Positions 1 through 64,000 of a DNA stretch of 64,000 bases are shown in pieces. This DNA comes from Inquilinus sp. Marseille-Q2685. GTDB taxonomy: Bacteria > Pseudomonadota > Alphaproteobacteria > DSM-16000 > Inquilinaceae. The notes beneath the pieces were generated by a model. The model saw only the letters and a program-made list of their open reading frames with translations, was not told the DNA's origin and made no database searches. Numbering within the stretch: position 1 is the first letter of the stretch; each line of letters begins with the position of its first letter. Where the stretch lies: contig NZ_CAKAKL010000012.1 of the NCBI RefSeq assembly GCF_916619195.1, forward strand, positions 1 to 64,000, given 5' to 3'. The position numbers and the translations under genes were made by a program.

Positions 1-247
1 AGGCGGCGCCGAGGCCGAGCGCCTGGATCTTGTCCTCCAGCAGCCGCTTGACCGACTGGTCCAGCGACCGCTGCACCTCGCGGATGCACACCGCCCGGGT
101 CGGCGTCTCGAAGCAGCGCCGCACCAGAAGCTCGGCGAAGACATGCGACTTGCCCGAGCCGCGCCCGCCATGCAGCGCCTTGTAGCGCGACGGTTTCGCC
201 AGGCGCTTGAACTTGCGCGGCAGCCTGAGCGGCGGCGGGACGGGCAT
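1..247 (-). CDS. Phage terminase large subunit, N-terminal part (runs off the left edge)
   Basis: This is the ATPase/nuclease motor that packages phage DNA into the prohead. The 82 visible residues begin MPVPPPLRLPRKFKRLAKP and contain a Walker A motif, GGRGSGKS, at about residues 27-34. The segment AVCIREVQRSLDQSVKRLL that follows is typical of PBSX-type (Terminase_3) large subunits. The reading frame leaves the window without a stop. It is open and in the same frame as the small-subunit gene upstream, with no stop codon between them, so this ATG may be internal to a fused ORF. A purine-rich stretch (gagggtgaggggg) lies more than 15 nt upstream, too far to be a good ribosome binding site. 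It marks the edge of a prophage or phage remnant whose head genes should lie to the left. Confidence 0.85.
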   Translation of the reverse strand, partial: MPVPPPLRLPRKFKRLAKPSRYKALHGGRGSGKSHVFAELLVRRCFETPTRAVCIREVQRSLDQSVKRLLEDKIQALGLGAA

Positions 248-742
248 CGGCGCCGGCGGCGCGATCCCCCTCACCCTCCCGCCGGCGTCGCCGCCGGGCC
301 CCTCCCTCTCCCCCAGGAGAGGGCCTTCGGAGCGCGCCCGGCCCTGGGAGGGTGAGGGGGCGGCCCCTCCTCCCCACCGCCAGCTATCGATCCCATGATG
401 GTGGCGGAATTCCCCGAACGCCTGCTCCAGGCTGGGCGTGGCAGCGATGGAGCGGCGGGTGACGGCGCCCCGGCTCAGGACCCGCGCGGCCGCCCTGGTC
501 AGCTTGCGCCTGACGGCGGGGACTGGCGGGATTCCCTTGCGCCGCCGCAACTCGACCTCCTCGAAGCAGGCGACCAGGATCTCGGCCCTGGCCAGCAGGC
601 GGGTGCCTCGGGCGCGGACATTGGCCTCCGCATAGCCGACCTCGGCGGCGGCGAGGCTGGCATTGCCGTGCTGGACGAAGCGTTGGGCGAACAGCCGCTC
701 ATCCGCCTGGACCTCCACGGCCCAGGCGACGTCCTCCTCCAT
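248..742 (-). CDS. Phage terminase small subunit, in frame with the large subunit
   Basis: This is the DNA-recognition subunit of the phage packaging terminase. The protein starts MEEDVAWAVEVQADERLF. The core RFVQHGNASLAAAEVGYAEA, followed by GTRLLARAEI, matches the helix-turn-helix region of the Terminase_2 family (about residues 14-50). A basic stretch follows (VRRKLTRAAARVLSRGAVTRR). No stop codon occurs: the frame continues through a low-complexity linker encoded by a palindromic repeat (266-360) into the large-subunit ATG at 247. The normal arrangement is two separate genes, so the fusion is unusual. It could be a decayed prophage, a tolerated insertion that removed the original stop, or a translational fusion. 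The start was chosen as the ATG immediately before the conserved region; no clear ribosome binding site was found. Confidence 0.75.
266..360. repeat. Palindromic CCCTCACCCTCCC repeat inside the terminase frame
   Basis: The element starts CCCCCTCACCCTCCC and ends with the exact reverse complement GGGAGGGTGAGGGGG. A CTCTCCCCC...GGAGAGGG pair lies in the middle, so the whole can fold into a long hairpin. A related 131-bp copy lies between two genes at 11064-11194. Here the element is read through in frame by the terminase ORF. Confidence 0.75.
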
Positions 743-924
743 TCCGGCCTCCCATGAAAAGGCCCGCCGCGGCGGGGCCGGGCGGGCGGTCACAACTCTT
801 CGACTGTGCCTGAATTATGCGGAGCGACGCGGCATCGTGTCAAGAACAAATGCAGAACAAAAGCTGCGACCCAGCCTCTGAACCGTCATGGCGAGCCCCG
901 GAAGTGCGTATCCATAGGCTGCGG

Positions 925-1548
925 TCACCGCCTGATGCGGCCGCCGTCGCTTCGATGGGCATGCGCATTGTGGCGCGATGCCTTTTCGCGGTTCCCGCAT
1001 GTCCGCATGCTGCACCAGCGGCGTTTTCCTCCGCGAGACGTATCGACGAAGAGCCAGCCGCAGCGGGGGCAGGACCGGAGCCTTTCGGCCGGCAGGGTGA
1101 AGAAGGCCTCTACCGACAGCATGGCCAGGAAGGCGGCGACGGCCTCCGGGTCGCGCCACCGGACGGAGCCCGGTTCCAGCCTTGTCCCGCGCAGCTCGAG
1201 CGGTCCGGTCGAGAGCCCGTTCGCGGCGCGCAGGAACAGCAGGCCGAGCGCCTCCGCCGGAGGCGCTCCGGCGGCGACGCGCGCCTCGAAGATGGAGTAC
1301 GACGCCTCCCTGATCTCCCGGACCCGCTCTACGAACCCGGCGTCGGCGATGCCGGCGACCGCTTGCGCCTGGCTGTCGTCGGCAAGGCCCGATGCGCGGA
1401 ACCAGTTCCCGACGTCCCTGGCCGATTTCAGAAGCTCGTTGTCCCGCGCGGGAATTCGCCTGTCGAAAACGGCATTTGCGAGATCGAGCGCGGCATGCCC
1501 GCCGATGAAATGCTCGGGCAGCCACACTGTGTCCGCGTCGTCCGGCAT
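925..1548 (-). CDS. CGNR zinc-finger protein with ABATE domain, putative transcription regulator
   Basis: The protein has an N-terminal ABATE domain (about residues 10-150, with HAALDLANAV near the start) and a C-terminal zinc finger. The finger is CPRCGWLFVDTSRGGKRRWC followed by MRTCGNREK, with cysteines near residues 160, 163, 179 and 184 and the family-defining CGNR tetrad. Proteins of this architecture are regarded as DNA-binding, stress-related regulators. The gene diverges from an alpha/beta hydrolase gene, the usual layout for a local regulator and its target, with an inverted repeat between them (1577-1596). The ATG at 1548 is used; a TTG at 1557 in the same frame would add three residues. 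Confidence 0.85.
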   Translation of the reverse strand: MPDDADTVWLPEHFIGGHAALDLANAVFDRRIPARDNELLKSARDVGNWFRASGLADDSQAQAVAGIADAGFVERVREIREASYSIFEARVAAGAPPAEALGLLFLRAANGLSTGPLELRGTRLEPGSVRWRDPEAVAAFLAMLSVEAFFTLPAERLRSCPRCGWLFVDTSRGGKRRWCSMRTCGNREKASRHNAHAHRSDGGRIRR

Positions 1549-1576
1549 GGAACTCAACCGTTAAAGTGGCGTTATC

Positions 1577-1596
1577 CGGTTAAATGCTGCTAACCG
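1577..1596. promoter_or_regulatory. Inverted repeat in the CGNR/hydrolase divergent promoter
   Basis: CGGTTA-N8-TAACCG is a perfect 6-bp inverted repeat midway between the divergent genes. A further CCGTTA half-site lies about 15 bp to the left. It may be the binding site of the CGNR protein. This is inference from position and symmetry only. Confidence 0.4.
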
Positions 1597-1703
1597 CTAT
1601 CGCATGGATATCCGGTTTCGACGCATCGGGACAGCGCGGAGAGCGGCACCTGCAGCACAGGGCGCCATTCGCGGGCCGGACCGGCCGATCAAGGGAGGCA
1701 TCT

Positions 1704-2591
1704 ATGCTGAACGTCCACAAGACCAGGCATCGCATGATCGAGGTCGACGGGGTGCACCTGTTCTATCGCGAGGCGGGGCGGCACGAGGCGTGCGGCGTGC
1801 TGCTTCTGCACGGCCAGCCCAGCTCGTCCTACAGCTTCCGCGACGTGATGGGCCCGCTGGCCGAGGTGACACGCGTCGTCGCGCCCGATCTGCCCGGCTT
1901 CGGCTTCACCGAAGCGCCGGACGACTATCCCTATACGTTCGAGGCCATGGCACGGACGATCGACGCCTTGACGCGGGAGATCGGGCTGGAGCGGTTCTTC
2001 CTGTACGTCCACGATTTCGGGGCGCCCGTCGCCTACGCCCTGGCGCTGGCAAGCCCCGACCGGGTGATGGGGCTGATCATCCAGAACGGCAATGCCCATG
2101 AGGAGGGCCTTGGCCCGGATTGGGACGGGAACAAGGCCTACTGGGCCGATCCCACCCCCGAGAACCGCGCGAAGCTTCCCGAATGGCTGAACTTCAGGGG
2201 AGTGCGGCATACCTATGTCGGCGACATCCCCGATCGGCTGAAGCCGCTTTTCGCGCCCGATGGCTGGCACCTCGACTGGGAGCGGATGAGCCGGCCCGGG
2301 CTTGTCGAGATACAGTTCCGCATCTTCGCCGATTACGGGGCCTATGTCGCCCGGTTCCCCGACATCGCGGCCTATCACCGCGATCACCAGCCGCCTGCGC
2401 TCCTGCTCTGGGGCCGGCACGACCCGTATTTCGAGATCGAAGAGGTGCTCGCCTATGCCCGCGAACTCGACCGGCTGGACATGCATATCTACGACGCGGC
2501 GCATCTCCTGCTCGAGACGCATCATCGGGAATGCGCGGCGCTGATGCGCGACTTCATCCTGAATGTGCAATCGAGCGCGGCGATCCGGTGA
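1704..2591 (+). CDS. Alpha/beta hydrolase, epoxide hydrolase/haloalkane dehalogenase-like
   Basis: This 295-aa protein has an alpha/beta-hydrolase fold. HGQP at residues 36-39 forms the oxyanion side. The nucleophile elbow VHDFGAP places Asp104 as the nucleophile, as in epoxide hydrolases and haloalkane dehalogenases rather than the serine of esterases. Asp240 (WGRHDPY) and His267 (DAAHLLLE) complete a plausible triad. The cap region spans about residues 130-225. The ATG at 1704 follows a good AAGGGAGG ribosome binding site. The stop codon TGA (2589-2591) falls inside a degenerate REP copy, CCGGTGACGGTGCA, so the last residues may be REP-derived. The substrate cannot be predicted; the divergent CGNR gene is the likely regulator. 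Confidence 0.85.
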   Translation: MLNVHKTRHRMIEVDGVHLFYREAGRHEACGVLLLHGQPSSSYSFRDVMGPLAEVTRVVAPDLPGFGFTEAPDDYPYTFEAMARTIDALTREIGLERFFLYVHDFGAPVAYALALASPDRVMGLIIQNGNAHEEGLGPDWDGNKAYWADPTPENRAKLPEWLNFRGVRHTYVGDIPDRLKPLFAPDGWHLDWERMSRPGLVEIQFRIFADYGAYVARFPDIAAYHRDHQPPALLLWGRHDPYFEIEEVLAYARELDRLDMHIYDAAHLLLETHHRECAALMRDFILNVQSSAAIR

Positions 2592-2659
2592 CGGTGCAAC
2601 CTTTAATTCTTAATTCGGTGACAGTGCACAAATTTCGACAATATTCGGTGACAGTGCAC
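2585..2659 (+). repeat. REP cluster upstream of the RAYT gene (three copies)
   Basis: Two exact copies of ATTCGGTGACAGTGCAC lie at 2613-2629 and 2643-2659, in direct orientation 30 bp apart. A degenerate copy, CCGGTGACGGTGCA, starts at 2585 and overlaps the hydrolase stop codon. Full copies are bounded by AATT...AATT, giving a 22-23-bp unit. The copies point toward the transposase gene that starts 53 bp downstream. Confidence 0.85.
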
Positions 2660-2711
2660 AAATTGGTGCGATGCTGTGCATGGCTGAGATGGCCTTCGCA
2701 CGGAGGGGTAT

Positions 2712-3389
2712 ATGGCTCGGTTGGCGCGGGCGGTGTTTCCGGGGCTTCCCCACCACGTCACCCAGCGCGGCAACGGGCGGGCGCAGACCTTCTTCTGCGA
2801 CGCGGATTACGCGCTCTACCGCGACCTGCTCGCCACCCACTGCGCGGCGGCGGAGGTCGAGGTCTGGTCCTGGGTGCTGATGCCGAACCATGTCCATCTG
2901 GTCCTGGTGCCAGGCGATCCGGACGGCCTCCGCCGGGCGCTGGCGCCGGTGCACCGGTACTATGCCGGCCACATCCATCTCCGGCTCGGGCGCAGCGGCC
3001 ATTTCTGGCAGGGGCGCTTCGGCTGCGTCGCGATGGACGAGGAGCATCTCGGGGCGGCGCTGCGCTACGTCGCGCTCAATCCGGTGCGGGCCGGGCTGGT
3101 GCAGCGGGCGGCGGACTGGCCCTGGTCCAGCGCGCCGGTCCATCTGGGCCGGATCCCGGCGGACGGCCTGACCGCGGTGGAGCCGGTGCTGTCGCGCTAT
3201 CCCGACTTCGCCGCGGTCCTGGCCGCCGGTGAGGACGATGCGGCGTCGACCCGGCTGCGTCGGGCCGAGCGGATCGGCCGGCCGGTCGGCAGCCGCGACT
3301 TCCTCGACCGGCTCGAACGCGAGAGCGGCCGGCCTCTCGCTCCGGCCAGACGCGGGCGGAGGCCCGCTAAAAGTGCACTGTCACCGTAA
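2712..3389 (+). CDS. REP-associated tyrosine transposase (RAYT, TnpA_REP)
   Basis: This 225-aa protein belongs to the Y1-transposase/IS200-like HUH nuclease superfamily. It has the opening GLPHHVTQRGN, the HUH motif in MPNHVHLVL (His60 and His62) and the helix LRYVALNPVRAGLV carrying the presumed catalytic Tyr119. Length and the FWQGRFG segment fit the RAYT subgroup, which act on REP sequences as single-copy, domesticated transposases. REPs of one type flank the gene on both sides. Its stop codon TAA (3387-3389) lies inside an inverted REP copy, and the last residues (SALSP) are encoded by that REP. The ATG follows GGAGGGG by 4-5 nt. The gene and its REPs together form a REPtron-like unit. 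Confidence 0.92.
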   Translation: MARLARAVFPGLPHHVTQRGNGRAQTFFCDADYALYRDLLATHCAAAEVEVWSWVLMPNHVHLVLVPGDPDGLRRALAPVHRYYAGHIHLRLGRSGHFWQGRFGCVAMDEEHLGAALRYVALNPVRAGLVQRAADWPWSSAPVHLGRIPADGLTAVEPVLSRYPDFAAVLAAGEDDAASTRLRRAERIGRPVGSRDFLDRLERESGRPLAPARRGRRPAKSALSP

Positions 3390-3405
3390 TTCTGTCACCG
3401 TAATT
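3373..3405 (-). repeat. Inverted REP copies at the 3' end of the RAYT gene
   Basis: GTGCACTGTCACCGTAATT (3373-3391) is the reverse complement of the REP found upstream. A second partial copy, CTGTCACCGTAATT, follows directly (3392-3405). The first supplies the TAA stop of the transposase. Confidence 0.85.
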
Positions 3406-3456
3406 CATTCCCCGAGAAGGGCGACGAGCGGACGAATAGGCCGCGCTTCAAAAGGA

Positions 3457-3474
3457 AATTCGGTGACAGTGCAT
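3457..3474 (+). repeat. REP copy
   Basis: AATTCGGTGACAGTGCAT is followed by CAATT and differs from the upstream copies in the last base of the core. Degenerate relatives follow at about 3485 (TCCGGTGACGG) and about 3522-3537 (inverted, ACTGTCACCCAATT). Confidence 0.8.
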
Positions 3475-3537
3475 CAATTTCGGGTCCGGTGACGGCCTGA
3501 CTCCACGGACACCGATTCAGTGGACTGTCACCCAATT

Positions 3538-3780
3538 CTGTGCCCGTCGATCGCCTGGACATTCCAACCTTGCAGCGCCCTGAGCCGCAGCACTCGATCA
3601 GGGCAGCCTCCTGTTGGTTCCTGGAGCCACTGGACCGCAACCTCGGCCGGTTGGCTGCCGGCCGGGGCTTCGACGGCTTCACAAAGAAACGGGCCGGCTG
3701 CCGGGCCGGCCCAGTCCGGCAGTCAATGCCTGCCGGGCGCAGCGGCGCGCGGCGAGGAACGTCTCGTCCTCAGGCGCCGA
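3538..3780. other. Intergenic, no gene recognised
   Basis: Between the last degenerate REP and the small minus-strand gene I see only short overlapping open frames without family resemblance. A GC-rich inverted stretch around 3690-3715 (GGCCGGCTGCCGGGCCGGCC) could act as a terminator-like hairpin. Confidence 0.4.
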
Positions 3781-3987
3781 TCAATGTGGATTCTTGGGGC
3801 GGCTCCAACCAGGCGGGTCGCCCTTTTTGCCGCCCGATTTCGCGACCGCCTCGGAGGTCAGGCTGGTTGACAGCAGCAACGTCATCGCCGGCGGCGTGAT
3901 GACCGCAAACCGACCGCACTTCGACAAGAAGTCCCGTCGGCTCCGAGCCTCGGCATCCTGGCCGCATGCTTCAAGGTGTTTATCCAT
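3781..3987 (-). CDS. Small twin-arginine-type microprotein of the TPPA..TLLLS family
   Basis: This 68-aa protein begins MDKHLEACGQDAEARSRRDFL. It has a twin-arginine-like start (SRRDFLSKCG), then a hydrophobic stretch with the pattern FAVITPPAMTLLLSTSL (about residues 27-43), and a short polar Gly/Lys/Pro-rich tail (SGGKKGDPPGW). I recognise the RRxFLxKCGxxAxxTPPAxTLLLS pattern as a recurring short hypothetical family in alphaproteobacteria. No function is known to me. It may be Tat-exported or membrane-anchored. It stands alone between REP copies, with no operon partner. The pattern, rather than the ORF length, is the reason for calling it. Confidence 0.6.
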   Translation of the reverse strand: MDKHLEACGQDAEARSRRDFLSKCGRFAVITPPAMTLLLSTSLTSEAVAKSGGKKGDPPGWSRPKNPH

Positions 3988-4147
3988 CGCGCACTCGCAT
4001 AGCAGTGGGACGGTGCAAAGAAGCTGTCACCTCGTACCACCGCCATCAACAGGACCCTTCGGCTGCATTCCACCGGTCCTTGATCCGCCCCCGACATCCG
4101 AAAGACGGTTCGGAGGCCCAGCCTCTAAGGCGGAAGATGTAGGCCGG

Positions 4148-4165
4148 AATTCGGTGACAGTGCAT
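4148..4165 (+). repeat. REP copy
   Basis: AATTCGGTGACAGTGCAT is followed by GAATT. It has the same orientation as the copies preceding the transposase. Confidence 0.85.
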
Positions 4166-4544
4166 GAATTTGTTCGGCTGACAGCGTCTGGAGTGGACCC
4201 CTCCGGTGAGACAGGAAAAATAGGGACAGTTCTCCGAGAAGGAGAACCGATGTCCAAGCGGGAGAGCCGGAGCGGTGGCCGCTCAGGGTTATGGAGCGGA
4301 CAATTCAGGGTCTTGTCGAGAGGCCGCAGAGAGCCGAAGGCGGTCACGTCTGCTGATCCCTCTCCGAACGGCCTCCGCGCAGGCCGCAGCATCCTTCCCG
4401 CCCAGCAACGCCGCCCGTCCGCATGACGTCGACATTGCGGCGCAGATGAGCGGATCGGCGCCGAAATCGATCGGCTCGGCACGGAGTGCGCGCCGCGAAG
4501 CCCCTATCCTTGAGCAGACCAGACGCCACGGAGGGCCGGACATC
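4166..4544. other. Intergenic, possible insertion-sequence end remnant
   Basis: From about 4190 the stretch GTGGACCCCTCCGGTGAGAC is followed by GGGACAGTTCTCC and AAGGAGAACCGATGTCCAAGCGG. This resembles the left end and first codons (MSKR...) of an IS3-type element. The frame soon loses any transposase likeness, so at most a short fossil remains. The rest up to the GST start holds nothing I can identify. Confidence 0.3.
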
Positions 4545-5177
4545 ATGCTCGTCGTTCATCACCTCGGGACCTCGCAGTCCGAACGCATCGTGTGGTTGTG
4601 CGAGGAACTCGGCGTCCCCTACGAGCTCAAGCGCTACGAACGCGATCCCAAGACCCGCCTGGCCCCTCCCGAATACCGGGCGCTGACGCCGTTCGGGACC
4701 GCCCCGGTGATCAGCGACGGCGGCCTGGTGCTGGGCGAATCCGCCGCCATCGTCGAATACGTCGGCCAGACTTACGGAACGGGCCGCCTCATCCTCCGGC
4801 CCGGTTCGCCCGGCTATGCCGACTTCCTCTTCTGGTTCCACTTCGCCAACGGCTCGCTGATGCCGGCGGCCCTGATCGACTCCCTTGCCCGCCGGGTCGG
4901 CGGCGAGGACGAGATGATGGCTGGGCTCCGCGCGCGGCTCGACCGCGCCTATGATCTCCTCGAGGCGCGGCTCGGCGCGGCGCCCTTCCTGGCCGGAGGC
5001 GCCTTCACCGCGGCGGACATCATGACCCTGTTCCCCCTGACCACCATGCGCCGGTTCTCGCGCCGGGACATCGGCCCCTATCCGCACGTCCGCGCCTACA
5101 TCGAGCGCATCGCCGCCCGGCCGGCCTATCGGCGCGCCATGCGCAAGGCCGAGCCCGATCTGCCGCTCGCCGGATGA
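4545..5177 (+). CDS. Glutathione S-transferase family protein
   Basis: This 210-aa cytosolic GST has a thioredoxin-like N-terminal domain (about residues 1-80) and an all-helical C-terminal domain (about 90-205). It begins MLVVHHLGTSQSERIVWLCE, with a serine/threonine in the usual catalytic position. The glutathione-binding segment is TPFGTAPVI...LGESAAIVEYV. The helical domain carries the N-capping-type segment FTAADIMTLFPL. The ATG at 4545 was preferred to upstream starts because the conserved domain begins there and GGAGGG lies 10-12 nt before it. Its last four bases overlap the start of the AraC-type gene (ATGA), so the two are probably co-transcribed. The substrate is unknown. Confidence 0.88.
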   Translation: MLVVHHLGTSQSERIVWLCEELGVPYELKRYERDPKTRLAPPEYRALTPFGTAPVISDGGLVLGESAAIVEYVGQTYGTGRLILRPGSPGYADFLFWFHFANGSLMPAALIDSLARRVGGEDEMMAGLRARLDRAYDLLEARLGAAPFLAGGAFTAADIMTLFPLTTMRRFSRRDIGPYPHVRAYIERIAARPAYRRAMRKAEPDLPLAG

Positions 5178-6051
5178 GCCGGGCCGCGACCATGGCCTCG
5201 CCGCCGGACGGCCAGCGCAAGGCCCTCGCCGCCCGCTCCGGCGTCGGCGTCACCGCGAGCGTCGTCCAGCGCGCGGCCTTGCGGTTCAGCCGTCTCGTCA
5301 TCGACCGGCCGACCCTCATCGTCCTGCGCCACGGGACGAAGACGCTCCACTCCGCGAGCGGCGAATGGTCCCTGAGGGGCGGTGAGGCTGTCGCCATCGC
5401 CGGCGGCGAGCCCTCCGACGTGAGCAACCGCCTGTCCGGCGACGGCCTCTACGAGGCGCGATGGCTGGTCTGGGACCCCGCCCTGATCGCGCGGTTCGAG
5501 CAGGGGGCGGCGGAGGGGCCTGCCCTGGCCGGGGCGGCGGTGCTGGGCCGGCTCGAGGCCCCGTTCGCCTCCGCCTTCGACCGCGCGCTCGAAGCCATCT
5601 TCGACCTGCGGCAGATCCCCGATCCCGTCGCGAAGCACAGGCTGGCCGAGATCCTCGTCTGGCTGGCCCAGCGCGGCGTCCGCTACTCGGCCGCGGAAAG
5701 CCCCGCCCTGTCGACGAAGGTGCGCCGGCTGTTCGAGAACGCACTCGCCGAGCGCTGGACGGCGGCCGCAGTCGCCAGCCGTCTCGCCCTCAGCGAGGCG
5801 ACCCTGCGCCGGCGCCTGGCGGCGGAAGGAACCAGCTTCGGCGACCTCCTCGCCGACGTGCGCATGTCCGCCGCCATGCTCCTGCTGCAGGCCACCGATC
5901 AGGCCGTCACCCGCATCGCCCTGGAGGTCGGCTACGAGTCCCCTCCCGCTTCGCCATCCGCTTCCGCGAGCGGTTCGGCTTCGCCCCGACCGCTATCAGG
6001 GGGCATGCGCGCCGCCGCCCCGCCGACGCCCCGTCCCGGGCAGCCGGCTGA
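5174..6051 (+). pseudogene. AraC-family transcriptional regulator, frameshifted near the C-terminus
   Basis: The N-terminal sensor region (about residues 1-175, with LRGGEAVAIAGGEPSDVSNR) precedes an AraC-type double helix-turn-helix. The first helix-turn-helix is WTAAAVASRLALSEATLRRRLAAEGTSF and the second begins QAVTRIALEVGYES. Immediately after GYES, in the run TCCCC at about 5940-5944, the frame breaks. The expected end, SRFAIRFRERFGFAPTAIRG, continues in the +1-shifted frame to the TGA at 6049-6051. One missing C in the homopolymer explains this. Either the gene is a recent pseudogene or this is a sequencing error; without the shift it would be an intact regulator of about 292 aa. The TGA touches a REP copy (6053-6072). 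Confidence 0.75.
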
Positions 6052-6052
6052 A

Positions 6053-6072
6053 GTGCACTGTCACCGTAATTC
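6053..6072 (-). repeat. REP copy adjoining the AraC stop codon
   Basis: GTGCACTGTCACCGTAATTC lies in inverted orientation, two bases after the TGA of the AraC gene. On the minus strand its CGGTGACAG supplies the stop of an ExoD fragment. Confidence 0.85.
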
Positions 6073-6195
6073 CGGCCTGCACCCGAAGGAGCGCTCGCCC
6101 AGGCTGTCCACCAGCCAACCCAGGGTCACGCGCTCGGTGTCGGCGCCGCGCAGCAGGCCGTCCAGCAGGACGGAGGTCGGGATTCGTGTCGTCAT
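6061..6195 (-). pseudogene. ExoD-family N-terminal fragment cut off by a REP
   Basis: The 44-aa frame reads MTTRIPTSVLLDGLLRGAD then TERVTLGWLVDSLGERSFG. This closely matches the start of ExoD-type exopolysaccharide-synthesis membrane proteins (usually about 200 aa), which would continue into hydrophobic segments. Instead the frame enters a REP copy and stops at its TGA (6061-6063). The rest of the gene is missing from the window. It looks like a gene truncated by REP insertion or by a rearrangement between REPs. Confidence 0.6.
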
Positions 6196-6296
6196 GGCGC
6201 CGGCAGAATAGGTCGCTCTTGTCGGCAGGCAATCCTCGTTGGGCCCGTCCTTAAGCGAGCCGATCCATCAAATTGGCGGCAAGTCACCGTGCCTCA

Positions 6297-6340
6297 AATT
6301 CGGTGACAGTGCACGAATTCTGAAATTCGGTGACGGTGCA
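6297..6340 (+). repeat. Two tandem REP copies
   Basis: AATTCGGTGACAGTGCAC (6297-6314), followed by GAATT, makes a perfect AATTCG...CGAATT inverted repeat around the core. AATTCGGTGACGGTGCA (6324-6340) is a second copy with one change in the core. Confidence 0.85.
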
Positions 6341-6391
6341 GGAATCCCGAGTGACCCATCAGAGCCACCCCGTACCGGCATCGATCATTAA

Positions 6392-6410
6392 GTGCACTGT
6401 CACCGAAATT
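6392..6410 (-). repeat. REP copy, inverted
   Basis: GTGCACTGTCACCGAAATT is in opposite orientation to the pair at 6297-6340, forming a converging REP arrangement. It is the last copy of the cluster. Confidence 0.85.
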
Positions 6411-6743
6411 CCGACGAATTAAAATTCCGATACCCGGCCGGTCTGTCAGCCACACCCTGTGCAAGAAACACGAAGAGCCGCTCTTCCATACTCTTACGTC
6501 GCCGGGATGCTAAGGCCAGTCAATGTCTGCTTTCCGCTTTTCCCTGCCGCCAAGCCGGATGACGGGCGCCCGGAAGGGGACGTTGCCTCGGTTGCCGACA
6601 AGGGGATCTGACACGATCCGAAGGAAAGCGGCCCCGTCCGCTTTCAGGCAATATCGGTGCGCCGGAAATGTCCGCTTCAGGGAAGCGAAGAGTGCCGCCA
6701 ATCGTGCGCCAGGAACCGGCAGCCGTCAGAGACGAAGGCCGCC
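6411..6743. other. Intergenic region without a recognisable gene
   Basis: Short frames on both strands show no family resemblance. The pair TGTCTGCTTTCCGC (about 6523) and ATGTCCGCTTC (about 6667) resembles noncoding stretches of the kind left by decayed genes. Nothing further can be supported. Confidence 0.4.
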
Positions 6744-8876
6744 TCACCCGTTCCCCAGGCTGCCGATCAGGCCTTCGAGGCCGCCCTGGTCCAGCTCCTG
6801 CTTCGCCGGCTGCACCGTCGGGATGGTGGCCGTCGGCGGCACCAGCACCCTCGGCGCGCCCGGGGTCGCGGCGGTCGGGGCGATCGCGGCCGGGGCGGGG
6901 GCCCCGCCGCCCGGTCCCGCCGTGGCGACCGCGGCGGGCAGCGAGTCGTCGACGCCCAGCAGCGGCCTGGCCGGCTTGCCGCGCTCGGCCTCGACCATGA
7001 AGTCGTGCCAGATCTTCGCCGGCAGGCTGCCGCCGGTCACCTTGTCCATCGGCGTGCCGTCGTCGTTGCCGACCCAGACGCCGACCACGTAGTCGGCGGT
7101 GAAGCCGATGAACCAGGCGTCGCGGTATCCTTGACTCGTGCCGCTCTTGCCCGCCGAGGGCCGGTCCAGCCGGGCGCTGCGGCCGGTGCCGATGGTCATG
7201 GTGGCGCCCAGCATCCGGTTGATCGCCTCGACATGCCAGGGCAGCACCGCCTCGCCCGGGCCGCCGCCGAAGCGGGTGTAGAGCGCGGCCTCGCCCGGCG
7301 GGCCGATGCGCTCCACGCCGTAGGGCCAGACGCCGTTGCCCTGGTTGGCCAGCGCGGCATAGGCCGATGTCAGCTCCAGCAGGTTGACCTCGCTGGTGCC
7401 CAGCGCCAGCGACAGCTCCGGCCGCAGCGGCGAGTTGATGCCGAGGCGGCGGGCCAGCTCGATCGTCCGGTTGATGCCGGCGCGCTGCAGCATGCGCACC
7501 GCGGCGGTGTTGTAGGACTTGGCCAGCGCCTCGCGCGCCGTCACCTCGCCGTGGAACTTGCCGTCATAGTTGCCGGGCGACCAGTTCTTGATCGTGATCG
7601 GCGCGTCCAGCACCAGGCTGTCCGGCGTCAGCCCCTGCTCCACCGCCGCCAGATAGGCGAACATCTTGAAGGAGGAGCCGGGCTGGCGCTGCGCCGTGAC
7701 CGCGCGGTTGAACTGGCTCTGGCTGTAGCCGCGGCCGCCGACCATGGCGACCACCGCGCCGTCCGGCCGCATTGCCACCAGCGCCGCCTGGCTGGCGCCG
7801 ACCTTGCCGCCATCCTCCGCCATGCGGGAATCGACGATGCTTTCCGCCGCCCGCTGCAGCGACGGCACCAGCGTGGTCTCGACCCGGAGCGCCGGGGCGG
7901 CGGTGTTGACGAAATCCGGCACCTGGTCGGCGATCCAGTCGGCGAAGTAGCGGCTGCCCGAGCCGCCGCCCGGCCGGCGCGGCGGCACCGGCGGCTGGTC
8001 GTCGGCGGCCGCCCGCTCCTTCTCGGTGATGAAGCCGGCATCGACCATGGCCGACATCACCACGTCGGCGCGCTGCCGCGCCGCCTCGGGGTTGCGGTCC
8101 GGCGCGTAGCGCGACGGCGCCTTCAGGAGGCCGGCCAGCATCGCCGACTGCTCCAGGTTCACCTCCGTCGCCGGCACGCCGAAATAGGCGCGGGCCGCGG
8201 CGTCGATGCCGTAGGTGCCGGAGCCGAAATAGACCCGGTTGAGATAGGCGGTCAGGATCTGGTCCTTGGAGAAGTTCATCTCCAGCCACACCGCCAGGAT
8301 CGCCTCCTGGATCTTGCGGCGGACCGTGCGCTCCGGCGTCAGGAACAGGTTCTTGGCGGCCTGCTGGGTGATGGTGGAGCCGCCCTGCACCGCCCGGCCG
8401 GCCTGCCAGTTCACCCACAGCGCCCGGGCCACGCCGATCGGGTCGATGCCGTAATGGCTGTAGAAGCGGCGGTCCTCGATCGCCAGAACCGCCTCGGTCA
8501 GATGCTTCGGCAGGGCCGAGGCCTGGACCATGTCGCCGGTCATGTCGCCGTAGCGGGCGATCTGGCCGCCATCGGCCGCCACCACGGTGATGGCCGTGCG
8601 CCGCTCCGGCATCGCCACCTGGCGGATGTCGGGCAGGTCGTAGGCGAAATAGGCGACGACGACGCCGAGCGCGATCACGCCCCAGATCGACAGCACCGCG
8701 CCCCATTTCGCGACGCCCCACAGCCAGTGCCGGCGGCCGGAGGACTTGCGGGCTCGTTGAGTCGATCTCGACGTCGATTTGGGGCGGCGCGGCGGGGACT
8801 TGCCGGCGGACGTGCTCGTCCGGGTGCGGCCACCACTGGCGCGCAAGGCTGGTCTGCCGGAGGAGCGGGTCGTCAT
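6744..8876 (-). CDS. Class A penicillin-binding protein (PBP1A family), bifunctional transglycosylase/transpeptidase
   Basis: This enzyme polymerises and cross-links peptidoglycan at the outer face of the inner membrane. The 710-aa protein has a basic cytoplasmic tail (1-50) and one membrane anchor (about 51-79). The GT51 domain contains IEDRRFYSHYGID (Glu134, Asp135), QGGSTITQQAAKNLF and RKIQEAILAVWLE. The transpeptidase domain has SSFK (Ser401 nucleophile, Lys404), SYN (454-456) and KSGT (577-580). The C-terminal 60 residues are Pro/Ala-rich and probably disordered. All catalytic motifs are intact and the length is normal for the shorter PBP1A-like group. It is a single gene with no obvious operon partner; the upstream 480 bp separate it from the ornithine decarboxylase on the other strand. 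Confidence 0.93.
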   Translation of the reverse strand: MTTRSSGRPALRASGGRTRTSTSAGKSPPRRPKSTSRSTQRARKSSGRRHWLWGVAKWGAVLSIWGVIALGVVVAYFAYDLPDIRQVAMPERRTAITVVAADGGQIARYGDMTGDMVQASALPKHLTEAVLAIEDRRFYSHYGIDPIGVARALWVNWQAGRAVQGGSTITQQAAKNLFLTPERTVRRKIQEAILAVWLEMNFSKDQILTAYLNRVYFGSGTYGIDAAARAYFGVPATEVNLEQSAMLAGLLKAPSRYAPDRNPEAARQRADVVMSAMVDAGFITEKERAAADDQPPVPPRRPGGGSGSRYFADWIADQVPDFVNTAAPALRVETTLVPSLQRAAESIVDSRMAEDGGKVGASQAALVAMRPDGAVVAMVGGRGYSQSQFNRAVTAQRQPGSSFKMFAYLAAVEQGLTPDSLVLDAPITIKNWSPGNYDGKFHGEVTAREALAKSYNTAAVRMLQRAGINRTIELARRLGINSPLRPELSLALGTSEVNLLELTSAYAALANQGNGVWPYGVERIGPPGEAALYTRFGGGPGEAVLPWHVEAINRMLGATMTIGTGRSARLDRPSAGKSGTSQGYRDAWFIGFTADYVVGVWVGNDDGTPMDKVTGGSLPAKIWHDFMVEAERGKPARPLLGVDDSLPAAVATAGPGGGAPAPAAIAPTAATPGAPRVLVPPTATIPTVQPAKQELDQGGLEGLIGSLGNG

Positions 8877-9298
8877 AATAGCAAGCTTATCTCGCGAGAA
8901 TCCCGTAATATCAAGCCGGAATAAGGCGGAATTCAGGAATCGGCTGAGGCTGTTGCGTCACGGTGACGGGGTAAATTCTCCAACAACAAAATTTCACTTG
9001 CATCAGGGGGGCACCGACCGTATTTGACCCCTCGGAACGTATTCGCACGTGCCCCGGCCCACCCGGTCGAACCAACACCGACCCAAGGTGGGCACAGCAA
9101 CGACGTCACGCGTCTCCTCGGTCTGTCCGGCTTCGGCCGGCTGGGTTGAAGAGAAGTTTTTCGGTTGCAGGTGCGGAGAGGGTTCCTCTTCCGTGATTGT
9201 CTGGACGGTTTGACCGGGTGGCGCCCTTGGCGTCGTCCCGTGATCCCGTCTCTGCGATCCGGAACGCATGTGCCGCCGGGTTTCGTCGCCGGTGAGCA
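8877..9298. other. Long intergenic region between the PBP and ODC genes
   Basis: The region lies between divergent genes and must carry both promoters and the untranslated leader of the ODC gene. Short open frames on the minus strand (around 9003-9319) lack family resemblance and run through a probable structured RNA, so no gene is called. Confidence 0.5.
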
Positions 9299-9360
9299 GA
9301 GGCGGGGCGCCTCAGGCAACGGTTGGGTTTGAACTGGCTTGCCGTGAGGGATCAGTCCCC
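9299..9360 (+). promoter_or_regulatory. Structured leader before ornithine decarboxylase, candidate speF-type element
   Basis: A perfect hairpin GAGGCG-GGG-CGCCTC (9299-9313) is followed at once by GGCAA (9315-9319), which can pair with TTGCC (9339-9343). This ends 17 nt before the ATG. Alphaproteobacterial ornithine decarboxylase genes are known to carry a conserved speF leader RNA of unknown ligand in this position. The layout fits, but the assignment rests on position and folding, not on a covariance-model hit. The element may extend upstream to about 9100. Confidence 0.45.
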
Positions 9361-10491
9361 ATGAACACCAAGATTGCCTCCTTCCTGGAAGAGCGACGTC
9401 CCGAGACGCCGTGCCTCGTGCTGGACCTCGACGTCGTGGCCGGCAACTACCAGGCGCTGGCCGCCGCCATGCCCGACAGCCGCATCTTCTACGCGGTGAA
9501 GGCCAACCCGGCGCCGGAGATCCTGTCGCTGCTGGCCTCGCTGGGCTCGTGCTTCGACACCGCCAGCGTCGTGGAGATCCGCGACGCCCTGGCCGCCGGC
9601 GCCACCGCGGACCGCATCTCCTTCGGCAACACCATCAAGAAGCGGGTCGACATCGCCACCGCCTATGCGCTCGGCGTGCGCCTCTTCGCCTTCGACAGCG
9701 AGGCGGAGCTGCGCAAGATCGCCGAGGTCGCGCCGGGCAGCCGCGTGTTCTGCCGCATCCTGACCTCGGGCGAGGGCGCCGAGTGGCCGCTGTCGCGCAA
9801 GTTCGGCTGCGAGCCGAGCATGGCGCGCGAGCTGCTGGCGATGGCGCCGGGCCTCGGCCTCGACGCCTACGGCGTGTCGTTCCATGTCGGATCGCAGCAG
9901 CGCGACACCGGCGCCTGGGACCAGGCGCTGGAGTCGGCCGCGTCGATCTTCCGCGACCTGGCGGCCAAGGGCATCGAGCTGAAGATGGTCAATCTCGGCG
10001 GCGGCTTCCCGACCAGGTACCTCAAGGAGGTGTCGACGCCGGAGGCCTATGGCCGCGCCATCGACGCCAGCCTGCGCCAGCATTTCGGCAACCGCCTGCC
10101 CGAGACCATCATCGAGCCGGGCCGCGGCATGGTCGGCAATGCCGGGGTGATCCAGACCGAGGTGGTGCTGATCTCGAACAAGTCGGCGAACGACAACACC
10201 CGCTGGGTGTATCTCGACATCGGCAAGTTCGGCGGCCTGGCCGAGACGATGGACGAGGCGATCCGCTACCCGATCAGCACGGTGCATGACGGCGACGCGG
10301 CCGAGCCGGCGATCCTGGCCGGCCCGACCTGCGACAGCGCCGACGTGCTGTACGAGAAGACGCCCTACCCGATGCCGGTTTCGCTCGCGATCGGCGACAA
10401 GGTGCTGATCCACGGCACCGGCGCCTACACGACGACCTATTCGGCGGTCGCCTTCAACGGCTTCGCCCCCCTCAAGGCCTATTACATCTGA
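9361..10491 (+). CDS. Ornithine (or lysine/ornithine) decarboxylase, PLP fold type III
   Basis: The enzyme decarboxylates ornithine to putrescine, feeding polyamine synthesis. The 376-aa protein has the alanine-racemase-like barrel with PLP-binding Lys47 in FYAVKANP. It also has the phosphate-binding NLGGGFPTRY, the EPGRGMVG loop and the C-terminal catalytic cysteine in GPTCDSADV at the subunit interface. Length and motifs fit eukaryote-type ODCs common in alphaproteobacteria; broad specificity for lysine cannot be excluded. The ATG at 9361 begins the conserved N-terminus, and an in-frame ATG at 9268 would invade the structured leader. A GNAT gene follows after 26 nt in the same direction and is probably co-transcribed. 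Confidence 0.9.
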   Translation: MNTKIASFLEERRPETPCLVLDLDVVAGNYQALAAAMPDSRIFYAVKANPAPEILSLLASLGSCFDTASVVEIRDALAAGATADRISFGNTIKKRVDIATAYALGVRLFAFDSEAELRKIAEVAPGSRVFCRILTSGEGAEWPLSRKFGCEPSMARELLAMAPGLGLDAYGVSFHVGSQQRDTGAWDQALESAASIFRDLAAKGIELKMVNLGGGFPTRYLKEVSTPEAYGRAIDASLRQHFGNRLPETIIEPGRGMVGNAGVIQTEVVLISNKSANDNTRWVYLDIGKFGGLAETMDEAIRYPISTVHDGDAAEPAILAGPTCDSADVLYEKTPYPMPVSLAIGDKVLIHGTGAYTTTYSAVAFNGFAPLKAYYI

Positions 10492-10517
10492 ACCTCATAC
10501 GGGTGGGGATTCGGGTC

Positions 10518-11045
10518 ATGGACATCATGCGGGAGCGGCCGCGCCACGCGGCCGCCATCGAGGATCTCGTTGCCGATTGCTTCGGCGAGGGGCGCTTCGG
10601 CAAGACCGTCTACCGGCTGCGCGACGGGGTGCGGCCGATCAACGAGCTCGGCTTGGTCGCGCTCGAGGACGGCGACCTCGTCGGCACGCTGCGCTTCTGG
10701 CCGATCCAGGTCGGCGGCGTCGGCGAGACCATCCTGCTGGGCCCGCTCGCGGTGACCGAGGGGCAGCGCTCGACCGGCATCGGCTCGCGGCTGATGCGGG
10801 CCGGCCTGTCGCGCGCGGCGGCCTTCGGCTACCAGAGCGTGATCCTGGTCGGCGACGAGCCGTATTACCGCCGCTTCGGCTTCCGCCGCGACCTGACCCT
10901 CGGCCTGATGCTGCCGGGGCCGGTCGACTACGACCGGCTGCTGGGCCTCGAGCTGGTGCCCGGCGCCCTGGCCAACGCCCGCGGCATGATCGGCCGCGCC
11001 GACGGAATGCCGGTGCGGTACGAGATGGCGGCGACGGCGGCCTGA
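10518..11045 (+). CDS. GNAT-family N-acetyltransferase
   Basis: This acetyl-CoA-dependent acetyltransferase has about 175 aa. It shows the GNAT core with beta-strand LGPLAVTEGQRSTGIGSRLM, where the acetyl-CoA pyrophosphate loop Q/R-x-x-G-x-G/A is RSTGIGS. A later segment, VILVGDEPYYRRFGF, is typical of the YhbS-like subgroup. The protein is cytosolic with an unknown substrate; following an ODC gene, a polyamine or small amine is conceivable but unproven. The ATG at 10518 is used; a GTG at 10503 in the same frame would add five residues and no clear ribosome binding site separates them. A palindromic repeat follows the gene. Confidence 0.85.
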   Translation: MDIMRERPRHAAAIEDLVADCFGEGRFGKTVYRLRDGVRPINELGLVALEDGDLVGTLRFWPIQVGGVGETILLGPLAVTEGQRSTGIGSRLMRAGLSRAAAFGYQSVILVGDEPYYRRFGFRRDLTLGLMLPGPVDYDRLLGLELVPGALANARGMIGRADGMPVRYEMAATAA

Positions 11046-11063
11046 GGCTTCGACGGCAGCTCT

Positions 11064-11194
11064 CCCCCTCACCCTCCCGGCCCAAGCGGGCCGGGCCCCT
11101 CCCTCTCCCCGAGGAGAGGGGATTTCGGAGCAGCGCTTCCTTCACCTCTCCTTGGGGAGAGGTCGAAATCGCGCAGCGATTTCGGGTGAGGGGG
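11064..11194. repeat. Palindromic CCCTCACCCTCCC repeat, intergenic copy
   Basis: The element starts CCCCCTCACCCTCCC and ends GGGTGAGGGGG. Inner pairs are CTCTCCCCGAGGAGAGGGG, CCTCTCCTTGGGGAGAGG and AAATCGCGCAGCGATTT, giving a multi-stem structure. It sits between convergent genes (GNAT and TrmH) and may serve as a bidirectional terminator. It is related to the element at 266-360. Confidence 0.8.
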
Positions 11195-11210
11195 TGGCGC
11201 AGGCCTCTCC

Positions 11211-11969
11211 TCAAGTCACCGTGCGCATCGCCACATAGTGCCCGTACAGCGCCAGGCTGGCGGCGACGGTGGCGTTGAGCGATTCGACCGCGCCGCTGGT
11301 CGGGATCGCCAGGCGCTGCACATCCAGCCCCGGCGGCAAACCCAGCCCCTCCTCGCCCAGCACCAGCCGCAGGTCGCGCGGCCAGGCGAAGCCCGACAGG
11401 TCCTCGCCCTGCCCGTCCAGCGCCAGCAGCGGCCCCGCCGCCCCGGCTAGGCCGGACCAGGCCGGGCCGCGCCGCAGCTCCAGCGCGAACTGCGCGTTCG
11501 ACGCCGCGCGCAGGCATTTCGGGTGGAAGGGATGCGCCGCGTCGGCCAGCAGGATCACCCGCGAGACGGTGAAGGCGGCGGCGCTGCGCAGCAGGGCGCC
11601 GAGATTGCTCGGGTCGCCGAGGGCGCAGACCAGCTCCAGCCCCTCCGGCGGCCGCGTCAGGTCGATCGCCGGCATCTCCGGCACCAGCCCGACCAGGATC
11701 GGCAGGCCGGTGCCGGACACGTCGAGCCGGTCGAACAGCGCCCGGCCGAGCCGGATGCGCTCCAGCCCGGGCGGCGCCGGCAGGTCCTCGGCGCCGGGCG
11801 GCAGCAGCAGCGATTCGAACCGGTCGGGGTGCTGCGCCAGTGCCTCGCCCACGGTCTTGCGCCCGGCCAGCAGGAAGCGGCGGTGCTTGCGCAGCCCGCG
11901 GCTCTCCAGCAGCGACGCCCACAGCTTGGCGCGCGGATTGTCCGGGCTCTCGATGATGCGCTCGGCCAT
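11211..11969 (-). CDS. TrmH/SpoU-family RNA 2'-O-methyltransferase
   Basis: This 252-aa SAM-dependent RNA ribose methyltransferase has the SPOUT trefoil-knot fold. The N-terminal substrate-binding part contains RKHRRFLLAGRKTVGEAL. The catalytic domain shows the three family motifs: GDPSNLGALLRSAAAF, VLGEEGLGLP and IPTSGAVESLNATVAASLALY, the last two forming the knot and SAM pocket. rRNA is the more likely target, given resemblance to RlmB-type enzymes, but the site cannot be told. It lies 24 nt downstream of a RidA gene on the same strand, forming a two-gene operon. The three motifs are complete. Confidence 0.88.
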   Translation of the reverse strand: MAERIIESPDNPRAKLWASLLESRGLRKHRRFLLAGRKTVGEALAQHPDRFESLLLPPGAEDLPAPPGLERIRLGRALFDRLDVSGTGLPILVGLVPEMPAIDLTRPPEGLELVCALGDPSNLGALLRSAAAFTVSRVILLADAAHPFHPKCLRAASNAQFALELRRGPAWSGLAGAAGPLLALDGQGEDLSGFAWPRDLRLVLGEEGLGLPPGLDVQRLAIPTSGAVESLNATVAASLALYGHYVAMRTVT

Positions 11970-11993
11970 CGCCCCTGCTGCCGGACAGGCGCC

Positions 11994-12461
11994 TTACTTG
12001 ATCTCGAACACCGCCTCGACCTCGACCGCGCAGCCGAGCGGCAGCTGGGCGACGCCGACCGCGGCGCGGGCGTGCTTGCCGGCCTCGCCGAAGGCCTCGG
12101 CCATCAGGTCCGACGCGCCGTTGACCACCTTCGGCTGGTCGGTGAAGTCCGGCGTCGAGTTGACGAAGCCGCCCAGCTTCACCACCCGCGCGACGCGGTC
12201 GAGGTCGCCGCCCAGCGCCGCCTTGGCCGCCGCCAGGATGTTGATGGCGCAGATCCGGGCGCAGGCGTAGCCTTCCTCGACCGTGAACTCGGCGCCGAGC
12301 TTGCCGGTGTGGCTGATCTTGCCGTCGACGAAGGGCACCTGGCCGGAGATGTAGAGCATGTTGCCCGAGATCACGGAGGGCACGTAGTTCGCCGCCGGCG
12401 CCGCGACGTTCGGGAGGGTGATCCCCTTCTCCTGCAGCCGCGCCTCGATGCTTCCTGCCAT
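11994..12461 (-). CDS. RidA family protein (YjgF/YER057c/UK114)
   Basis: This 155-aa protein belongs to the RidA superfamily of reactive enamine/imine deaminases or related hydrolases. It shows MLYISGQVPF near residue 35. The C-terminal signature ARAAVGVAQLPLGCAVEVE contains the conserved arginine that binds the substrate carboxylate. The start MAGSIEARLQEKG was chosen over in-frame upstream codons because homologous proteins begin there. It leads the TrmH gene in the operon. A second RidA gene (29679-30125) in this window is clearly a different subgroup. The physiological substrate is not evident. Confidence 0.85.
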   Translation of the reverse strand: MAGSIEARLQEKGITLPNVAAPAANYVPSVISGNMLYISGQVPFVDGKISHTGKLGAEFTVEEGYACARICAINILAAAKAALGGDLDRVARVVKLGGFVNSTPDFTDQPKVVNGASDLMAEAFGEAGKHARAAVGVAQLPLGCAVEVEAVFEIK

Positions 12462-12655
12462 GGGTCGGTTCCCGCTCGCTTGAGTGAATCGGAGGCCGCA
12501 CCATAGCCAGCGGCGCCGGGCGGCGAAAGCCCGGCCCCGACCCGCTTCGGCCGAAGCGCGACGGATCATGCCGCAGCCGGAACAGATTGCGGCTTCCCGC
12601 TGAGTCACTCTTCCCTCAAGGCCGGACACAGGCCCGTGCAGGGAGTCGTTGACGG

Positions 12656-12673
12656 CGTCATGGTTTCATGACG
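12656..12673. promoter_or_regulatory. Perfect inverted repeat in the RidA/SBP intergenic region
   Basis: CGTCATG-GTTT-CATGACG is a perfect 7-bp inverted repeat followed by an AT-rich stretch (TTATTATTACAG) that could be part of a promoter. It lies within the 461-bp gap between the divergent RidA and ABC-importer genes. It may be an operator; no regulator gene is adjacent. The rest of the gap shows no gene. Confidence 0.4.
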
Positions 12674-12871
12674 TTATTATTACAGTCAGGATACAATAGT
12701 GTGGCAGCCGCCATGTCATGGCAGGGCTATCGAACTGTATTTCGGCCAAGCCGGGCCGATTTCCCGACATTTCATCGGCTCTCTCCTTGACAAGGATTGC
12801 GCAGCGCAACACAGTCCCGCCGCATCCGCGCCGGAGCCCGGATTTGACCGTGCGCTCGACTTCGGATTCGG

Positions 12872-12888
12872 GGATTTTGCTAAAATCC
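12872..12888 (+). promoter_or_regulatory. GGATTTT-GCT-AAAATCC hairpin before the importer operon
   Basis: This perfect 7-bp inverted repeat with a 3-nt loop ends 34 nt before the ATG of the solute-binding protein. It is AT-rich in an otherwise GC-rich region. It could be an operator or an mRNA leader hairpin. Confidence 0.4.
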
Positions 12889-12922
12889 GCCAAACAGACA
12901 GATGAACATCGGGGGTTGTGAC

Positions 12923-14017
12923 ATGAAGGCGACGTGGACATCCGTGCTGTCGATCTCGGCCCTGGCGCTCGCCGCCTCCGCCGCCCGGGCCGAGCCGTCG
13001 GCCGAGCTGATCGCCGCGGCGAAGGCGGAGGGCGAGCTGACCACCATCGCCCTGCCCCATGACTGGTGCGGCTACGGCGGCATCATCGAGAGCTTCAAGG
13101 CCAAGTACGGCCTGAAGGTGAACGAGCTGAACCCCGACGCCGGCTCAGGCGACGAGATCGAGGCGATCAAGGCGAACAAGGGGAATCGCGGCCCCCAAGC
13201 CCCCGACGTGATCGACGTCGGCCTGTCCTTCGGCCCGTCGGCCAAGGCCGAAGGCCTGATCGCGCCCTACAAGGTGTCGACCTGGGACACCATCCCGGAC
13301 AGCGCCAAGGACCCGGAGGGCTACTGGTACGGCGACTATTACGGCGTGCTGGCCTTCGAGGTGAACAAGGACATCGTCAGCAAGATCCCGGCCGACTGGA
13401 AGGACCTGCTGGCCTCCGACTACGCCAACTCCGTCGCCCTGGCCGGCGACCCGCGCACCTCCAACCAGGCGATCCTGGCCGTGCTGGCCGCCGGCCTGTC
13501 GACCGAGAAGGACGCCGCCAAGGCCGCCGAGGCCGGGCTGAAGTTCTTCGGCGAGCTGAACAAGGCGGGCAACTTCGTGCCGACCATCGGCAAGGCCGCC
13601 TCGCTGGCCCAGGGCGCCACCCCGATCGTGATCCGCTGGGACTACAACGCCCTCGGCGACCGCGACACGCTGAAGGGCAACCCGGAGGTCGAGGTGGTGG
13701 TGCCGAAGACCGGCGTCGTCGCCGGCGTCTATGTCCAGGCGATCAGCGCCTTCGCGCCGCACCCGAACGCCGCCAAGCTGTGGATGGAGCACCTGTATTC
13801 GGATGAGGGCCAGCTCGGCTACCTGAAGGGCTACTGCCACCCGATCCGGTTCCAGAACCTGGCCGACACCAAGAAGATCCCCGAGGACCTGCTGAAGGCC
13901 CTGCCGCCGGCCGAGGCCTATGCCGCCGCGATCTTCCCGAGCCTCGACGACCAGAACAAGGCCAAGGAGATCATCACCAAGCAGTGGGATTCCGTGGTCG
14001 GCGCCAACGTCAAGTAA
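12923..14017 (+). CDS. ABC transporter periplasmic solute-binding protein (PotD/Fe3+-type family 1)
   Basis: This 364-aa secreted binding protein has an N-terminal signal peptide (MKATWTSVLSISALALAAS, cleavage near AARA). It is followed by a two-lobed binding-protein fold with AAKAEGELTTIALPHDWCGYG and QAPDVIDVGLSFGPSAKAEGL. Such proteins bind polyamines, iron, thiamine, phosphonates or related small solutes. The ligand is not evident, although acidic/aromatic positions such as GYWYGDYYGV fit a cationic or polar ligand. The ATG at 12923 was chosen because the signal peptide begins there after GGGGG; an in-frame ATG at 12902 adds seven residues. It heads a four-gene operon with two permeases and an ATPase. 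A short GGCCGCA...TGCGGCC stem at 14037-14068 may attenuate downstream expression. Confidence 0.88.
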   Translation: MKATWTSVLSISALALAASAARAEPSAELIAAAKAEGELTTIALPHDWCGYGGIIESFKAKYGLKVNELNPDAGSGDEIEAIKANKGNRGPQAPDVIDVGLSFGPSAKAEGLIAPYKVSTWDTIPDSAKDPEGYWYGDYYGVLAFEVNKDIVSKIPADWKDLLASDYANSVALAGDPRTSNQAILAVLAAGLSTEKDAAKAAEAGLKFFGELNKAGNFVPTIGKAASLAQGATPIVIRWDYNALGDRDTLKGNPEVEVVVPKTGVVAGVYVQAISAFAPHPNAAKLWMEHLYSDEGQLGYLKGYCHPIRFQNLADTKKIPEDLLKALPPAEAYAAAIFPSLDDQNKAKEIITKQWDSVVGANVK

Positions 14018-14130
14018 CGCGAAGTGTCGCGCTTGAGGCCGCACCGCCCCCTGCCCTACGCTGCGGCCGGGGGATGGCGCGGCCTCTCGCGTCTTCCGTT
14101 CCCGCGGCAGGTTTCCGTCAGCAGGCGCCG

Positions 14131-15036
14131 ATGACCCAGGCCTCGATCGCAGCCCCCCTCGCCGCGCCGGCCAGCCCGTCCAGGATCAACTGGGCCTGGC
14201 TGGGGGTGGCGCCGTTCTTCCTGTTCGCCCTCCTGTTCCTGGTGCTGCCCACCGGCTACCTGCTGGTCGGCAGCTTCCAGACGCCGGACGGGTCGTTCAC
14301 GCTCGACAACATCGCCAACCTGTTCCAGCAGTCGATCCTCGACGCCTACTGGATCTCGATCCGGATCAGCCTCGCCTCCGCCCTGCTCGGCGCCCTGATC
14401 GGCTTCTTCCTGGCCTATGCCGCAGTGATGGGCGGGCTGCCGGGCTGGATCCGGCCGACGCTGATGACCTTCTGCGGCGTCGCCTCGAACTTCGCCGGCG
14501 TGCCGCTGGCCTTCGCCTTCATCGCCACCCTCGGCCGGCTCGGCCTGGTGACGATCCTGTTCGACACCCTCGTCGCCCCCGTGCTGGGCTTCCGGCTGTA
14601 CCAGACCGGCTTCAACCTGCTGAGCTTCTGGGGCCTGACCCTCACCTATCTCTACTTCCAGATCCCGCTGATGGTGCTGATCCTGGCGCCGGCGCTGGAC
14701 GGGCTGAAGAAGGAGTGGCGCGAGGCCTCGGCCATCCTCGGCGCCTCCACCGCGCAGTACTGGCGCATGGTGGCGCTGCCGATCCTGTGGCCCAGCATCG
14801 TCGGCACCACGCTGCTGCTGTTCGCCAACGCCTTCGGCGCCATCGCCACCGCCTATGCGCTGACCGGCAGCTCGCTGAACATCGTGCCGATCCTGCTCTA
14901 CGCCCAGATCCGCGGCGACGTGCTGCACAACCCCAATCTGGGCTACGCCCTGGCGCTCGGCATGATCCTGATCACCGGCCTGTCCAACGGCCTCTACATG
15001 ATCCTGCGCGCCCGCAGCGAACGGTGGCTGCGATGA
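14131..15036 (+). CDS. ABC transporter permease, PotB-like
   Basis: This 301-aa inner-membrane protein has six predicted membrane helices. The binding-protein-dependent transport (BPD) permease EAA loop is present as REASAILGASTAQYWRMVALPILWP (about residues 200-225), which docks the ATPase. The first helix is WLGVAPFFLFALLFLVLPTGY. It is the first permease of the importer. The ATG at 14131 (MTQASIAAPL) was chosen over an earlier in-frame start at 13984, which would overlap the binding-protein gene. It overlaps the next permease by four bases (ATGA), showing tight translational coupling. Confidence 0.9.
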   Translation: MTQASIAAPLAAPASPSRINWAWLGVAPFFLFALLFLVLPTGYLLVGSFQTPDGSFTLDNIANLFQQSILDAYWISIRISLASALLGALIGFFLAYAAVMGGLPGWIRPTLMTFCGVASNFAGVPLAFAFIATLGRLGLVTILFDTLVAPVLGFRLYQTGFNLLSFWGLTLTYLYFQIPLMVLILAPALDGLKKEWREASAILGASTAQYWRMVALPILWPSIVGTTLLLFANAFGAIATAYALTGSSLNIVPILLYAQIRGDVLHNPNLGYALALGMILITGLSNGLYMILRARSERWLR

Positions 15037-15824
15037 AGCAGAACCGCATCGGCGCCTGGATCGCGCTCGTCATCGGCAGCCTGTACTTCCTGGTGCCGCT
15101 GATCGGCACGCTGGAGTTCTCGCTGCGCATGCGGCGCGGCGAATACAGCCTCGACGCCTACCGCATCGTGCTGGCCGACCCCGGCTTCCAGGCCAGCTTC
15201 CTCTATTCCTGCGTGCTGGCGATGGCGACCATCGTGGTGGGGGTGCTGCTGGTGGTGCCGACCGCCTACTGGGTGCGGCTGCGCCTGCCGCGGCTGCGGC
15301 CGGTGATCGAGTTCATCACCCTGCTGCCTCTCGTGATCCCGGCGATCGTGCTGGTGTTCGGCTACATCCAGCTGTTCAACACCTCCTCGATCCTGCCGCT
15401 CCTGGGCAGCGAGCGCGGCACCGACCTGCTGCTGACCTTCGGCTACGTCACCCTGGCGCTGCCCTACATGTACCGGGCGGTCGACACCGGCCTCGGGGCG
15501 ATCGACGTCCGCACCCTGACCGAGGCGGCCGAGAGCCTGGGCGCCGGCCGGGCCCGGATCCTGTTCCGGGTGATCCTGCCGAATGTCCGCGCCGCGGTGC
15601 TGAGCGGCGCCTTCCTGACCTTCGCCATCGTCATCGGCGAATTCACCTTCGCCAGCCTGCTGAACCGGCCGGCCTTCGGCCCCTATCTGCAGCTGGTCGG
15701 CGCCAACCGCGCCTATGAGCCGGCGGCGCTGGCGATCATCGCCTTCGCCGTCACCTGGGCCTGCATGGGCCTGCTGCAGATCTTCGGCCGCGGTCGCCGC
15801 GGCTCCTCGGCGGCCACACGATGA
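15033..15824 (+). CDS. ABC transporter permease, PotC-like
   Basis: This 263-aa second permease of the importer has six predicted membrane helices and the EAA loop TEAAESLGAGRARILFRVILPNVR (about residues 160-185). It begins MKQNRIGAWIALVIGSLYF. The ATG lies inside the stop region of the preceding permease, and its own last bases overlap the ATPase start. The conserved proline/glycine spacing of the EAA loop is normal, so this subunit looks functional. Confidence 0.9.
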   Translation: MKQNRIGAWIALVIGSLYFLVPLIGTLEFSLRMRRGEYSLDAYRIVLADPGFQASFLYSCVLAMATIVVGVLLVVPTAYWVRLRLPRLRPVIEFITLLPLVIPAIVLVFGYIQLFNTSSILPLLGSERGTDLLLTFGYVTLALPYMYRAVDTGLGAIDVRTLTEAAESLGAGRARILFRVILPNVRAAVLSGAFLTFAIVIGEFTFASLLNRPAFGPYLQLVGANRAYEPAALAIIAFAVTWACMGLLQIFGRGRRGSSAATR

Positions 15825-16966
15825 ACCATTCGACCGCATTCGCGCCCCAGGAATCGGCGTTGCAGGCAGGTGAAGCGATGGACACGGACTTCCTCGAGAT
15901 CAGCGGCCTGCGCAAGAGCTACGGCCAGAACACCGTGGTCCACGATTTCGACCTGGCGGTGAAGCGCGGCGAGTTCATCTCCTTCCTCGGCCCCTCCGGC
16001 TGCGGCAAGCCCACGCCCCTGCGCATGGTGGGGGGGTTCGAGACCCCGCCCGGCGGGTCGACCCGCGGCGACGGCCGCGGCGTCCCCCGCCCCAGGCCCA
16101 ACCAGCGCAATGTCGGCATGGGGTTCCAGGCCTATGCGCTGTTCCCGAACATGACGGTGGCGGACAACGTCGCCTTCGGCCTGAAGGTGGCGAAGAAGCC
16201 GGCCGCCGAGATCGCCCAGCGGGTCAAGGAGATGCTGGAGCTGATCAAGCTGCCGCACCTCGCCGACCGCTACCCCTACCAGCTGTCCGGCGGGCAGCAG
16301 CAGCGCGTCGCCCTGGCCCGGGCGCTGGCCAACAAGCCGAAGGTGCTGCTGCTGGACGAGCCGCTGTCGGCGCTGGACGCCAAGATCCGGGTGTCGCTGC
16401 GCACCGAGATCAAGGCGTTGCAGCGCGACCTGGGCATCACCACCATCTTCGTCACGCACGACCAGGAAGAAGCCCTGTCGATGTCGGACCGGATCGTGGT
16501 GATGAACGAGGGCTATGCCGAGCAGGTCGGCACGCCGTTCGAGATCTACAACTATCCGCGCACCCGCTTCGTCGCCTCCTTCGTCGGCACGCTGAACATC
16601 CTGCGCGGCCAGGTGACCGACGCCGCCGGCGGTCGAATCCGCATCGACGGTCAGGACATCGTCGCCGCCCGAGGTGTCGCCGACGCCAGGGACGGCGAGG
16701 TCCGCTCGGTGGCGCTGCGGCCGGAGGCGATCGCCCTGGCCGGATCGGCCGAGGATCGGGGTGCCGACCGCAACCGCATGCAGGGCACGATCGAGGATGT
16801 GAACTTCCTCGGCGCGGTGGTGCGTGTCCGGGTCCGGTTCCAGGAGAACGCGGTCTCGCTCGACACCTTCAACAGCCCCAGCCTGGCCCCGCCCGAGCGC
16901 GGCCAGCCGGTCACCGTCACCTTCGGCCGGGAGGATGTGCTGGTGCTGGAGGGGGAGCACGCCTGA
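15821..16966 (+). CDS. ABC transporter ATPase (PotA-like) with degraded Walker A region
   Basis: This 381-aa nucleotide-binding subunit has the signature LSGGQQQRVALARAL, Walker B VLLLDEPLSALD, the H-loop FVTHDQEEAL and a C-terminal TOBE-type domain (about 265-375). All are intact. In contrast, about residues 65-105 deviate heavily. Walker A reads GPSGCGKPTP instead of the usual GCGKTTT, so the Mg-coordinating Thr is Pro. The next segment reads VGGFETPPGGSTRGDGRGVPRPRPNQRN where homologues have near-invariant residues, and the Q-loop is VGMGFQAYALF. Nearly all changes are explained by single A/T-to-C/G substitutions within about 130 bp. Either local sequencing error or real inactivation would explain this. 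The start overlaps the permease stop; an ATG at 15878 (MDTDFLEIS) is an alternative. Confidence 0.85.
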   Translation: MNHSTAFAPQESALQAGEAMDTDFLEISGLRKSYGQNTVVHDFDLAVKRGEFISFLGPSGCGKPTPLRMVGGFETPPGGSTRGDGRGVPRPRPNQRNVGMGFQAYALFPNMTVADNVAFGLKVAKKPAAEIAQRVKEMLELIKLPHLADRYPYQLSGGQQQRVALARALANKPKVLLLDEPLSALDAKIRVSLRTEIKALQRDLGITTIFVTHDQEEALSMSDRIVVMNEGYAEQVGTPFEIYNYPRTRFVASFVGTLNILRGQVTDAAGGRIRIDGQDIVAARGVADARDGEVRSVALRPEAIALAGSAEDRGADRNRMQGTIEDVNFLGAVVRVRVRFQENAVSLDTFNSPSLAPPERGQPVTVTFGREDVLVLEGEHA

Positions 16967-16973
16967 GGCTGGC

Positions 16974-17054
16974 GTAGGTTGGGTTCGCGGCGCGAACCCA
17001 ACATCCATCCGCGAGACCGATCGTTGGGTTCGCCAAGAGGCGAACCCAACCTAC
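16974..17054. repeat. GTAGGTTGGGTTCGC palindromic repeat
   Basis: GTAGGTTGGGTTCGC pairs with GCGAACCCAACCTAC at the far end. Inner copies (GCGCGAACCCAAC, GTTGGGTTCGCC) allow two hairpins. It lies between the convergent ATPase and DapA-family genes, where it could terminate both transcripts. This repeat type is widespread between bacterial genes. Confidence 0.75.
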
Positions 17055-17064
17055 GACGCGAGGC

Positions 17065-17976
17065 TCAGACCCCGTATTTCGCCAGGTCCGGCCGCTTCGC
17101 CAGGGCGGTGCGGACGATGGTCTCGACCCGGTCGCGCTCCGCCCCCTGCAGCTCCAGCCGCGGCTGGCGCACCACGGTCGAGGTGCCGCGCACGATCGTC
17201 TCGGCCAGCTTGACGTTCTGGACGAAGCGCAGCGACACGTCGAGGTGCAGGAGCGGCATGAACCAGCGGTAGATCTCGAGCGCCTCGGGGATCCGGCCGG
17301 CCGCGACCAGCTTGTGGATCGCCACGGTCTCGCGCGGGAAGGCGCAGACCAGGCCGGCGACCCAGCCGACCGCGCCCAGCATCAGGCTTTCCAGCGCCAG
17401 ATCGTCGACGCCGGTGAAGATGGCGTAGCGGTCGCCCACCGTGTTCAGGATGTCGGTGATGCGGCGGACGTCGCCCGATGATTCCTTGATGGCGACGAAG
17501 TTCGGCTCGTCCGCCATCTCGGCGAACATCTCCGGCGTGATGTCGACCGAATAGGCGATCGGGTTGTTGTAGACCATGATCGGGAGGCCGGTCGCCCGCG
17601 CCACGGTGCGGAAATGCTGGATGGTCTCGCGCCGGTCGGAGACGTAGCGCATCGCCGGCAGCAGCATCAGCCCGTCCATCCCGGCGGCCGCGGCCCGTTC
17701 GGCCAGCGCCGCCGCGGCCCGCGTCGAATCCTCGGCCACGGTGAGCAGCACCGGGTGGCCGCCCGCCGTCTCCCTGACCGCGCCGGCGATCGCCATCTTC
17801 TCGTCCGCGGTCAGGGTGCTGGCCTCGCCAATCGAGCCGCAGCAGATGATGCCGTCGACCCCGTTCTCGATCTGGAACGCGACATCGTCGCGCACCGCGG
17901 CCAGGTCGACCTCCTGCCGCGCGTCCATCTTGGTGGTGATCGCCGTGTAAACCCCGGCCCAGCGCTGCCCCGCCAT
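17065..17976 (-). CDS. Dihydrodipicolinate synthase/N-acetylneuraminate lyase (DapA) family protein
   Basis: This 303-aa (beta/alpha)8-barrel class I aldolase has a Schiff-base lysine in FVAIKESSGD and the helper tyrosine in IMVYNNPIAYS. The GIICCGSIGEASTL segment corresponds to the substrate-binding GTTGE region of true DapA; its alteration argues against lysine biosynthesis. Catabolic members act on 2-keto-3-deoxy acids or hydroxyproline-derived intermediates. It converges on the ABC-importer operon, so a shared pathway is possible but unproven. The start at MAGQRWAGVYTAI fits homologues. The upstream region (17977-18301) contains TTGTCGACAG at about 18047, an operator-like palindrome. Confidence 0.85.
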   Translation of the reverse strand: MAGQRWAGVYTAITTKMDARQEVDLAAVRDDVAFQIENGVDGIICCGSIGEASTLTADEKMAIAGAVRETAGGHPVLLTVAEDSTRAAAALAERAAAAGMDGLMLLPAMRYVSDRRETIQHFRTVARATGLPIMVYNNPIAYSVDITPEMFAEMADEPNFVAIKESSGDVRRITDILNTVGDRYAIFTGVDDLALESLMLGAVGWVAGLVCAFPRETVAIHKLVAAGRIPEALEIYRWFMPLLHLDVSLRFVQNVKLAETIVRGTSTVVRQPRLELQGAERDRVETIVRTALAKRPDLAKYGV

Positions 17977-18301
17977 CGCCCTGCATCCCCTGTGTTTCCG
18001 CCGCCCATCCGCCTGCGGCCGAACCAGAATACCGTCTGTATTTAATTTGTCGACAGATTCGCCGAAAGCGAAGCGAGCCCTTCCGCAGCCGCATTGCACC
18101 GCAGCATTTCCTGCAAATCTATGTTGCAGTGCGAAATGGTACGATTATTCTCATCAGGTGCAGAGAGACGAGGCAACGCCCGACGGGCGGCTCGGTCTCG
18201 CCCTCTTTGGACCACATTTTACGGGCATTTGACCGGCCCGGCCCGATCGAGGCCGGGATCGAATGTCCGCTCAACAGGTGAAGGTTTACGGGAGCGATCC
18301 A
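17977..18301. other. Intergenic region with TGTCGACA palindrome
   Basis: This gap separates the DapA-family gene and a small hypothetical gene, which diverge. The AT-rich segment CTGTATTTAATTTGTCGACA (18036-18055) includes the palindrome TGTCGACA (18048-18055) and is placed to control the DapA-family gene. No gene was recognised. Confidence 0.4.
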
Positions 18302-18604
18302 ATGCCTGCCGTCAAGAATGTCCGCTATGTGACCAAGCGCGAGCTGCCGACGGTTGACGACGCGCTGTACGCCGCCGAGGGCCTGACCGCCGACTACGAG
18401 GAGCGGCTGCAGATCGCCGCCGAGCTGAGCGGCCTGTCGCTGGACGAGGTCCGCGCCGCGGCCGAGGCCCAGGCGGCGGAGATGGCCAAGAAGTCGACCC
18501 TGCGCATCACCTCGACCATCCGGTCGAACACCGGCAGCGCCGTGGTGGTGGAGCGCCGCCGGACCCGCAGCGTGGCGATGCCGCGTTCGCTGACCCTGGC
18601 CTGA
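18302..18604 (+). CDS. Hypothetical protein, basic, about 100 aa
   Basis: The protein is MPAVKNVRYVTKRELPTVDD... with an acidic helical middle (AAELSGLSLDEVRAAAEAQ) and a basic, Thr/Arg-rich end (VVVERRRTRSVAMPRSLTLA). I do not recognise the family. It is cytosolic with no membrane segment. GGGAGCG lies 5-6 nt before the ATG at 18302, which supports this start; an ATG at 18263 is in frame. A strong rho-independent terminator follows at 18645-18692, arguing that the gene is really expressed as a single unit. Confidence 0.6.
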   Translation: MPAVKNVRYVTKRELPTVDDALYAAEGLTADYEERLQIAAELSGLSLDEVRAAAEAQAAEMAKKSTLRITSTIRSNTGSAVVVERRRTRSVAMPRSLTLA

Positions 18605-18644
18605 ATTGCCGGACCCGGACGCTGCCCCGTCCGGCCAAGATTCG

Positions 18645-18692
18645 ATCCCGTGCCTGCCTGGCGTCGAGCGCCGCTGCGGGCACGGGATTTTT
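18645..18692 (+). terminator. Rho-independent terminator
   Basis: ATCCCGTGCC (18645-18654) pairs perfectly with GGCACGGGAT (18679-18688), and TTTT follows. A small GGCG...CGCC hairpin sits in the loop. It ends the transcript of the 100-aa gene. Confidence 0.85.
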
Positions 18693-18790
18693 GATTCCGG
18701 CAAACCGTTTCCGCCGGCCTTTCCCATCCAAGATCCGGCTCCATATGATCACAGCCGCGCCACCGCGCGACCGAGCGGAAGGGTCTTGCA

Positions 18791-20797
18791 TTGGAGCTTG
18801 TGGACGACGCCCTGCGTGACCGGGCCCGCCGGGCCGGCATCGCGCCCGACTGGACCGACGTCACCGGCCAGGCCCGCAGCGTGGCGCCGGAAACGCTGGA
18901 GCGGCTGCTGGCGCTGACCGGCGCCGACGAGCCGGCCGCGGCGGTGCCGCCGCTGGTCACCGGCGTGATCCATCAGGCAATCCCGCTGCCGCCCGAGGCC
19001 GGCACCGGCGTCGCCATCCTGGTCCTGGAATCGGGCGAGCGGGCCGAGATCACCGTCCATCCGGGCGATGACGGGCGCTGCTGGGGTCCGCCGATCGACC
19101 GGCCCGGCTATCACCGGCTGCAGCTGCGCGACCGCGAGATCACCCTGGCGGTGGCGCCGCCCCGCTGCTTCGGCCTGGACGAGGTCGCCCGCGGCGGCCG
19201 GATGTGGGGCCTGGCTGCGCAGATCTACGGCTTGCGGCGCCCGGGCGATGGCGGCATCGGGGACAGCCGCGGCATTGTCGAACTGGCCCGGGCGGCCGGT
19301 CGCGCCGGGGCCGACGCGCTGGCGCTGAGCCCGACCCCCGCCCTGTTCACGGCCGAGCCGGAGCGCTTCGGCCCCTACTCCCCCTCCAGCCGCCTGTTCC
19401 TCAACCCGCTGCTGGCCGATCCCGCCGCGCTGTTCGGCCAGGGCCGCGTCGCCGCCGCGATCCGCGCGGCCGGCGTCGGCGAGGCGCTGCAGCGGGGCGA
19501 GGCGGCGACGCTGATCGACTGGCCGGAGGCGGCGCGGGCCAAGCTGTCGCTGTTCCGCGCTCTGTCCGACGGCTTCGATGCCGGGTCCGGCGGCGGCCTG
19601 GCCGAGGACTTCGCCGGCTTCGTCCGGGCCGGCGGGGCGCTGCTGCAGGACCATGCCCGGTTCGAGGCGCTGCAGGCGGCGCGCCTGGCCGCCGATCCGG
19701 CCGACCGCGACTGGCGGCGGTGGCCGCCGGCGCTGCGCGATCCCGCCGGCGCCGCGGTGGCGGAGTTCGCGGCCGCGCATGATCGCGAGATCCGCTTCCA
19801 CCTGTTCCTGCAATGGCTGGCCGACCGCGCCTTCGCCGCCGCCCAGGCCGGGGCCCGGTCGGCCGGCATGCGCATCGGCCTGATCGCCGATCTGGCCGTC
19901 AGCATGGACGCCACCGGCAGCCATGCCTGGAGCCGCCCGACCGACGTGCTGGGCGGCGCCAGCATCGGGTCGCCGCCCGACGCCTTCAACGCCGACGGGC
20001 AGAACTGGACGCTGGCCGCCATCTCGCCGCGGGCGATGGTCGAGACCGGCTTCGCCCCGTTCCTGGACACGCTGCGGGCGACCCTGCGCCACGCTGGCGG
20101 CATCCGCATCGACCATGTCATGGGGCTGGCCCGGCTGTGGCTGGTGCCGGACGGGATGGCACCGACCGAAGGCGCCTATCTGACCTATCCGGCCGAGGAC
20201 CTGCTGCGGCTGGTGGCGCTGGAATCGCACCGCCACCGCGCCGTGGTGATCGGCGAGGATCTGGGCACCCTGCCCTGGGGCTTCGCCGGCCGGCTGGCCG
20301 ACCATGCCGTCGCCGGCATGCGGGTGCTGTGGTTCGAGCGCGAGGGCGACGGCTTCAAGCCGGCCGAGCGCTGGGATGCCGGCGCCGTCGCCATGAGCTC
20401 GACCCACGACCTGCCGCCGGTGGCCGGCTGGTGGCGCGGCACCGACATCGCAGCGCGGACGGAGCTCGGCCAATATGCCGATGGCGGCGCAGCGGAACGG
20501 GCGCAGCGCGAGGCCGACCGCGGCCGGCTGTGGCAGGCGGTCGGCGCCGGCCCGGCGCCGGAAGAGCCGGGACCGGTGGTCGATGCCGCGCTGCGCTTCG
20601 TCGCCCGCAGCCCGTCACGACTGGCACTGGTGCCGCTGGAGGATGCTCTGGGACTGGACCGGCAGCCGAACCTGCCCGGCACGATCGACGAGTATCCGAA
20701 CTGGCGCCGCCGGCTGGAGCGCCCGGCCGGCGAAGCGCTGGCCGAGCCCGCCGTCGCCGCCCGCCTCGCTGCGATCCGCCGCGAGCGGCAGCGGTAA
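18791..20797 (+). CDS. malQ: 4-alpha-glucanotransferase (amylomaltase)
   Basis: This GH77 enzyme transfers alpha-1,4-glucan chains between maltodextrins. The 668-aa protein carries the family motifs. RIDHVMGLARLW is the acid/nucleophile region with Asp. VVIGEDLGTLPWG contains the catalytic Glu. SSTHDLPPVAGWW contains the stabilising His-Asp, and LPGTIDEYPNWRRRL is the typical C-terminal signature. The N-terminal region (1-130) is the variable extension of bacterial MalQ. The start is a TTG at 18791 after GAAGGG; a GTG three codons later is an alternative. No other glycogen or maltose genes lie nearby. It converges with the PfpI gene only 3 bp away. Confidence 0.92.
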   Translation: MELVDDALRDRARRAGIAPDWTDVTGQARSVAPETLERLLALTGADEPAAAVPPLVTGVIHQAIPLPPEAGTGVAILVLESGERAEITVHPGDDGRCWGPPIDRPGYHRLQLRDREITLAVAPPRCFGLDEVARGGRMWGLAAQIYGLRRPGDGGIGDSRGIVELARAAGRAGADALALSPTPALFTAEPERFGPYSPSSRLFLNPLLADPAALFGQGRVAAAIRAAGVGEALQRGEAATLIDWPEAARAKLSLFRALSDGFDAGSGGGLAEDFAGFVRAGGALLQDHARFEALQAARLAADPADRDWRRWPPALRDPAGAAVAEFAAAHDREIRFHLFLQWLADRAFAAAQAGARSAGMRIGLIADLAVSMDATGSHAWSRPTDVLGGASIGSPPDAFNADGQNWTLAAISPRAMVETGFAPFLDTLRATLRHAGGIRIDHVMGLARLWLVPDGMAPTEGAYLTYPAEDLLRLVALESHRHRAVVIGEDLGTLPWGFAGRLADHAVAGMRVLWFEREGDGFKPAERWDAGAVAMSSTHDLPPVAGWWRGTDIAARTELGQYADGGAAERAQREADRGRLWQAVGAGPAPEEPGPVVDAALRFVARSPSRLALVPLEDALGLDRQPNLPGTIDEYPNWRRRLERPAGEALAEPAVAARLAAIRRERQR

Positions 20798-20800
20798 GCG

Positions 20801-21379
20801 TCAGCCGGCGGCCCGGCCGCTGTGCCGGCCCTCGGCGAATTCCTCGACCATCTTGGCGTTGAAGGCCGGGATGTCGTCCGGCGACCGGCTGGTGACCAGG
20901 CCCTGATCGACCACCACCTCGCGGTCGTACACCGTGGCGCCGGCATTTTCGAGATCGACCTGGATCGCCTTGTAGCCGGTCATCTCGCAGCCATCGACCA
21001 CGCCGGCGCTGATCAGCAGCTGCGGTCCGTGGCAGATCGCCGCCACCGGCTTGCCGGACTCGAAGAAGCTTCGGACGAAGCCGAGCGCCCGGTCGTTCAT
21101 GCGCAGCTGGTCCGGGCTGTGCACGCCGCCCGGGATCAGGAGGCCGTCATAGCCGTCGGGCTTGGCCCGGTCGAGCGGCACGTCGACCGGGAAGCTGTCG
21201 CCCTTGTCGAGATGCTTGTGCCCGGTCACCTGCGAGGCTTCCGGGCTGACGATCTCGACCTTGGCCCCGGCCTCCTTCAGGGCCTTGACCGGCTCGGTCA
21301 TCTCCACCTGCTCGAAGCCGTTGGCGACGAGCACGGCGATCCTGCGTCCGTCGAGACGTTCGGGCATGCCATTCTCCAT
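20801..21379 (-). CDS. DJ-1/PfpI family protein (class I glutamine amidotransferase-like)
   Basis: This 192-aa protein has the flavodoxin-like DJ-1/PfpI fold. The conserved nucleophile elbow is AAICHGPQLL with Cys116-His117. The upstream acidic residue lies in ANGFEQVEMTEP, and PDGYDGLLIPGG is typical of the PfpI/YhbO group. Family members are proteases, chaperones or glyoxalase/deglycase-like enzymes that handle methylglyoxal adducts. The start codon ATG at 21379 follows GGATGGAG; a second ATG four codons in (21367) is possible. No operon partner has a linked function. Confidence 0.88.
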   Translation of the reverse strand: MENGMPERLDGRRIAVLVANGFEQVEMTEPVKALKEAGAKVEIVSPEASQVTGHKHLDKGDSFPVDVPLDRAKPDGYDGLLIPGGVHSPDQLRMNDRALGFVRSFFESGKPVAAICHGPQLLISAGVVDGCEMTGYKAIQVDLENAGATVYDREVVVDQGLVTSRSPDDIPAFNAKMVEEFAEGRHSGRAAG

Positions 21380-21445
21380 CCTGAGGTGACGGCCGCGGGA
21401 GTCGGGCCGTCTCCCCGGGCAACGGCATCCGGCGGGGCGCGGTTC

Positions 21446-23020
21446 CTACGCCGCCGCGACCTCGATCAGGGTCGGCCTGCCGTCCTCGAAGGCGGCGGCG
21501 AGGCGCTGCGGCAGGTGGCGCGGGTCGTCGACCGCGGCGTAGCCGCAGCCATAGGTCGCGGCCATGGCGTCGAAGGCCGGCGGGTCGATGTCGACGCCGA
21601 GGCGGTCGATCCCGGCCTTGTCCATGCCGTAGGCGATCTGGCCGAGGCCGCGGTTGTTCCAGACCACGACCGGCAGGCCGAGGCCGAGATCCGCGGCCGT
21701 CCCCAGCTCCTGGCAGGTGAAGCCGAGGCCGTAGTCGCCGGCCAGCGCCACCACCTGCGCCTGCGGCCGCGCCAGCTTGGCCCCGATCGCGGCCGGAAGC
21801 GCATAGCCCAGCGTGCCGAAGCCGACCGGGTGCAGCCAGCCGCGCGGCTGCCGCGACGGGAACACGACGTTGCCGGTATAGGCGATCTGGGTCATGTCGG
21901 TGACCACGACGGCATCGTCCGGCAGCGCGTCGCGCAGCCTGGCCAGGAAGGCCAGATGGCCGGGCTTGTCGCCGAACTCCGCGGCGTCGGCGGCCCGGCG
22001 CACCGGCTCCAGATCGCCGGCCCAGACCGGGCGGCCGGTCAGGTCGGACAGGGCTTCCGCCAACCCCTCCAGCGCCAGCCCGGCGTCGCAGAGCAGCGGC
22101 ACCGTGGGACGGTGATCGCGCACCAGCACGTCGGGGTCGAGGTCGAACCGGATCAGCGATCCTTGGAAGCGCAACGGCGACCAGCGGTCGTTCATCGCCA
22201 GCTCGGTGCCGACGGCGAGCACGACATCGGCCTCGCCGACCAGGCGCTGCCCCTCCGCCGTGCCGATGCGGGAGCCGATCGAATGCGGCCCGTCATCCGG
22301 CACGACGCCCTTGCCGGCGATCGAGCAGGCGACCACCGCGCCCAGGCTCTCGGCGAGGCGCCGGGCCGCGTCGGCCGCGCCCACGGCGCCGCCGCCGAGC
22401 CGGATCATCGGCCGCTTGGCCTCGCGCAGCAGCCCGGCCGCCTGGTCCAGCGCCGCCGGGTTCGGGGCCGGCAGCGGCAGCGGCGGCAGCGCGCCCAAAT
22501 CCTCAGGCGCCTCGGCGGTGGCGACGTCGAGCGGCAGCTCGATATAGACCGGCCGGGGCCGGCCCAGCGTCATCCGGGCCAGGCTGAGATCGGCCACGGC
22601 GCGGGCCTGGGACGGGTCGACCACGGTGAGGGCGGAGGCGACCAGCCCCTCCATCGCCAGGCGCTGGTTGCGCATCTCGTGCAGCTCGCCCCGGCCGAGG
22701 CCGAGATCGGCGCGGGCGTTGACGGTCGACAGCACCACCATCGGCACGCTGTCGGAATAGGCCTGGCCGATGCCGGTGGCGGCGTTGAGCAGGCCGGGGC
22801 CGGTGATCAGCACGCAGATCGCCGGCCGGCCGCTGGCCCTGGCATGGCCGTCGGCCATGAAGGCGGCGCCCTGCTCGTGCCGCACGGCGACATGGCGCAG
22901 CCCGTTGCGGCCGAGGGCGCGGTACAGCTCGAGCGTGTGCACGCCGGGGATGCCGAAGGCGGTGTCCACGCCGCTGCGGGTGAAGGCGTCGATGATCGCC
23001 TGGGCGCAGTTGTCCGCCAT
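21446..23020 (-). CDS. ThDP-dependent enzyme, acetolactate synthase large-subunit-like
   Basis: This 524-aa protein has the three-domain ThDP enzyme architecture. The PYR domain (about 1-165) contains catalytic Glu49 in RHEQGAAFMADGHA. The central domain (about 185-310) and the PP domain (about 355-524) follow, the latter with LAGDYGLGFTCQELG and VVVWNNRGLG, the Mg/ThDP-binding motif in which GDG is GDY. It resembles IlvB-type catabolic decarboxylases or synthases rather than housekeeping IlvB (usually about 570-590 aa), and no small subunit adjoins. The substrate is unknown. The start MADNCAQAIID was chosen because the PYR domain begins there and CCGGGAGAGGC precedes it. It is followed by the PfpI gene on the same strand. 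Confidence 0.85.
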   Translation of the reverse strand: MADNCAQAIIDAFTRSGVDTAFGIPGVHTLELYRALGRNGLRHVAVRHEQGAAFMADGHARASGRPAICVLITGPGLLNAATGIGQAYSDSVPMVVLSTVNARADLGLGRGELHEMRNQRLAMEGLVASALTVVDPSQARAVADLSLARMTLGRPRPVYIELPLDVATAEAPEDLGALPPLPLPAPNPAALDQAAGLLREAKRPMIRLGGGAVGAADAARRLAESLGAVVACSIAGKGVVPDDGPHSIGSRIGTAEGQRLVGEADVVLAVGTELAMNDRWSPLRFQGSLIRFDLDPDVLVRDHRPTVPLLCDAGLALEGLAEALSDLTGRPVWAGDLEPVRRAADAAEFGDKPGHLAFLARLRDALPDDAVVVTDMTQIAYTGNVVFPSRQPRGWLHPVGFGTLGYALPAAIGAKLARPQAQVVALAGDYGLGFTCQELGTAADLGLGLPVVVWNNRGLGQIAYGMDKAGIDRLGVDIDPPAFDAMAATYGCGYAAVDDPRHLPQRLAAAFEDGRPTLIEVAAA

Positions 23021-23135
23021 GAGAGCCTCTCCCGGGAGTGCGATTCGTTGCCGGAGAGACTGCCGCGCGCCGCGGCCGATGACCACCCCCGGAACCGCCG
23101 GGGCAGGGCTTCCCTCCCCGCCCCGGCGTCCGGAA

Positions 23136-24425
23136 TCAGGCGGTCGCTTCAGCTAGCCGGCCAGCGGCGGGGCGGGAACCGCGGCCGATCGCCAGCACCA
23201 TGAAGGCAGTGCCGACGCAGATCACCCCGGCGATCAGGAAGGCCAGGAGGTAGCCGTCCATGGCAGTGCGGATCACCCCGGCGCCGAAGGCGGCGGTGGC
23301 GGCGCCGACCTGGTGCGCCGCGGCGATCCAGCCGAACACCACCGGCGCGTCGTCCTTGCCGAAGGCGTCGGTGGTCAGCTTCAGCGTCGGCGGCACCGTG
23401 GCGATCCAGTCGAGGCCGTAGAACACGGCGAAGACCGACAGGCCGTAGAAGCTGAAGCCGGAGAAGGGCAGGTACACCAGCGACAGGCCGCGCAGGCCGT
23501 AATACCAGAACAGCAGCCAGCGGCTGGAGTAGCGGTCGGACAGCCAGCCCGAGGCGGTGGTGCCGATCAGGTCGAAGATGCCCATGGCGGCCAGCAGCAG
23601 GGCGCCGGTGGTGGCCGGAATGCCCTGGTCCATGCAGGCGGCGATCAGATGGGTGCCGATCAGCCCGTTGGTGGTCAGGCCGCAGACGAAGAAGCTGCCG
23701 GCCAGCAGCCAGAAATCGCGCTTCTTCGTGGCCCGGCCGAGGATGCGGAAGGCGGTGACGATCGGGTTGCCGGTGGCGGCGGCCGGTGCGGCCCCCGGCG
23801 CCTCGCCCAGGCGGGACAGGCCGACATCCTGCGGCCGCTCCGGCAGCAGCAGGGCCACCAGCGGGATCATCGCGGCCACCACGGCGGCGACCACCCAGGC
23901 CACCGGCTGCCAGCCGAAATTCTCGGCGACCTCGGCCAGGATCGGCAGGAACACCAGCGACCCGGTGGCGGTGCTGGCGGTCAGGAGGCCCATGACCAGG
24001 CCGCGCCGCTCCTGGAACCAGCGGTTGACGATGGTGGCGCCGAACACCATGGCGGCGATGCCGCTGCCGAAGCCGACCAGCACGCCCCAGGTCAGCACCA
24101 GCTGCCATTCCTGGGTGATCAGGGTCGAGCCGGACACGGCGGCGGCCAGCAGCGCCAGGGCGAAGATGATCACCGGGCGGATGCCGAAGCGCTGCATCGC
24201 CGCCGCGGCGAAGGGCCCCATCAGCCCGTAGAGGAAGATGTTCACGCCGATGGCGAAGGAGATGGCGTCGCGGCTCCAGCCGAAGGACTGCTCCAGCGGC
24301 ACGATCAGCACGCTGGGCGTCGCCCGGACGCCTGCGGCGGAGAGCAGGACCAGGAAGGCGACCGCAGCCGCGATCCAGCCGAAATGCATGCGGCCCGATA
24401 CCAGGCGGGCGACAAGGGCGGTCAT
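23136..24425 (-). CDS. MFS transporter
   Basis: This 429-aa inner-membrane protein has 12 predicted transmembrane helices. The cytoplasmic loop between helices 2 and 3 reads AAAAMQRFGIRPVI, and GWLSDRYSSRW appears between helices 8 and 9. It looks like the oxalate/formate antiporter-like or monocarboxylate-type MFS group (GWSRDAISFAIGVNIFLYGLMGPFA in helices 1-2). Substrate specificity is not evident. It diverges from a TetR gene, and two TetR-type palindromes lie in the shared promoter, so it is the likely target of that repressor. Confidence 0.88.
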   Translation of the reverse strand: MTALVARLVSGRMHFGWIAAAVAFLVLLSAAGVRATPSVLIVPLEQSFGWSRDAISFAIGVNIFLYGLMGPFAAAAMQRFGIRPVIIFALALLAAAVSGSTLITQEWQLVLTWGVLVGFGSGIAAMVFGATIVNRWFQERRGLVMGLLTASTATGSLVFLPILAEVAENFGWQPVAWVVAAVVAAMIPLVALLLPERPQDVGLSRLGEAPGAAPAAATGNPIVTAFRILGRATKKRDFWLLAGSFFVCGLTTNGLIGTHLIAACMDQGIPATTGALLLAAMGIFDLIGTTASGWLSDRYSSRWLLFWYYGLRGLSLVYLPFSGFSFYGLSVFAVFYGLDWIATVPPTLKLTTDAFGKDDAPVVFGWIAAAHQVGAATAAFGAGVIRTAMDGYLLAFLIAGVICVGTAFMVLAIGRGSRPAAGRLAEATA

Positions 24426-24494
24426 CGGGAGTCCCCTACAGCTGCGGCGGAGGTCCGTTGCGACTGGACAACGGCTGCGATCCGGCCCAAATGT

Positions 24495-24538
24495 AACCGA
24501 TCGGTTCGTCGGCTGCAAAGACGTACGAACCGGTCGGT
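24495..24538. promoter_or_regulatory. Pair of TetR-type operators between MFS and tetR
   Basis: AACCGATCGGTT (24495-24506) is a perfect 12-bp palindrome and GAACCGGTCGGT (24527-24538) is a near copy 32 bp away. Both lie in the divergent promoter, where a TetR-family repressor would control the MFS gene and itself. Confidence 0.65.
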
Positions 24539-24565
24539 CACATGTCAAGCCCGAGAGGTGGGACG

Positions 24566-25195
24566 ATGGCGCAGACGAAGACGACCGGGGAGGCCGCGGC
24601 GGCGGGCGGCGCGGCGCCGAAGCGGGCGCGCGACCGGATCTTCGCGGTCGCCGATGAGCTGTTCTACCGCCAGGGCATCCGCGCGGTCGGGGTCGACACC
24701 ATCGCCAAGGAGGCGGGGGTGGCCAAGATCAGCCTGTACCGCGCTTTTCCGTCCAAGGACGACCTTGTCGTCGCCTATCTCGAGGACCGCAACGCCGATT
24801 ACTGGCAGCGCTGGGACAAGGCTTTCGACAAGCATGAGGGCGATCCCCGGGCGCAGCTGCGCGCCCTGATGGAGTATCTGGCCGACCGCACCACCGCGCC
24901 AGGCTATCGCGGCTGCCCCTTCACCAACGACGCCACCGAGTTCCCCGAACCGAGCCATCCCGGCCGCCGGGTGGCCGAGGCGAACAAGCGCGAGCTGCGG
25001 CAGCGCCTGCTGCGCCTGGCCGAGGCGCTCGGCGCGCCCGACCCGCAGGCGCTGGCCGACGGTCTGGTGCTGCTGGTCGAGGGCGCCTATGCGATCAGCC
25101 AGACCCTGCGCGGCCGCGACGGCCCGGGCAAGGCGATCGTCTGGGCGGCCGAGGCGCTGGTCGAGGCGCAGCTCAGGCGGGACGAGAGCGCCTGA
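24566..25195 (+). CDS. TetR/AcrR family transcriptional regulator
   Basis: This 209-aa one-component repressor has an N-terminal TetR helix-turn-helix (about residues 18-62: RIFAVADELFYRQGIRAVG, then TIAKEAGVAKISLYRAFPSK). It has an all-helical ligand-binding domain containing CPFTNDATEFPEPSHP. It diverges from the MFS transporter and probably binds the two palindromes at 24495-24538. The ATG at 24566 is preceded by GAGGTGGG; an in-frame ATG at 24542 would overlap the operator zone. Confidence 0.9.
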   Translation: MAQTKTTGEAAAAGGAAPKRARDRIFAVADELFYRQGIRAVGVDTIAKEAGVAKISLYRAFPSKDDLVVAYLEDRNADYWQRWDKAFDKHEGDPRAQLRALMEYLADRTTAPGYRGCPFTNDATEFPEPSHPGRRVAEANKRELRQRLLRLAEALGAPDPQALADGLVLLVEGAYAISQTLRGRDGPGKAIVWAAEALVEAQLRRDESA

Positions 25196-25201
25196 GCCGG
25201 C

Positions 25202-25747
25202 CTACCGCCGGTCCAGCCCCAGCCGCTTCAGCTCCGCCTCCCGCCGCGGCGCGTCGGAGGCGAGGAAGAACTCGTCCAGCTGCGGCGGCGCCACCCGCGT
25301 GCCCGACAGCATGGCGTGTGCTTGGCCGCGGTGGTGGATCTGGTGCTGGAACAGGTGCGACAGGATGGCCGTGACCGTCTCGCGATAGGCGACGCCGTCG
25401 CGGCGGTCGATCGGCACCACCCGGTCGAGGCCGGCGGCGTCGAGCCCGTCGCAGAACCGGACCAGGTCGCGGTCCATCTGGGCCTGGGCGGCGGCCAGGT
25501 CGACCGCGTCGGGATAGGGGATCGGGTCGATCGGATATGCCCGGCCGGTGCCCTTGAGATCGGCCAGGTACGAGCGGTCGACGATCAGGATATGGTTCAG
25601 CGTCCGCCGCAGCGAGGGGAAGAAGCCGGTGCGCGGCGCCGCGAACTCCTCCGGCGTCAGCCTGAGGCACGCGGCATGCAGCCGGGCATTGGCCCAGGCG
25701 TTGTTGCGGGCCATCTGGCGGAAATGATCGGCCAGCGATGCCGCCAT
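25202..25747 (-). CDS. DinB family protein (putative metal-dependent enzyme)
   Basis: This 181-aa four-helix-bundle protein of the DinB/YfiT superfamily has metal-ligand histidines in RTLNHILIVDR and in LSHLFQHQIHHRGQ, as in nickel- or zinc-binding members. Members include thiol-dependent transferases and DNA-damage-inducible proteins of unknown role. The segment KGTGRAYPIDPIPYPD is usual in the alphaproteobacterial subgroup. It converges with the TetR gene, separated by 6 bp, and is not obviously linked in function. Confidence 0.85.
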   Translation of the reverse strand: MAASLADHFRQMARNNAWANARLHAACLRLTPEEFAAPRTGFFPSLRRTLNHILIVDRSYLADLKGTGRAYPIDPIPYPDAVDLAAAQAQMDRDLVRFCDGLDAAGLDRVVPIDRRDGVAYRETVTAILSHLFQHQIHHRGQAHAMLSGTRVAPPQLDEFFLASDAPRREAELKRLGLDRR

Positions 25748-25932
25748 GCGATCCTCCCTGATTTTGGGGACAGTCGACCTGCCTTCCCGCTCCGGATCAA
25801 GGGAATACTGGTGCGCGCGAAGGCATCGTCCAGGCCGTCCCGCTTCGATCCGCCGACAATCCGCCGCAGCGCGCCGGCCCGGCCGATGCCCTAGGCTGTC
25901 CTCCCGGCAGCAACGAAGCGGGCCGGAGCGGC

Positions 25933-26388
25933 ATGATCGAGCGGGAACCCTACAGCTGGCGGCAGGATCCGGCAGTGCCGCCCTTCCCCGACGACCGGCC
26001 GGTGATCGTGTTCGACGGTCAGTGCGTGCTGTGCTCCGGCTGGGCCCGGTTCATCCTGAAGCACGACACGGCGAAGCGGTTCCGGCTGCTGCCGGCGCAA
26101 TCGCCGACCGGCCGGGCGCTCTACATCCATTTCGGGCTCGACCCGGAGGATTACGAGACCAACATCCTGCTGGCCGACGGCGTCGCCTGGCTGAAGTCGG
26201 AGAGCGTGATCCGCACCGCGCTCGGCCTCGGCTTCCCGTGGTCGCTGACCGCGGCGCTGCTGGTCCTGCCCTTCGGCTGGCGCGAGAGGCTGTACGACCT
26301 TCTGGCCCGCAACCGCTTCCGCCTGTTCGGCCGCAGCGACAGCTGCGTGCTGCCGGCTCCGGGGCAGGAGGACCGCTTCCTGACATGA
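25933..26388 (+). CDS. DCC family thiol-disulfide oxidoreductase-like protein
   Basis: This 151-aa protein belongs to the DUF393/DCC family, named for DxxCxxC. The motif is FDGQCVLCSG with Asp28, Cys31 and Cys34, followed by LPAQSPTGRAL and ILLADGVAWLKSESVIR, all standard for the family. Members have a thioredoxin-like fold with uncertain physiological role. Its TGA overlaps the ATG of the next gene (ATGA at 26385-26388), so it is translationally coupled to a saccharopine-dehydrogenase-like protein. Confidence 0.9.
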   Translation: MIEREPYSWRQDPAVPPFPDDRPVIVFDGQCVLCSGWARFILKHDTAKRFRLLPAQSPTGRALYIHFGLDPEDYETNILLADGVAWLKSESVIRTALGLGFPWSLTAALLVLPFGWRERLYDLLARNRFRLFGRSDSCVLPAPGQEDRFLT

Positions 26389-28160
26389 GCGGCGATCACC
26401 GCCTGCGCGTCCTGATCCTGGGCGGATACGGCACTTTCGGGGGCCGGCTGGCCCGGCTGCTGGCGGAGGACCCGCGGCTGACGCTGCTGATCGCCGGCCG
26501 GTGGCAGGCCAAGGCGGAGGCGTTCTGCCGGGCTCTGGGCGGCGCGGCCGAGGCGGTGCCTCTGGCCTTCGACCGCGACGGCGCCGACCGGATCGCCGCC
26601 ATCCGCGCGGACATCGTGGTCGACGCCACCGGCCCGTTCCAGGCCTATGGCGAGGCGCCCTACCGGGTGGTCGAGGCCTGCATCGCCGCCGGCGCCGACT
26701 ATCTCGACCTGGCCGACGGCGCCGAATTCGTCGAGGGCATCGGCCGCTTCGACGACGCCGCCCGGGCCCGCGGCATCGCCGTGCTGTCCGGCGTCAGCAG
26801 CTTTCCGGTGCTGACCGCGGCCGTGGTCCGGCACCTCGCCGAAGGCCTCCAGGTCGACGCCATCGCCGGCGGCATCGCCCCCTCGCCCTATGCCGGGGTC
26901 GGCCTGAACGTGATCCGCGCCATCGCCTCCTATGCCGGGCAGGAGGTGCGGCTGACGCGCGGCGGCGCGCCAGCCGCGGGCCGGGCGCTGATCGAGACCC
27001 GGCGCTGGACCATCGCGCCGCCGGGCCGCCTGCCTCTGCGCAACACCCGCTTCTCCCTGGTCGACGTGCCCGACCTGCGGCTGCTGCCGGCGCTGTGGCC
27101 GGGGCTGCGCGAGATCTGGATCGGCGCCGGCCCGGTGCCGGCGGTGCTGCATCGCGGCCTCAACGTCCTGGCCCGGCTGGTGCGGATCGGCCTGATCCCG
27201 ACCCTGCGCCCCCTGGCGCCGCTGTTCCACGTCGCCATCAACCGGCTGCGCTGGGGCGAGCATCGCGGCGGCATGATCGTCGTCGTCCGGGGCCGCGACG
27301 CGACGGGACAGCCGGTGGAACGGTCCTGGCACATGCTGGCCGAAGGCGATGACGGGCCGCTGATCCCGTCGATGGCCGCGGCCGCGGTGATCCTGCGCCG
27401 GCTGCAGGGCCTGCGCCCCGCGCCCGGGGCTCGGGCCGCCACGGAGGAGCTGGAGCTGGCGGATTACCGGCCGCTCTTCGCCGGGCGGGCGATCGTCCAT
27501 GGCTGTCGCGAGGCATCGGCCGAAACGGCGCGCCAGCCGCTCTACCGCCGCCTGCTGGGCGAGGCGTGGGCGGCGCTGCCGGAGCCGGTCCGGGCGATGC
27601 ACGACCTCTCCGGCGAAAAACGGGTCTCCGGCCGGGCCGAGGTCGAGCGCGGGACCGGCCTGCCGGCCCGGCTGATTGCGGCGCTGATCGGCTTTCCCGC
27701 GGCCGGACGCGACGTGCCGGTCGAGGTGACCTTCCAGGCCCGGGACGGCGTCGAGACCTGGTGTCGCCGCTTCGCCGGCCGCGCCTTCTCCAGCACCCAG
27801 CGGGCCGGGCGCGGCCGCTCCGAGGGGCTGCTGGAGGAGCGCTTCGGGCCGGTGCGGGTCGGGCTGGCGCTGGTGCTGGAGGGCGACCGGCTGCGCCTGG
27901 TGGTCAGGCGCTGGAGCCTGCTGGGCCTGCCGATGCCGCCGGTCCTGGCCCCGGGCGGCGAAGCCTGGGAGACCGCGGCGGAGGGCCGGTTTCGCTTCCA
28001 TGTCGAGATCCGCCACCGCTGGGCCGGGCTGATCGTCCGCTACCGCGGCTGGCTGGCGCCGGAGGGGCAGGCGCCTGCGGAGGGGCGGCTGCCCCTCGTC
28101 CAGGACTACGCCGACCGTAACGCGAAGCGGCGCTTTGCGTCCTCCGACGCCGGCATATAG
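26385..28160 (+). CDS. Saccharopine dehydrogenase-like protein with DUF4166 domain
   Basis: This 591-aa two-domain protein starts with a Rossmann fold (about 1-130) with the nucleotide-binding loop VLILGGYGTFGGRLARLL and VVDATGPFQAYG. A catalytic-like region follows (about 130-350). The C-terminal 200 residues match DUF4166 (RLLGEAWAALPEPVRAMHD, ending with LVQDYADRNAKRRFAS). It is an oxidoreductase-like protein of unknown reaction; true lysine-pathway activity is unlikely. The coupled start within the DCC gene points to a joint function. The 3' end overlaps the convergent VOC gene by 55 bp. Confidence 0.85.
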   Translation: MSGDHRLRVLILGGYGTFGGRLARLLAEDPRLTLLIAGRWQAKAEAFCRALGGAAEAVPLAFDRDGADRIAAIRADIVVDATGPFQAYGEAPYRVVEACIAAGADYLDLADGAEFVEGIGRFDDAARARGIAVLSGVSSFPVLTAAVVRHLAEGLQVDAIAGGIAPSPYAGVGLNVIRAIASYAGQEVRLTRGGAPAAGRALIETRRWTIAPPGRLPLRNTRFSLVDVPDLRLLPALWPGLREIWIGAGPVPAVLHRGLNVLARLVRIGLIPTLRPLAPLFHVAINRLRWGEHRGGMIVVVRGRDATGQPVERSWHMLAEGDDGPLIPSMAAAAVILRRLQGLRPAPGARAATEELELADYRPLFAGRAIVHGCREASAETARQPLYRRLLGEAWAALPEPVRAMHDLSGEKRVSGRAEVERGTGLPARLIAALIGFPAAGRDVPVEVTFQARDGVETWCRRFAGRAFSSTQRAGRGRSEGLLEERFGPVRVGLALVLEGDRLRLVVRRWSLLGLPMPPVLAPGGEAWETAAEGRFRFHVEIRHRWAGLIVRYRGWLAPEGQAPAEGRLPLVQDYADRNAKRRFASSDAGI

Positions 28161-28519
28161 AGGGACACGGCGTTGCCCTCCGGGTCCCGGAACTGGAACG
28201 TCGCATTGCCCCACGGCATTGTCTTCAACTCATGCACAAGGACGACGCTGTCTTTGAGACGTGCATATTCGGACTGGATGTCGTCGACCTGCAGCTCGAT
28301 GACCAGACTGCGATTGGTGGCCGGCGCGGCGCTGCCTTCCTGCCAAAGCGCGACGGTCTCGACGGCCCCGATAGCCCCGATAGCCAGGGTGGCGCCGGGC
28401 AGAACGATCTCGGCAAAGACCGGCGCAAGCCACTGCGCCTTGATTCTCGTGACCATCTCGTAGAAGGCGACCATCGAGCCGATGTCGGCGGTGATGATCC
28501 TGACCGACGCGAATTTCAC
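28106..28519 (-). CDS. VOC (glyoxalase/bleomycin-resistance) family protein
   Basis: This 137-aa protein has the vicinal-oxygen-chelate fold, with paired beta-alpha-beta-beta-beta modules. It starts with VKFASVRIITADIGSMVAFYEMVT and ends with a second half containing ATFQFRDPEGNAVSLYMP, the signature of the fold. It may be a metal-dependent dioxygenase/glyoxalase or an antibiotic-binding protein; the substrate is not clear. The start is a GTG at 28519 preceded by AGGAGACTCCCC, a good ribosome binding site. The tail overlaps the end of the convergent gene by 55 bp. Confidence 0.85.
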   Translation of the reverse strand: MKFASVRIITADIGSMVAFYEMVTRIKAQWLAPVFAEIVLPGATLAIGAIGAVETVALWQEGSAAPATNRSLVIELQVDDIQSEYARLKDSVVLVHELKTMPWGNATFQFRDPEGNAVSLYMPASEDAKRRFALRSA

Positions 28520-28584
28520 GGGGAGTCTCCTGGTATCGACGGCCTCGCGGGCCACCGGGAGCTTGTCGCATGGTCCTGCTGCCA

Positions 28585-28684
28585 CCGTCATGGCAACAGG
28601 CTCGCCATGGCGCGCCCCGAAGGAGCGTGGCCATCCAGGAATCGCGCCACTGGATCACCACGTCGCTCCTCCTCGCGATGACGA
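28585..28684. repeat. CGTCATGGC / CGCGATGACG palindromic repeat
   Basis: The element begins CCGTCATGGC and ends CTCCTCGCGATGACGATAAGG. Its centre has GGCCATCCAGGAATCG opposite CACTGGATCACCACG. It is a diverged copy of the element at 49671-49764. Confidence 0.6.
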
Positions 28685-28718
28685 TAAGGGGATAATCCGC
28701 AACCGAGGACAGCCGACC

Positions 28719-29561
28719 TCAGCGCGCCAGCCGCAGCACGGCGTCAAACAGGAGCGTGCCGTGCTGGCCGATCTGCTCCACCACGTCGAAATGGTGCCGG
28801 CCCGGCACCGCGATTGGGGCGCGGGCGAGGTTCGGCCAGGCCGCGGCCATCAGCGCCGACTGGCGGTGGAACTCCGGCGTCTCGTCGCCGCCGACCAAGA
28901 GCTCCAGCGGCGCGCCGTGCTGTGGCTCCGGCGACTCGTGCAGGCTCCAGCCCGAGGCCTGCTCCGGCGTCAGGCGGATCAGTTCGTTCATGCTGGTGCG
29001 CAGGAGCGGCCGCAGGTCGAACACGCCGGAGATCGACAGGCCGCCGGCGAAGGGCGCCGCCGGCAGGCCGCGCGCCGCCCAGTCGGTCGCCAGCATCGAC
29101 GCGGTCAGGTAGCCGCCGGCGGAATGGCCGCTGACGATCAGGCACCGCCGCTCGGCCTCGCCCAGGAGGCTCGCCCAGGCGAAGGCGACGGCGCGGCGGC
29201 AACTGCCGGCGATGCCGGCGACCGTGGTCTGCGGACACAGCGGGTAGTTCAGCACCACCGTGGTGAAGCCGGCCGGCACCAGCGCCGCGGCCGCCCAGGA
29301 CACCTCGTCCTTGGATGAGGCGCGCCAGTAGCCGCCATGGATGAACACCACGGCGCCGCGCGGCCGGTCGGCGCGGAACAGGTCCAGCGTCTCGCGCGGG
29401 TCCGCGCCATAGGCGATGCCGGCCCGGTGCGGCAGCCGCGCCCGGGTGGCGGCCGCGGCTTCCAGCCAGCGGCCGAACACGGCCGGCAGGTCCGGGACGG
29501 CGACCCGCGGGTTGTACTCCCGCTCGCACCAGTCCGGGTCGTCGTAATGGAGCTTGGTCAT
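28719..29561 (-). CDS. Alpha/beta hydrolase, kynurenine formamidase-like
   Basis: This 280-aa serine hydrolase has the oxyanion motif HGGYWRASSKDEVS, the HGGxW signature found in kynurenine formamidases and related arylformamidases/esterases. The nucleophile elbow is VSGHSAGGYL, and late acidic and His residues lie in VGGDETPEF and VPGRHHFDVV. It begins MTKLHYDDPDWCEREYNPR, also typical of that group. The reaction would be hydrolysis of N-formylkynurenine or a comparable aryl amide or ester. It lies at the 3' end of a catabolic gene run for a CoA-activated aromatic acid, which would fit tryptophan-to-anthranilate chemistry, but the other kyn genes are not in the window. Confidence 0.82.
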   Translation of the reverse strand: MTKLHYDDPDWCEREYNPRVAVPDLPAVFGRWLEAAAATRARLPHRAGIAYGADPRETLDLFRADRPRGAVVFIHGGYWRASSKDEVSWAAAALVPAGFTTVVLNYPLCPQTTVAGIAGSCRRAVAFAWASLLGEAERRCLIVSGHSAGGYLTASMLATDWAARGLPAAPFAGGLSISGVFDLRPLLRTSMNELIRLTPEQASGWSLHESPEPQHGAPLELLVGGDETPEFHRQSALMAAAWPNLARAPIAVPGRHHFDVVEQIGQHGTLLFDAVLRLAR

Positions 29562-29590
29562 GGCACCTGCCATTGCTGGACCCCTTTTCT

Positions 29591-29668
29591 TGTCATGCCC
29601 GGGCTTGACCCGGGCATCCAGAGAGCGTCGACACCCTCTGGATTGCCGGGTCAAGCCCGGCAATGACA
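29591..29668. repeat. TGTCATGCCCGGGCTTGACC palindromic repeat, copy 1
   Basis: The element reads TGTCATGCCCGGGCTTGACC, then CGGGCATCCAG, then a variable centre, then CTCTGGATTGCCGGGTCAAG and CCCGGCAATGACA. Each arm is itself a hairpin. A second copy in the same orientation is at 32251-32340; the two flank the RidA-thioesterase-ligase genes. Confidence 0.85.
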
Positions 29669-29678
29669 CTGGAGAGAT

Positions 29679-30125
29679 TTACTCCGGCAGCACGGCGGTG
29701 GCCTCGATCTCGACCAGCGCCTCCCGCTCCACCAGCTCGACCACCCGCATCACCGCCATGGCCGGGTAATGCGCGCCCATCACCTCGCGATAGGCCCGGC
29801 CGAGCGGCTTCAGGTTCGCGCGGTAGGCCTCCATGTCGGTGACGTACCAGGTCAGCCGGGCGATATGCTGCGGGCCGGCCCCGGCCTCGGCCAGCACCGC
29901 CAGGATGTTGCGCAGCGCCTGGGCGATCTGGCCGACCATGCCCTCGGCGAAGCGGCCCTCGGCGTCCCAGCCGATCTGGCCGCCGACGAAGACGACCCGG
30001 CCGCGGCCCATCATGCCGTTGGCATAGCCCTTCGGCGCCGGCCAGCCTTCCGGCTGCAGCGTCACCAGGCCGCCCTCCGTCGCCGCGGCCGCCCGGGCCT
30101 GACCGATCATCGTCACGTCGCGCAT
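29679..30125 (-). CDS. RidA family protein, second copy, in the aryl-CoA catabolic operon
   Basis: This 148-aa RidA-superfamily protein has PEGWPAPKGYANGMMGRGR near the N-terminus. The C-terminal signature is MAVMRVVELVEREALVEIEAT. The classical Arg of RidA (in the ARxxVGVxxLP motif) is represented by the MRVVELVE segment, which keeps an arginine. RidA-like proteins accompany 2-aminobenzoyl-CoA and related CoA-ring degradation genes, where they may deaminate enamines. Its start overlaps the preceding thioesterase gene by 13 bp, so it is part of the operon. Confidence 0.85.
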   Translation of the reverse strand: MRDVTMIGQARAAAATEGGLVTLQPEGWPAPKGYANGMMGRGRVVFVGGQIGWDAEGRFAEGMVGQIAQALRNILAVLAEAGAGPQHIARLTWYVTDMEAYRANLKPLGRAYREVMGAHYPAMAVMRVVELVEREALVEIEATAVLPE

Positions 30126-30580
30126 CTCCGCTGATAGGCCTCCACCGCCGCCCGGATGTCCGCCGGGATCGGGATCGGCGCCGCCTCGTGGATATCCGTG
30201 GTCACCAGCACCAGCCGTCCGATCAGGACCGGCTCGCCGTCGCGATGGCCGTGGAACGCCAGGCCGATCGAGCTGCGGCCGACCCGCTCGACCAGCAGGG
30301 TCAGGCTGAGGACATCACCCAGCCGCGCCGGCTTCACGTAATCGCATTCGGCCCGGACATAGCCCAGCCCGACCCGGCGGCGCTGGATGATATCGGGATA
30401 GTCGAGGCCGAGCTCCGCCGCGAACCATTCCTCCACCGCGCCCTGCATCATGGTGAAGTACCGGGCGAAGAAGACGATGCCGGCGGTGTCGCAATGCTCG
30501 AACCGGATCGGCTGCCGGGCGGCGAAGGCGGCTTCCGGCAGCTCGGCGGCAGCCAATGGGACGCGGCGTGTGTCGCTCAT
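30113..30580 (-). CDS. Acyl-CoA thioesterase, 4-hydroxybenzoyl-CoA thioesterase type
   Basis: This 155-aa hotdog-fold thioesterase hydrolyses aryl- or acyl-CoA. It contains RFEHCDTAGIVFFARYFTMM with the catalytic aspartate of the 4-hydroxybenzoyl-CoA thioesterase family, then AVEEWFAAELGLDY and RVGLGYVRAECDYVKPARLGD. The role in such operons is release of CoA from dead-end thioesters. The start ATG lies inside the end of the CoA-ligase gene (4-bp overlap), and its own end overlaps the RidA start. Confidence 0.88.
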   Translation of the reverse strand: MSDTRRVPLAAAELPEAAFAARQPIRFEHCDTAGIVFFARYFTMMQGAVEEWFAAELGLDYPDIIQRRRVGLGYVRAECDYVKPARLGDVLSLTLLVERVGRSSIGLAFHGHRDGEPVLIGRLVLVTTDIHEAAPIPIPADIRAAVEAYQRRCAT

Positions 30581-32217
30581 GAGGCCTTCGCCGGAGCCTC
30601 GGCGGCCATGCGGCGCAGCTGGAAGCGCTGCAACTTGCCGGTCTCGGTGCGCGGCAGCTTTTCCAGGAACTCGATCGCCCTGGGATATTTGTAAGGCGCG
30701 ATCTCGGCCTTCACATGGTCCTGCAGCGCCTTGCGGGTCGCGGCGTCGGGCGCGTGGCCGGGCTTCAGCACGACATAGGCCTTCACGATCTGGCCGCGGT
30801 CCGGGTCCGGCACGCCGATCACGCCGCATTCCTGCACCGCCGGATGGGTCAGCAGGGCGTTCTCCACCTCCGGCCCGGCGATGTTGTAGCCGGAGGAGAC
30901 GATCATGTCGTCCGACCGCGCCTGGTACCAGAAATAGCCGTCGGCATCGCGGCGATAGGTGTCGCCGGTCAGGTTCCAGCCGTCATGGACATAGGCGCGC
31001 TGGCGGTCGTCGGCGAGGTAGCGGCAGCCGGTCGGGCCGCGCACCGCGAGGCGCCCGGCCTCGCCCGCCGGCAGCTCGTTGAAATCGTCGTCGAGGATCT
31101 TCGCCTCGTAGCCCGGCACCACCGTGCCGGTCGATCCCGGCCGCCCCGCGCCGGGGCGGGAGGCGATGAAGATGTGCAGCATCTCGGTGGCGCCGATGCC
31201 TTCGGTGATCTCGACGCCGGTGGCGTCGCGCCAGGCCTCGAAGGTGGCGGCGGGCAGCGCCTCGCCCGCCGAGACGCAGCGGCGCAGGCTCGACAGGTCG
31301 CGCCCCGGCTTCTGCGCCAGCATGGCGCGATAGGCGGTGGGGGCGGTGAAGCAGATGGTCGGGCGGAAGCGCTCGATGCCGTCCAGGAGCTCCGGCGGCG
31401 ACGCGCGCTCCAGCAGCACGGTCGAGGCGCCGGCGCGCATCGGGAACAGCACCAGCCCGCCGAGCCCGAAGGTGAAGGCCAAAGGCGGGCTGCCGATGAA
31501 GCGGTCGGACTCGTTCGGCTGCAGCACCTGGCCGGAATAGGCGTCGCAGATCGCTAGCAGGTCGCGGTGGTTGTGCATCGTCCCCTTCGGCACCCCGGTG
31601 GTGCCGGAGGTGAAGCCGATCAGGCAGATGTCCTCCGCCGCCGTGTCGACCGGCACGAAATCAGGGGAGACCGTGGCCATGCGGGACTCGAGGTCGGCCT
31701 CGGTGCCGCCACCGAAGGTCAGGATCTGCTCCAGCACCGGCGCCTGGGCCCGCGCCGCCTCCAGATCCGGCAGCAGCCGGGCATCGCAGATGGCGAGGCT
31801 CACCCGGGCCTTCTCGATCATGAAGGCCAGCTCCTTGGCGCGCAGCAGCGGCATGGTGGCGACCACCACCGCCCCGGCCTTCAGCGCCGCCAGATAGCTG
31901 GCGACCATCATCGGGTTGTTGGCCGAGCGCAGCAGCACCCGGTTCCCCGGCACCAGCCCGCAATCCCGCACCAGCACCCGGGCGATGCGGTTCACCCGGT
32001 CCAGCAGCTCGGCATAGCTCCATTCGACGCCCGGCGCGATCAGGCAGGGCCGGTCGCCATGTCCCTCCGCGACGTGGCGGTCCAGCAGCTCGACGACGCA
32101 GTTCAGCCGCGCCGGATACTGCAGCGCCGGCAGGGTGAAGCGGAACTCCGGCCACTGGTCCCGCGGCGGAAGGTTGTCGCGGGCGAAGCTGTCGACATGC
32201 GCGCTTTTCGTCTCCAT
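30577..32217 (-). CDS. Benzoate/2-aminobenzoate-type CoA ligase
   Basis: This 546-aa ANL-superfamily adenylate-forming ligase activates an aromatic acid as its CoA thioester with ATP. It has the phosphate-binding loop LIGFTSGTTGVPKGTMHNH, the adenine-binding ITEGIGATEM, the hinge YQARSDDMIVSSGYNIA and the catalytic Lys near the end in RTETGKLQRFQ. The start METKSAHVDSFARDNLPP resembles the N-terminus of 2-aminobenzoate-CoA ligases. Anthranilate is therefore my favoured substrate, with benzoate or salicylate as alternatives. A 156-bp gap with a palindrome separates it from the acyl-CoA dehydrogenase gene upstream. Confidence 0.88.
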   Translation of the reverse strand: METKSAHVDSFARDNLPPRDQWPEFRFTLPALQYPARLNCVVELLDRHVAEGHGDRPCLIAPGVEWSYAELLDRVNRIARVLVRDCGLVPGNRVLLRSANNPMMVASYLAALKAGAVVVATMPLLRAKELAFMIEKARVSLAICDARLLPDLEAARAQAPVLEQILTFGGGTEADLESRMATVSPDFVPVDTAAEDICLIGFTSGTTGVPKGTMHNHRDLLAICDAYSGQVLQPNESDRFIGSPPLAFTFGLGGLVLFPMRAGASTVLLERASPPELLDGIERFRPTICFTAPTAYRAMLAQKPGRDLSSLRRCVSAGEALPAATFEAWRDATGVEITEGIGATEMLHIFIASRPGAGRPGSTGTVVPGYEAKILDDDFNELPAGEAGRLAVRGPTGCRYLADDRQRAYVHDGWNLTGDTYRRDADGYFWYQARSDDMIVSSGYNIAGPEVENALLTHPAVQECGVIGVPDPDRGQIVKAYVVLKPGHAPDAATRKALQDHVKAEIAPYKYPRAIEFLEKLPRTETGKLQRFQLRRMAAEAPAKAS

Positions 32218-32250
32218 CTCGCCTCTCCCGTTCGTCTTATTGGCTTTTGG

Positions 32251-32340
32251 TGTCATGCCCGGGCTTGACCCGGGCATCCAGGGGCCGCCGGAGCGGCTCT
32301 CGAAAGCTCCTGGATTGCCGGGTCAAGCCCGGCAATGACA
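32251..32340. repeat. TGTCATGCCCGGGCTTGACC palindromic repeat, copy 2
   Basis: This is in the same orientation as the copy at 29591-29668. The arms TGTCATGCCCGGG...CATCCAG and CTGGATTGCCGGG...AATGACA are identical, and the centre GGGCCGCCGGAGCGGCTCTC differs. It lies inside the catabolic operon, between the ligase and acyl-CoA dehydrogenase genes. Confidence 0.85.
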
Positions 32341-32373
32341 GTTTGGGATGACCGATAGTTCGAGCCATGACGG

Positions 32374-33543
32374 TCACTCCGCCTCCGCCAGCAGCTGGCG
32401 GGCGATGACGATCTTCTGGACCTCGGTGGCGCCCTCGTAGATGCGCAGCGCCCGGATCTCGCGATACAGCTCCTCGACCTTGACGCCGCGGGTGACGCCG
32501 AGGCCGCCGAACAGCTGCACCGCCCGGTCGATCACGCGCTGCGCCGCCTCGGTGGCGTGCATCTTGGCCATCGCCGCCTCGCGCGTGACCCGCGCGGCGC
32601 CCCGGTCCTTGGCCCAGGCGGCGCGATAGATCAGCAGCGCGCTCGCGTCGATCTCGGTCGCCATCTCGGCCAGGGCCGCCTGGCTGAGCTGCAGGTCGCC
32701 CAGCGCCCCGCCGAACATCTTCCGGCCGCGGGCGCGGCCCAGCGCCTCGTCCAGCGCCCGGCGGGCGAAGCCCAGCGCCGCGGCGCCGACGGTGGAGCGG
32801 AACACGTCCAGCGTCGCCATCGCGACCTTGAACCCCTCCCCCGCCCCGCCGATGCGGTCGGTCACCGGTACGCGGCAGCCCTCGAAGCCCAGCGTGGCCA
32901 GCGGGTGCGGCGCGATCACCTCGATCCGCTCCGCCACCGTCAGGCCGGGCGCGTCGGCCGGGACCAGGAAGGCGGACAGGCCGCGGGCGCCCGGGGCCTC
33001 GCCGGTGCGGGCGAAGACGACGTAGTGGTCGGCGATGCCGCCATTGGAGATGAAGGTCTTCTCGCCGTCGATCCGCACCGCATCCGGCCCGTCCGGCACC
33101 GCCGTCGTGCTCGTGGCCGCGACGTCGGACCCGGCCTCGAGCTCCGACAGCGCGAAGGCGGCGATGGCGCGGCCGTCGCGCACCGGCGGCAGGATTCGGT
33201 CCTTCAGCGCGTCGCTGCCGAACAGCGTGACCGGGCCGGTGCCCAGCCCCTGCATGGCGAAGGCGAAATCGGCCAGCCCGTCATGCCGGGCCAGGATCTC
33301 GCGGATCAGGCACAGGCTGCGCACGTCCAGCCGCTCCGCCGCACCGCCATGGCTGGCCGGCACCGCGTGGCGCAGCCAGCCGTCCCGGCCCAGCGCCGCC
33401 ACCAGCCGGCGGCAGGAGCCGTCGACGTCGTGATGATCGACCAGCCCCGGCAGCGTCCGCCCGGCCCAGTCGTCGAGCGCAGCCGCCAAGGCGCGATGGC
33501 GGTCTTCGAAGAAGGGCCAGTCGAGGAAGCTGCGGTCGGGCAT
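32374..33543 (-). CDS. Acyl-CoA dehydrogenase
   Basis: This 389-aa FAD-dependent acyl-CoA dehydrogenase has an N-terminal helical domain, a central beta-domain with [14 protein letters not shown] and [15 protein letters not shown], and a C-terminal helical domain. The latter carries [22 protein letters not shown] and the end motif [19 protein letters not shown], which includes the region of the usual catalytic glutamate. It would introduce a double bond in a CoA-thioester intermediate after ring opening. It overlaps the enoyl-CoA hydratase gene by one base, so coupling is tight. Confidence 0.9.
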
Positions 33544-34373
33544 CAGTTCCCCTCGAACACCGGCCGGGACTTGGCGGCGAACGCCTCATAGGCGCGGCGG
33601 AAGTCGCGGGTCTGCATGCACACCGCCTGGGCCTGGGCCTCGGCCTCGATCGCCTGGTCGACGCCCATGTCCCATTCCTGGTGCAGCATCCGCTTGGTCA
33701 TGGCATGGGCGAAGGTCGGGCCGTCGGCCAGCGACCGGGCCAGCGTCGCGGCTTCGTCCAGCAGCGCCTCGGGCTCGACCAGCCGGTTGAGGAAGCCCCA
33801 GCGCTCGGCCTCCGCACCGTCCATGCTGCGGCCGGTGTACAGCAGCTCCGACGCCCGGCCCTGGCCGATGATGCGAGGCAGGATCGCGCAGGCGCCCATG
33901 TCGCAGCCGGCCAGGCCGACGCGGGTGAACAGGAAGGCGGTGCGGCTGCGCGCGGTGCCCAGGCGCAGGTCCGACGCCATCGCCAGGATCGCCCCGGCCC
34001 CGGCGCAGACGCCGTCGACCGCCGCCACGATCGGCTGCGGGCAGGCGCGCATCGCCTTGACCAGGTCGCCGGTCATGCGGGTGAACTCTAAGAGGCCGGC
34101 CATGTCGCGGTCCAGCAGCGGGCCGATGATCTCGAACACGTCGCCGCCGGAGCAGAAATTGCCCCCTGCCCCAGTCACCACCACCGCCTTGATCTCGGTG
34201 TCGGCGGCAAGCGCCCGGAACAGGGCCACCAGTTCGGCATAGCTGTCGAAGGTCAGCGGGTTCTTCCGCTCCGGCCGGTTCAGGGTGACGGTCGCGACCT
34301 TGCCCTCGACCGACCACAGGATGTGCCGGGCCTGGTAGGCGGACAGCGGCGGGGCGATGGGGGCCTGGCTCAT
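33543..34373 (-). CDS. Enoyl-CoA hydratase/isomerase family protein
   Basis: This 276-aa crotonase-fold protein has the oxyanion-hole segments [18 protein letters not shown] and [20 protein letters not shown], and a downstream helix ending [16 protein letters not shown]. The catalytic glutamates of classic hydratases are not obviously both present, so it could be an isomerase or ring-acting hydrolase of the superfamily. It lies in the operon between the acyl-CoA dehydrogenase and SDR genes, consistent with hydration of an unsaturated CoA ester. Confidence 0.9.
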
Positions 34374-34380
34374 CGGTCTC

Positions 34381-35172
34381 TCACATCACTTCGCCGCCGG
34401 CGACCGGCAGCGCGATGCCGTTGACGCTCGCCGCCTCGGGTCCGGCCAGCCAGGCGACGGCGGCCGCCACCTCCTCCGGCCGGATCAGGCGGCCCTGCGG
34501 GTTGCCGCGGATCAGCTCGGCCCGGATCTCGTCGGGGCTGCGGCCGGTCTTGCCCTCGATCCGGGCGACCGCGCCCTGCACCAGATCGGTGTCGGTGTAG
34601 CCGGGGCAGACGGCGTTGACGGTGATGCCCTTGGCCGCGAATTCGCGGGCCAGCGCCCGGGTCAGCCCGATCACGCCGTGCTTGGCGGCGCAATAGGCCG
34701 CGACATAGGGGTAGCCGGTCAGCCCGGCGATGCTGGCGATGCTGATCACCCGGCCCCAGCCGCGCTCGGCCATGCCCGGCAGCACCAGCCGCGTGGCCTC
34801 GTACACTGCGCCGAGGTTGAGGCCGACCATCCGGTCCCACAGCGCCCGGTCGGTACGGGCGAAGGGCGCGCTTTCCGCCGCCCCGGCATTGTTGACCAGG
34901 ATGTCGATGGGGCCGTGCTCCGCGGCCAGCCGGGCGACGGCGGCTTCGAGCTGGTCGGGCTGCGTGACGTCCGCGACGGCGTAGGCGCGGGCCTTGCCGG
35001 CGGCGACGGCCCCGGCCAGGCGGGATTCGGTCCGGCCCAGCACGGTCACGGTTGCGCCCCGCGCCGCCAGCGCCGCTGCCACCGCTGCCCCGATGCCGCT
35101 GCCGCCGCCGGTGACCAGGGCGTGCCGCCCGTCCAGGGCGCGGCGCCCTTCCGGGGATGAAGCTGCCGTCAT
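34381..35172 (-). CDS. SDR family oxidoreductase, 3-hydroxyacyl-CoA dehydrogenase-like
   Basis: This 263-aa classical short-chain dehydrogenase has the NAD(P) loop [16 protein letters not shown] at about residue 91, the catalytic Ser in ISIASIAG and the Tyr-x3-Lys in AAYCAAKHG, followed by CPGYTDTD. An acidic residue is absent after the second strand (GRTESRLAG), favouring NADP. It is the first gene of the catabolic run, so its promoter serves the operon. The operator-like sequence ATACTTTAAGCTTGAAGC lies 17-34 bp upstream. Confidence 0.9.
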
Positions 35173-35188
35173 GCCGACCTCCCGAGAG

Positions 35189-35206
35189 ATACTTTAAGCT
35201 TGAAGC
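35189..35206. promoter_or_regulatory. MarR-type operator candidate before the catabolic operon
   Basis: ATACTTTAAGCTTGAAGC matches the reverse complement of 45504-45521 (ATACTTTAAACTTAAAGC) at 16 of 18 positions. Both are imperfect palindromes around CTTTAA...TTAAAG. The second copy adjoins a MarR gene. It is AT-rich in a GC-rich genome. Confidence 0.65.
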
Positions 35207-35231
35207 ATCTCGTCGGCAAGGACCGTCGGCG

Positions 35232-35873
35232 CTACCCCTCCGCTGGCTCCGCCAGCCCAAGTTGCTGCAGCAGTCGGGCGAGATAATCCCGCAGATCCTC
35301 CGCGGTCGGCGGGGCCGGGTCGATCAGCAGGCGGTGCAGCATGGCGCCGCCCATCATGTCCTGCAGCATCCCGGTGTCGGCCAAAGCCGGCAGCTCGCCG
35401 CGCGCCTTCGCCCGGTCCAGCAGCACGCCGAAGGCTTCGCGCCGCGGCTGCAGATAGGTCGCCCAATAGATCGTCATCAGCCGCGGATGGCTCTGCACCG
35501 AGCCGATCAGCCGGGCCAGCAGCTTGCGGTTCTCGTCGCTCGCCATCAGCTCGGCCCCCGCCTCCATCATCCGGCGCAGCGTCGGGCCCAGCGGCATCTC
35601 GGCGAAGTCGCGGAAATCGGTGACGCCGATGTCGCGCTCGGCATTCTCGCGCACCCGGCCGATCGCCTGGGCCAGCAGCTCCTCCTTCGACGACCAGCGG
35701 CGATAGATCGTGGTCTTGCCGACCCCGGCCCGTCTGGCGATCCGCTCAATGCTCGCGCCCTCGACACCATGGTCCAGGAACAGCGCCAGCGCCGCCTTCA
35801 GGATCGCCTCCTCCGCCGCCCGGCTGCGCGGCCGTCCCGGCGCCCGCCGATCCCCTGTTTTCGCCGCCGTCAC
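35232..35873 (-). CDS. TetR/AcrR family regulator of the HlyD/ABC exporter
   Basis: This 213-aa TetR repressor has an N-terminal helix-turn-helix (about 22-65: ILKAALALFLDHGVEGASI, then ERIARRAGVGKTTIYRRWSSKEE) and a TetR_C-type helical domain. The gene diverges from an HlyD-type gene, with a strong CGAAAC-N6-GTTTCG palindrome between the two starts, so it should repress the exporter operon and itself. It ends 59 bp from the SDR gene that reads in the same direction, with an operator-like site between, so they are probably separate transcripts. Confidence 0.9.
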   Translation of the reverse strand: MTAAKTGDRRAPGRPRSRAAEEAILKAALALFLDHGVEGASIERIARRAGVGKTTIYRRWSSKEELLAQAIGRVRENAERDIGVTDFRDFAEMPLGPTLRRMMEAGAELMASDENRKLLARLIGSVQSHPRLMTIYWATYLQPRREAFGVLLDRAKARGELPALADTGMLQDMMGGAMLHRLLIDPAPPTAEDLRDYLARLLQQLGLAEPAEG

Positions 35874-35902
35874 ATCGAACCCTCCGAGCCTTCTCTCGAA
35901 TC

Positions 35903-35932
35903 ATATATCGAAACGATACTGTTTCGTATATA
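35903..35932. promoter_or_regulatory. TetR operator and promoter between tetR and the exporter genes
   Basis: CGAAAC (35909-35914) and GTTTCG (35921-35926) form a perfect inverted repeat with a 6-bp spacer, set in ATATAT/TATATA flanks. It is the only strongly AT-rich stretch nearby and probably overlaps both divergent promoters. Confidence 0.65.
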
Positions 35933-35966
35933 TATTCTCATCGACTCGCCGCTTTCGGAGCCGCAG

Positions 35967-36971
35967 TTGAAGACCGTCCGCATCCTGTCCGCCGTCCTGG
36001 TGCTGGCGCTGATCGCCGGCGCCGCCTTCTGGCTGTTCGGCCGCCCCGCCGCGGTCGCGACCGCGGCGCCGCGGCGGGGCGAGGCGGCGCAGATCGTCTA
36101 CGCCACCGGCGTGATCGAGCCGCGCGTCTGGGCCAAGGTGACGCCGCTGATCCAGGAGCGGATCACGGCGCTGTGCGACTGCGAGGGCAAGCCAGTGGAG
36201 CCCGGCGCGGAGCTGGCCCGGCTGGACAGCCGCGAGGCCGAGGCGACGCTGGCCGAGCTGAAGGCGCGGCAGAAGCTGGCGGCGGCCGAGCACGACCGGC
36301 AGATGGTCCTGGCCGGCCGCAATGTCGCCAGTGTCCAGGCGCTGGACCAGGCGCGCAGCGAGCTGTCGCGGCTGGACGCGATGATCGCCGGCCAGACCGC
36401 CAAGCTGGAGAACTACGTCCTGCGCGCGCCGATGCGCGGCCTGGTGCTGCGCAAGGACGGCGAGGTCGGCGAGATCGTCGACCCCGGCACCATCCTGTTC
36501 TGGGTCGGCGAGCCGAAGCCGCTCTGGGTCATCGCCGACGTCAATGAGGAGGACATCCCCCTGGTCGCAGTCGGGCAGAAGGCGCTGCTGCGCGCCGACG
36601 CCTTCCCCGGCCAGGCGCTGCCCGCCACGGTCGACAGCATCACGCCGAAGGGCGACCCGGTGGCCAAGACCTACCGCGTGCGCCTGGCCCTGCCGGACGA
36701 CACGCCGGTGCGGATCGGCATGACGGTCGACGTCAACATCGTCAACCGGACGGTGCCGAACGCCCTCCTGGTCCCCACCGAGGCGGTGAACGGTGACGCC
36801 GTCTTCACGGTCGACGGCGACGGCCGCGCCCGGCGCCGGACGATCGAGGCCGGCATCCGCGGCATTCGCGACATCGAGGTGGTGTCCGGCCTGGCCGAGG
36901 GCGACCGGGTGATCACCCCCTTCCCCGAGGCGCTGGCCGACGGCGCGCGGGTGGCGCCGGAGGAAGGCTGA
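35967..36971 (+). CDS. HlyD/RND-type periplasmic adaptor protein
   Basis: This 334-aa membrane-fusion protein has an N-terminal membrane anchor (about 4-24), then a lipoyl-like half, a coiled-coil hairpin (about 90-150: RLDSREAEATLAELKARQKL...LDQARSELSRLD) and a beta-barrel with LRAPMRGLVLRKDGEVG. The C-terminal membrane-proximal domain has NALLVPTEAV and VVSGLAEGDRVI. It links the ABC permease to an outer-membrane channel or acts as periplasmic adaptor. No ATG begins the frame properly; TTG at 35967 gives MKTVRILSAV and is the likely start. The genes for the permease and ATPase follow with 3-bp and -4-bp spacing. Confidence 0.87.
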   Translation: MKTVRILSAVLVLALIAGAAFWLFGRPAAVATAAPRRGEAAQIVYATGVIEPRVWAKVTPLIQERITALCDCEGKPVEPGAELARLDSREAEATLAELKARQKLAAAEHDRQMVLAGRNVASVQALDQARSELSRLDAMIAGQTAKLENYVLRAPMRGLVLRKDGEVGEIVDPGTILFWVGEPKPLWVIADVNEEDIPLVAVGQKALLRADAFPGQALPATVDSITPKGDPVAKTYRVRLALPDDTPVRIGMTVDVNIVNRTVPNALLVPTEAVNGDAVFTVDGDGRARRRTIEAGIRGIRDIEVVSGLAEGDRVITPFPEALADGARVAPEEG

Positions 36972-36974
36972 GCC

Positions 36975-38222
36975 ATGCGGCTGCTGCTCGACCTCGCCGT
37001 CACCCACATCATCGGCCGCGGCCGGCAGACGCTGGTCGCGATCCTGGGCACTGCTCTTGGAGTCGGCTTCTCGATCGCCATGGCGGCGCTAATGCAGGGC
37101 GGCGAGGACGATTTCGTCGCCCAGCTGATCGACACCATGCCGCATGTCCAGATCACCGACGAACGGCGGACCGCCGCGCGCCAGCCGGCCGAGGACGAAT
37201 TCGACGCGGTGGCGATCGCCGGCCTCAGGCCCCGGGACGACCGGCGCGGCATCCTGAACCCGACCGCTGCGGTGGCGGCGCTGAGCGCCTGGATCCCCGG
37301 CAAGATGTCCAAGAGCCTGAAGACCCAGGGCGTGATCCGCTATGCCGGACAGGACATCGGCATCAGCATCTTCGGCGTCGAGCCGCGGCAGGAGGCGCGC
37401 GTCTCCTCGATCGCGCAGGATTTCCGCCAGGGCAGCTTCGATTCGCTGATCGCCGGCGGCAACAACATCGTGGTCGGGGACAGCTTGGCGAAACGGCTGG
37501 GCGCCGATCTCGGCACCACCGTCACCCTGGTCTCCGCCACCGGCCAGAGCCGCGCGGTCAAGATCGTCGGCCTGTTCCACACCGGCGTCACCGCCCGCGA
37601 CGAGGGCGAGGGCTACGTCCTCCTGAAGATCGCGCAGATCCTGAGCGAGCGGCCCAACGCCATCAACGAGATCCGGCTGAAGCTGGACGACGCGAATGCG
37701 GCACCGGCGGTGGCCAAGCGGGTGGAGGCGCAGATCGGCTACAAGGCTGTGGCCTGGCAGGAGGCGAACGAATCCCTGCTGGAGGCCTTCGTCATCCGCA
37801 ACATCATCATGTACACGGTGGTCGGCGCCATCCTGCTGGTGGCGGGATTCGGCATCTTCAACATCGTCTCGACCATCACCCACGAGAAGGCGCGGGACAT
37901 CGCCATCCTGAAGTCGCTCGGCTTCGAGGCGCGGGACATGCGCCGGCTGTTCCTGCTGGAGGGGCTGACGCTCGGCCTCGCCGGGTCGCTGGTCGGCTGG
38001 CTGCTGGGCTTCGCCCTGTGCTTTGCCCTGTCGCAGGTGGAGCTGCACCTGTCCGGCGCCAATATCGGGCGCGAGATCACCAGGCTGCCGCTGACCTGGA
38101 GTCCCTGGCATTACCTGATCGCCGCCGGCTTCGCCCTGGCCGCGGCCGGCATCGCCGGCTACCTGCCCGCCCGCCAGGCGGCGAAGCTGAACCCGGTCGA
38201 CATCATCCGGGGGGCGACATGA
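36975..38222 (+). CDS. ABC transporter permease, FtsX/MacB/LolC-like
   Basis: This 415-aa protein has one N-terminal membrane helix (about 19-40), a large periplasmic MacB-type core domain (about 45-265) and three C-terminal helices (about 273-300, 322-348, 375-398). The coupling segment is [25 protein letters not shown]. The end reads [18 protein letters not shown], the classical FtsX signature. It probably acts as mechanotransmission permease for export from the periplasm (lipid, peptide or drug). Its last four bases overlap the ATPase start. Confidence 0.88.
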
Positions 38223-38911
38223 GCACGCTGATCGAGGCGAAAGGCCTGACCCGTGTGCTGCCGGAGACGGTGCCGGTGACCCTGGTCAAGGACGTGTCGC
38301 TGGAAATCGGCGAGCGCGAGCTGGTCGCCGTCACCGGCCCCTCCGGCTCCGGCAAGTCGTCGCTGCTGTACCTGCTCGGCCTGCTCGACCGGCAGACGGG
38401 CGGAGAGCTGCGCATCGCCGGGCAGGAGGCGGCGGCGCTGAACGAGCGCGGCCGGGCCCGGCTGCGGCTGGAATCGATCGGCTTCGTCTTCCAGTTCCAC
38501 TTCCTGCTGCCGGAGTTCACGGCGCGCGAGAATGTCGAGATCCCGATGCGCAAGCTCGGCCGCCTCGGCGCCCGGGAGATGCGGGAACGGGCCGACGCGC
38601 TGCTCGACGCGCTCGGACTTGCCGACCACCGCGGCAAGCGGCCGGACCAGCTGTCGGGCGGCCAGCGCCAGCGCGTCGCGGTGGCCCGGTCGCTGGCCAA
38701 CGACCCGCCGCTGCTGCTGGCCGACGAACCGACCGGCAGCCTCGATTCCCACAGCTCCGAACAGGTCTTCGCCATCCTCTCGGCCCTGGTGCGCGAGCGC
38801 GGAAAAACCGTGATCGCAGTGACCCACGACGTCGACCTGGCGGCCCGGATGGATCGGCGGATCCATCTGGTCGACGGGGCGGTGACGAGCGATGAGCGGA
38901 CGGGCGGGTGA
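38219..38911 (+). CDS. ABC transporter ATPase, LolD/MacB-like
   Basis: This 230-aa nucleotide-binding protein has Walker A GPSGSGKS (40-47), Q-loop [18 protein letters not shown], signature [15 protein letters not shown], Walker [13 protein letters not shown] and H-loop AVTHDVDLA. All motifs are intact and length is normal. The [12 protein letters not shown] pattern is typical of LolD-type ATPases. With the HlyD and FtsX-like genes it forms a tripartite exporter under TetR control. Confidence 0.92.
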
Positions 38912-39203
38912 CCACCGCAATCCTCTCGCGGACCGGTTCGTGAAATACATATGAATTTTGCCCGCCCCACGCGATCAGATCTTGCGCACATCGCAAGAAT
39001 GTGTCGGCGTTGATCGGCATATAGGAAGTGATTCGCGACAGGGCTTCGGCCCCAAGCTCCAGCGAGCCGATTGGTTTTGCGGCGTTGGAGCGGACAGAGA
39101 TCGTTTCGTGTGGATGGGCTTCGGATCGCGGCTGCGTGTGGCTGTCCTGCGCATGCTGGGCGCAGGTCTGGGCCTGATCGACACATCACGGGAGGGGGAC
39201 CCG

Positions 39204-41393
39204 GTGGACCATCGACTCATGGCCGTCCTGCTGGCGGCGCTGTTCCTGTTCGTGCCGGGCCTCGGCCACGCGCAGCTGAGCTGGAAGCCCGGCAACCCCG
39301 GCGGCGGCGGCGCGTTCAATTCGCCGGTCGTGACCAGCGAAGGATACTGGGCCGTCGGCTCGGACCTCGGCGGCGTCTATCTCAGCAAGGATGCCGGCGC
39401 CACCTGGTCCGCGGTGGGATCGGCCCAGGGGCTGACCGCCACCCATATCGCGTCGCTGGCCGCCCATCCCGCCGGCAAGCTGCTGGTCGGCACCGATGGC
39501 GGGCTGTTCGTCGGCAACAGCAACGGCACAGGCTTCAGCCGGAGATACGCCACCGGCTACATCGCCGCCATCGCCGTGTCGGCCGATCCCAACATCGTCT
39601 ACGCCGCGGTGCATCCGCAATGGGACAGCCTGAGCCCCTATATCATCCGCTCCAACGACGCCGGCCAGACCTGGAGCGCGACCGGGTCCAACCTGCCCGC
39701 CAATCTGCGCATCACCGGGCTGCGCACCCATCCGGTGGATCCCGACGGCGTCTGGGCGGTCAGCGGCCGGGGGCGCTTCCCGGACACCCCTGAAAGCCAG
39801 GTGGTCTACCAGGCCCATTTCTCCATGGATGGCGGCGCGACCTTCGCCCGGATGGACCCCCAGCAGGGCAAGCTGGTCGACATCGCCTACGGGCTGGACC
39901 CGCAGAACCTGAACCTGATGTATGCGACCGTCGCCGCGACCGGCAACGCGCCGCGGGTCTACAAATCGCTGGAGACCGGCTTTTCCTGGACGCTGCTCGC
40001 CTCCGGCACCCAGGCGCCGTCCGGCATCATCCTGGCCGACGCGACCAATGCCGGCCATGTCAGGATCGTCGGCCTCGACGACCAGGCCCTGCGCCCCGCC
40101 GGCACCTATGGCAGCTTCCTGTGGGAAAGCAGCAACGGCGGGACGAGCTGGACCAGATACACGCTGAGCGTCAGCGGCGGCTGGTCCCAGGCCGACGAGG
40201 TCTGGGGCATGGGCTTCAGCTACCAGGGGCTGGGCCAGACCATCGGGTACAAGTCGTCGACCCCGAACACCGTGCTGTGGACCAACAACCAGTTCCTCTA
40301 CGCCAGCAGCAACGGCGGCAAGGCCTGGAGCGACAGCGTCTCCACCGCAGTCAGCGGCAGGTGGCGGTCGCGCGGCATCGACAACGTGGTGCCGGTCGTG
40401 GTCGAGCAGAGCGCGGCGGACGCCAATGTGGTCTATGCCGGCTACATGGATCTCGGCCTGTGGCGCTCCGACGACGGCGGCCTGGGCTGGACCAGCCTGA
40501 ACACCGCGGCCTACACCGGCGGCTGGGCCGGCAAGGGCGGCAACAGCCTGAGCGTGGCCGCGGATCCCAGCCGCGCCAATGTGGTGTGGGCCCAGCTGGG
40601 CGGCAATCTCGAGAATTGCGGCACGCCCTGCGACGAGCCGATGTACCTGCTGAAGAGCACGGACAAGGGCGTAACCTGGCAGAACATCACCCAGGGCCTG
40701 CCCAGCCCGATCCGGCGCCTGGAGGGGCTGACCGTGGCGCCCGACAGCACGGTCACCTATCGCTGGGTGTACGCCGCCGTGAACGGCGACGTGTATCTGA
40801 GCGAGGATGACGGCGTCTCCTGGGCGCAGGTGCTGGACTGCCCGAACGACGACTGCTTCCGGATCTACTACACGGCGACCAACGGCGTGCTCGCCCTGTC
40901 GGCCGGCGCCGTCTACCGCTCCTGGCAGGGCGGCAGCGCCGGCACCTGGAGCCAGCTGGCCCTGCCCGCCGCCATGACCAGCGGCTGGACCCCGGGATCG
41001 CACTGGCTGCACGACGTCTGGACCTACAGCGGCCCGATGGACCTGGCCAGCCGGGGCGGCAACATCTGGATCGCGGTCAAGGGCAGCGGCAAGGGCCTGT
41101 ACCGGTCGGCGGATTACGGCCAGAGCTGGACCCGCGTGCGGGCCGACGACCAGGCCCGGACCGTGACGGTCAATGCGAGCACCGGCCGCGTCTATTTCGG
41201 CAGCTCCAGCGCCGTCCATGCCGGCGGCTATGCCACCACCAGCCAGGGCGTGGTCACCAGCGCGGACGGCGCGACCGGCTGGACGGCGCAGAACCAAGGC
41301 CTGGCGTTCCCCTTCGCGCTGTTCGCCAGGGTCGCGGCCAACGGCGCGCTGTGGCTGGTCTCGCCCGGGCAGGGCGTGATGAAGTGGCGGTGA
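39204..41393 (+). CDS. Secreted Asp-box beta-propeller protein (sialidase/GH74-like)
   Basis: This exported protein of about 729 aa has a signal peptide (MDHRLMAVLLAALFLFVPG, cleavage near GHAQ). It then carries about eleven Asp-box-like motifs of the S-x-D-x-G-x-x-W type, for example LSKDAGATW, RSNDAGQTW, RSDDGGLGW, LSEDDGVSW and RSADYGQSW. These are distributed along the whole length, as in two-propeller GH74 xyloglucanases or BNR-repeat proteins. It may be a glycosidase or a carbohydrate-binding propeller; no catalytic residue can be assigned with confidence. The start is a GTG at 39204 after GGAGGGGGA; an ATG at 39219 is possible. It is a single gene with a strong hairpin after it (41405-41438). 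Confidence 0.8.
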   Translation: MDHRLMAVLLAALFLFVPGLGHAQLSWKPGNPGGGGAFNSPVVTSEGYWAVGSDLGGVYLSKDAGATWSAVGSAQGLTATHIASLAAHPAGKLLVGTDGGLFVGNSNGTGFSRRYATGYIAAIAVSADPNIVYAAVHPQWDSLSPYIIRSNDAGQTWSATGSNLPANLRITGLRTHPVDPDGVWAVSGRGRFPDTPESQVVYQAHFSMDGGATFARMDPQQGKLVDIAYGLDPQNLNLMYATVAATGNAPRVYKSLETGFSWTLLASGTQAPSGIILADATNAGHVRIVGLDDQALRPAGTYGSFLWESSNGGTSWTRYTLSVSGGWSQADEVWGMGFSYQGLGQTIGYKSSTPNTVLWTNNQFLYASSNGGKAWSDSVSTAVSGRWRSRGIDNVVPVVVEQSAADANVVYAGYMDLGLWRSDDGGLGWTSLNTAAYTGGWAGKGGNSLSVAADPSRANVVWAQLGGNLENCGTPCDEPMYLLKSTDKGVTWQNITQGLPSPIRRLEGLTVAPDSTVTYRWVYAAVNGDVYLSEDDGVSWAQVLDCPNDDCFRIYYTATNGVLALSAGAVYRSWQGGSAGTWSQLALPAAMTSGWTPGSHWLHDVWTYSGPMDLASRGGNIWIAVKGSGKGLYRSADYGQSWTRVRADDQARTVTVNASTGRVYFGSSSAVHAGGYATTSQGVVTSADGATGWTAQNQGLAFPFALFARVAANGALWLVSPGQGVMKWR

Positions 41394-41404
41394 CATCAGC
41401 CTCC

Positions 41405-41438
41405 GGGTCGTGACGGGATCTGCAGCCCGTCACGACCC
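41405..41438. terminator. Perfect 13-bp stem after the Asp-box gene
   Basis: GGGTCGTGACGGG and CCCGTCACGACCC are separated by 8 nt. There is no T-run, so it is a terminator-like or RNA-protecting hairpin rather than a canonical intrinsic terminator. Confidence 0.6.
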
Positions 41439-41477
41439 TGCATCGAATCACCCGCCGGATCGGGTATGGTCGCGGCC

Positions 41478-42400
<923 letters not shown>

Positions 42401-42404
<4 letters not shown>

Positions 42405-43162
42405 ACCTCCACGCGATCCGCGCGATCTACCTGTCCGAGATGGCGCGCACCGGGCGCACCCTGATGCAGAGCATCCTGTCGCCGGTGATCTCGACCTCGC
42501 TGTACTTCGTCGTCTTCGGCTCGGCCCTCGGCTCGCGTATCGAGGAGATCCACGGGGTCAGCTACGGCGCCTTCATCGTGCCCGGGCTGATCATGCTGTC
42601 GCTGCTGACCCAGAGCATCTCCAACGCCTCGATCGGCATCTACTTCCCGAAATTCATCGGCACGATCTACGAGCTGCTGTCGGCGCCGGTCTCCTATCTC
42701 GAGATCGTCGTCGCCTATGTCGGGGCGGCGGCCACCAAATCGATCATCCTCGGCGCCATCATCCTGGCCACGGCCGGGCTGTTCGTGCCGCTGCAGGTGG
42801 TCCACCCCTTCTGGATGCTGCTGTTCCTGGTGCTGACGGCCGTCACCTTCAGCCTGTTCGGCTTCATCATCGGCATCTGGGCCGACGGCTTCGAGAAGCT
42901 GCAGGTGATCCCGCTCCTGATCATCACGCCGCTGACCTTCCTGGGCGGCAGCTTCTACTCGATCGCCATGCTGCCGCCCTTCTGGCAGACCGTGGCCCTG
43001 TTCAACCCGGTGGTCTACCTGATCAGCGGCTTCCGCTGGAGCTTCTACGGGGTCGCCGACGTGAGCGTCGCCGTCAGCCTGGGCATGACCCTGGCCTTCC
43101 TGGCGGTTTGCCTGGCCGCCGTCGCCTGGATCTTCAAGACCGGGTATCGGCTGAAGTCCTAG
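42401..43162 (+). CDS. ABC-2 type transporter permease
   Basis: This 253-aa inner-membrane permease of the ABC-2 family has six predicted helices. The motif [15 protein letters not shown] near the N-terminus and [32 protein letters not shown] in the second half are typical of the family. It works with the ATPase encoded just upstream as a two-gene exporter, and no regulator adjoins. Confidence 0.9.
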
Positions 43163-43277
43163 AGACGGGCCCGTCCGCAGCATTTCCGCCATGCAACCAT
43201 TCCGGTTAACATCTGCGGGGACGATGGCAGGGTGACCGCAATCGGGCCGGGAGAGGCCCGCGACGGAAGGATTCGCC

Positions 43278-43475
43278 ATGCCTGAGCGTTCACGGCGGCC
43301 CGTGCTGTGGCTGCTGCTCCTGCCCTATATCGGGCTCCTGTGGGTGCCGTTCTACAATGCGCGGGAGCCGGAGATCCTGGGCTTCCCGTTCTTCTATTGG
43401 TATCAGTTCGCCTGGGTGCCGCTGACCGCGCTGATCATCTGGGTCGCGTATCGGAGCGTGCGCCATGACGACTGA
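43278..43475 (+). CDS. DUF3311 small membrane protein of a symporter pair
   Basis: This 65-aa protein has two predicted membrane helices (VLWLLLLPYIGLLWVPFYN and FYWYQFAWVPLTALIIWVAY) and the DUF3311 pattern NAREPEILGFPFFYWYQ. Such proteins are usually encoded directly before a sodium:solute symporter and are thought to be its small subunit. Here the next gene overlaps by 11 bp, which supports this. Confidence 0.9.
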   Translation: MPERSRRPVLWLLLLPYIGLLWVPFYNAREPEILGFPFFYWYQFAWVPLTALIIWVAYRSVRHDD

Positions 43476-44940
43476 GCTGGATGTCGTCGCGCTCGCCGTC
43501 TTCGCCTTCTTCTTCATCCTGGTCACTGTCATGGGCTTCGCCGCCGCCCGCTGGAAGCGGGGCGAGACGCTGGCCCATATCGACGAATGGGGGCTGGGCG
43601 GCCGCCGCTTCGGCACCTGGATCACCTGGTTCCTGGTCGGCGGCGACTTCTACACCGCCTATACCGTGATCGCGGTGCCGGCGCTGGTCTATGCCGTCGG
43701 CGCCTACGGCTTCTTCGCCCTGCCCTACACCATCATCGTCTACCCCTTCGTCTTCCTGGTGATGCCGAAGCTGTGGAAGCGGGCGAAGGAGCAGGGCTAC
43801 GTCACCGCCGGCGACGTGGTGTTCGGCCAGTACGGCTCACGCGGGCTGGAGCTGGCGGTCGCCATCACCGGCGTCCTCGCCGTCATGCCCTATATCGCGC
43901 TGCAGCTGGTCGGCATGGCCGCGGTGATCAAGGCGCTGGGCCTGACCGGCGAGCTGCCGCTGGCGATCGCCTTCATCATCCTGGCGCTCTACACCTATTC
44001 CGCCGGCCTGCGGGCGCCGGCGCTGATCGCCTTCGTCAAGGACATCATGATCTACATCGCGGTGCTGGCCGCGGTGGCGCTGATCCCGTGGGAGCTGGGC
44101 GGCTACGGCGCCGTGTTCCAGGCGGCCGACCAGGCCTTCCAGGCCAAGGGCGCGGGCGGCCTGCTGCTGGGCGACAGCCAGATGGTGGCCTATGCCACGC
44201 TGGCGCTGGGCTCGGCCCTCGCCGCCTTCATGTATCCGCACACCCTGACCGGCATCTTCGCCTCGGCCAGCGCCAACACCATCCGCAAGAACGCGGCGCT
44301 GCTGCCGGCCTACACGCTGCTGCTCGGCCTCCTGGCCCTGCTCGGCTATATGGGCCATGCCGCGCATCTGCAGGTGGCCAGCCCGAACGACGTGGTGCCG
44401 GCGCTGTTCCAGACCCTGTTCCCGAGCTGGTTCGCCGGCTTCGCCTTCGCCGCCATCGCCATCGGCGCCCTGGTGCCGGCGGCGGTGATGAGCATCGGCG
44501 CCGCCAACCTGTTCACCCGCAATTTCTGGAAAGCCTATGTCGCGCCGGACATCAGCCATGCCGGCGAGGCCCAGGTGGCCAAGCTCACCTCGCTGGTGGT
44601 CAAGGTCGGCGCCCTGCTGGTGATCGTGTTCCTGCCGACGCAGTTCGCGCTGGACCTGCAGCTGCTGGGCGGCGTCTGGATCCTGCAGACCCTGCCGGCG
44701 CTGGTGTTCGGCCTCTATGTCGGCTGGTTCCGGGCCCCCGCCCTGCTGGCCGGCTGGGCGGTCGGCTTCTTCGGCGGCAGCTGGATCGTCTGGCAGGATG
44801 GGCTGAAGCCGCTGCACGCGCTGAGCTTCGGCAGCAGCACCGTCACGGTCTACGCCGGACTGCTGGCGCTGGCGGCCAACATCGTGGTCGCGGTGGTGGT
44901 CAACCTGGCGGTGGCGCCGCGGGTGGCGCGCACCGCCTGA
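43465..44940 (+). CDS. Sodium:solute symporter family protein
   Basis: This 491-aa SSS-family transporter (LeuT-like fold) has about 13 predicted helices and takes up a substrate with Na+. The sequence WGLGGRRFGTWITWFLVGGDFYTAYTV is the first-helix signature of the monocarboxylate/unknown-solute subgroup that pairs with DUF3311. MPYIALQLVGMAAVIKALG is in helix 4. Its position next to the MarR regulator and dienelactone hydrolase, which share an operator-type sequence with the aryl-CoA operon, makes uptake of an aromatic or related organic acid possible (inference). Confidence 0.9.
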   Translation: MTTELDVVALAVFAFFFILVTVMGFAAARWKRGETLAHIDEWGLGGRRFGTWITWFLVGGDFYTAYTVIAVPALVYAVGAYGFFALPYTIIVYPFVFLVMPKLWKRAKEQGYVTAGDVVFGQYGSRGLELAVAITGVLAVMPYIALQLVGMAAVIKALGLTGELPLAIAFIILALYTYSAGLRAPALIAFVKDIMIYIAVLAAVALIPWELGGYGAVFQAADQAFQAKGAGGLLLGDSQMVAYATLALGSALAAFMYPHTLTGIFASASANTIRKNAALLPAYTLLLGLLALLGYMGHAAHLQVASPNDVVPALFQTLFPSWFAGFAFAAIAIGALVPAAVMSIGAANLFTRNFWKAYVAPDISHAGEAQVAKLTSLVVKVGALLVIVFLPTQFALDLQLLGGVWILQTLPALVFGLYVGWFRAPALLAGWAVGFFGGSWIVWQDGLKPLHALSFGSSTVTVYAGLLALAANIVVAVVVNLAVAPRVARTA

Positions 44941-44959
44941 TCGCACGGACGAGGCAGGG

Positions 44960-45463
44960 CTACTCGGCCCGGCCTCGTCCCCGCGGCTTGGTCGCCTCGG
45001 CGACCGAGGCCTTGGTGCGGCCGAGCAGCTCCATCAGCCGCTCGATCTCGCCGGTCCCGAGCCCCCCCGTCATCTCGGCCACCCAGTCGCCATGCGCTGC
45101 GGCCATGGCGGCGAACTGGTGCTCGCCCTCCTCGGTCAGGCGGATGACGTGCTTGCGCCGGTCTTCCCGCGACTGCTCGCGCGCCACCAGCCCGCCCTCG
45201 ACCAGCCGCTCGACCAGCCCGGTGATGTTGCCGTTCGAGACCATCAGCCGCTGGCTCAGCTCGCCCAGGGTCAGCCCCTGGCGCATCTTGTACAGCTGCG
45301 CCATCAGGTCGAAGCGCGGCAGGGTGGTGTCGAAGCTCTCGGCCAGGCGGCGCCGCACCTCGCGTTCGATCATGGTGGTGCAGGTCAGGAGCCGCAGCCA
45401 CAGCCGCAATTCGAGGCGATGGTCCTTCGGCCGGTCGGCGACCGCGGTCTCGGCATCGATCAT
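44960..45463 (-). CDS. MarR family transcriptional regulator
   Basis: This 167-aa winged-helix regulator has the MarR core QGLTLGELSQRLMVSNGNITG (recognition helix) and wing EQSREDRRKHVIRLTEEG at about residues 65-120. The N-terminal dimerisation helix is LRLWLRLLTCTTMIEREVRRRL. The start MIDAETAVADRPK was chosen, with an operator-like sequence only 41 bp upstream (45504-45521). It diverges from the dienelactone hydrolase gene. The same 18-bp pattern stands in front of the SDR-led catabolic operon at 35189, so it probably regulates both. Confidence 0.88.
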   Translation of the reverse strand: MIDAETAVADRPKDHRLELRLWLRLLTCTTMIEREVRRRLAESFDTTLPRFDLMAQLYKMRQGLTLGELSQRLMVSNGNITGLVERLVEGGLVAREQSREDRRKHVIRLTEEGEHQFAAMAAAHGDWVAEMTGGLGTGEIERLMELLGRTKASVAEATKPRGRGRAE

Positions 45464-45503
45464 TCTGCTGCTGTCCTGAACACGGCCGGTGGCCACCCGA
45501 TCT

Positions 45504-45521
45504 GCTTTAAGTTTAAAGTAT
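45504..45521. promoter_or_regulatory. MarR operator candidate, divergent promoter
   Basis: GCTTTAAGTTTAAAGTAT lies between the MarR and dienelactone hydrolase genes. Its reverse complement agrees with the site at 35189-35206 in 16 of 18 positions. Confidence 0.65.
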
Positions 45522-45578
45522 AGCCGCGGACGGCGCCCCGAAGAAGGGTGCCCCTGCCGCAGCCAGCGGAGATCAGAA

Positions 45579-46820
45579 ATGACCAGCAGATGGGTCGACA
45601 TCACGGCCGATGACGGCGGCCGCTTCCAGGGCTATCTCGCGGTGCCGGCCGCCGGCTCGGGCCCCGGCATCCTGCTGCTGCAGGAGATCTTCGGCGTCAA
45701 CGCGCATATCCGGGCGGTGGCCGACCTCTATGCCGAGGAGGGCTATGTGGTGCTGGCGCCGGACCTGTTCTGGCGGCTGGAGCCGAAGATCGATCTCGGC
45801 TACGGCGAGGCCGACGTGGCCCGCGCCCGCGACCTGCTGGGCCGGCTCGACATCGACCGCGCCGTGGCCGATTGCGGCGCCGCCCTGTCGGTGCTGCGGC
45901 ACCTGCCGGAATGCCGCGGCAAGGTCGGCGCGCTGGGCTTCTGCCTGGGCGGACGCCTGGCCTATCTGACCGCCGCGCGCCACCATGTCGATGCCGCGGT
46001 CAGCTATTACGGCACCGGGCTGGAGCCGCTGCTGGGCGAGGCCGGCGCGATCCGCTGCCCGATGGTGTTCCATTGCCCGGAGAAGGACCGACACCTGCCG
46101 CCGGCGGTGCGCGACGCGATCGCCGACGCCTTCGCCGGCCGCGACGACGTGCAGATCTTCGTCTATCCGGGCGCGGACCACGGCTTCAACGTGCCGGCGC
46201 GGGCGACCTACGACAAGCCGGCCTCGCTGATGGCCCATTCCCGCAGCCTGGCCGTGTTCCGCCGGGCGCTGGGGCCGCATTACGACCTGCCGGCGCTGTG
46301 GGAGCGGCATACGGAGCTGGAATTCGCCACCCGCGACGCCCGCGCCACCATGGCGACGATGGTGGCCGAGCCCTATGTCAACCACATCCCGACCATGACC
46401 GGCGGCGTCGGCCAGGCGGATCTGTACCGCTTCTACGCCAACCACTTCATCCCGAAGACGCCGGCCGACACGAAGCTGATCCCGATCAGCCGCACCGTCG
46501 GGATCGACCGGCTGGTCGACGAGATGCTGTTCTGCTTCACCCATGACGTCGAGATCGACTGGATGCTGCCCGGCATCCCGCCGACCGGCCGCTATGTCGA
46601 GATCCCGCTGGTCGCCATCGTCCGCTTCCGCGGCGACAAGCTGTACAACGAGCACATCTACTGGGACCAGGCGTCGGTGCTGGTGCAGATCGGCCTCCTG
46701 GACCCGAAGGGGCTGCCGGTGGCCGGCGTCGAGACGGCGAAGAAGCTGGTCGACGAGAGCCTGCCGTCCAACACCCTGATGGCCCGCTGGGCGGAGAGCG
46801 CGCCGGACCGGAAGGCGTAG
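45579..46820 (+). CDS. Dienelactone hydrolase fused to an NTF2-like domain
   Basis: This 413-aa protein joins two domains. Residues 1 to about 230 form a dienelactone-hydrolase-like alpha/beta hydrolase. Cys122 sits in the nucleophile elbow GFCLGG, Glu36 is in LLQEIFGVN, and Asp170 and His201 (GADHGFN) complete the triad. Residues 245-400 form an NTF2/SnoaL-like barrel (TRDARATMATMVAEPYVNH and RFRGDKLYNEHIYWDQ). A classical DLH has only the first part. The enzyme class would open lactones formed in aromatic ring cleavage. It diverges from MarR and shares its operator region. AGCGGAG precedes the ATG. A terminator follows at 46830-46870. Confidence 0.88.
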   Translation: MTSRWVDITADDGGRFQGYLAVPAAGSGPGILLLQEIFGVNAHIRAVADLYAEEGYVVLAPDLFWRLEPKIDLGYGEADVARARDLLGRLDIDRAVADCGAALSVLRHLPECRGKVGALGFCLGGRLAYLTAARHHVDAAVSYYGTGLEPLLGEAGAIRCPMVFHCPEKDRHLPPAVRDAIADAFAGRDDVQIFVYPGADHGFNVPARATYDKPASLMAHSRSLAVFRRALGPHYDLPALWERHTELEFATRDARATMATMVAEPYVNHIPTMTGGVGQADLYRFYANHFIPKTPADTKLIPISRTVGIDRLVDEMLFCFTHDVEIDWMLPGIPPTGRYVEIPLVAIVRFRGDKLYNEHIYWDQASVLVQIGLLDPKGLPVAGVETAKKLVDESLPSNTLMARWAESAPDRKA

Positions 46821-46829
46821 CCGGAATCG

Positions 46830-46870
46830 ACCGGCCCCGGAACGAACGGCATCGACTCCGGGGCCGGTTT
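46830..46870 (+). terminator. Rho-independent-type hairpin
   Basis: ACCGGCCCCGGA and TCCGGGGCCGGT form a perfect 12-bp stem with a 15-nt loop, followed by TT. It ends the dienelactone hydrolase transcript. Confidence 0.7.
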
Positions 46871-46918
46871 CGATGAGGATGGTGCGAGCAAGGGGGATTT
46901 CTCGAACCGTCATTTGAG

Positions 46919-48961
46919 ATGCGCATTCATGGTTTCGTGCTGGGGCTACTGCTGGCATCGCCGGCGGCCCTGGCCTCCCCGGCGCCCTTCACATCCGCGG
47001 GGCCGGGTCCTTCCGACGACATCCTGGCCATCACCGCGACCGGGCCCGAGGCGGTGCTGCGAGGCCTGCGCCTGGCCGCCGAATCCGGGGATGCCGAGGC
47101 CCAGCTGCGGCTCGGCTATCGCTACGAGGCCGGCGACGGCCTCGACCGGGACCTCGCCGAGGCGGTGCGCTGGTACCGGATGGCCGCCGAGCAGGGCAAC
47201 GCCCGGGGCCAGGCCTATCTCGGCGACATGTACCGGGACGGCGCCGGGATCGCCCGGGACGACGCGGAAGCCGTGCGCTGGTACCGGCTGTCGGCAGCCC
47301 AGGGCTACGACCGCGGCCAGACCTATCTCGGCTACATGTACCAGGACGGGCGCGGCGTGGGGCGCAGCGAGGCCGAGGCGGTGCGTCTGTACCGCCTGGC
47401 CGCCGAGCAGGGCTATGCCCCGGCCCAGGTGAGCCTCGGCTACATGTCCGAGAACGGCCGCGGCGGACCGCTGGACACCGCCGCCGCGGCCTATTGGTAC
47501 GGCCGCGCGGCCGAGGCCGGATCCGCCGCCGGCCAGCGGCTGCTGGGCAACCTGTACAGCTCCGGCCGCGGGGTGCCGCGGAACGATGCCGAGGCCGTGC
47601 GCCTCTACCGGCTGGCGGCGGAGCAGGGCAATGCCGAGGCCCGGACTAATCTCGGCTGGATGTACGAGGTCGGGCGCGGCGTGGCCGAGGACCAGGCCGA
47701 GGCCGTCCGCCTGTACCGCCTGGCGGCCGAGCAGGGGCTGGCCCGGGCGCAGACCAACCTGGCCTTCATGATCGACAGCGGCCACGGCGTGGCCCAGGAC
47801 CCGGCCGAGGCGGTGCGCTGGTACCGGCGGGCGGCCGCCCAGGGCTATGCGCGCGCGCAGGCCGAACTCGGCGCCATGTACAACTACGGCCGCGGCGTGG
47901 CCGAGGACGATGCCAAGGCGATGCGCTGGTACCGCCTGGCCGCGAAGCAGGGCTATGCCGAAGCCCAGAACGCCGTTGGCATCCTCTACGACACGGGGCA
48001 GGGCGTGGCGGAGGACGACGCCGAGGCCGCGCGCTGGTACCGGCTGGGCGCCGATCAGGGCTATGACCATGCCCAGAGCAACCTCGCCTGGATGCACGAG
48101 TACGGCCGCGGCGTGGCGAAGGACGAGGCCGAGGCCGCCCGCCTGTACCGCCTCGCCGCCGATCAGGGCCTGGCGCGGGCGCAGACCGACCTCGGCGATC
48201 TCTATCGCGACGGCAAGGGCGTGGCCAGGGACGACGCCGAGGCGGTGCGCTGGTATCGCCTGGCCGCGGATCAGGGCTATGCCCGCGCCGAGGCCAATCT
48301 CGGCTGGATGCACGAGCGCGGCCGCGGCGTGCCCGAGGATGATGCCGAGGCGCTGCGCTGGTACCGCCGCTCGGCCGACCGGGGCTATGCCTATTCCCAG
48401 GTCAATCTCGGCCGGATGTACGAGGAGGGCCGCGGCGCGGCGCGGAGCGACGTCAAGGCGCTGCGCCTCTATCGCCTCGCCGCCGACCAGGACGATGCGC
48501 GGGGCGCCTATCACCTGGGGCGCCACTTCAAGACCGGGCGCGGCGTCGCGCAGGACGACGCCGAGGCGCTGCGCTGGTTCCGGATCGCCGCCGAGCAGGG
48601 GGATGCGGAGGCGCAGAACGAGCTGGGCATCGCCTATGAGACCGGCCGGGGGACCGCGCGCGACGAGGCCGAGGCCGTGATCTGGTTCGCGCGTTCACTG
48701 GCGGAGGAGGACGACGCGCCCCGATACGCCGCCGTGCTCCTGGGCGCCCGGTCGTCCGCCGCGAAGGTCGCGGCAGCGCTGCGGCTTCTGGCGGCGCTGG
48801 GCTATGCCTCCGGCGGCACGGCGGACACGGAGGACAGCCGGTTCCGGGTGGCGGCCGAGGCCTTCCGCCGGGCCGAGGGGCTGCCGCCGGCCGACGGCGT
48901 CGATGACGCCCTGCTGATCGCCCTGGCCCGGAAGGTGGGGAGCGCCGGCCACGGGTCCTGA
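46919..48961 (+). CDS. Exported Sel1-repeat protein with C-terminal peptidoglycan-binding-like region
   Basis: This 680-aa protein has a signal peptide (MRIHGFVLGLLLASPAALA) and then 15 consecutive Sel1-like repeats of about 36 residues (about 53-595). The consensus is GxAxAQxxLGxMYxxGRGVxxDxAEAVRWYRLAAxQ, which builds an alpha-alpha superhelix for protein-protein contacts. The C-terminal 75 residues read LLAALGYASGGTADTEDSRF, then AAEAFRRAEGLPPADGVDDA, resembling a PG_binding_1 domain. The sequence thus points to a periplasmic, cell-wall-associated scaffold. Repeats are very similar to one another (RDDAEAVRWYRLAA recurs), suggesting recent tandem growth. The ATG at 46919 overlaps no other gene. 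Confidence 0.85.
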   Translation: MRIHGFVLGLLLASPAALASPAPFTSAGPGPSDDILAITATGPEAVLRGLRLAAESGDAEAQLRLGYRYEAGDGLDRDLAEAVRWYRMAAEQGNARGQAYLGDMYRDGAGIARDDAEAVRWYRLSAAQGYDRGQTYLGYMYQDGRGVGRSEAEAVRLYRLAAEQGYAPAQVSLGYMSENGRGGPLDTAAAAYWYGRAAEAGSAAGQRLLGNLYSSGRGVPRNDAEAVRLYRLAAEQGNAEARTNLGWMYEVGRGVAEDQAEAVRLYRLAAEQGLARAQTNLAFMIDSGHGVAQDPAEAVRWYRRAAAQGYARAQAELGAMYNYGRGVAEDDAKAMRWYRLAAKQGYAEAQNAVGILYDTGQGVAEDDAEAARWYRLGADQGYDHAQSNLAWMHEYGRGVAKDEAEAARLYRLAADQGLARAQTDLGDLYRDGKGVARDDAEAVRWYRLAADQGYARAEANLGWMHERGRGVPEDDAEALRWYRRSADRGYAYSQVNLGRMYEEGRGAARSDVKALRLYRLAADQDDARGAYHLGRHFKTGRGVAQDDAEALRWFRIAAEQGDAEAQNELGIAYETGRGTARDEAEAVIWFARSLAEEDDAPRYAAVLLGARSSAAKVAAALRLLAALGYASGGTADTEDSRFRVAAEAFRRAEGLPPADGVDDALLIALARKVGSAGHGS

Positions 48962-49044
48962 GACCGAATTCATGTAACCGCCCGCCGGCTCCGGGCGTAT
49001 CGACTTCCCGAGGGGGATGTCGACGCCCGAGTGAGGACAGCATC

Positions 49045-49650
49045 ATGAAGCGCAGCGCGATCCTGGGCCTGGCCCTGTTCGCAGCCCTGTCGGCCCTGCC
49101 GGCCATGGCTCAGAGCCAGCCCCAGCAACGCATCCGCGGCACCATCGAGGCGATGGACGGTCCGGTGATGACCATCGCCGCCCGCAGCGGCGGCACCGCG
49201 ACCGTCACCCTGGCCGATGACGCCACGGTGCGGACGATCGCCCCGGCCGACATCCGCGACATCAAGCCCGGCAGCTATGTCGGCAGCGCCGCCATGCCGC
49301 AGCCCGACGGCAGCCTGCGGGCGCTGGAGGTGCAGGTGTTCCCGGAGAGCATGCGCGGTGTCGGCGAGGGCCAGCGCCCCTTCGACCTGAAGCCCGGCAG
49401 CACCATGACCAACGCCACGGCCGGCGCGGTCGAGGGCACCGACGGCCGGGTTGTGACGCTGCGCTACCAGGGCGTCGAGACGAAGCTGGTGGTGCCGCCC
49501 GACGTGCCGGTGATCACCTACGAGCCGGGCAGCCGCGACCAGCTGACCAAGGGCGCCCATGTCATCGTTATGGCCGCCAAGACCGCCGACGGATCGCTGG
49601 TCTCGCACGCCGTCCAGGTCGGCAAGGACGGGCTGGTGCCGCCGATGTAG
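49045..49650 (+). CDS. Secreted protein of unknown function, DUF5666-like
   Basis: This 201-aa protein has a signal peptide (MKRSAILGLALFAALSALPA, cleavage after AMA). Small beta-rich repeats follow with TVTLADDATVRTIAPADIRDIKPGSYVGSAA, of the OB-like kind seen in DUF5666. The second half repeats the theme (GRVVTLRYQGVETKLVVPPDVPVI...LTKGAHVIVMAAK). It is probably periplasmic; the role is unknown. GAGGACAGC lies 4-12 nt before the ATG. A palindromic repeat follows the gene. Confidence 0.75.
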   Translation: MKRSAILGLALFAALSALPAMAQSQPQQRIRGTIEAMDGPVMTIAARSGGTATVTLADDATVRTIAPADIRDIKPGSYVGSAAMPQPDGSLRALEVQVFPESMRGVGEGQRPFDLKPGSTMTNATAGAVEGTDGRVVTLRYQGVETKLVVPPDVPVITYEPGSRDQLTKGAHVIVMAAKTADGSLVSHAVQVGKDGLVPPM

Positions 49651-49670
49651 CCGGTGCCGGAACCCTACAC

Positions 49671-49764
49671 CGTCATGGCGAGCGAAGCGTGGCCATCCAG
49701 TCCCGCAGCCGGAGCAGACCCGGTTATCCTGGATGGCCGCGCCCCTTCGGGGCTCGCCATGACG
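49671..49764. repeat. CGTCATGGCGAGCGAAGCGTG palindromic repeat
   Basis: CGTCATGGCGAGC...GTGGCCATCCAG pairs with CTGGATGGCCGCGCC...GCTCGCCATGACG. This is a common alphaproteobacterial intergenic palindrome; related forms occur at 28585-28684 and 51402-51488. Confidence 0.85.
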
Positions 49765-49789
49765 ACAAGGGTCGGACCATCCTTCCGCC

Positions 49790-50860
49790 TCAGATCAGCT
49801 TGCTCCGCCCCAGCTCGACCTTGAGATAGGCGTAGAAGACCGGCGCCGCGATCACGCCGGGCACGCCGAAGGCCGCCTCCATCAGCAGCATGGCGATCAG
49901 GATCTCCCAGGCCCTGGCATGGATCTGGGTACCGACGATCTTGGCGTTGATGAAGTATTCCAGCTTGTGGATCAGGATCAGGAACGCCAGGGACCCCGCG
50001 GCGACATAGACCGACAGGCTCAGGCTGATGATCGTGATGACGGTGTTCGAGATCAGGTTGCCGATCACCGGCAGCAGGCCGCAGACGAAGGTGACCACGA
50101 TCATGGTCTTGGTCAGCGGCAGATGGATGCCGAACAGCGGCAGGATCACGACCAGATAGATCGCCGTCAGGGCCGTGTTGAGGGCGGAGATCCGCACCTG
50201 GGCGAAGACCACGCGGCGGAACGACAGGGCCAGCAGCCGGGCCCGCTCCGCCAGCGCCCTGACCAGCGGCCCGCGGCCCGGCTTCTCCGTCAGGTCGGCG
50301 ATGGCGATCATGCCGCCGATCACCAGGCCGATGATGATGTGGACCAGGACACGCCCGACATCGGTGGTGATCCGCAGCAGGTCCCGCGCATGGTCGCGCA
50401 GCGACTGCGCCAGCATGGTGTCGAGATCCTGGCCGCTGTTCGGGATATAGGCGACGATCCAGGGCGGCAGCTGCTGGCTCGCCCGCTCCACCGCCTCGGC
50501 CATCTTGCGCATCACCGCGACCAGCCCCTCCGGCCGGTCGGTGAGCACCGAGATCAGCTCGATCACGCCGAAGATCACGGCCAGGCTCAGCACCGCTGTG
50601 AGCAGGCCGAGGGCGATGATGCGGCCGATATTCGGCAGGAAGCCGAAGCGCCGGAACGCCGGCGCCACCGCGTGGACCAGCTCGTGGATCAGCAGGCCCG
50701 CCAGCAGTGCGGCGAGCAGGCCGAACCAGAGGGTGCCGAGCAGGGCCAGCCCGGCCAGGATCTGGGCCGAGATTTCGATGCGACGATCCCGGGGGGCGGG
50801 ATGCACGGCCGCGGGGACCACGGCCGGAACATCCTCGCTTCGGCCGGGCTGAAAATTCAT
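49790..50860 (-). CDS. AI-2E family (PerM-like) transporter
   Basis: This 356-aa integral membrane protein has about seven to eight predicted helices and a cytoplasmic/periplasmic middle segment. The family pattern includes LLIHELVHAVAPAFRRFG, LPPWIVAYIPNSGQDLD, FAQVRISALNTALTAIYL and the C-terminal VPGVIAAPVFYAYLKVEL. The family covers putative AI-2 exporters and Na+/H+ antiporter-like proteins. The start MNFQPGRSED was chosen because upstream residues look non-coding. It stands alone. Confidence 0.87.
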   Translation of the reverse strand: MNFQPGRSEDVPAVVPAAVHPAPRDRRIEISAQILAGLALLGTLWFGLLAALLAGLLIHELVHAVAPAFRRFGFLPNIGRIIALGLLTAVLSLAVIFGVIELISVLTDRPEGLVAVMRKMAEAVERASQQLPPWIVAYIPNSGQDLDTMLAQSLRDHARDLLRITTDVGRVLVHIIIGLVIGGMIAIADLTEKPGRGPLVRALAERARLLALSFRRVVFAQVRISALNTALTAIYLVVILPLFGIHLPLTKTMIVVTFVCGLLPVIGNLISNTVITIISLSLSVYVAAGSLAFLILIHKLEYFINAKIVGTQIHARAWEILIAMLLMEAAFGVPGVIAAPVFYAYLKVELGRSKLI

Positions 50861-50961
50861 GATGGGAAAGCCTGTTCTCGACGGGTGCGCGCAAAGGTTA
50901 CCGGCCGACTCCGGACCTTTATCGGACAAAAGTCAATCAAACGCTGTGGAGGAGGCCCGAC

Positions 50962-51381
50962 ATGGATGATCCGATCGGCGACCGCTGCCTCGAGGAGATC
51001 GAGCGGCTGCACCGGTTTTTCGAGCGTTGGCTGGGCGACGCCGCGGCCGATCCGGCGGAGTTCGCCCGGAACGAGCCGGCCTGGCCCGCCGACTTCACGC
51101 TGATCGCCCCGGACGGCGCGGTGCTGGACCGCGCCGCGGTGGTCGGCTGGCTGCGCGACGCGCGCGGGATGCATGCCGACCCGGCCGCGCCGTTCCGGAT
51201 CGAGATCCGCAACCCCGCCGTCCGTGTCGTCCTGCCCGGCGGCTTCCGCCTGTGCACCTATGACGAATGGCAGAGCGTCCGCGGCGTCGAGAGCCTCCGG
51301 CGCTCGACCGCCCTGCTGGAGGTCCGGGAGGAGCTGGTGCTGTGGCGGCACCTGCAGGAGACCTGGGCCGGGCAGGATTGA
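50962..51381 (+). CDS. SnoaL/DUF4440-like small protein
   Basis: This 139-aa protein has an NTF2-like cone fold. The segment IERLHRFFERWLGDAAADPAEF begins helix 1, and WPADFTLIAPDGAVLDRAAVVGWLRDARG is typical of DUF4440/SnoaL-like proteins. It is probably cytosolic; the substrate is unknown. GTGGAGGAGG precedes the ATG by about 9 nt. It diverges from the AI-2E gene. Confidence 0.82.
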   Translation: MDDPIGDRCLEEIERLHRFFERWLGDAAADPAEFARNEPAWPADFTLIAPDGAVLDRAAVVGWLRDARGMHADPAAPFRIEIRNPAVRVVLPGGFRLCTYDEWQSVRGVESLRRSTALLEVREELVLWRHLQETWAGQD

Positions 51382-51401
51382 GCCCAACGCCTCCAACCAA
51401 C

Positions 51402-51488
51402 CGTCGTTGCGAGCGCAGCGAAGCAATCCAGGGGCCGCGCGCACCGGCCCCTGGATTGTTTCGTCGGCTTCGCCTCCTCGCAATGACT
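51402..51488. repeat. CGTCGTTGCGAGC palindromic repeat
   Basis: CGTCGTTGCGAGC...AAGCAATCCAGGGGCC pairs with GGCCCCTGGATTGTTTCG...TCGCAATGAC. It lies between convergent genes and could terminate both transcripts. Confidence 0.8.
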
Positions 51489-51504
51489 GCTCCGGAAACC
51501 TGCC

Positions 51505-52908
51505 CTACAGCTTGTATGCCGCCTTGGGCAGCCGGTAGGCGAGGTCGATCGCCACCTCGACCGCTTCCTCCTCGTCCAGCCGGTGCTCGGCCACCAGCTG
51601 GGCCAGGTAGCGGCAGTCGATGCGGCGGGCCACGTCGTGCCGCGCCGGGATCGACGGGAAGGCGCGGGTGTCGTCATTGAAGCCGACGGTGTTGTAGAAA
51701 CCGGCCGTCTCGGTCGCCAGCTCGCGGAAGCGCAGCATTCCCTCCGGGCTGTCGAAGAACCACCAGGGCGGGCCGAGCCGCAGCACGGGGTAATGCCCGG
51801 CCAGCGGCGCCAGCTCGCGCGCATAGGTGCTCTCGTCCAGCGTGAACAGGATCACCGACAGGTCGCGCTCGTTGCCGAAGCGGTCGAGCAGCGGCTTCAG
51901 CGCATGGACATAGTCGGTGCGGGTCGGGATGTCGGCGCCCTTGTCGCGGCCGAATTCGCGCTGCAGCGCCGGGTTGTGGTTGCGGAAGGAGCCGGGGTGG
52001 ATCTGCATCACGAGGCCGTCTTCCAGGCTCATCCGCGCCATCTCGGTCAGCATCTGGGCCCGGAACAGCTCGGCATCCTGCGGCTCGAAATGGCCGGAGA
52101 CGATCTTCTCGAACAGAGTCACCGCCGGCACCGGGTCGAGATCGGCCGTCGCCGCGGTCGGGTGGCCGTGGTCGGTCGAGGTCGCGCCCATCCCCTTGAA
52201 ATAGACACGGCGCTGCTGCAGGGCGGCCAGGTAGCCGCGCCAGGAATGGGTGTCCTCGCCGGTGATCTCGCCCAGCGTCTGCAGCCCCTCGCGGAAGCCG
52301 TCGAACTCCGGGTCCACCACCGGGTCGGGGCGGAAGGCGGTGACCACCCTGCCCTTCCAGCCGCTGTCGCGGATCGCGCGGTGATGGTCGAGCGGGTCCA
52401 GCGGCGATTCGGTGGTGGCGATGACCTCGAGGTTGAAGCGCTCGAACAGCGCCCGCGGCCGGTATTCCGGCCGCACCAGCCGCTCGGCGATGCGGTCGTA
52501 GATCCGGTCGGCGCTGGCCGGGGTCAGCCGCTCCTCCACCCCGAACAGGGTCTCGAAGGTGTGGTCGAGCCACATCCGGGTCGGGGTGCCGCGGAACAGG
52601 TGCCAATGCTCGGCGAAGCGGCGCCAGATCGCCCGCGAGTCGGTCTCGACCGGCCCGCCGTCGCGCCGCGGCACGCCGAGATCCTCCAGCCGCACCCCCT
52701 GGCTGTAGAGCATGCGGAAGATGTAGTGGTCCGGGATGATCAGCAGCGAGGCCGGGTCCGGGAACGCCTCGTTCTTCGCGTACCAAGCCGGGTCGGTGTG
52801 GCCGTGCGGGCTGATCAGCGGCAGCCCGGCGACCTCGGCATAGAGGCGCCGGGCGATGCCGCGCTGGGTCGGGTCCGGTGAAAAGAGACGGTCCGGATGG
52901 AGGCTCAT
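51505..52908 (-). CDS. uxaC: Glucuronate isomerase (uronate isomerase)
   Basis: This 467-aa amidohydrolase-fold enzyme interconverts uronates and keto-uronates. Metal-binding and substrate motifs include LISPHGHTDPAWYAKNE and RGTPTRMWLDHTFETLFGV, with PSIPARHDVARRIDC near the end. Length and order match UxaC, although PHGHTDP replaces the more common DYHCHL, so it belongs to a divergent subgroup that could act on a related sugar acid. It is the last gene of the minus-strand ABC/Gfo operon, overlapping the preceding Gfo gene by 4 bp. Confidence 0.88.
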   Translation of the reverse strand: MSLHPDRLFSPDPTQRGIARRLYAEVAGLPLISPHGHTDPAWYAKNEAFPDPASLLIIPDHYIFRMLYSQGVRLEDLGVPRRDGGPVETDSRAIWRRFAEHWHLFRGTPTRMWLDHTFETLFGVEERLTPASADRIYDRIAERLVRPEYRPRALFERFNLEVIATTESPLDPLDHHRAIRDSGWKGRVVTAFRPDPVVDPEFDGFREGLQTLGEITGEDTHSWRGYLAALQQRRVYFKGMGATSTDHGHPTAATADLDPVPAVTLFEKIVSGHFEPQDAELFRAQMLTEMARMSLEDGLVMQIHPGSFRNHNPALQREFGRDKGADIPTRTDYVHALKPLLDRFGNERDLSVILFTLDESTYARELAPLAGHYPVLRLGPPWWFFDSPEGMLRFRELATETAGFYNTVGFNDDTRAFPSIPARHDVARRIDCRYLAQLVAEHRLDEEEAVEVAIDLAYRLPKAAYKL

Positions 52909-53987
52909 GCGACGGCCTTCGGCTGCGGACGCCAATCGGCGTATTTGGGATGATCGCGGCCGATGGGCAAGTCGACGGCCGCGCCGGTCTCCGCAGAATG
53001 GAACAGCGCCGTCGCCAATTCCAGCGACCGGCGCGCATCGTCGAGCGTCACCGGCAGCGGACCGCCGCTCTCCAGCGCCGCGTGATAACGGCCGAGCTGG
53101 CCGGCGAAGCGCGACGGCACCGGCTCCCAGCCCGCCAGCACCTCTTCGATCCGCTGCGCGATCTCGGGCGAGGCCGGGATGATCTGCCAGGGGCCGTCGC
53201 CCGGGGCATAGGGCTTCAGCCCGCTCTCGAAGGTCACGTTCTCGAAGCAGAAGCGCAGCCGGCTGATCTCGACCTGCGACCCGAGGGTGGCGGCCAGCGA
53301 GACCAGGGCCCCGCTCTGCATCACCACGCTGGCCACGGCGCAATCCTCGACCTCGATCGGGTTCACCCGGGTCGCGGTGCGGCAGTAGACCGAGGCCACC
53401 GGTCCCAGCATCCAGGTCATGATGTCGTGCGAATGGATGGCATGGGTCAGCAGCACGCCGCCCAGCTCGGTGTCCAGCCGGCCGCGCCAGGGCACCGAAT
53501 AGTACGTCGCGCCGCGGTTCCAGTGCGTCTCCACCGTGGCCAGGTAAGGCTTGCCGGCGATTCCCGCGTCGACGATGCGCTTGGCCTGCTGCAGCCCGTC
53601 GCCGTAGCGGTACTGGAAGATCGGCATCACCCGGCCGGGGACCGCGGCCTCGGCCTTCACCACCCGGTCGAGATCGGCCAGCGACCCGACCAGCGGCTTC
53701 TCGCAGATCACCTGCTTGCCGGCCTCGAGCGCCGCCAGGATCTGGCCGATATGCACGGTCGGCGGGGTGCAGATGTCGACCACCTCGATCTCCGGCATGC
53801 GCAGGATCTCGTCGAAGCGGGTGGTCCGCACCGGGACATCGAACTCGTCGCCGATCTCGGCCAGGCGCTCCGGGTTCAGGTCGCAGATCGCGCCGACCCG
53901 GAACTTGTCGGGGTGGGCGGCATAGCCTTCGGCGATATGGCCGCGGCCGACGCCGAGGCCGATCACGGCAACGTTACGGATCGCCAT
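52905..53987 (-). CDS. Gfo/Idh/MocA family oxidoreductase
   Basis: This 360-aa NAD(P)-dependent sugar oxidoreductase has an N-terminal Rossmann domain (VAVIGLGVGRGHIAEGY), the conserved CEKPLVGSLAD (Lys of the EKP motif) near residue 97, and a C-terminal catalytic domain with HAIHSHDIMTWMLGPV, where the general His/Asp residues sit. It probably oxidises a sugar or sugar acid to a keto form. It is in the operon between another Gfo gene (2-bp gap) and uxaC. Confidence 0.9.
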   Translation of the reverse strand: MAIRNVAVIGLGVGRGHIAEGYAAHPDKFRVGAICDLNPERLAEIGDEFDVPVRTTRFDEILRMPEIEVVDICTPPTVHIGQILAALEAGKQVICEKPLVGSLADLDRVVKAEAAVPGRVMPIFQYRYGDGLQQAKRIVDAGIAGKPYLATVETHWNRGATYYSVPWRGRLDTELGGVLLTHAIHSHDIMTWMLGPVASVYCRTATRVNPIEVEDCAVASVVMQSGALVSLAATLGSQVEISRLRFCFENVTFESGLKPYAPGDGPWQIIPASPEIAQRIEEVLAGWEPVPSRFAGQLGRYHAALESGGPLPVTLDDARRSLELATALFHSAETGAAVDLPIGRDHPKYADWRPQPKAVA

Positions 53988-53989
53988 TC

Positions 53990-55006
53990 CTACGCCCTCC
54001 GTCCGGCGGCCGATTCCGCCATCGCCTGCGCCGTCAGCGCCAGCTCCATGGCCTTGAAACAGTGCTCCTGGCTCATCGCCGTCTCCGTCCGCTCCAGCAC
54101 GTCGGCGACCAGCTGCCGCCCGAAGGGGAGTTCCACGTTGCTGCAGTCGATCCGCTGCATGCCCTTCCCGTCGACCAGGATCAAATGGTCCGTGCCGGGC
54201 TGGCCGGTCGGGTCGATATATTTGCGCAGCTCGATGGTGCCCTCGGTGCCGAGGATGGTCAGCCGCCCGTCGCCCCAGGTCGGCAGCCCGTCCGGCGTGA
54301 ACCAGTCGATCCGGATGTAGCCGGTGGCGTCGGGGCTGCGCAGCAGCGCCTCGCCGAAATCCTGAAGCTCCGGCGTCTCTGGGTTGCCGCGGTTGGCGAC
54401 CGCGGCCGAGGCGACCTCGACGTCGAGCGTGCCGGCGAAGAACAGGAACTGCTCGAACTGGTGCGAGGCGATGTCGGTCAGGATGCCGCCGTAGCGGGCG
54501 CGCTTGAAGAACCAGTCCGGCCGCGTCTTGGCGTTCAGCCGGTGCGGCCCGAGGCCGACGGTGTTGATCACGCGGCCGATCGCCCCGGCCTGCACCAGCT
54601 GGCCCGCCTTGACGGTCGATCGTGTCTGGAAGTGCTCGGAATAGCAGATCGAGTAGATCCGGCCGGTCTCGGCCTGCACCCGCCGCACCTCGGCCAGCTG
54701 CTCCAGCGAGGTCATGCCCGGCTTGTCGGAGAGATAGTCCTTGCCGGCCTTCATCACGGTGATGCCGAGCGGCGCCCGGTCGGCCGGGATGCCGGCCGAG
54801 GTCACCAGCTTGATCGACGGGTCGTCCAGGATGGCGCGCGGGTCGGAGACGCGCTTGGCCTGCGGGTAGCGGGCCTGGAACGGGCCGGCGAGGTCGTCCT
54901 CCGGCGCGTGGAAGGCGACGAACTCGCCCCCAGCGCCGAGCAGCGCGTCGACCTGCCCGAAGATGTGGTTGTGGTTGATGCCGATGGCGGCGAAGCGGAT
55001 GGTCAT
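53990..55006 (-). CDS. Gfo/Idh/MocA family oxidoreductase, DKP variant
   Basis: This 338-aa protein has the Gfo/Idh/MocA fold with the nucleotide-binding start FAAIGINHNHIFGQ instead of the classical GxGxxG. DKPGMTSLEQL replaces the usual EKP, and RYGGILTDIASHQFEQFLF is the substrate-side motif. The altered loop may change cofactor preference or function. The start MTIRFAAIGINHNH follows CCGAATG-type sequence. It lies 14 bp after the ABC permease gene in the same operon. Confidence 0.88.
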   Translation of the reverse strand: MTIRFAAIGINHNHIFGQVDALLGAGGEFVAFHAPEDDLAGPFQARYPQAKRVSDPRAILDDPSIKLVTSAGIPADRAPLGITVMKAGKDYLSDKPGMTSLEQLAEVRRVQAETGRIYSICYSEHFQTRSTVKAGQLVQAGAIGRVINTVGLGPHRLNAKTRPDWFFKRARYGGILTDIASHQFEQFLFFAGTLDVEVASAAVANRGNPETPELQDFGEALLRSPDATGYIRIDWFTPDGLPTWGDGRLTILGTEGTIELRKYIDPTGQPGTDHLILVDGKGMQRIDCSNVELPFGRQLVADVLERTETAMSQEHCFKAMELALTAQAMAESAAGRRA

Positions 55007-55020
55007 TCGGGGGTCCCGGT

Positions 55021-55884
55021 TCAGCGTTTCATGCCGGTGGTGGCGACGCCTTCGATCAGAAGGCGCTGGAAGAACAGGAAGAAGAAGAACACCGGCAGCA
55101 GGGTCAGGACGGACATGGCGAACAGCGCGCTCCAGTCCGACTTGCCGGTCGAGTCGACGAAGTTCCTGAGGCCGAGCTGGACCGTGTAGGAGCCCATGTC
55201 GTTCAGGTAGATCAGGGGCGCGAAGAAGTCGTCCCAGGTCCAGATGAAGGAGAAGATCGCCGCCGTGGCCAGCACCGGCTTCGACAGCGGCAGGATGATC
55301 TTCCAGTAGATCGTCCAGGGCTTGCAGCCGTCCATCATCGCCGCTTCGTCCAGCTCGCGCGGGATGCCGCGGAAGAACTGCACCATCAGGAAGATGAAGA
55401 AGGCGTCGGAGGCCAGGTACTTCGGCACCACCAGCGGCAGGAAGGTGTCGACCCAGTCGAGGTTCAGGAACAGCACATACTGCGGGATCAGGGTCACGTG
55501 ATAGGGCAGCATCAGCGTGCCCAGCATCAGCGCGAACCAGAAGCCGCGGCCCGGGAAGCGCAGCCGGGCGAAGGCGAAGGCGGTCAGCGAGCAGGCGAAG
55601 ACGTTGCCGATCACCGACAGGACCGAGATCACCGCCGAGTTCCAGAAGAACTGGCCGAAGCTGATGTCGAGCCCGCTCCAGCCCCGGACATAGGCGTCGA
55701 GGCTGAAGCTCTCCGGCCACAGCGAGGCCGAGGAGAAGATCTGGCTGTCGTCCTTGAACGAGCTGGCGAGCATCCACAGCAGCGGATACAGCATCGCCAG
55801 CGAGCAGGCGCACAGCGCGATGTGGATCAGCAGCGACCGCGACAGCGGGCGGCGGGCGGGGCTCTCAAGAGTGATGTCACTCAT
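55021..55884 (-). CDS. Carbohydrate ABC transporter permease, MalG-like (CUT1)
   Basis: This 287-aa permease has six predicted helices and the CUT1 EAA loop LDEAAMMDGCKPWTIYWKIILP (about 200-222). The FLILMVQFF-like segment and LPYHVTLIPQYVLFLNLDW are typical. It works with the MalF-like permease (8-bp overlap) and the binding protein. No ATPase gene lies in the operon, so a shared MsiK-type ATPase encoded elsewhere would be needed. Confidence 0.92.
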   Translation of the reverse strand: MSDITLESPARRPLSRSLLIHIALCACSLAMLYPLLWMLASSFKDDSQIFSSASLWPESFSLDAYVRGWSGLDISFGQFFWNSAVISVLSVIGNVFACSLTAFAFARLRFPGRGFWFALMLGTLMLPYHVTLIPQYVLFLNLDWVDTFLPLVVPKYLASDAFFIFLMVQFFRGIPRELDEAAMMDGCKPWTIYWKIILPLSKPVLATAAIFSFIWTWDDFFAPLIYLNDMGSYTVQLGLRNFVDSTGKSDWSALFAMSVLTLLPVFFFFLFFQRLLIEGVATTGMKR

Positions 55885-56809
55885 CGTAATGCACCCAGTA
55901 GCGCGCCGAGAGGAAGGAGAAGGCGGTGAACAGCGCAATGATCACCACCAGCACCCAGGCCAGCGCCGAGGCGTAGCCCATGCGGAAATTGCTGAAGGCT
56001 TCCTGGTACAGATAGAGGGTGTAGAACAGGGTGGAGTCGATCGGCCCGCCCGTGCCCTCACTGATGATGAAGGCCGGGGTGAAGGCCTTGAACGCCTCGA
56101 TCGTCTGGATCACGGCGTTGAAGAACACCACCGGGGTCAGGAGCGGCAGGGTGATGCGCCAGAACCGGTGCCACGGACGGGCGCCGTCGATCGCTGCCGC
56201 CTCGTACAGGTCGCGCGGGATCTGCCGCAGGCCGGCGAGGAAGATGATCATCGGCGACCCGAACTGCCAGATGCTGAGGACGACCAGCGTCGACAGCGCG
56301 TAGTTCGGGTTGGAGATCCAGCTCGGCCCCTGGATGCCGAAGATGGCGAGGGCCTGGTTGATCAGCCCGTTGCCGGCGAAGAGCTGCCGCCACAGCACGG
56401 CGATGGCGACGCTCGCGCCCAGAAGGGACGGCAGGTAGAACAGGGCGCGGTACACCGGCAGGCCGGCGATGCCCTTGTTCAGCATCATCGCCACGCCGAG
56501 GGCGAAGGCCAGCTTCAAGGGCACCGCGAACAGCACGAACAGGAAGGTGACCTGCATCGAGGACAGGAACTTCGGATCGGCCGTGGCGATCCGGACGTAG
56601 TTCGCCGCCCCGACCCAGTTGGGGGCCTGCAGCAGGTCGAAATCGGTGAAGGACAGGTAGAGCGAGACCAGGATCGGCCCGGCCGTCAGGCCGATGAAGC
56701 CGATCAGCCATGGCGTCAGGAACAGATAGCCCGAGAGGGTGCGGGATGTGATCCGCCGCCTCCCCCGCGCCGGTTCCGCCCGCCCCGAGGCCTGCACCGC
56801 AATGGTCAT
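55877..56809 (-). CDS. Carbohydrate ABC transporter permease, MalF-like (CUT1)
   Basis: This 310-aa permease has a long basic N-terminus and six predicted helices. The EAA loop is YEAAAIDGARPWHRFWRITLPLL. LFLTPWLIGFIGLTAGPILVSL marks the first helix. It pairs with the MalG-like permease in one membrane complex for sugar uptake. It is separated from the binding-protein gene by 4 bp. Confidence 0.92.
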   Translation of the reverse strand: MTIAVQASGRAEPARGRRRITSRTLSGYLFLTPWLIGFIGLTAGPILVSLYLSFTDFDLLQAPNWVGAANYVRIATADPKFLSSMQVTFLFVLFAVPLKLAFALGVAMMLNKGIAGLPVYRALFYLPSLLGASVAIAVLWRQLFAGNGLINQALAIFGIQGPSWISNPNYALSTLVVLSIWQFGSPMIIFLAGLRQIPRDLYEAAAIDGARPWHRFWRITLPLLTPVVFFNAVIQTIEAFKAFTPAFIISEGTGGPIDSTLFYTLYLYQEAFSNFRMGYASALAWVLVVIIALFTAFSFLSARYWVHYDE

Positions 56810-56813
56810 GTCG

Positions 56814-58109
56814 TCACCCGCGATCGAGGATGCTGTTGGCTTCGTCGACGAACTGCTTGGCGCCGTCCGCCGGCGACGCCTGCTCGAAGCCGACCTGCTC
56901 GTTCACCCGCTTCAGCAGGAAGTTGATCTCGCCGGCGCCCTTCGGCGGCGACGGCGGCAGGTCGCCGACCTTGTCGGTGATGAAGGAGACGTAGTCGAGC
57001 ATCGCCCGGCTGAGCTCATCCAGCGTCGGCGCCACCGCTTCGCGCAGCGCCTTCGACGCCGGCACGCCGCGCTCGACGCCCAGCACCTTCCCGGCCTCGA
57101 CATCGGTGACGTAGAAGTTGGCGACCCGCACCGCCTCCTCGGCGACCTGGCTGCGCGCGGCGATGCTGAACAGCATCGACGGCTTCAGATACTGGCCGGG
57201 CTTGGCGCCGGGGCCGCCGCTCGGCTGCATCGTCATCTTCAGCTTGGTCTTGCTCAGCACCTGATGCGCCACCAGCTGGTTCGAGTTGGTGATGATCGCG
57301 GCGGAGTGGAGCAGAGCCAGCATGCTGGTCTCCGGCGACTGCTTGTCCAGCGCCTGGATGTCGGCCGGCGGGATCGCCTTCTTCTGGCGCAGCTCATGCC
57401 AGAAGCCGAACCACTCGGTCATCTCCTCGACGCCGAAGCCGGGGCGGCCCTCGGCGGTGTACAGCGCCTTGTCCTTCTGGCGCAGCCAGCAGTCGAGCGC
57501 CGGCTCGATGCCGCCGCAATCGCCGATGCCCCAGAACCCGTCGCGCTTGGAGGCCTGGGCGACCTTGAGCGACCAGTCGCCCCATTGCGCCCAGCTCCAG
57601 TCCCACTGCGGCTCCTCGACGCCGATCTGCTGCAGCGTCTCGGCGTCGTAGACGATGGCGGTGGAGTTGTTGCCGAGATTGACGCCGTAGAGCTTGCCCT
57701 CGACCCGTCCGCAATCGATCGCCGGCTTGCCGAAATCCTCGATCTTCAGCACCGACGGCAGGTATTCGTCGAGCGGCAGCAGCGCCCCGCGCCGGGCATA
57801 TTCGACGATGTAGCGGTAATCCATCTGGATCACGTCGGGCGCGTTGCGGCCGGCGGTCTGGGTGGCCAGGCGCGGCCAGTAGTCCGGCCAGCCCAGCGTC
57901 TCGCCGTTGATCGACGTACCCGGATGCGCGGCCTCGTACAGCTTGTTGACCTTGGCCGTGCGGTCGGCCCGCTCCTTCGAGCCCCACCAGAACATGCGCA
58001 CGCGCTTGTCCTGGGCCAGGGCCGGCATGGACAGCCCGGAAGCGGCCAGCCCGCCCAGGGCGGCGCCCAGCTGCAACACCTGCCTGCGGTTGGTGATCAG
58101 CCTCGCCAT
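56814..58109 (-). CDS. ABC transporter sugar-binding protein with twin-arginine signal
   Basis: This 431-aa periplasmic solute-binding protein of the CUT1 family has a Tat-type signal (NRRQVLQLGAALGGLAASG, cleavage near ALAQ). The mature start is VRMFWWGSKERADRTAKVN, and hydrophobic/aromatic binding residues lie in PQWDWSWAQWGDW. The C-terminal segment is FITDKVGDLPPSPPKGAGEI. The substrate is likely a sugar or oligosaccharide. It heads the six-gene operon; the ORF at 58169-58372 upstream repeats both of its ends. Confidence 0.92.
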   Translation of the reverse strand: MARLITNRRQVLQLGAALGGLAASGLSMPALAQDKRVRMFWWGSKERADRTAKVNKLYEAAHPGTSINGETLGWPDYWPRLATQTAGRNAPDVIQMDYRYIVEYARRGALLPLDEYLPSVLKIEDFGKPAIDCGRVEGKLYGVNLGNNSTAIVYDAETLQQIGVEEPQWDWSWAQWGDWSLKVAQASKRDGFWGIGDCGGIEPALDCWLRQKDKALYTAEGRPGFGVEEMTEWFGFWHELRQKKAIPPADIQALDKQSPETSMLALLHSAAIITNSNQLVAHQVLSKTKLKMTMQPSGGPGAKPGQYLKPSMLFSIAARSQVAEEAVRVANFYVTDVEAGKVLGVERGVPASKALREAVAPTLDELSRAMLDYVSFITDKVGDLPPSPPKGAGEINFLLKRVNEQVGFEQASPADGAKQFVDEANSILDRG

Positions 58110-58168
58110 CTCGTGTTCCTCCTGTCGATCGCGCCTCTTCTCTCCGAAGGCGCTGGGTGATGTCGGGG

Positions 58169-58372
58169 TCAGCTGCGGCCGAGGATGGCGGCAGCCTCGC
58201 CGGCGCCCTCGGGCGGCGGCGCAATCCTGTCGGCTATGAAGTGGGTGTCGTCGGGTCCGGCCCGATCCGGCGCCGCGAGCCCGGGCGCGATCGTCACGCG
58301 AGCCCTGGCGAGACCGGCGACGCCGATCCCGACCTCCAGGGCGTGCCTGCGGGTCAACCGCAGCGGCGTCAT
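58169..58372 (-). pseudogene. Remnant of a second sugar-binding protein: Tat signal joined to its tail
   Basis: The 67-aa frame begins MTPLRLTRRHALEVGIGVAG, a twin-arginine-type signal like that of the adjacent binding protein. It ends HFIADRIAPPPEGAGEAAAIL then GRS, which lines up with FITDKVGDLPPSPPKGAGE and ILDRG at the end of the neighbouring 431-aa binding protein. The whole middle is missing. It is best explained as a duplicated binding-protein gene with a large in-frame internal deletion; a functional mini-protein cannot be excluded. It lies directly downstream of the operator at 58479. Confidence 0.55.
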
Positions 58373-58478
58373 CGCGTTCCTCCTGATGCCCCGCCCCGTC
58401 GATCGGCGCGGCGTTGCAAGCGGTGGTCGGTTGGTGCCTGAAGCAGGCCTTCGACCGAAGGCCGGCGAGACGATGTTA

Positions 58479-58492
58479 TAACCAGTTGGTTA
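58479..58492. promoter_or_regulatory. TetR operator 1 of the sugar-acid island
   Basis: TAACCA-GT-TGGTTA is a perfect 6-bp inverted repeat with 2-bp spacer. It lies in the divergent region between the ABC operon and the TetR gene and matches the site at 59310-59323 except in the spacer. Confidence 0.75.
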
Positions 58493-58580
58493 CAAGCTAG
58501 ATCGATGCGATGATGGCTGTCAACACGAACCCCGGCAGCGACGCTGCGTCGCCTCCGGCCCTGATCGAGGCCGCCACACC

Positions 58581-59261
58581 GTGAGCATCAGCGACGAGAC
58601 CATCGACGCCCCGACGAAAGATAAAGCGAAACGCCCCGCCACCAAGGCCGTGCGCGACCCGGAGCGCACCAGCGCCGCGATCCTGGCCGCCGCGGTGAAG
58701 GAGTTCATGGAGAAAGGCTACAGCGGCGCACGGATCAACGAAATCGCCAAGCGCGCCGGCGCCAACAAGCGCATGCTGTACCATTATTTCGGCGACAAGG
58801 AGGCCCTGTACCTGGCGGTGCTGGAGGGCGCCTATGTCGCCATCCGCTCGGCCGAGAGCAAGCTGCACCTGGCCGATCACGACCCGGTCGACGGCATCCG
58901 CGAGCTCGCCCTGTTCACCTGGCGGTACTTCATCGAACACCCGGAATTCCTGAGCCTGCTGCAGACCGAGAACCTGATGAAGGCGCGGCACCTGAAGCGT
59001 TCCGCCCGGATCTTCGACCTGCATTCGCCGCTGGTCGCGGTGATCTCCGACCTCCTGAAGCGCGGCGCCGCCAAGGGCGTGTTCCGGGCCGACGCCGATC
59101 CGGTGAAGGTCTATGTCAGCATCGCCTCGCTGGGCGCCTTCTACCTGTCGAACCGCTACACCCTGTCGACCATCTTCCGGCGCGAGCTGACCGAACCCAA
59201 GGCCCTGGCCGAATGGGGCGAGCACATCGCCCAGATGATCCTGGCTTCGCTGCGCCCCTGA
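58581..59261 (+). CDS. TetR/AcrR family regulator of the sugar-acid island
   Basis: This 226-aa TetR-type regulator has the N-terminal helix-turn-helix ILAAAVKEFMEKGYSGARI, then NEIAKRAGANKRMLYHYFGDKEALY (about residues 35-80). The C-terminal domain has FFIEHPEFLSLLQTEN-type features of the TetR_C group found with sugar catabolic genes. The start is a GTG at 58581. Two identical-arm palindromes flank it (58479 and 59310), one in front of each operon, so it probably represses both and its own gene. Confidence 0.9.
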   Translation: MSISDETIDAPTKDKAKRPATKAVRDPERTSAAILAAAVKEFMEKGYSGARINEIAKRAGANKRMLYHYFGDKEALYLAVLEGAYVAIRSAESKLHLADHDPVDGIRELALFTWRYFIEHPEFLSLLQTENLMKARHLKRSARIFDLHSPLVAVISDLLKRGAAKGVFRADADPVKVYVSIASLGAFYLSNRYTLSTIFRRELTEPKALAEWGEHIAQMILASLRP

Positions 59262-59309
59262 TCCGTACCGCGGCCTCTTGACGCGCAGGCCCGTTCCGTG
59301 GTCGGCTAG

Positions 59310-59323
59310 TAACCATCTGGTTA
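59310..59323. promoter_or_regulatory. TetR operator 2 of the sugar-acid island
   Basis: TAACCA-TC-TGGTTA has the same arms as operator 1. It sits 44 bp before the ATG of the Gfo/Idh/MocA gene that opens the plus-strand operon. Confidence 0.75.
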
Positions 59324-59367
59324 CAACAAGGCCGGGGATTCTGCCCGTGCCGCAACGGGAGGGAAGA

Positions 59368-60519
59368 ATGGCCACCCAGCGCCTCGGCCTCATCATGCAC
59401 GGCGTCACCGGCCGGATGGGCTACAACCAGCATCTGGTGCGTTCGATCTGCGCCATCCGCGACCAGGGCGGCGTGCCGCTGCCCAACGGCGACAAGGTCC
59501 TGCCCGACCCGATCCTGGTCGGCCGCAACGCGGAGAAGGTCGAACAGCTGGCCAAGCGCCACGGCATCGCCCGCTGGAGCGACAGCCTCGACCAGGCCCT
59601 GGCCAATCGCGACGACACCGTGTTCTTCGACGCCGGCTCGACCCAGATGCGGGCGGAGCTGCTGACCCGCGCCATCGACGCCGGCAAGCATGTCTATTGC
59701 GAGAAGCCGATCTCCGAGACGTTGGAGGTGGCGACGAAGCTGGCCCGCCACGCCGACGCCCGCGGCATCCGCCACGGCGTGGTCCAGGACAAACTGTATC
59801 TGCCGGGGCTGCAGAAGATCCGCATGCTGCGCGACTCCGGCTTCTTCGGCCGGATCTTCGCGGTGCGCGGCGAGTTCGGCTACTGGGTGTTCGAGGGCGA
59901 CTGGCAGCCGGCGCAGCGGCCCAGCTGGAACTACCGCAAGGCCGATGGCGGCGGCATCATCCTCGACATGCTGTGCCACTGGCGCTACGTGCTGGACAAC
60001 CTGTTCGGCGAGGTGAAGTCGGTCAGCTGCCTCGGCGCCACCCATATCCCGGAGCGGGTGGACGAGAACGGCAAGCGCTACGCCGCCGATGCCGACGATG
60101 CCGCCTACGCCACCTTCCAGCTCGAAGGCTGCGTGGTCGCCCACATCAACTCCTCCTGGGCCGTGCGGGTGCGGCGCGACGACCTGGTCACCTTCCAGGT
60201 CGACGGCACCCATGGCTCGGCGGTGGCCGGGCTGACCCGCTGCTTCACCCAGCACCGGGTGAACACGCCGCGGCCGGTGTGGAACCCGGACCAGCCGCAG
60301 ACCATGAAGTTCCTCGACCAGTGGGAAGAGGTGCCGGACAACGTCGTCTACGACAACGGCTTCAAGGCGCAGTGGGAGGACTTCATCCGCCACGTCGTCG
60401 CCGGCACGCCCTGGAAGTACACGCTGTGGGAGGGCGTGAAGGGCGTGCAGCTGGCCGAGGCCGGGCTGCAGAGCTGGGCCGAGCGGCGCTGGATCGACCT
60501 GCCGGCGCTGGAGCGCTGA
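59368..60519 (+). CDS. Gfo/Idh/MocA family oxidoreductase, first gene of the plus operon
   Basis: This 383-aa NAD(P)-dependent oxidoreductase has a Rossmann start (LGLIMHGVTGRMGYNQHL), the Lys-containing YCEKPISETLEVA at about residue 110 and the catalytic-domain motif KADGGGIILDMLCHWRYVLDNLF. It would oxidise a sugar or sugar acid. The ATG at 59368 is preceded by GGGAGGGAAGA. The DUF993 gene follows after 3 bp. Confidence 0.9.
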   Translation: MATQRLGLIMHGVTGRMGYNQHLVRSICAIRDQGGVPLPNGDKVLPDPILVGRNAEKVEQLAKRHGIARWSDSLDQALANRDDTVFFDAGSTQMRAELLTRAIDAGKHVYCEKPISETLEVATKLARHADARGIRHGVVQDKLYLPGLQKIRMLRDSGFFGRIFAVRGEFGYWVFEGDWQPAQRPSWNYRKADGGGIILDMLCHWRYVLDNLFGEVKSVSCLGATHIPERVDENGKRYAADADDAAYATFQLEGCVVAHINSSWAVRVRRDDLVTFQVDGTHGSAVAGLTRCFTQHRVNTPRPVWNPDQPQTMKFLDQWEEVPDNVVYDNGFKAQWEDFIRHVVAGTPWKYTLWEGVKGVQLAEAGLQSWAERRWIDLPALER

Positions 60520-60522
60520 GCC

Positions 60523-61692
60523 ATGGCTTCCTTGACGCTCCCCCGCGCCGGTGGCGGTCTCGAGAGCTACAACATCAAGAACGCGCCGCTGCCGATCCCG
60601 GCGCCGGGCAGCGCCCCGGCCTTCAGCCGGGTCGCCTATGCCGCGGCACATGTCGTGGCCGACCCGCTGGCCGACAACGATCCCTGGCTGGACGCCGCGG
60701 TCGACTGGGACCGCACCATCGCGTTCCGCCACTATCTCTGGGACCTCGGCCTTGGCGTGGCCGAGGCGATGGACACTGCCCAGCGCGGCATGGGGCTGGA
60801 CTGGCCGACCGCCAAGGCGCTGATCGGCCGGGCCCTGGCCGGGGCGAAGGAGCGGCCGGGCGCGGTGATCGCCTGCGGCGCCGGCACCGACCACCTGCCG
60901 CCCGGCCCCGGCGTCACCATCGCCGACGTGATCGCCGCCTATGAGCAGCAGATCGAAGCGGTGGAAGGCCTGGGCGGCCGGGTGATCCTGATGGCCAGCC
61001 GGGCCCTGGCCACAGCGGCCAAGGGGCCGGACGACTATGTCCGGGTCTATGGCCGGATTCTGGGCCAAGTGAAGCAGCCGGTGATCCTGCACTGGCTGGG
61101 CGAGATGTTCGACCCGGCCCTGGCCGGCTATTGGGGCGATGCCGACCACGACCGGGCGATGGACACCTGCCTGGCCGTGATCCGAGACAGCGCCGCCAAG
61201 GTCGACGGCATCAAGATCTCGCTGCTGTCGAAGGAGAAGGAGATCGCGATGCGCCGCCGGCTGCCGGCGGGCGTGCGCATGTACACCGGCGACGACTTCA
61301 ACTATGCCGAGCTGATCGCCGGCGACGAGCACGGCTATTCCGATGCCCTCCTCGGCATCTTCGACGCCATCGCCCCCGCCGCCTCGGCCGGGCTGGCGCG
61401 GCTGACCGCCGGGGACGAGGCCGGGTTCCACGATATCCTGGCGCCGACCGTGCCGCTGAGCCGGCACATCTTCAAGGCGCCGACCCGCTTCTACAAGACG
61501 GGGGTCGTGTTCCTGGCCTATCTCAACGGCCTGCAGGACCATTTCCTGATGATCGGCGGCCAGCAGAGCACCCGGTCGCTGCCGCATCTGGCCGAGCTGT
61601 TCCGCCTGGCCGACACCGCCCGCGTGCTGCGCGACCCGGACCTGGCCGTGCATCGCATGCGCAAGGTGCTGGCGCTGGGCGGGGTGGAATAG
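60523..61692 (+). CDS. DUF993 family protein, aldolase-like
   Basis: This 389-aa protein of the DUF993 family is distantly related to DapA-type TIM barrels. Characteristic stretches are FRHYLWDLGLGVAEAMDTAQRGMGLDW, ACGAGTDHLPPGPGVTIADV and the lysine in VDGIKISLLSKEKEIAMRR, a candidate Schiff-base position. PTRFYKTGVVFLAYLNGLQDHFLMIGGQQSTRS follows. No reaction is established in knowledge available to me; position in a sugar-acid operon between dehydrogenase and dehydratase genes suggests C-C cleavage (inference). Confidence 0.85.
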   Translation: MASLTLPRAGGGLESYNIKNAPLPIPAPGSAPAFSRVAYAAAHVVADPLADNDPWLDAAVDWDRTIAFRHYLWDLGLGVAEAMDTAQRGMGLDWPTAKALIGRALAGAKERPGAVIACGAGTDHLPPGPGVTIADVIAAYEQQIEAVEGLGGRVILMASRALATAAKGPDDYVRVYGRILGQVKQPVILHWLGEMFDPALAGYWGDADHDRAMDTCLAVIRDSAAKVDGIKISLLSKEKEIAMRRRLPAGVRMYTGDDFNYAELIAGDEHGYSDALLGIFDAIAPAASAGLARLTAGDEAGFHDILAPTVPLSRHIFKAPTRFYKTGVVFLAYLNGLQDHFLMIGGQQSTRSLPHLAELFRLADTARVLRDPDLAVHRMRKVLALGGVE

Positions 61693-61698
61693 AAGATC

Positions 61699-63114
61699 GT
61701 GACCGCCCCCCGCTTGCGCGTCGTCGAGGCCCGGCTGTATGAGCGGCCGGTGCGGTTCCGGCTGCCCTTCCGCTTCGGCGCCGCCACCGTCACCGGCGCG
61801 CCGCAGGCCTTCCTGCGGCTGACGGTCGAGGCCGCGGACGGCCGCCGGGCCGAGGGGCAAGCGGCCGAGCTGATGGTGCCGAAATGGTTCGACAAGAACC
61901 CGGCCCTGACCGAGGCGCAAAACTTCGACCAGCTGCGCCGGTCGCTCGCCATCGCCCGCCCCTTCTACCTGGAAGCGCCCCCGGCCCCGGTCTTCGCCCT
62001 GAGCGCCGCGATCGAGCCGCGCCAGCACGCGGCCTGCGCGGCGGAGGGGCTGGGAGGGCTGATCGCCTCCTTCGGCCTCGCCCTGTTCGACCGCGCCGTG
62101 ATCGACGCGCTGTGCCGGATCGATGGGATCGACGCGGTCACGGCGGTGCGGGCCAACCGGATCGGGCTGACCGCCGCCACCGCGCCGGACCTCGGCGATT
62201 TCGATCTGGACCGGTTCCTGGCCGGGCTGTCGCCGGCCGACCACATCCACGCCCGGCACACGGTCGGCCTGGCCGACCCGATCACCACCGCCGAGATCGC
62301 CGATCGGCTCGACGACGGGCTGCCGCAGAGCCTGGAGCAGGCGATCGCCGCCTATCGCCACACCCATTTCAAGCTGAAGCTGAGCGGCAAGGCCGATTCC
62401 GACCTGGACCGGCTGCGCCGGATCGCCGCCGTGCTGGAGCGGCTGCCGGACTATCGCGTCACCCTGGACGGCAACGAGACCTTCGCCGAGGCCGGGCCGG
62501 TCGCCGAGTTCTGGGACCGCCTCAAGGCCGATCCCGCCCTGGCCCGGCTGCGATCCGCGGTGCTGTTCCTGGAGCAGCCGATCGCCCGCGCCCGGGCGCT
62601 GGCCGAGCCGATCCACGCTTTGGCCGAGCGCATACCGGTCGAGATCGACGAATCGGATGCCGAGATCGGCGTGTTCCCGCGCGCCCGCGCCCTGGGCTAT
62701 CGCGGCGTGTCGTCGAAATCCTGCAAGGGGTTCTACCGGTCGCTGCTGAACCGGGCCCGGATCGCCAAGTGGAGCGCCGAGGACGGCGGCCGCTACTTCC
62801 TGTCGGCCGAGGATCTGACCACCCAGGGCGGCGTCGCCCTGCAGCAGGACCTGGTGCTGGCGGCGCTGGGCGGCACCGGCCATGTCGAGCGCAACGGCCA
62901 CCACTATGTCGACGGCATGGCCGGCGCCCCGGCGGCGGAGCAGCGCGCCTTCCTGGCCGCCCACCCCGACCTCTACGCCGACGCCGGCGGCCGCGCGCGC
63001 CTCGCCATCCGCGACGGACGCCTGGCCATCGGCTCGGTGCTGGCCGCGCGCGGGCTGGGCACGGCCCTCACCCCCGACTGGTCGGCCATGGCCGACGGAT
63101 TCCTGGAGACCTGA
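61699..63114 (+). CDS. Enolase-superfamily dehydratase (mandelate racemase-like)
   Basis: This 471-aa protein has the two-domain enolase-superfamily layout: an N-terminal capping domain and a barrel. Lysines lie in THFKLKLSGKADSD, the first metal ligand in VTLDGNETF, the second in VLFLEQPIARA and the third in VEIDESDAEIG. A further lysine sits in YRGVSSKSCKGFYRS. The arrangement fits a sugar-acid dehydratase or epimerase. It is longer than typical members, with about 60 extra residues near the N-terminus. The start is GTG at 61699, 6 bp after the DUF993 stop. Confidence 0.85.
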   Translation: MTAPRLRVVEARLYERPVRFRLPFRFGAATVTGAPQAFLRLTVEAADGRRAEGQAAELMVPKWFDKNPALTEAQNFDQLRRSLAIARPFYLEAPPAPVFALSAAIEPRQHAACAAEGLGGLIASFGLALFDRAVIDALCRIDGIDAVTAVRANRIGLTAATAPDLGDFDLDRFLAGLSPADHIHARHTVGLADPITTAEIADRLDDGLPQSLEQAIAAYRHTHFKLKLSGKADSDLDRLRRIAAVLERLPDYRVTLDGNETFAEAGPVAEFWDRLKADPALARLRSAVLFLEQPIARARALAEPIHALAERIPVEIDESDAEIGVFPRARALGYRGVSSKSCKGFYRSLLNRARIAKWSAEDGGRYFLSAEDLTTQGGVALQQDLVLAALGGTGHVERNGHHYVDGMAGAPAAEQRAFLAAHPDLYADAGGRARLAIRDGRLAIGSVLAARGLGTALTPDWSAMADGFLET

Positions 63115-63116
63115 CC

Positions 63117-63944
63117 ATGGCCGAGGGCCTGTCCATCAACCTCGCCACCGTCCGCCAGCAATGGGACATGCGCCAGGCGGCCGAGGCCTGCCTGGGGCAC
63201 GGCATCACCGCCATCGCCCCCTGGCGCGACCAGGTGCAGAAGATCGGCCTGGCCGAGGCGGCGCGGATCGTGCGCGACAACGCCTTCCAGGTCACCGGCC
63301 TGTGCCGCGGCGGCATGTTCCCGGCCGGCGACCCGGAGGCGCGGAAGGCCGCGATCGACGACAATCTGCGCGCGGTGGACGAGGCGGCAGCGCTGGGCGC
63401 GGACTGCCTGGTGCTGGTGGTCGGCGGCCTGCCGCAGGGCTCGCGCGACATCGGCGCCGCGCGGCAGATGGTGGCCGACGGCATCGCCGCCATCCTGCCA
63501 CATGCCCGGGCCAGCGGCATCCCGCTGGCGATCGAGCCGCTGCACCCGATGTACGCGGCCGACCGCGCCTGCGTGAACACGCTGAAGCAGGCGCTGGACA
63601 TCTGCGACCTGCTGGGCGAGGGCATCGGCGTCGCCATCGACGTCTACCACGTCTGGTGGGACCCGGAGCTGATGCCGCAGATCGCCCGGGCCGGCGCCGA
63701 GGGGCGCATCCTGGCGCATCACATCTGCGACTGGCTGGTGCCGACCAGGGACCTGCTGCTGGACCGCGGCATGATGGGCGACGGGGTGATCGACCTGCGC
63801 GGCATCCGCGCCGCGATCGAGGCCGCCGGCTTCGCCGGCCCGCAGGAGGTCGAGATCTTCTCGGCCGAGACTTGGTGGAAGCGCCCGGGCGACGAGGTGC
63901 TGAAGACCTGCATCGAGCGGTATGAGACGCATTGCACGCTGTAA
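63117..63944 (+). CDS. Sugar phosphate isomerase/epimerase (xylose isomerase-like TIM barrel)
   Basis: This 275-aa AP-endonuclease-2 family TIM barrel has metal-binding residues at LAIEPLHPMY (Glu), VAIDVYHVWWD (Asp, His), HHICDWLVP (His, Asp) and QEVEIFS (Glu). LSINLATVRQQWDMRQAAEACLGHGITAIAPWRDQ is the first strand and helix. It would isomerise or epimerise a keto-sugar. Its ATG is 2 bp after the dehydratase TGA, so it is coupled in the operon. Confidence 0.9.
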   Translation: MAEGLSINLATVRQQWDMRQAAEACLGHGITAIAPWRDQVQKIGLAEAARIVRDNAFQVTGLCRGGMFPAGDPEARKAAIDDNLRAVDEAAALGADCLVLVVGGLPQGSRDIGAARQMVADGIAAILPHARASGIPLAIEPLHPMYAADRACVNTLKQALDICDLLGEGIGVAIDVYHVWWDPELMPQIARAGAEGRILAHHICDWLVPTRDLLLDRGMMGDGVIDLRGIRAAIEAAGFAGPQEVEIFSAETWWKRPGDEVLKTCIERYETHCTL

Positions 63945-63976
63945 TGGGCACCGTGTAACGGGGTCTGGAGGCGGAA

Positions 63977-64000
63977 ATGGGCAAGACGAGGGTCGCGCTG
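63977..64000 (+). CDS. Start of a further gene of the plus operon (partial)
   Basis: ATG at 63977 follows GGAGGCGGAA, a strong ribosome binding site. Only eight codons (MGKTRVAL) are present. The hydrophobic beginning would fit another Rossmann-fold oxidoreductase, but this is a guess. Confidence 0.5.

Follow-up and report, generated by a model that had tools for sequence, protein, structure and literature searches.

In Inquilinus sp. Marseille-Q2685, the small (TerS) and large (TerL) subunits of a phage-type terminase are encoded in a single open frame, and this fusion is very probably native, representing the normal state of the gene family, with the 95-bp palindromic repeat that lies between the two domains being a later passenger. 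The window, i.e. the whole 64,000-nucleotide stretch of DNA analyzed here, begins with the first base of the assembly contig (C12, NZ_CAKAKL010000012.1), so that just ~70 TerL residues are visible and the 3' part of this copy lies off the contig. The minus-strand frame runs from the ATG at 742 down to position 2 without a stop, with stops present in the other two minus frames, and comprises the following features.

2 to 742, minus strand: fused terminase gene TerS–linker–TerL, 3' part missing at the contig end (open frame, Pfam and PHROG domains, full-length fused homologues)
383 to 742, minus strand: TerS (small-subunit, DNA-recognition) domain, residues 1–120 (Terminase_2 at 15–84; all-helical domain in the homologue model)
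266 to 360, no strand assigned: palindromic repeat, 95 bp, of a genus-wide intergenic family, coding for linker residues 128–159 (fold, pattern search, orthologue comparison)
2 to 217, minus strand: N-terminal part of the TerL motor domain, residues 176–247 (Terminase_3, phrog_3717, identity to copy G000:C4)
146 to 169, minus strand: Walker A motif GGRGSGKS of TerL, inside 2 to 217

The openness of this frame is by itself little proof of a gene because an equally long frame persists in 75 of 1000 dinucleotide shuffles (7.5%; the DNA is GC-rich), and the gene status rests on homology. The Pfam search (hmmscan) with the single frame detects Terminase_2, the small subunit, at residues 15–84 (E = 1.3e-5) and Terminase_3, the large subunit, at residues 186–244 (E = 5.6e-9), and PHROGs yields the same TerS/TerL pair, the TerL part being phrog_3717. 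The first-pass annotation, which had read one frame from the ATG through the palindrome into the Walker A region of TerL and off the contig edge, is confirmed by the frame check and the domain matches and, for the in-frame placement of the palindrome, by its coordinates, folding and translation. The window copy carries the Terminase_3 domain and the Walker A motif of a terminase, with the start of the ATPase alone visible, and neither in this copy nor in its relatives are the subunits separate genes.

Phage terminase subunits TerS and TerL are normally two proteins. At least 13 Inquilinus homologues that lack the palindrome are single-frame TerS–linker–TerL genes of ~510–600 amino acids, namely:

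G000: C4, C6, C11 and C2
G001: C66, C69, C3 and C42
G003: C2 and C7
G005: C438, C1 and C101

The palindrome-coded peptide is absent from the aligned linkers of all 13 of these fused genes, and by Pfam the full-length relatives match Terminase_3 and Terminase_3C, together with Terminase_2 for the small subunit. Among viral sequences, the IMG/VR contigs L085 and L086 begin with a fused gene (518 and 534 amino acids) in which Pfam recognizes both domains, and the remaining viral relatives examined mostly have TerL on its own; of the matching database entries, 1946 from phages and 88 from plasmids, none covered as much as 80% of the fused protein. Xanthomonas phage PBR31 and MW202867, the nearest relatives among deposited phages, encode TerL separately, just 3' of a small gene or overlapping it, and so does a Rhodovastum plasmid, which suggests that separate genes are likely to be the ancestral state and that the fusion was derived in a narrow clade without involvement of the repeat. 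The first-pass annotation had the repeat fuse two formerly separate genes and expected homologues to reveal the original stop between them. This reading of the window copy, in which insertion of the palindrome removed the stop, takes some appeal from the position of the repeat exactly between the domains but is extremely unlikely and was rejected, given that repeat-free fused homologues abound across the genus and occur in viral contigs; no such stop came to light, the palindrome-free homologues compared being single-frame fusions.

It is also very unlikely that the assembly is chimeric, with the TerS of one copy joined to the TerL of G000:C4 at the contig end. Window positions 1–262, the last 262 bp of the visible gene, are indeed 97% identical to that intact copy and the contig stops inside TerL, but an independent assembly (G005:C131) joins the same TerS type through the linker to TerL, G002:C613 has TerS, repeat and linker, and homogenization of TerL within genomes is general.

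The PBSX/Sf6-type phage terminases (Terminase_2 plus Terminase_3/3C) share the TerL motor and nuclease folds and the TerS family with the Inquilinus proteins but are encoded by separate adjacent or overlapping genes, whereas the Inquilinus enzymes are single polypeptides that mostly stand alone. In the ColabFold model of a repeat-free homologue, a confidently predicted helical N-terminal domain is followed by a linker (residues 114–125, pLDDT <50) and a confidently predicted TerL domain, the fold of which matches Sf6 gp2. The acidic catalytic residues of TerL are invariant across the relatives, and the small-subunit assignment is backed by the Terminase_2 match and the helical N-terminal domain, for which DNA binding is predicted. 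The insertion of the palindrome falls in the linker equivalent to the disordered one of the model. The fusion fixes the subunit ratio of the packaging motor at 1:1 in cis, so that cooperation between TerS and TerL would become directly testable. In a limited literature search, no description of a fused terminase was found; the parts are known, and the combination of fusion, stand-alone location, multiple copies and an SOS-type promoter was not found described.

The palindrome occupies exactly positions 266–360 and folds far better than shuffled sequences (z = -3.5). Each Inquilinus genome contains 10 to 48 matches to the strict pattern CCCCTCACCCTCCC...CCTCTCC, the reversed control contains none, and related copies are more numerous. 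A relative of the repeat had been noticed at 11064 in the first pass; it is real and intergenic:

11064 to 11194, no strand assigned: intergenic copy from the superfamily to which the palindromic repeat belongs

In a sample of 28 repeat copies from the genome, which is not a random one, 24 are clearly intergenic, three straddle the boundary of a predicted frame, and the window copy is the sole one located between two recognized domains. G002:C613, which comes from a second Inquilinus species and is the closest relative by the TerS part, has this repeat at the corresponding place in its linker, where it is longer by 42 bp (14 codons), the window version being equivalent to this one minus 42 bp of internal sequence, with the frame kept. 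In a third species, the same linker (G005:C131) contains an apparent eroded member of the repeat superfamily. The shared linker site places the entry of the repeat into the window-copy lineage, as one event or several, ahead of the separation of at least two species, and the 42-bp in-frame length difference arose after that entry. All three of these copies are cut by contig ends, and a complete repeat-bearing gene was not seen among them. The repeat shows that a palindrome normally found between genes can persist in frame inside a protein linker in more than one species.

Coding genes of Rickettsia harbor palindromic elements in frame and apparently tolerate them (PMC10969869). The likeness to these elements proposed in the first pass holds for the mechanism, i.e. 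a tolerated in-frame insertion of a palindrome in a protein-coding gene, and fails for the habit, the Inquilinus family being overwhelmingly intergenic, with a single clear intragenic case in the sample rather than a large share of copies in frame in genes. In being dispersed, palindromic and intergenic, with tens of strict-pattern copies per genome, the Inquilinus repeat resembles REP/MITE-type elements, but no mobilizing transposase was tied to it in this analysis. A Y1_Tnp (RAYT-like) transposase gene lies nearby, at window positions 2712–3389; a related gene immediately precedes the terminase in G002:C613, and one is also found close to the terminase in G001:C66. Repeated 'NSVTVH' translations around 2712–3389 suggest that this gene has its own flanking repeats.

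Upstream of the fused gene, the window copy has a compact control region:

844 to 858, minus strand: GTTC-N7-GTTC box of the alphaproteobacterial LexA/SOS type, abutting the -35 element (invariant in 27 of 27 copies)
838 to 843, minus strand: -35 element TTGACA (promoter alignment)
814 to 819, minus strand: -10 element CATAAT, spacer of 18 (promoter alignment)
757 to 787, minus strand: leader hairpin and T-run, terminator- or attenuator-like, between the promoter and the terS start (conserved in most promoter copies)

Across the 27 aligned promoter copies, located upstream of terS or of other cluster genes, the box overlaps or abuts a TTGAC -35 element that is followed by a CATAAT-like -10 element, and most of the copies have a GC-rich hairpin and then T residues before the start codon. 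These leader hairpins fold at -24.7 to -27 kcal/mol (z from -2.5 to -3.2), and attenuation, late-gene antitermination or a short leader RNA are possible roles. The SOS operator of Caulobacter is GTTCN7GTTC (PMC9578287), the very direct repeat that is present at the terminase promoter. Upstream of the genome's own lexA and recA, the exact GTTC-N7-GTTC is absent, one-sided or degenerate versions being found there; the GAACAAAA half-site is common to the terminase box and to the DNA upstream of both genes. With the half-site shared and the exact direct repeat not, control of the terminase copies by LexA is likely rather than shown. Just upstream of the promoter, at window positions 879–915, lies a second dispersed repeat of ~37 bp with more than 100 matches in the genus.

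According to gene prediction and Pfam, most of the terminase copies stand alone and are directly adjoined by host genes (AraC regulator, MsrA, NIPSNAP, CMD, ion channel, ABC binding protein, ParE). The neighbors of the window copy encode a CGNR zinc-finger regulator, an alpha/beta hydrolase, the Y1 transposase, a GST and an AraC regulator, and no further phage gene was recognized among the listed frames of the window, with Pfam run on the nearest ones. The homology limits of the stand-alone unit are the promoter and the stop codon, which fits functional conservation and not the ends of a mobile element. When the joined flanks of C11 were used as the query for an empty site, the flanks were found apart in other species and in no case contiguous.

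Typically, one terminase copy per genome heads a phage structural cluster (G000:C2, G001:C3, G005:C403), and the same promoters precede both the cluster terminase and the cluster portal gene. The clusters of G000:C2 and G001:C3 encode portal, protease, major head, tail, tape measure, tail fibre and endolysin proteins; host genes lie on both sides, and neither integrase nor replication genes were found among the part of the cluster's genes that was scanned. The clusters of G000:C2 (L032/L072) and G003:C7 (L036) share the flank on one side, that of G001:C3 being different. In G003:C7, the cluster is eroded and largely deleted, with the fused terminase still intact.

The two halves of the fused gene evolve differently. 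By the Nei–Gojobori method, the dN/dS ratio in 12 pairs is 0.14–0.56 for the TerL part and 0.41–1.35 for the TerS part, strong codon bias being a potential source of distortion for both; as judged from these ratios, TerL is shown to be under purifying selection. TerS is fast-evolving and locus-specific, copies from one chromosomal locus in different species falling together in its tree, and in the TerL tree several copies group by genome; the combination suggests that the paralogues are probably older than the species and that their motor halves were homogenized within genomes. The single copy G001:C66 has on one side the sequence that lies upstream of the window copy and on the other side the sequence that lies downstream of G000:C4, an arrangement consistent with recombination between copies. 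The TerS versions of locus 3 (C11, G005:C1, G005:C101) look degenerate.

These patterns bear on the question of whether the stand-alone copies function at all. They could all, including the window copy, be non-functional prophage relics, in which nothing but gene conversion from the cluster-heading copy preserves an open TerL frame. The clustering of TerL sequences largely by genome, TerS dN/dS values near 1 in many pairs, the truncation of G004:C451 and C466, the breakage of other copies by Mu-like phages and the erosion of the structural cluster in G003:C7 all agree with decay, and gene conversion could preserve the TerL frame even where a copy is not itself under selection. However, every length change in TerS and the linker, across 14 copies, keeps the frame into TerL, the SOS-type box is invariant in the 27 promoter copies, the TerL catalytic residues are retained, and locus-specific TerS lineages are common to several species, which leaves decay a serious but less probable alternative. 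On balance, a packaging function of the stand-alone copies seems the better supposition from the sequences, and we read them as SOS-controlled packaging enzymes that possibly serve a shared capsid. Stand-alone terminases with an SOS-type promoter that were long kept in host genomes are not the standard prophage remnant and are a candidate part of a gene-transfer system.

If the copies do package DNA, the sequence of events might be the following. DNA damage would release LexA and allow transcription of the terminase gene, the helical N-terminal domain would select the DNA, the flexible linker would hand it over in cis, within one and the same polypeptide, to the ATPase/nuclease motor, and this motor would dock on the portal of capsids made from the resident structural cluster. 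The linker would tolerate ~32 extra Gly/Pro/Arg-rich residues, hence the view of the repeat as a passenger. The sequence itself shows the fused architecture, the place of the repeat in the linker, the common promoter and the purifying selection on TerL, and the SOS induction, the delivery of DNA in cis, the use of the cluster capsid and the neutrality of the repeat are what we infer.

RcGTA and other alphaproteobacterial gene transfer agents (GTAs) likewise consist of phage-derived packaging genes kept in hosts, with a core cluster and ectopic loci (PMC6854486). An unlikely but explicit possibility is a GTA-like system in which one SOS-induced, integrase-free capsid cluster is served by several terminases whose TerS domains differ and initiate host-DNA packaging at separate sites on the chromosome. 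Such a system would account for the same promoter on the stand-alone terminases, the cluster terminase and the portal genes, for the host genes that flank a cluster with no integrase or replication gene among those scanned, and for a fast-evolving TerS next to a conserved TerL, and ectopic loci have a precedent in RcGTA (PMC6854486). Against it, the structural cluster is eroded in one species, and a TerS domain is present, whereas TerS of the RcGTA type reportedly has no N-terminal DNA-binding domain (PMC6854486); the candidate GTA genes of Inquilinus further differ from RcGTA in the fusion, the LexA-type promoter and the several copies. Quite improbable, and speculative, is the fullest version, a multi-terminase gene-transfer system in which scattered SOS-induced single-chain terminases, each with its own fast-evolving TerS and a shared gene-converted motor, would package host DNA from several starts into one capsid, with Mu-like phages attacking terL specifically.

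All four detected copies of a Mu-like phage (MuA homologue P0003) lie inside the terL part of a fused terminase, within ~30 bp:

G005:C403: L053/L054
G005:C396: L055–L057
G003:C32: L058–L060
G002:C14: L061

The phage is ~45 kb in G003:C32 and G005:C396 and a degenerate ~16 kb in G005:C403, and two of the copies have 5-bp target duplications (GCATC and GCAGG). No further matches to P0003 were found in the six genomes. With TATAGGGGGGTGATC taken as the Mu-like end, extra matches at conserved sequence elsewhere, which had one constant flank and were not in terL, were set aside. Insertion of Mu-like phages is normally widespread, so the clustering looks like targeting of terL. The window contig ends a few residues short of the terL stretch that is hit in the other genomes, and the window copy might therefore be interrupted too.

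Members of the Inquilinus fused-terminase family are also carried by the records NZ_VCCH02000089.1 (L046) and NZ_VCCH02000057.1 (L048), titled 'Mycobacterium sp. KBS0706'; these appear to match the Inquilinus genome G005, and the record name is therefore probably wrong.

Follow-up and report, generated by a model that had tools for sequence, protein, structure and literature searches.

Two divergent operons occupy positions 51,505 to 64,000 of the window, by which we mean the whole 64,000-nucleotide stretch of Inquilinus sp. Marseille-Q2685 DNA that was analysed. The genes and sites of this island are as follows.

51505–52908, − strand: UxaC, glucuronate/uronate isomerase (PF02614, 243.5 bits), a genus-specific part
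52905–53987, − strand: GfoA, Gfo/Idh/MocA oxidoreductase (PF01408, 2.1e-21)
53990–55006, − strand: GfoB, Gfo/Idh/MocA oxidoreductase (PF22725, 1.5e-17)
55021–55884, − strand: CUT1-type ABC permease, UgpE/MalG-like (PF00528, 9.3e-20; UgpE/MalG matches sub-threshold)
55877–56809, − strand: CUT1-type ABC permease, UgpA/MalF-like (PF00528, 3.8e-14; UgpA/MalF matches sub-threshold)
56814–58109, − strand: extracellular solute-binding protein (PF01547/PF13416, 1.7e-15)
58478–58493, divergent promoter region: operator-like palindrome ATAACCAGTTGGTTAC (1 mismatch)
58581–59261, + strand: TetR-family regulator (PF17938, 1.8e-41; PF00440, 4.1e-17)
59309–59324, upstream of GfoC: operator-like palindrome GTAACCATCTGGTTAC (0 mismatches)
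59368–60519, + strand: GfoC, core Gfo/Idh/MocA dehydrogenase (PF22725, PF02894 and PF01408 above cut-offs)
60523–61692, + strand: DUF993, core DHDPS-fold protein (PF06187, 623.7 bits)
61699–63114, + strand: enolase-superfamily protein, MLE/epimerase-like, accessory (fold matches; no Pfam match at 0.001)
63117–63944, + strand: core xylose-isomerase-like (XI) TIM barrel (PF01261, 2.1e-38, 132.9 bits, cut-off 31.1)
63977–64000, + strand: GfoD, fourth Gfo/Idh/MocA enzyme, start only (runs on to contig 65200)

Every gene named in the original prediction was found among the window ORFs or by profile searches, and the island is thus real; the count of three Gfo enzymes did not stand, since the gene cut off at the window edge encodes a fourth (contig 63977–65200). 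By eye, a DMT-type permease gene lies 3′ of GfoD and the N-terminus of the solute-binding protein (NRRQVLQ) resembles a twin-arginine signal, and no ABC ATPase gene turned up in the island ORF list. The best NCBIfam match of the TetR protein is RutR, below threshold (55.6 bits, cut-off 368). Because an identical gene order, UxaC included, recurs in all three further genomes from this genus whose loci were compared (80–98% identity), the order of the island is not due to chance.

A core of GfoC, DUF993 and XI is conserved across genomes

Linkage was evaluated in the best 80 of 594 loci ranked by DUF993 similarity (flanks up to 10 kb), a choice biased to close relatives, and in the 59 full-flank loci that remain once 21 loci with short flanks are set aside. 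Counts were taken from tblastn because the GC-based ORF picker loses real genes (XI in 58 of 82 loci, compared to 77 of 80 by tblastn). Among the full-flank loci from these best 80, GfoC was found in 58 of 59, DUF993 (on which the choice of loci rests) and XI in 59 of 59 and TetR in 52 of 59, with the enolase-like gene present in 29 of 59 and missing from the other 30. Across the best 80 of 594, matches were obtained for GfoA in 14 loci, GfoB in 9, GfoD in 15, the UgpE/MalG-like permease in 18, and the UgpA/MalF-like permease and solute-binding protein in 20 each; uptake genes differ between these loci, some of which carry tricarboxylate-type or NMT1-type importers. A second group of clusters (class-2) joins DUF993–XI to an SDR and a CoA-transferase, mostly with an acyl-CoA dehydrogenase and an enoyl-CoA hydratase and in some cases with a glycerate kinase; three of the five records with annotation show that kinase next to DUF993.

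A draw independent of similarity covered 289 genomes of the taxonomic class, 28 of them with DUF993 (29 loci, 1.5 kb each side); it includes the window genome, where just the first 24 XI residues fall inside the locus. Of these 29 loci, 20 have GfoC upstream of DUF993 and 20 have an XI-like gene downstream of it, the latter a figure in which XI is scored absent wherever it is pushed past 1.5 kb, as mostly happens when an enolase-like gene follows DUF993. At the level of the phylum, 42 of 397 genomes carry DUF993. GfoC, the upstream class-2 SDR and a downstream XI-like gene are all absent within 1.5 kb at 5 of 29 class loci (one locus being incomplete) and at 8 of 30 phylum loci (30 of 46 matches covered), and DUF993 therefore has other contexts too. 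GfoC, DUF993 and XI form the conserved core, joined by TetR; these three enzymes are found together in many soil bacteria, and the neighbourhood comparison bore out the proposal of a single catabolic island whose DUF993 linkage is kept in the loci of other genomes.

UxaC behaves differently in the genus and beyond it. The protein scores 578.8 bits against the glucuronate isomerase model NF002794 (cut-off 387), is encoded in single copy in its own genome and lies on the DUF993 contig in 6 of 6 genus genomes; in another genome of the same family (G010) it lies ~13 kb from DUF993. By tblastn it was found in 0 of 80 related loci (flanks up to 10 kb; best 80 of 594), and its candidacy as a core step of the whole module was rejected on that count. 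We keep UxaC as a genus-specific part of the island. The suggestion that its PHGHTDP motif marks an unusual substrate fell away, as SPHGHTDP is common to UxaC and the solved 'Uronate isomerase' 2q01 (1.4e-195) and UxaC's model score is that of an ordinary glucuronate isomerase.

A shared palindrome suggests common regulation

The palindrome GTAACCA-NN-TGGTTAC occurs twice in the window: at 58478, in the gap separating the two operons, and at 59309, ahead of GfoC. It was picked after looking, from an 18-mer scan in which it ranked 20 by mean score behind GC-rich words; with at least 14 matches it was found in 33 of 77 loci, whereas each of the other top-25 words reached at most 15. Allowing up to 2 mismatches, 66 sites were found in 45 of 88 related loci, compared to 0, 0 and 2 in dinucleotide shuffles and 0–3 for five control palindromes. 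At 3 mismatches, 109 sites were observed versus 9–12 in shuffles and 21–47 for other palindromes, and since controls are common at this level we used only the stricter sites. Placement is likewise uneven: 2 of the 109 sites with up to 3 mismatches lie inside island genes, which span 28% of the loci, and 50 of 51 sites with up to 2 mismatches in full-flank loci (from the best 80 of 594) lie upstream of DUF993. Similar palindromes stand upstream of the solute-binding protein/TetR genes and upstream of GfoC in related loci, and the motif is recognisable in 1 of 17 loci with NMT1-type importers, mostly from Bradyrhizobium (from the best 80 of 594).

These sites make the island look like one regulatory unit with shared operator-like sequences, and we infer TetR as the binder of both palindromes. 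Within its own genome, the motif with at most 1 mismatch occurs at 6 places, versus 3 for the reversed control, and an exact copy at position 92955 of contig C3 adjoins a LacI gene. Three of six class-2 records carry sites with up to 2 mismatches (L101, L108 and L109, none with an annotated TetR in the stretch fetched), two carry 3-mismatch sites only (L104 and L105) and L106 carries none; in both L101 and L109 the palindrome sits between aldo-keto reductase and CoA-transferase genes and between aldo-keto reductase and acyl-CoA dehydrogenase genes. Given the copy beside LacI and those in TetR-less class-2 stretches, the island TetR may not be the sole reader.

Structural features of the island enzymes

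DUF993 matches PDB 4dnh (1.3e-187), and its predicted model (pLDDT 85.1) aligns with its best DHDPS rows at Z 28–28.4 and 2.4–2.5 Å over ~284 residues. In this model K231 lies on barrel strand 6 (227–232) in a GIK motif, shared with the DHDPS/NAL superfamily along with the barrel fold; the lysine does not vary among 29 divergent members, and across 87 its conservation is at least 98%. DUF993 differs from that superfamily in being ~95 residues longer, at 11–18% identity in the listed rows. The strand-5 tyrosine of DHDPS is catalytic, but DUF993 has invariant H190/W191 on strand 5 (187–191) where DapA has YN, a strand-level correspondence, and MDTAQRG in place of DapA GTTGE, matched by strand order only. 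A DUF993–DapA hhalign comparison was not significant (probability 0.1, E 0.51), its weak alignment pairing K231 with the DapA lysine, and none of the 10 own-genome matches of the dapA model (TIGR00674) falls at DUF993 (C12:60523–61692). The predicted fold and the strand-level placement support DUF993 as a DHDPS-type fold with K231 as candidate Schiff-base lysine, in keeping with the original proposal of such a residue.

GfoC matches PDB 3oqb (1.2e-189) and GfoB matches 3u3x (5.8e-135), both titled simply 'Oxidoreductase'. K113, D200 and H204 of GfoC are at least 98% conserved (77 sequences); a K/D/H motif is catalytic in Gfo/Idh/MocA enzymes. XI matches 3ju2 (SMc04130; 1.2e-136), and also 3qc0 and 7vpf, and in 81 sequences conservation reaches at least 98% at E141, D176, H203, E245 and E247, which would include metal ligands.

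The predicted model of the enolase-like protein (pLDDT 91.1) has fold matches at Z 27–30, the best being dipeptide epimerases and muconate-lactonizing enzymes (MLE), with mandelate-racemase-subgroup rows following within ~1.5 Z. Invariant residues comprise KxK (225/227), D257, E292, D317 and K340/K343; the KxK pair, the later-strand lysine and the top fold matches point to an MLE-type branch. Dehydration by this protein thus became less probable, with epimerase/MLE-like folds best and the gene often missing elsewhere. The proposed order of uptake, oxidation, isomerisation, dehydration and cleavage is accordingly not established, because UxaC is not core and the dehydratase role of the enolase-like protein is argued against.

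Proposed pathway and alternative readings

On balance, though little beyond even chances, we favour an inducible, non-phosphorylative island under TetR control that breaks down an unphosphorylated polyhydroxy compound, with GfoC, XI and DUF993 as core and Schiff-base cleavage by DUF993. As substrate class, a sugar acid, or a sugar or cyclitol oxidised to its keto form, is the likeliest; we infer each reaction, the step order and the substrate. GfoC would use NAD(P)+ to turn an alcohol into a ketone, XI with a divalent metal would isomerise, epimerise or dehydrate an α-hydroxyketone, before or after cleavage, and DUF993 would form a Schiff base via K231 and break the keto compound into smaller pieces (or dehydrate it). 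Side enzymes, and uptake systems that can replace one another, would supply this core, whose intake the CUT1 importer, GfoA, GfoB, GfoD, UxaC and the MLE-type enolase-superfamily enzyme would broaden in this genus.

Several other routes were weighed against this one. IolE is also XI-like, and IolG with IolE forms a dehydrogenase and XI-like pair that GfoC and XI parallel; on a cyclitol route of this kind, which we think unlikely, GfoC would turn a cyclitol or cyclic polyol into an inosose-like ketone, XI would dehydrate it and DUF993, standing in for the ThDP-dependent IolD, would open or cleave the cyclic dione. Among NCBIfam models, inositol 2-dehydrogenase fits GfoA, GfoC and GfoD best, but its scores, sub-threshold in each (103.9, 71.6 and 87.8 bits, with 38.1 for GfoB; cut-off 355), reflect similarity at the general Gfo level, inspection of the island ORFs by eye brought up nothing like IolB, IolC or IolD, and UxaC in the genus points to uronates. 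Similarly generic are the matches that would speak for levoglucosan, a C-glycoside or a 3-keto-disaccharide as substrate: the levoglucosan dehydrogenase model stays below its cut-off of 650 for GfoA, GfoB, GfoC and GfoD (72.9, 36.4, 70.4 and 54.9 bits), and DgpA (7xr9) is among the PDB matches of GfoA and GfoC. Here a Gfo enzyme would make the 3-keto sugar, XI would eliminate or hydrolyse the glycosidic bond to release it and DUF993 would cleave it. Although the CUT1 sugar importer suits such a scheme, the tricarboxylate-type importers of other loci fit glycosides poorly and inspection by eye revealed neither a DUF1080 nor a DgpB-like gene in the island, and we consider it quite improbable.

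An ordinary uronate pathway, near the original prediction, would have UxaC yield fructuronate or tagaturonate, a Gfo enzyme reduce this to an aldonate, the enolase-like protein dehydrate it to 2-keto-3-deoxygluconate and DUF993 act as aldolase on that product. Its case is the confident, single-copy UxaC, whose ATG overlaps the GfoA stop (ATGA) and whose linkage to DUF993 holds throughout the genus and, more loosely, in G010; but the absence of UxaC from all of the best 80 related loci (flanks up to 10 kb) and an enolase-like protein that is MLE/epimerase-like and missing from half of the full-flank loci leave it with a rather poor chance. To a new lyase family we give similarly little credence: DUF993 would catalyse retro-aldol cleavage of an unphosphorylated hexuluronate or keto-aldonate to dihydroxyacetone and tartronate semialdehyde (or hydroxypyruvate), XI would isomerise the cleavage product and glycerate kinase would capture it, with class-2 DUF993 performing the same cleavage on a different substrate and under a similar operator. 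Hints towards it are the glycerate kinase next to class-2 DUF993, the palindromes in the L101 and L109 gene gaps and the class-2 XI of L105, whose only NCBIfam match at 1e-10 is hydroxypyruvate isomerase, far below cut-off (43.8 bits, cut-off 353). Class-2 clusters were also compared with the deoxyribonate pathway, which has glycerate kinase and acyl-CoA steps (PMC6365646); the term dihydrodipicolinate is absent from the main text of that paper.

Relation to known systems

Like the oxidative, non-phosphorylative Weimberg and Dahms pathways, the island has a dehydrogenase and a DHDPS-like protein and no kinase recognised in it. Those pathways rely on a dedicated dehydratase, frequently with a lactonase as well, whereas the constant partner in the island is an XI-like protein. 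L-Glucose and L-galactose pathways via hexuluronates (PMC12632266) similarly combine dehydrogenases with an IolO-like 4-epimerase towards tagaturonate, but in the available text they end in KDG kinase and KDPG aldolase and DUF993 is unnamed. A further XI-like protein in one related locus (L053) has a weak IolO match (89.1 bits, cut-off 300). UxaC and IolO-like proteins, found in separate island variants, both act on hexuluronates, a hint in the direction of the lyase reading.

The available part of PMC9007349 holds no match to the gene set, and in the literature searched, which left most subscription journals outside, nothing was found on DUF993/PF06187/IPR009334 or related to five PDB codes. 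The statement that no named pathway has this set agrees with that search: the kinds of enzyme are familiar, and the GfoC–XI–DUF993 combination has no described pathway there. DUF993, fairly common in class and phylum, hereby gains usual partners, a likely catalytic lysine and a candidate operator.

By numbering and by synteny with three Ensifer loci, S. meliloti SMc04129–SMc04139 is the same island, although the Ensifer loci lack UxaC. PDB entry 4dnh is SMc04132 and 3ju2 is SMc04130, and the remaining assignments would follow from Ensifer gene order. In the accessible parts of the literature found, no function is assigned to SMc04129–SMc04139, and the PDB listing gives no specific function for the solved core-protein homologues 4dnh, 3oqb and 3ju2. 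These structures and S. meliloti as test organism make the pathway directly testable. Independent data for the favoured reading come from S. meliloti proteomics, which places SMc04132, SMc04133, SMc04135, SMc04138 and SMc04139 in one co-expression module (PMC12542648); SMc04130, SMc04131, SMc04134, SMc04136 and SMc04137 go unmentioned in the text of that paper, which counts against it. A predicted network includes SMc04134 among its transcription factors (PMC11387232).

Gene content and layout

The island at the end of the window is a real, conserved catabolic locus and is probably co-regulated; oxidative catabolism involving a Schiff-base-lyase fold is a known general kind, of which this gene set is a new variant. 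Any substrate, step order or individual reaction assigned to it is putative. All genes named in the original prediction are present in the window, arranged outward from a divergent promoter region:

Minus strand: binding protein, two permeases, GfoB, GfoA, uronate isomerase (UxaC)
Plus strand: TetR, GfoC, DUF993, enolase-superfamily protein, xylose-isomerase-like protein (XI), fourth Gfo
Contig 63977-65200, plus strand: GfoD, the fourth Gfo, interrupted by the window end

The gene previously described only as cut off is GfoD, the fourth Gfo/Idh/MocA oxidoreductase (GfoA-GfoD). The UxaC start codon lies within the GfoA stop codon (ATGA). No ABC ATPase gene turned up among the island's listed ORFs; a MalK-type ATPase is present in at least one related locus (L056). 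Directly beyond the island (contig 67543-69855, minus strand; 17543-19855 of fetched locus L002) lies a long ORF; by eye, its many glycine/aspartate-rich repeats make it resemble RTX calcium-binding proteins.

A conserved core with exchangeable uptake parts

Conservation was evaluated in the best 80 of 594 confirmed DUF993 relatives from named genomes, which are close relatives by construction; 59 of these loci had complete 10-kb flanks (full-flank loci). The expected DUF993 neighborhood recurred, with GfoC in 58/59 and XI in 59/59 full-flank loci, and TetR in 52/59. The proposed linkage to an enolase-superfamily gene held less generally, this gene being found in just 29/59 of them. Across the best 80, CUT1 permeases occurred in 18–20 loci, GfoD in 15, GfoA in 14, GfoB in 9 and UxaC in none (flanks up to 10 kb). 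In a broader draw at class level, DUF993 was found in 28 of 289 genomes, window genome included (29 loci, examined with 1.5 kb flanks), with GfoC upstream in 20/29, a short-chain dehydrogenase (SDR) instead in 2/29, an XI-like gene downstream in 20/29 (the window genome's own locus contributing just 24 XI residues) and none of the three in the expected place in 5/29. At phylum level, 42 of 397 genomes carried DUF993 (46 matches), and among 30 matches examined, GfoC and an XI-like gene were both present in 22, and none of these partners (SDR included) in 8.

The uptake genes vary around this core. Full-flank neighborhoods (among the best 80 of 594) were CUT1-type (16), NMT1/THI5-type ABC (17), tripartite tricarboxylate-type (TTT; 11), mixed (4) or other (11), and a Paroceanicella plasmid shows the order TTT transporter-TetR-XI-enolase-Gfo-DUF993-XI. 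Because the core remains constant while the uptake step varies, this pattern suggests that several compounds enter it.

UxaC is a feature of the genus: three further genomes of the genus that were compared (L196-L198) show the complete island order, with UxaC in place, UxaC and DUF993 share one contig in 6/6 genomes of the genus searched, and UxaC lies ~13 kb away in one genome from another genus of the family (L199). Its PHGHTDP motif had been read as divergence signaling an unusual substrate; this reading falls away, as UxaC is ordinary by model score and has the motif in common with 2q01.

Predicted functions of the core enzymes

The original prediction proposed a cleavage step for DUF993 through a possible Schiff-base lysine, and structure prediction agreed in returning a DHDPS-like fold. 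The best fold match of the predicted model was 4dnh (SMc04132; Z 52.2), followed among the matches listed by DHDPS enzymes (Z 27–28, 11–18% identity). K231 lies on strand 6 of the model and is invariant in an alignment of 29 divergent members, including the second class of clusters described below. However, strand 5 carries His190/Trp191 where DapA of related genomes has YN, and profile-profile comparison with DapA gave no significant sequence relation. Taken together, these features indicate a protein that, judging from its modeled fold, plausibly acts like a Schiff-base lyase and is not a DHDPS. The literature searched, whose coverage leaves out most subscription journals, yielded no publication naming DUF993. 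Distant from the island, window 17116-17955 (minus strand) matches the dapA model below its cut-off (163.6 bits), one of ten dapA-model matches in the genome.

The enolase-superfamily protein, previously proposed as a dehydratase, conserves the KxK and later-strand lysine, and its top fold matches are instead dipeptide epimerases and muconate-lactonizing enzymes. Candidate catalytic residues are conserved in GfoC, as are candidate metal ligands in XI; their nearest solved structures (3oqb for GfoC; 3ju2, 3qc0 and 7vpf for XI) have no specific tested function given in the structure listing. The S. meliloti counterparts of GfoC and of the TetR protein are probably SMc04133 and SMc04134, with 3oqb being a homologue of the former.

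A second class of DUF993 clusters

Class-2 clusters (L101, L104, L105, L106 and L109), in which DUF993 is joined by XI-like, SDR and CoA-transferase genes, were characterized from five annotated plasmid records (Paracoccus, S. meliloti pSymA, Caballeronia, Sagittula and Rhodococcus). Their DUF993, 54–60% identical to that of the window, immediately precedes the XI-like gene. CoA-transferase and SDR-type genes occur in 5/5 records, acyl-CoA dehydrogenase in 4/5 (absent from Caballeronia), enoyl-CoA hydratase in 4/5 (absent from Rhodococcus) and glycerate kinase in 3/5, a putative acyl-CoA-linked catabolic route. This gene content points to DUF993 and XI as the minimal unit, accompanied by a dehydrogenase of either Gfo or SDR type. 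An Arthrobacter record has an oxidoreductase immediately before DUF993, with XI not annotated. Elsewhere, DUF993 accompanies LacI-type regulators in three loci (L182 by Pfam; L181 and L184 by eye), with a CoA-transferase gene nearby in L182 and a DUF4147/MOFRL (glycerate-kinase-type) gene and an SDR in L184.

A shared operator-like palindrome

Scanning intergenic sequence of the window against related loci revealed a palindrome (GTAACCA-NN-TGGTTAC), with one copy in the gap separating the divergent operons and one ahead of GfoC; for this AT-rich motif, chosen after looking, two window copies compare with 0.24 expected, and 3/100 shuffles reach two. Across 88 loci, 66 sites with up to two mismatches occurred in 45 loci, versus 0, 0 and 2 in dinucleotide shuffles and 0–3 for five control palindromes. 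Since the controls became common at three mismatches (21–47 versus 109 observed), only the stricter sites were counted. Within full-flank loci (among the best 80 of 594), 50 of 51 sites lie upstream of DUF993, and sites were present in 16/16 CUT1-type, 8/11 TTT-type, 4/4 mixed and 7/11 other loci, and in only 1/17 NMT1-type loci. Among class-2 records, 3/6 carry the palindrome, and its two divergent-gap positions are shared by L101 and L109; the fetched stretches of these three records have no annotated TetR gene. RutR is the best NCBIfam match of the island TetR protein, below threshold, and the half-sites resemble the RutR operator.

In S. meliloti, five proteins encoded on both strands of the matching locus fall in one proteomic co-expression module and were detected in TY and not in low-phosphate medium (PMC12542648); five other island members looked for by name do not appear in that text.

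Elsewhere in the window's own genome, the palindrome also precedes two more genes for solute-binding proteins. A LacI gene is transcribed divergently from one of them, and LacI may be an additional or alternative reader of the palindrome. One of the two binding-protein genes (L118, contig C13; 8451-9752, minus strand), encoding a second Tat-type binding protein, has two one-mismatch copies (C13:109798 and 109889) ahead of it and ThuA and DUF2264 genes after it; downstream, no gene for a CUT1-type permease was recognized, and on its other side lies what is, by eye, an amino-acid-type permease gene. The other (L117, contig C3) encodes a third binding protein; an exact palindrome copy (C3:92955) lies between it and the divergently oriented LacI-family gene.
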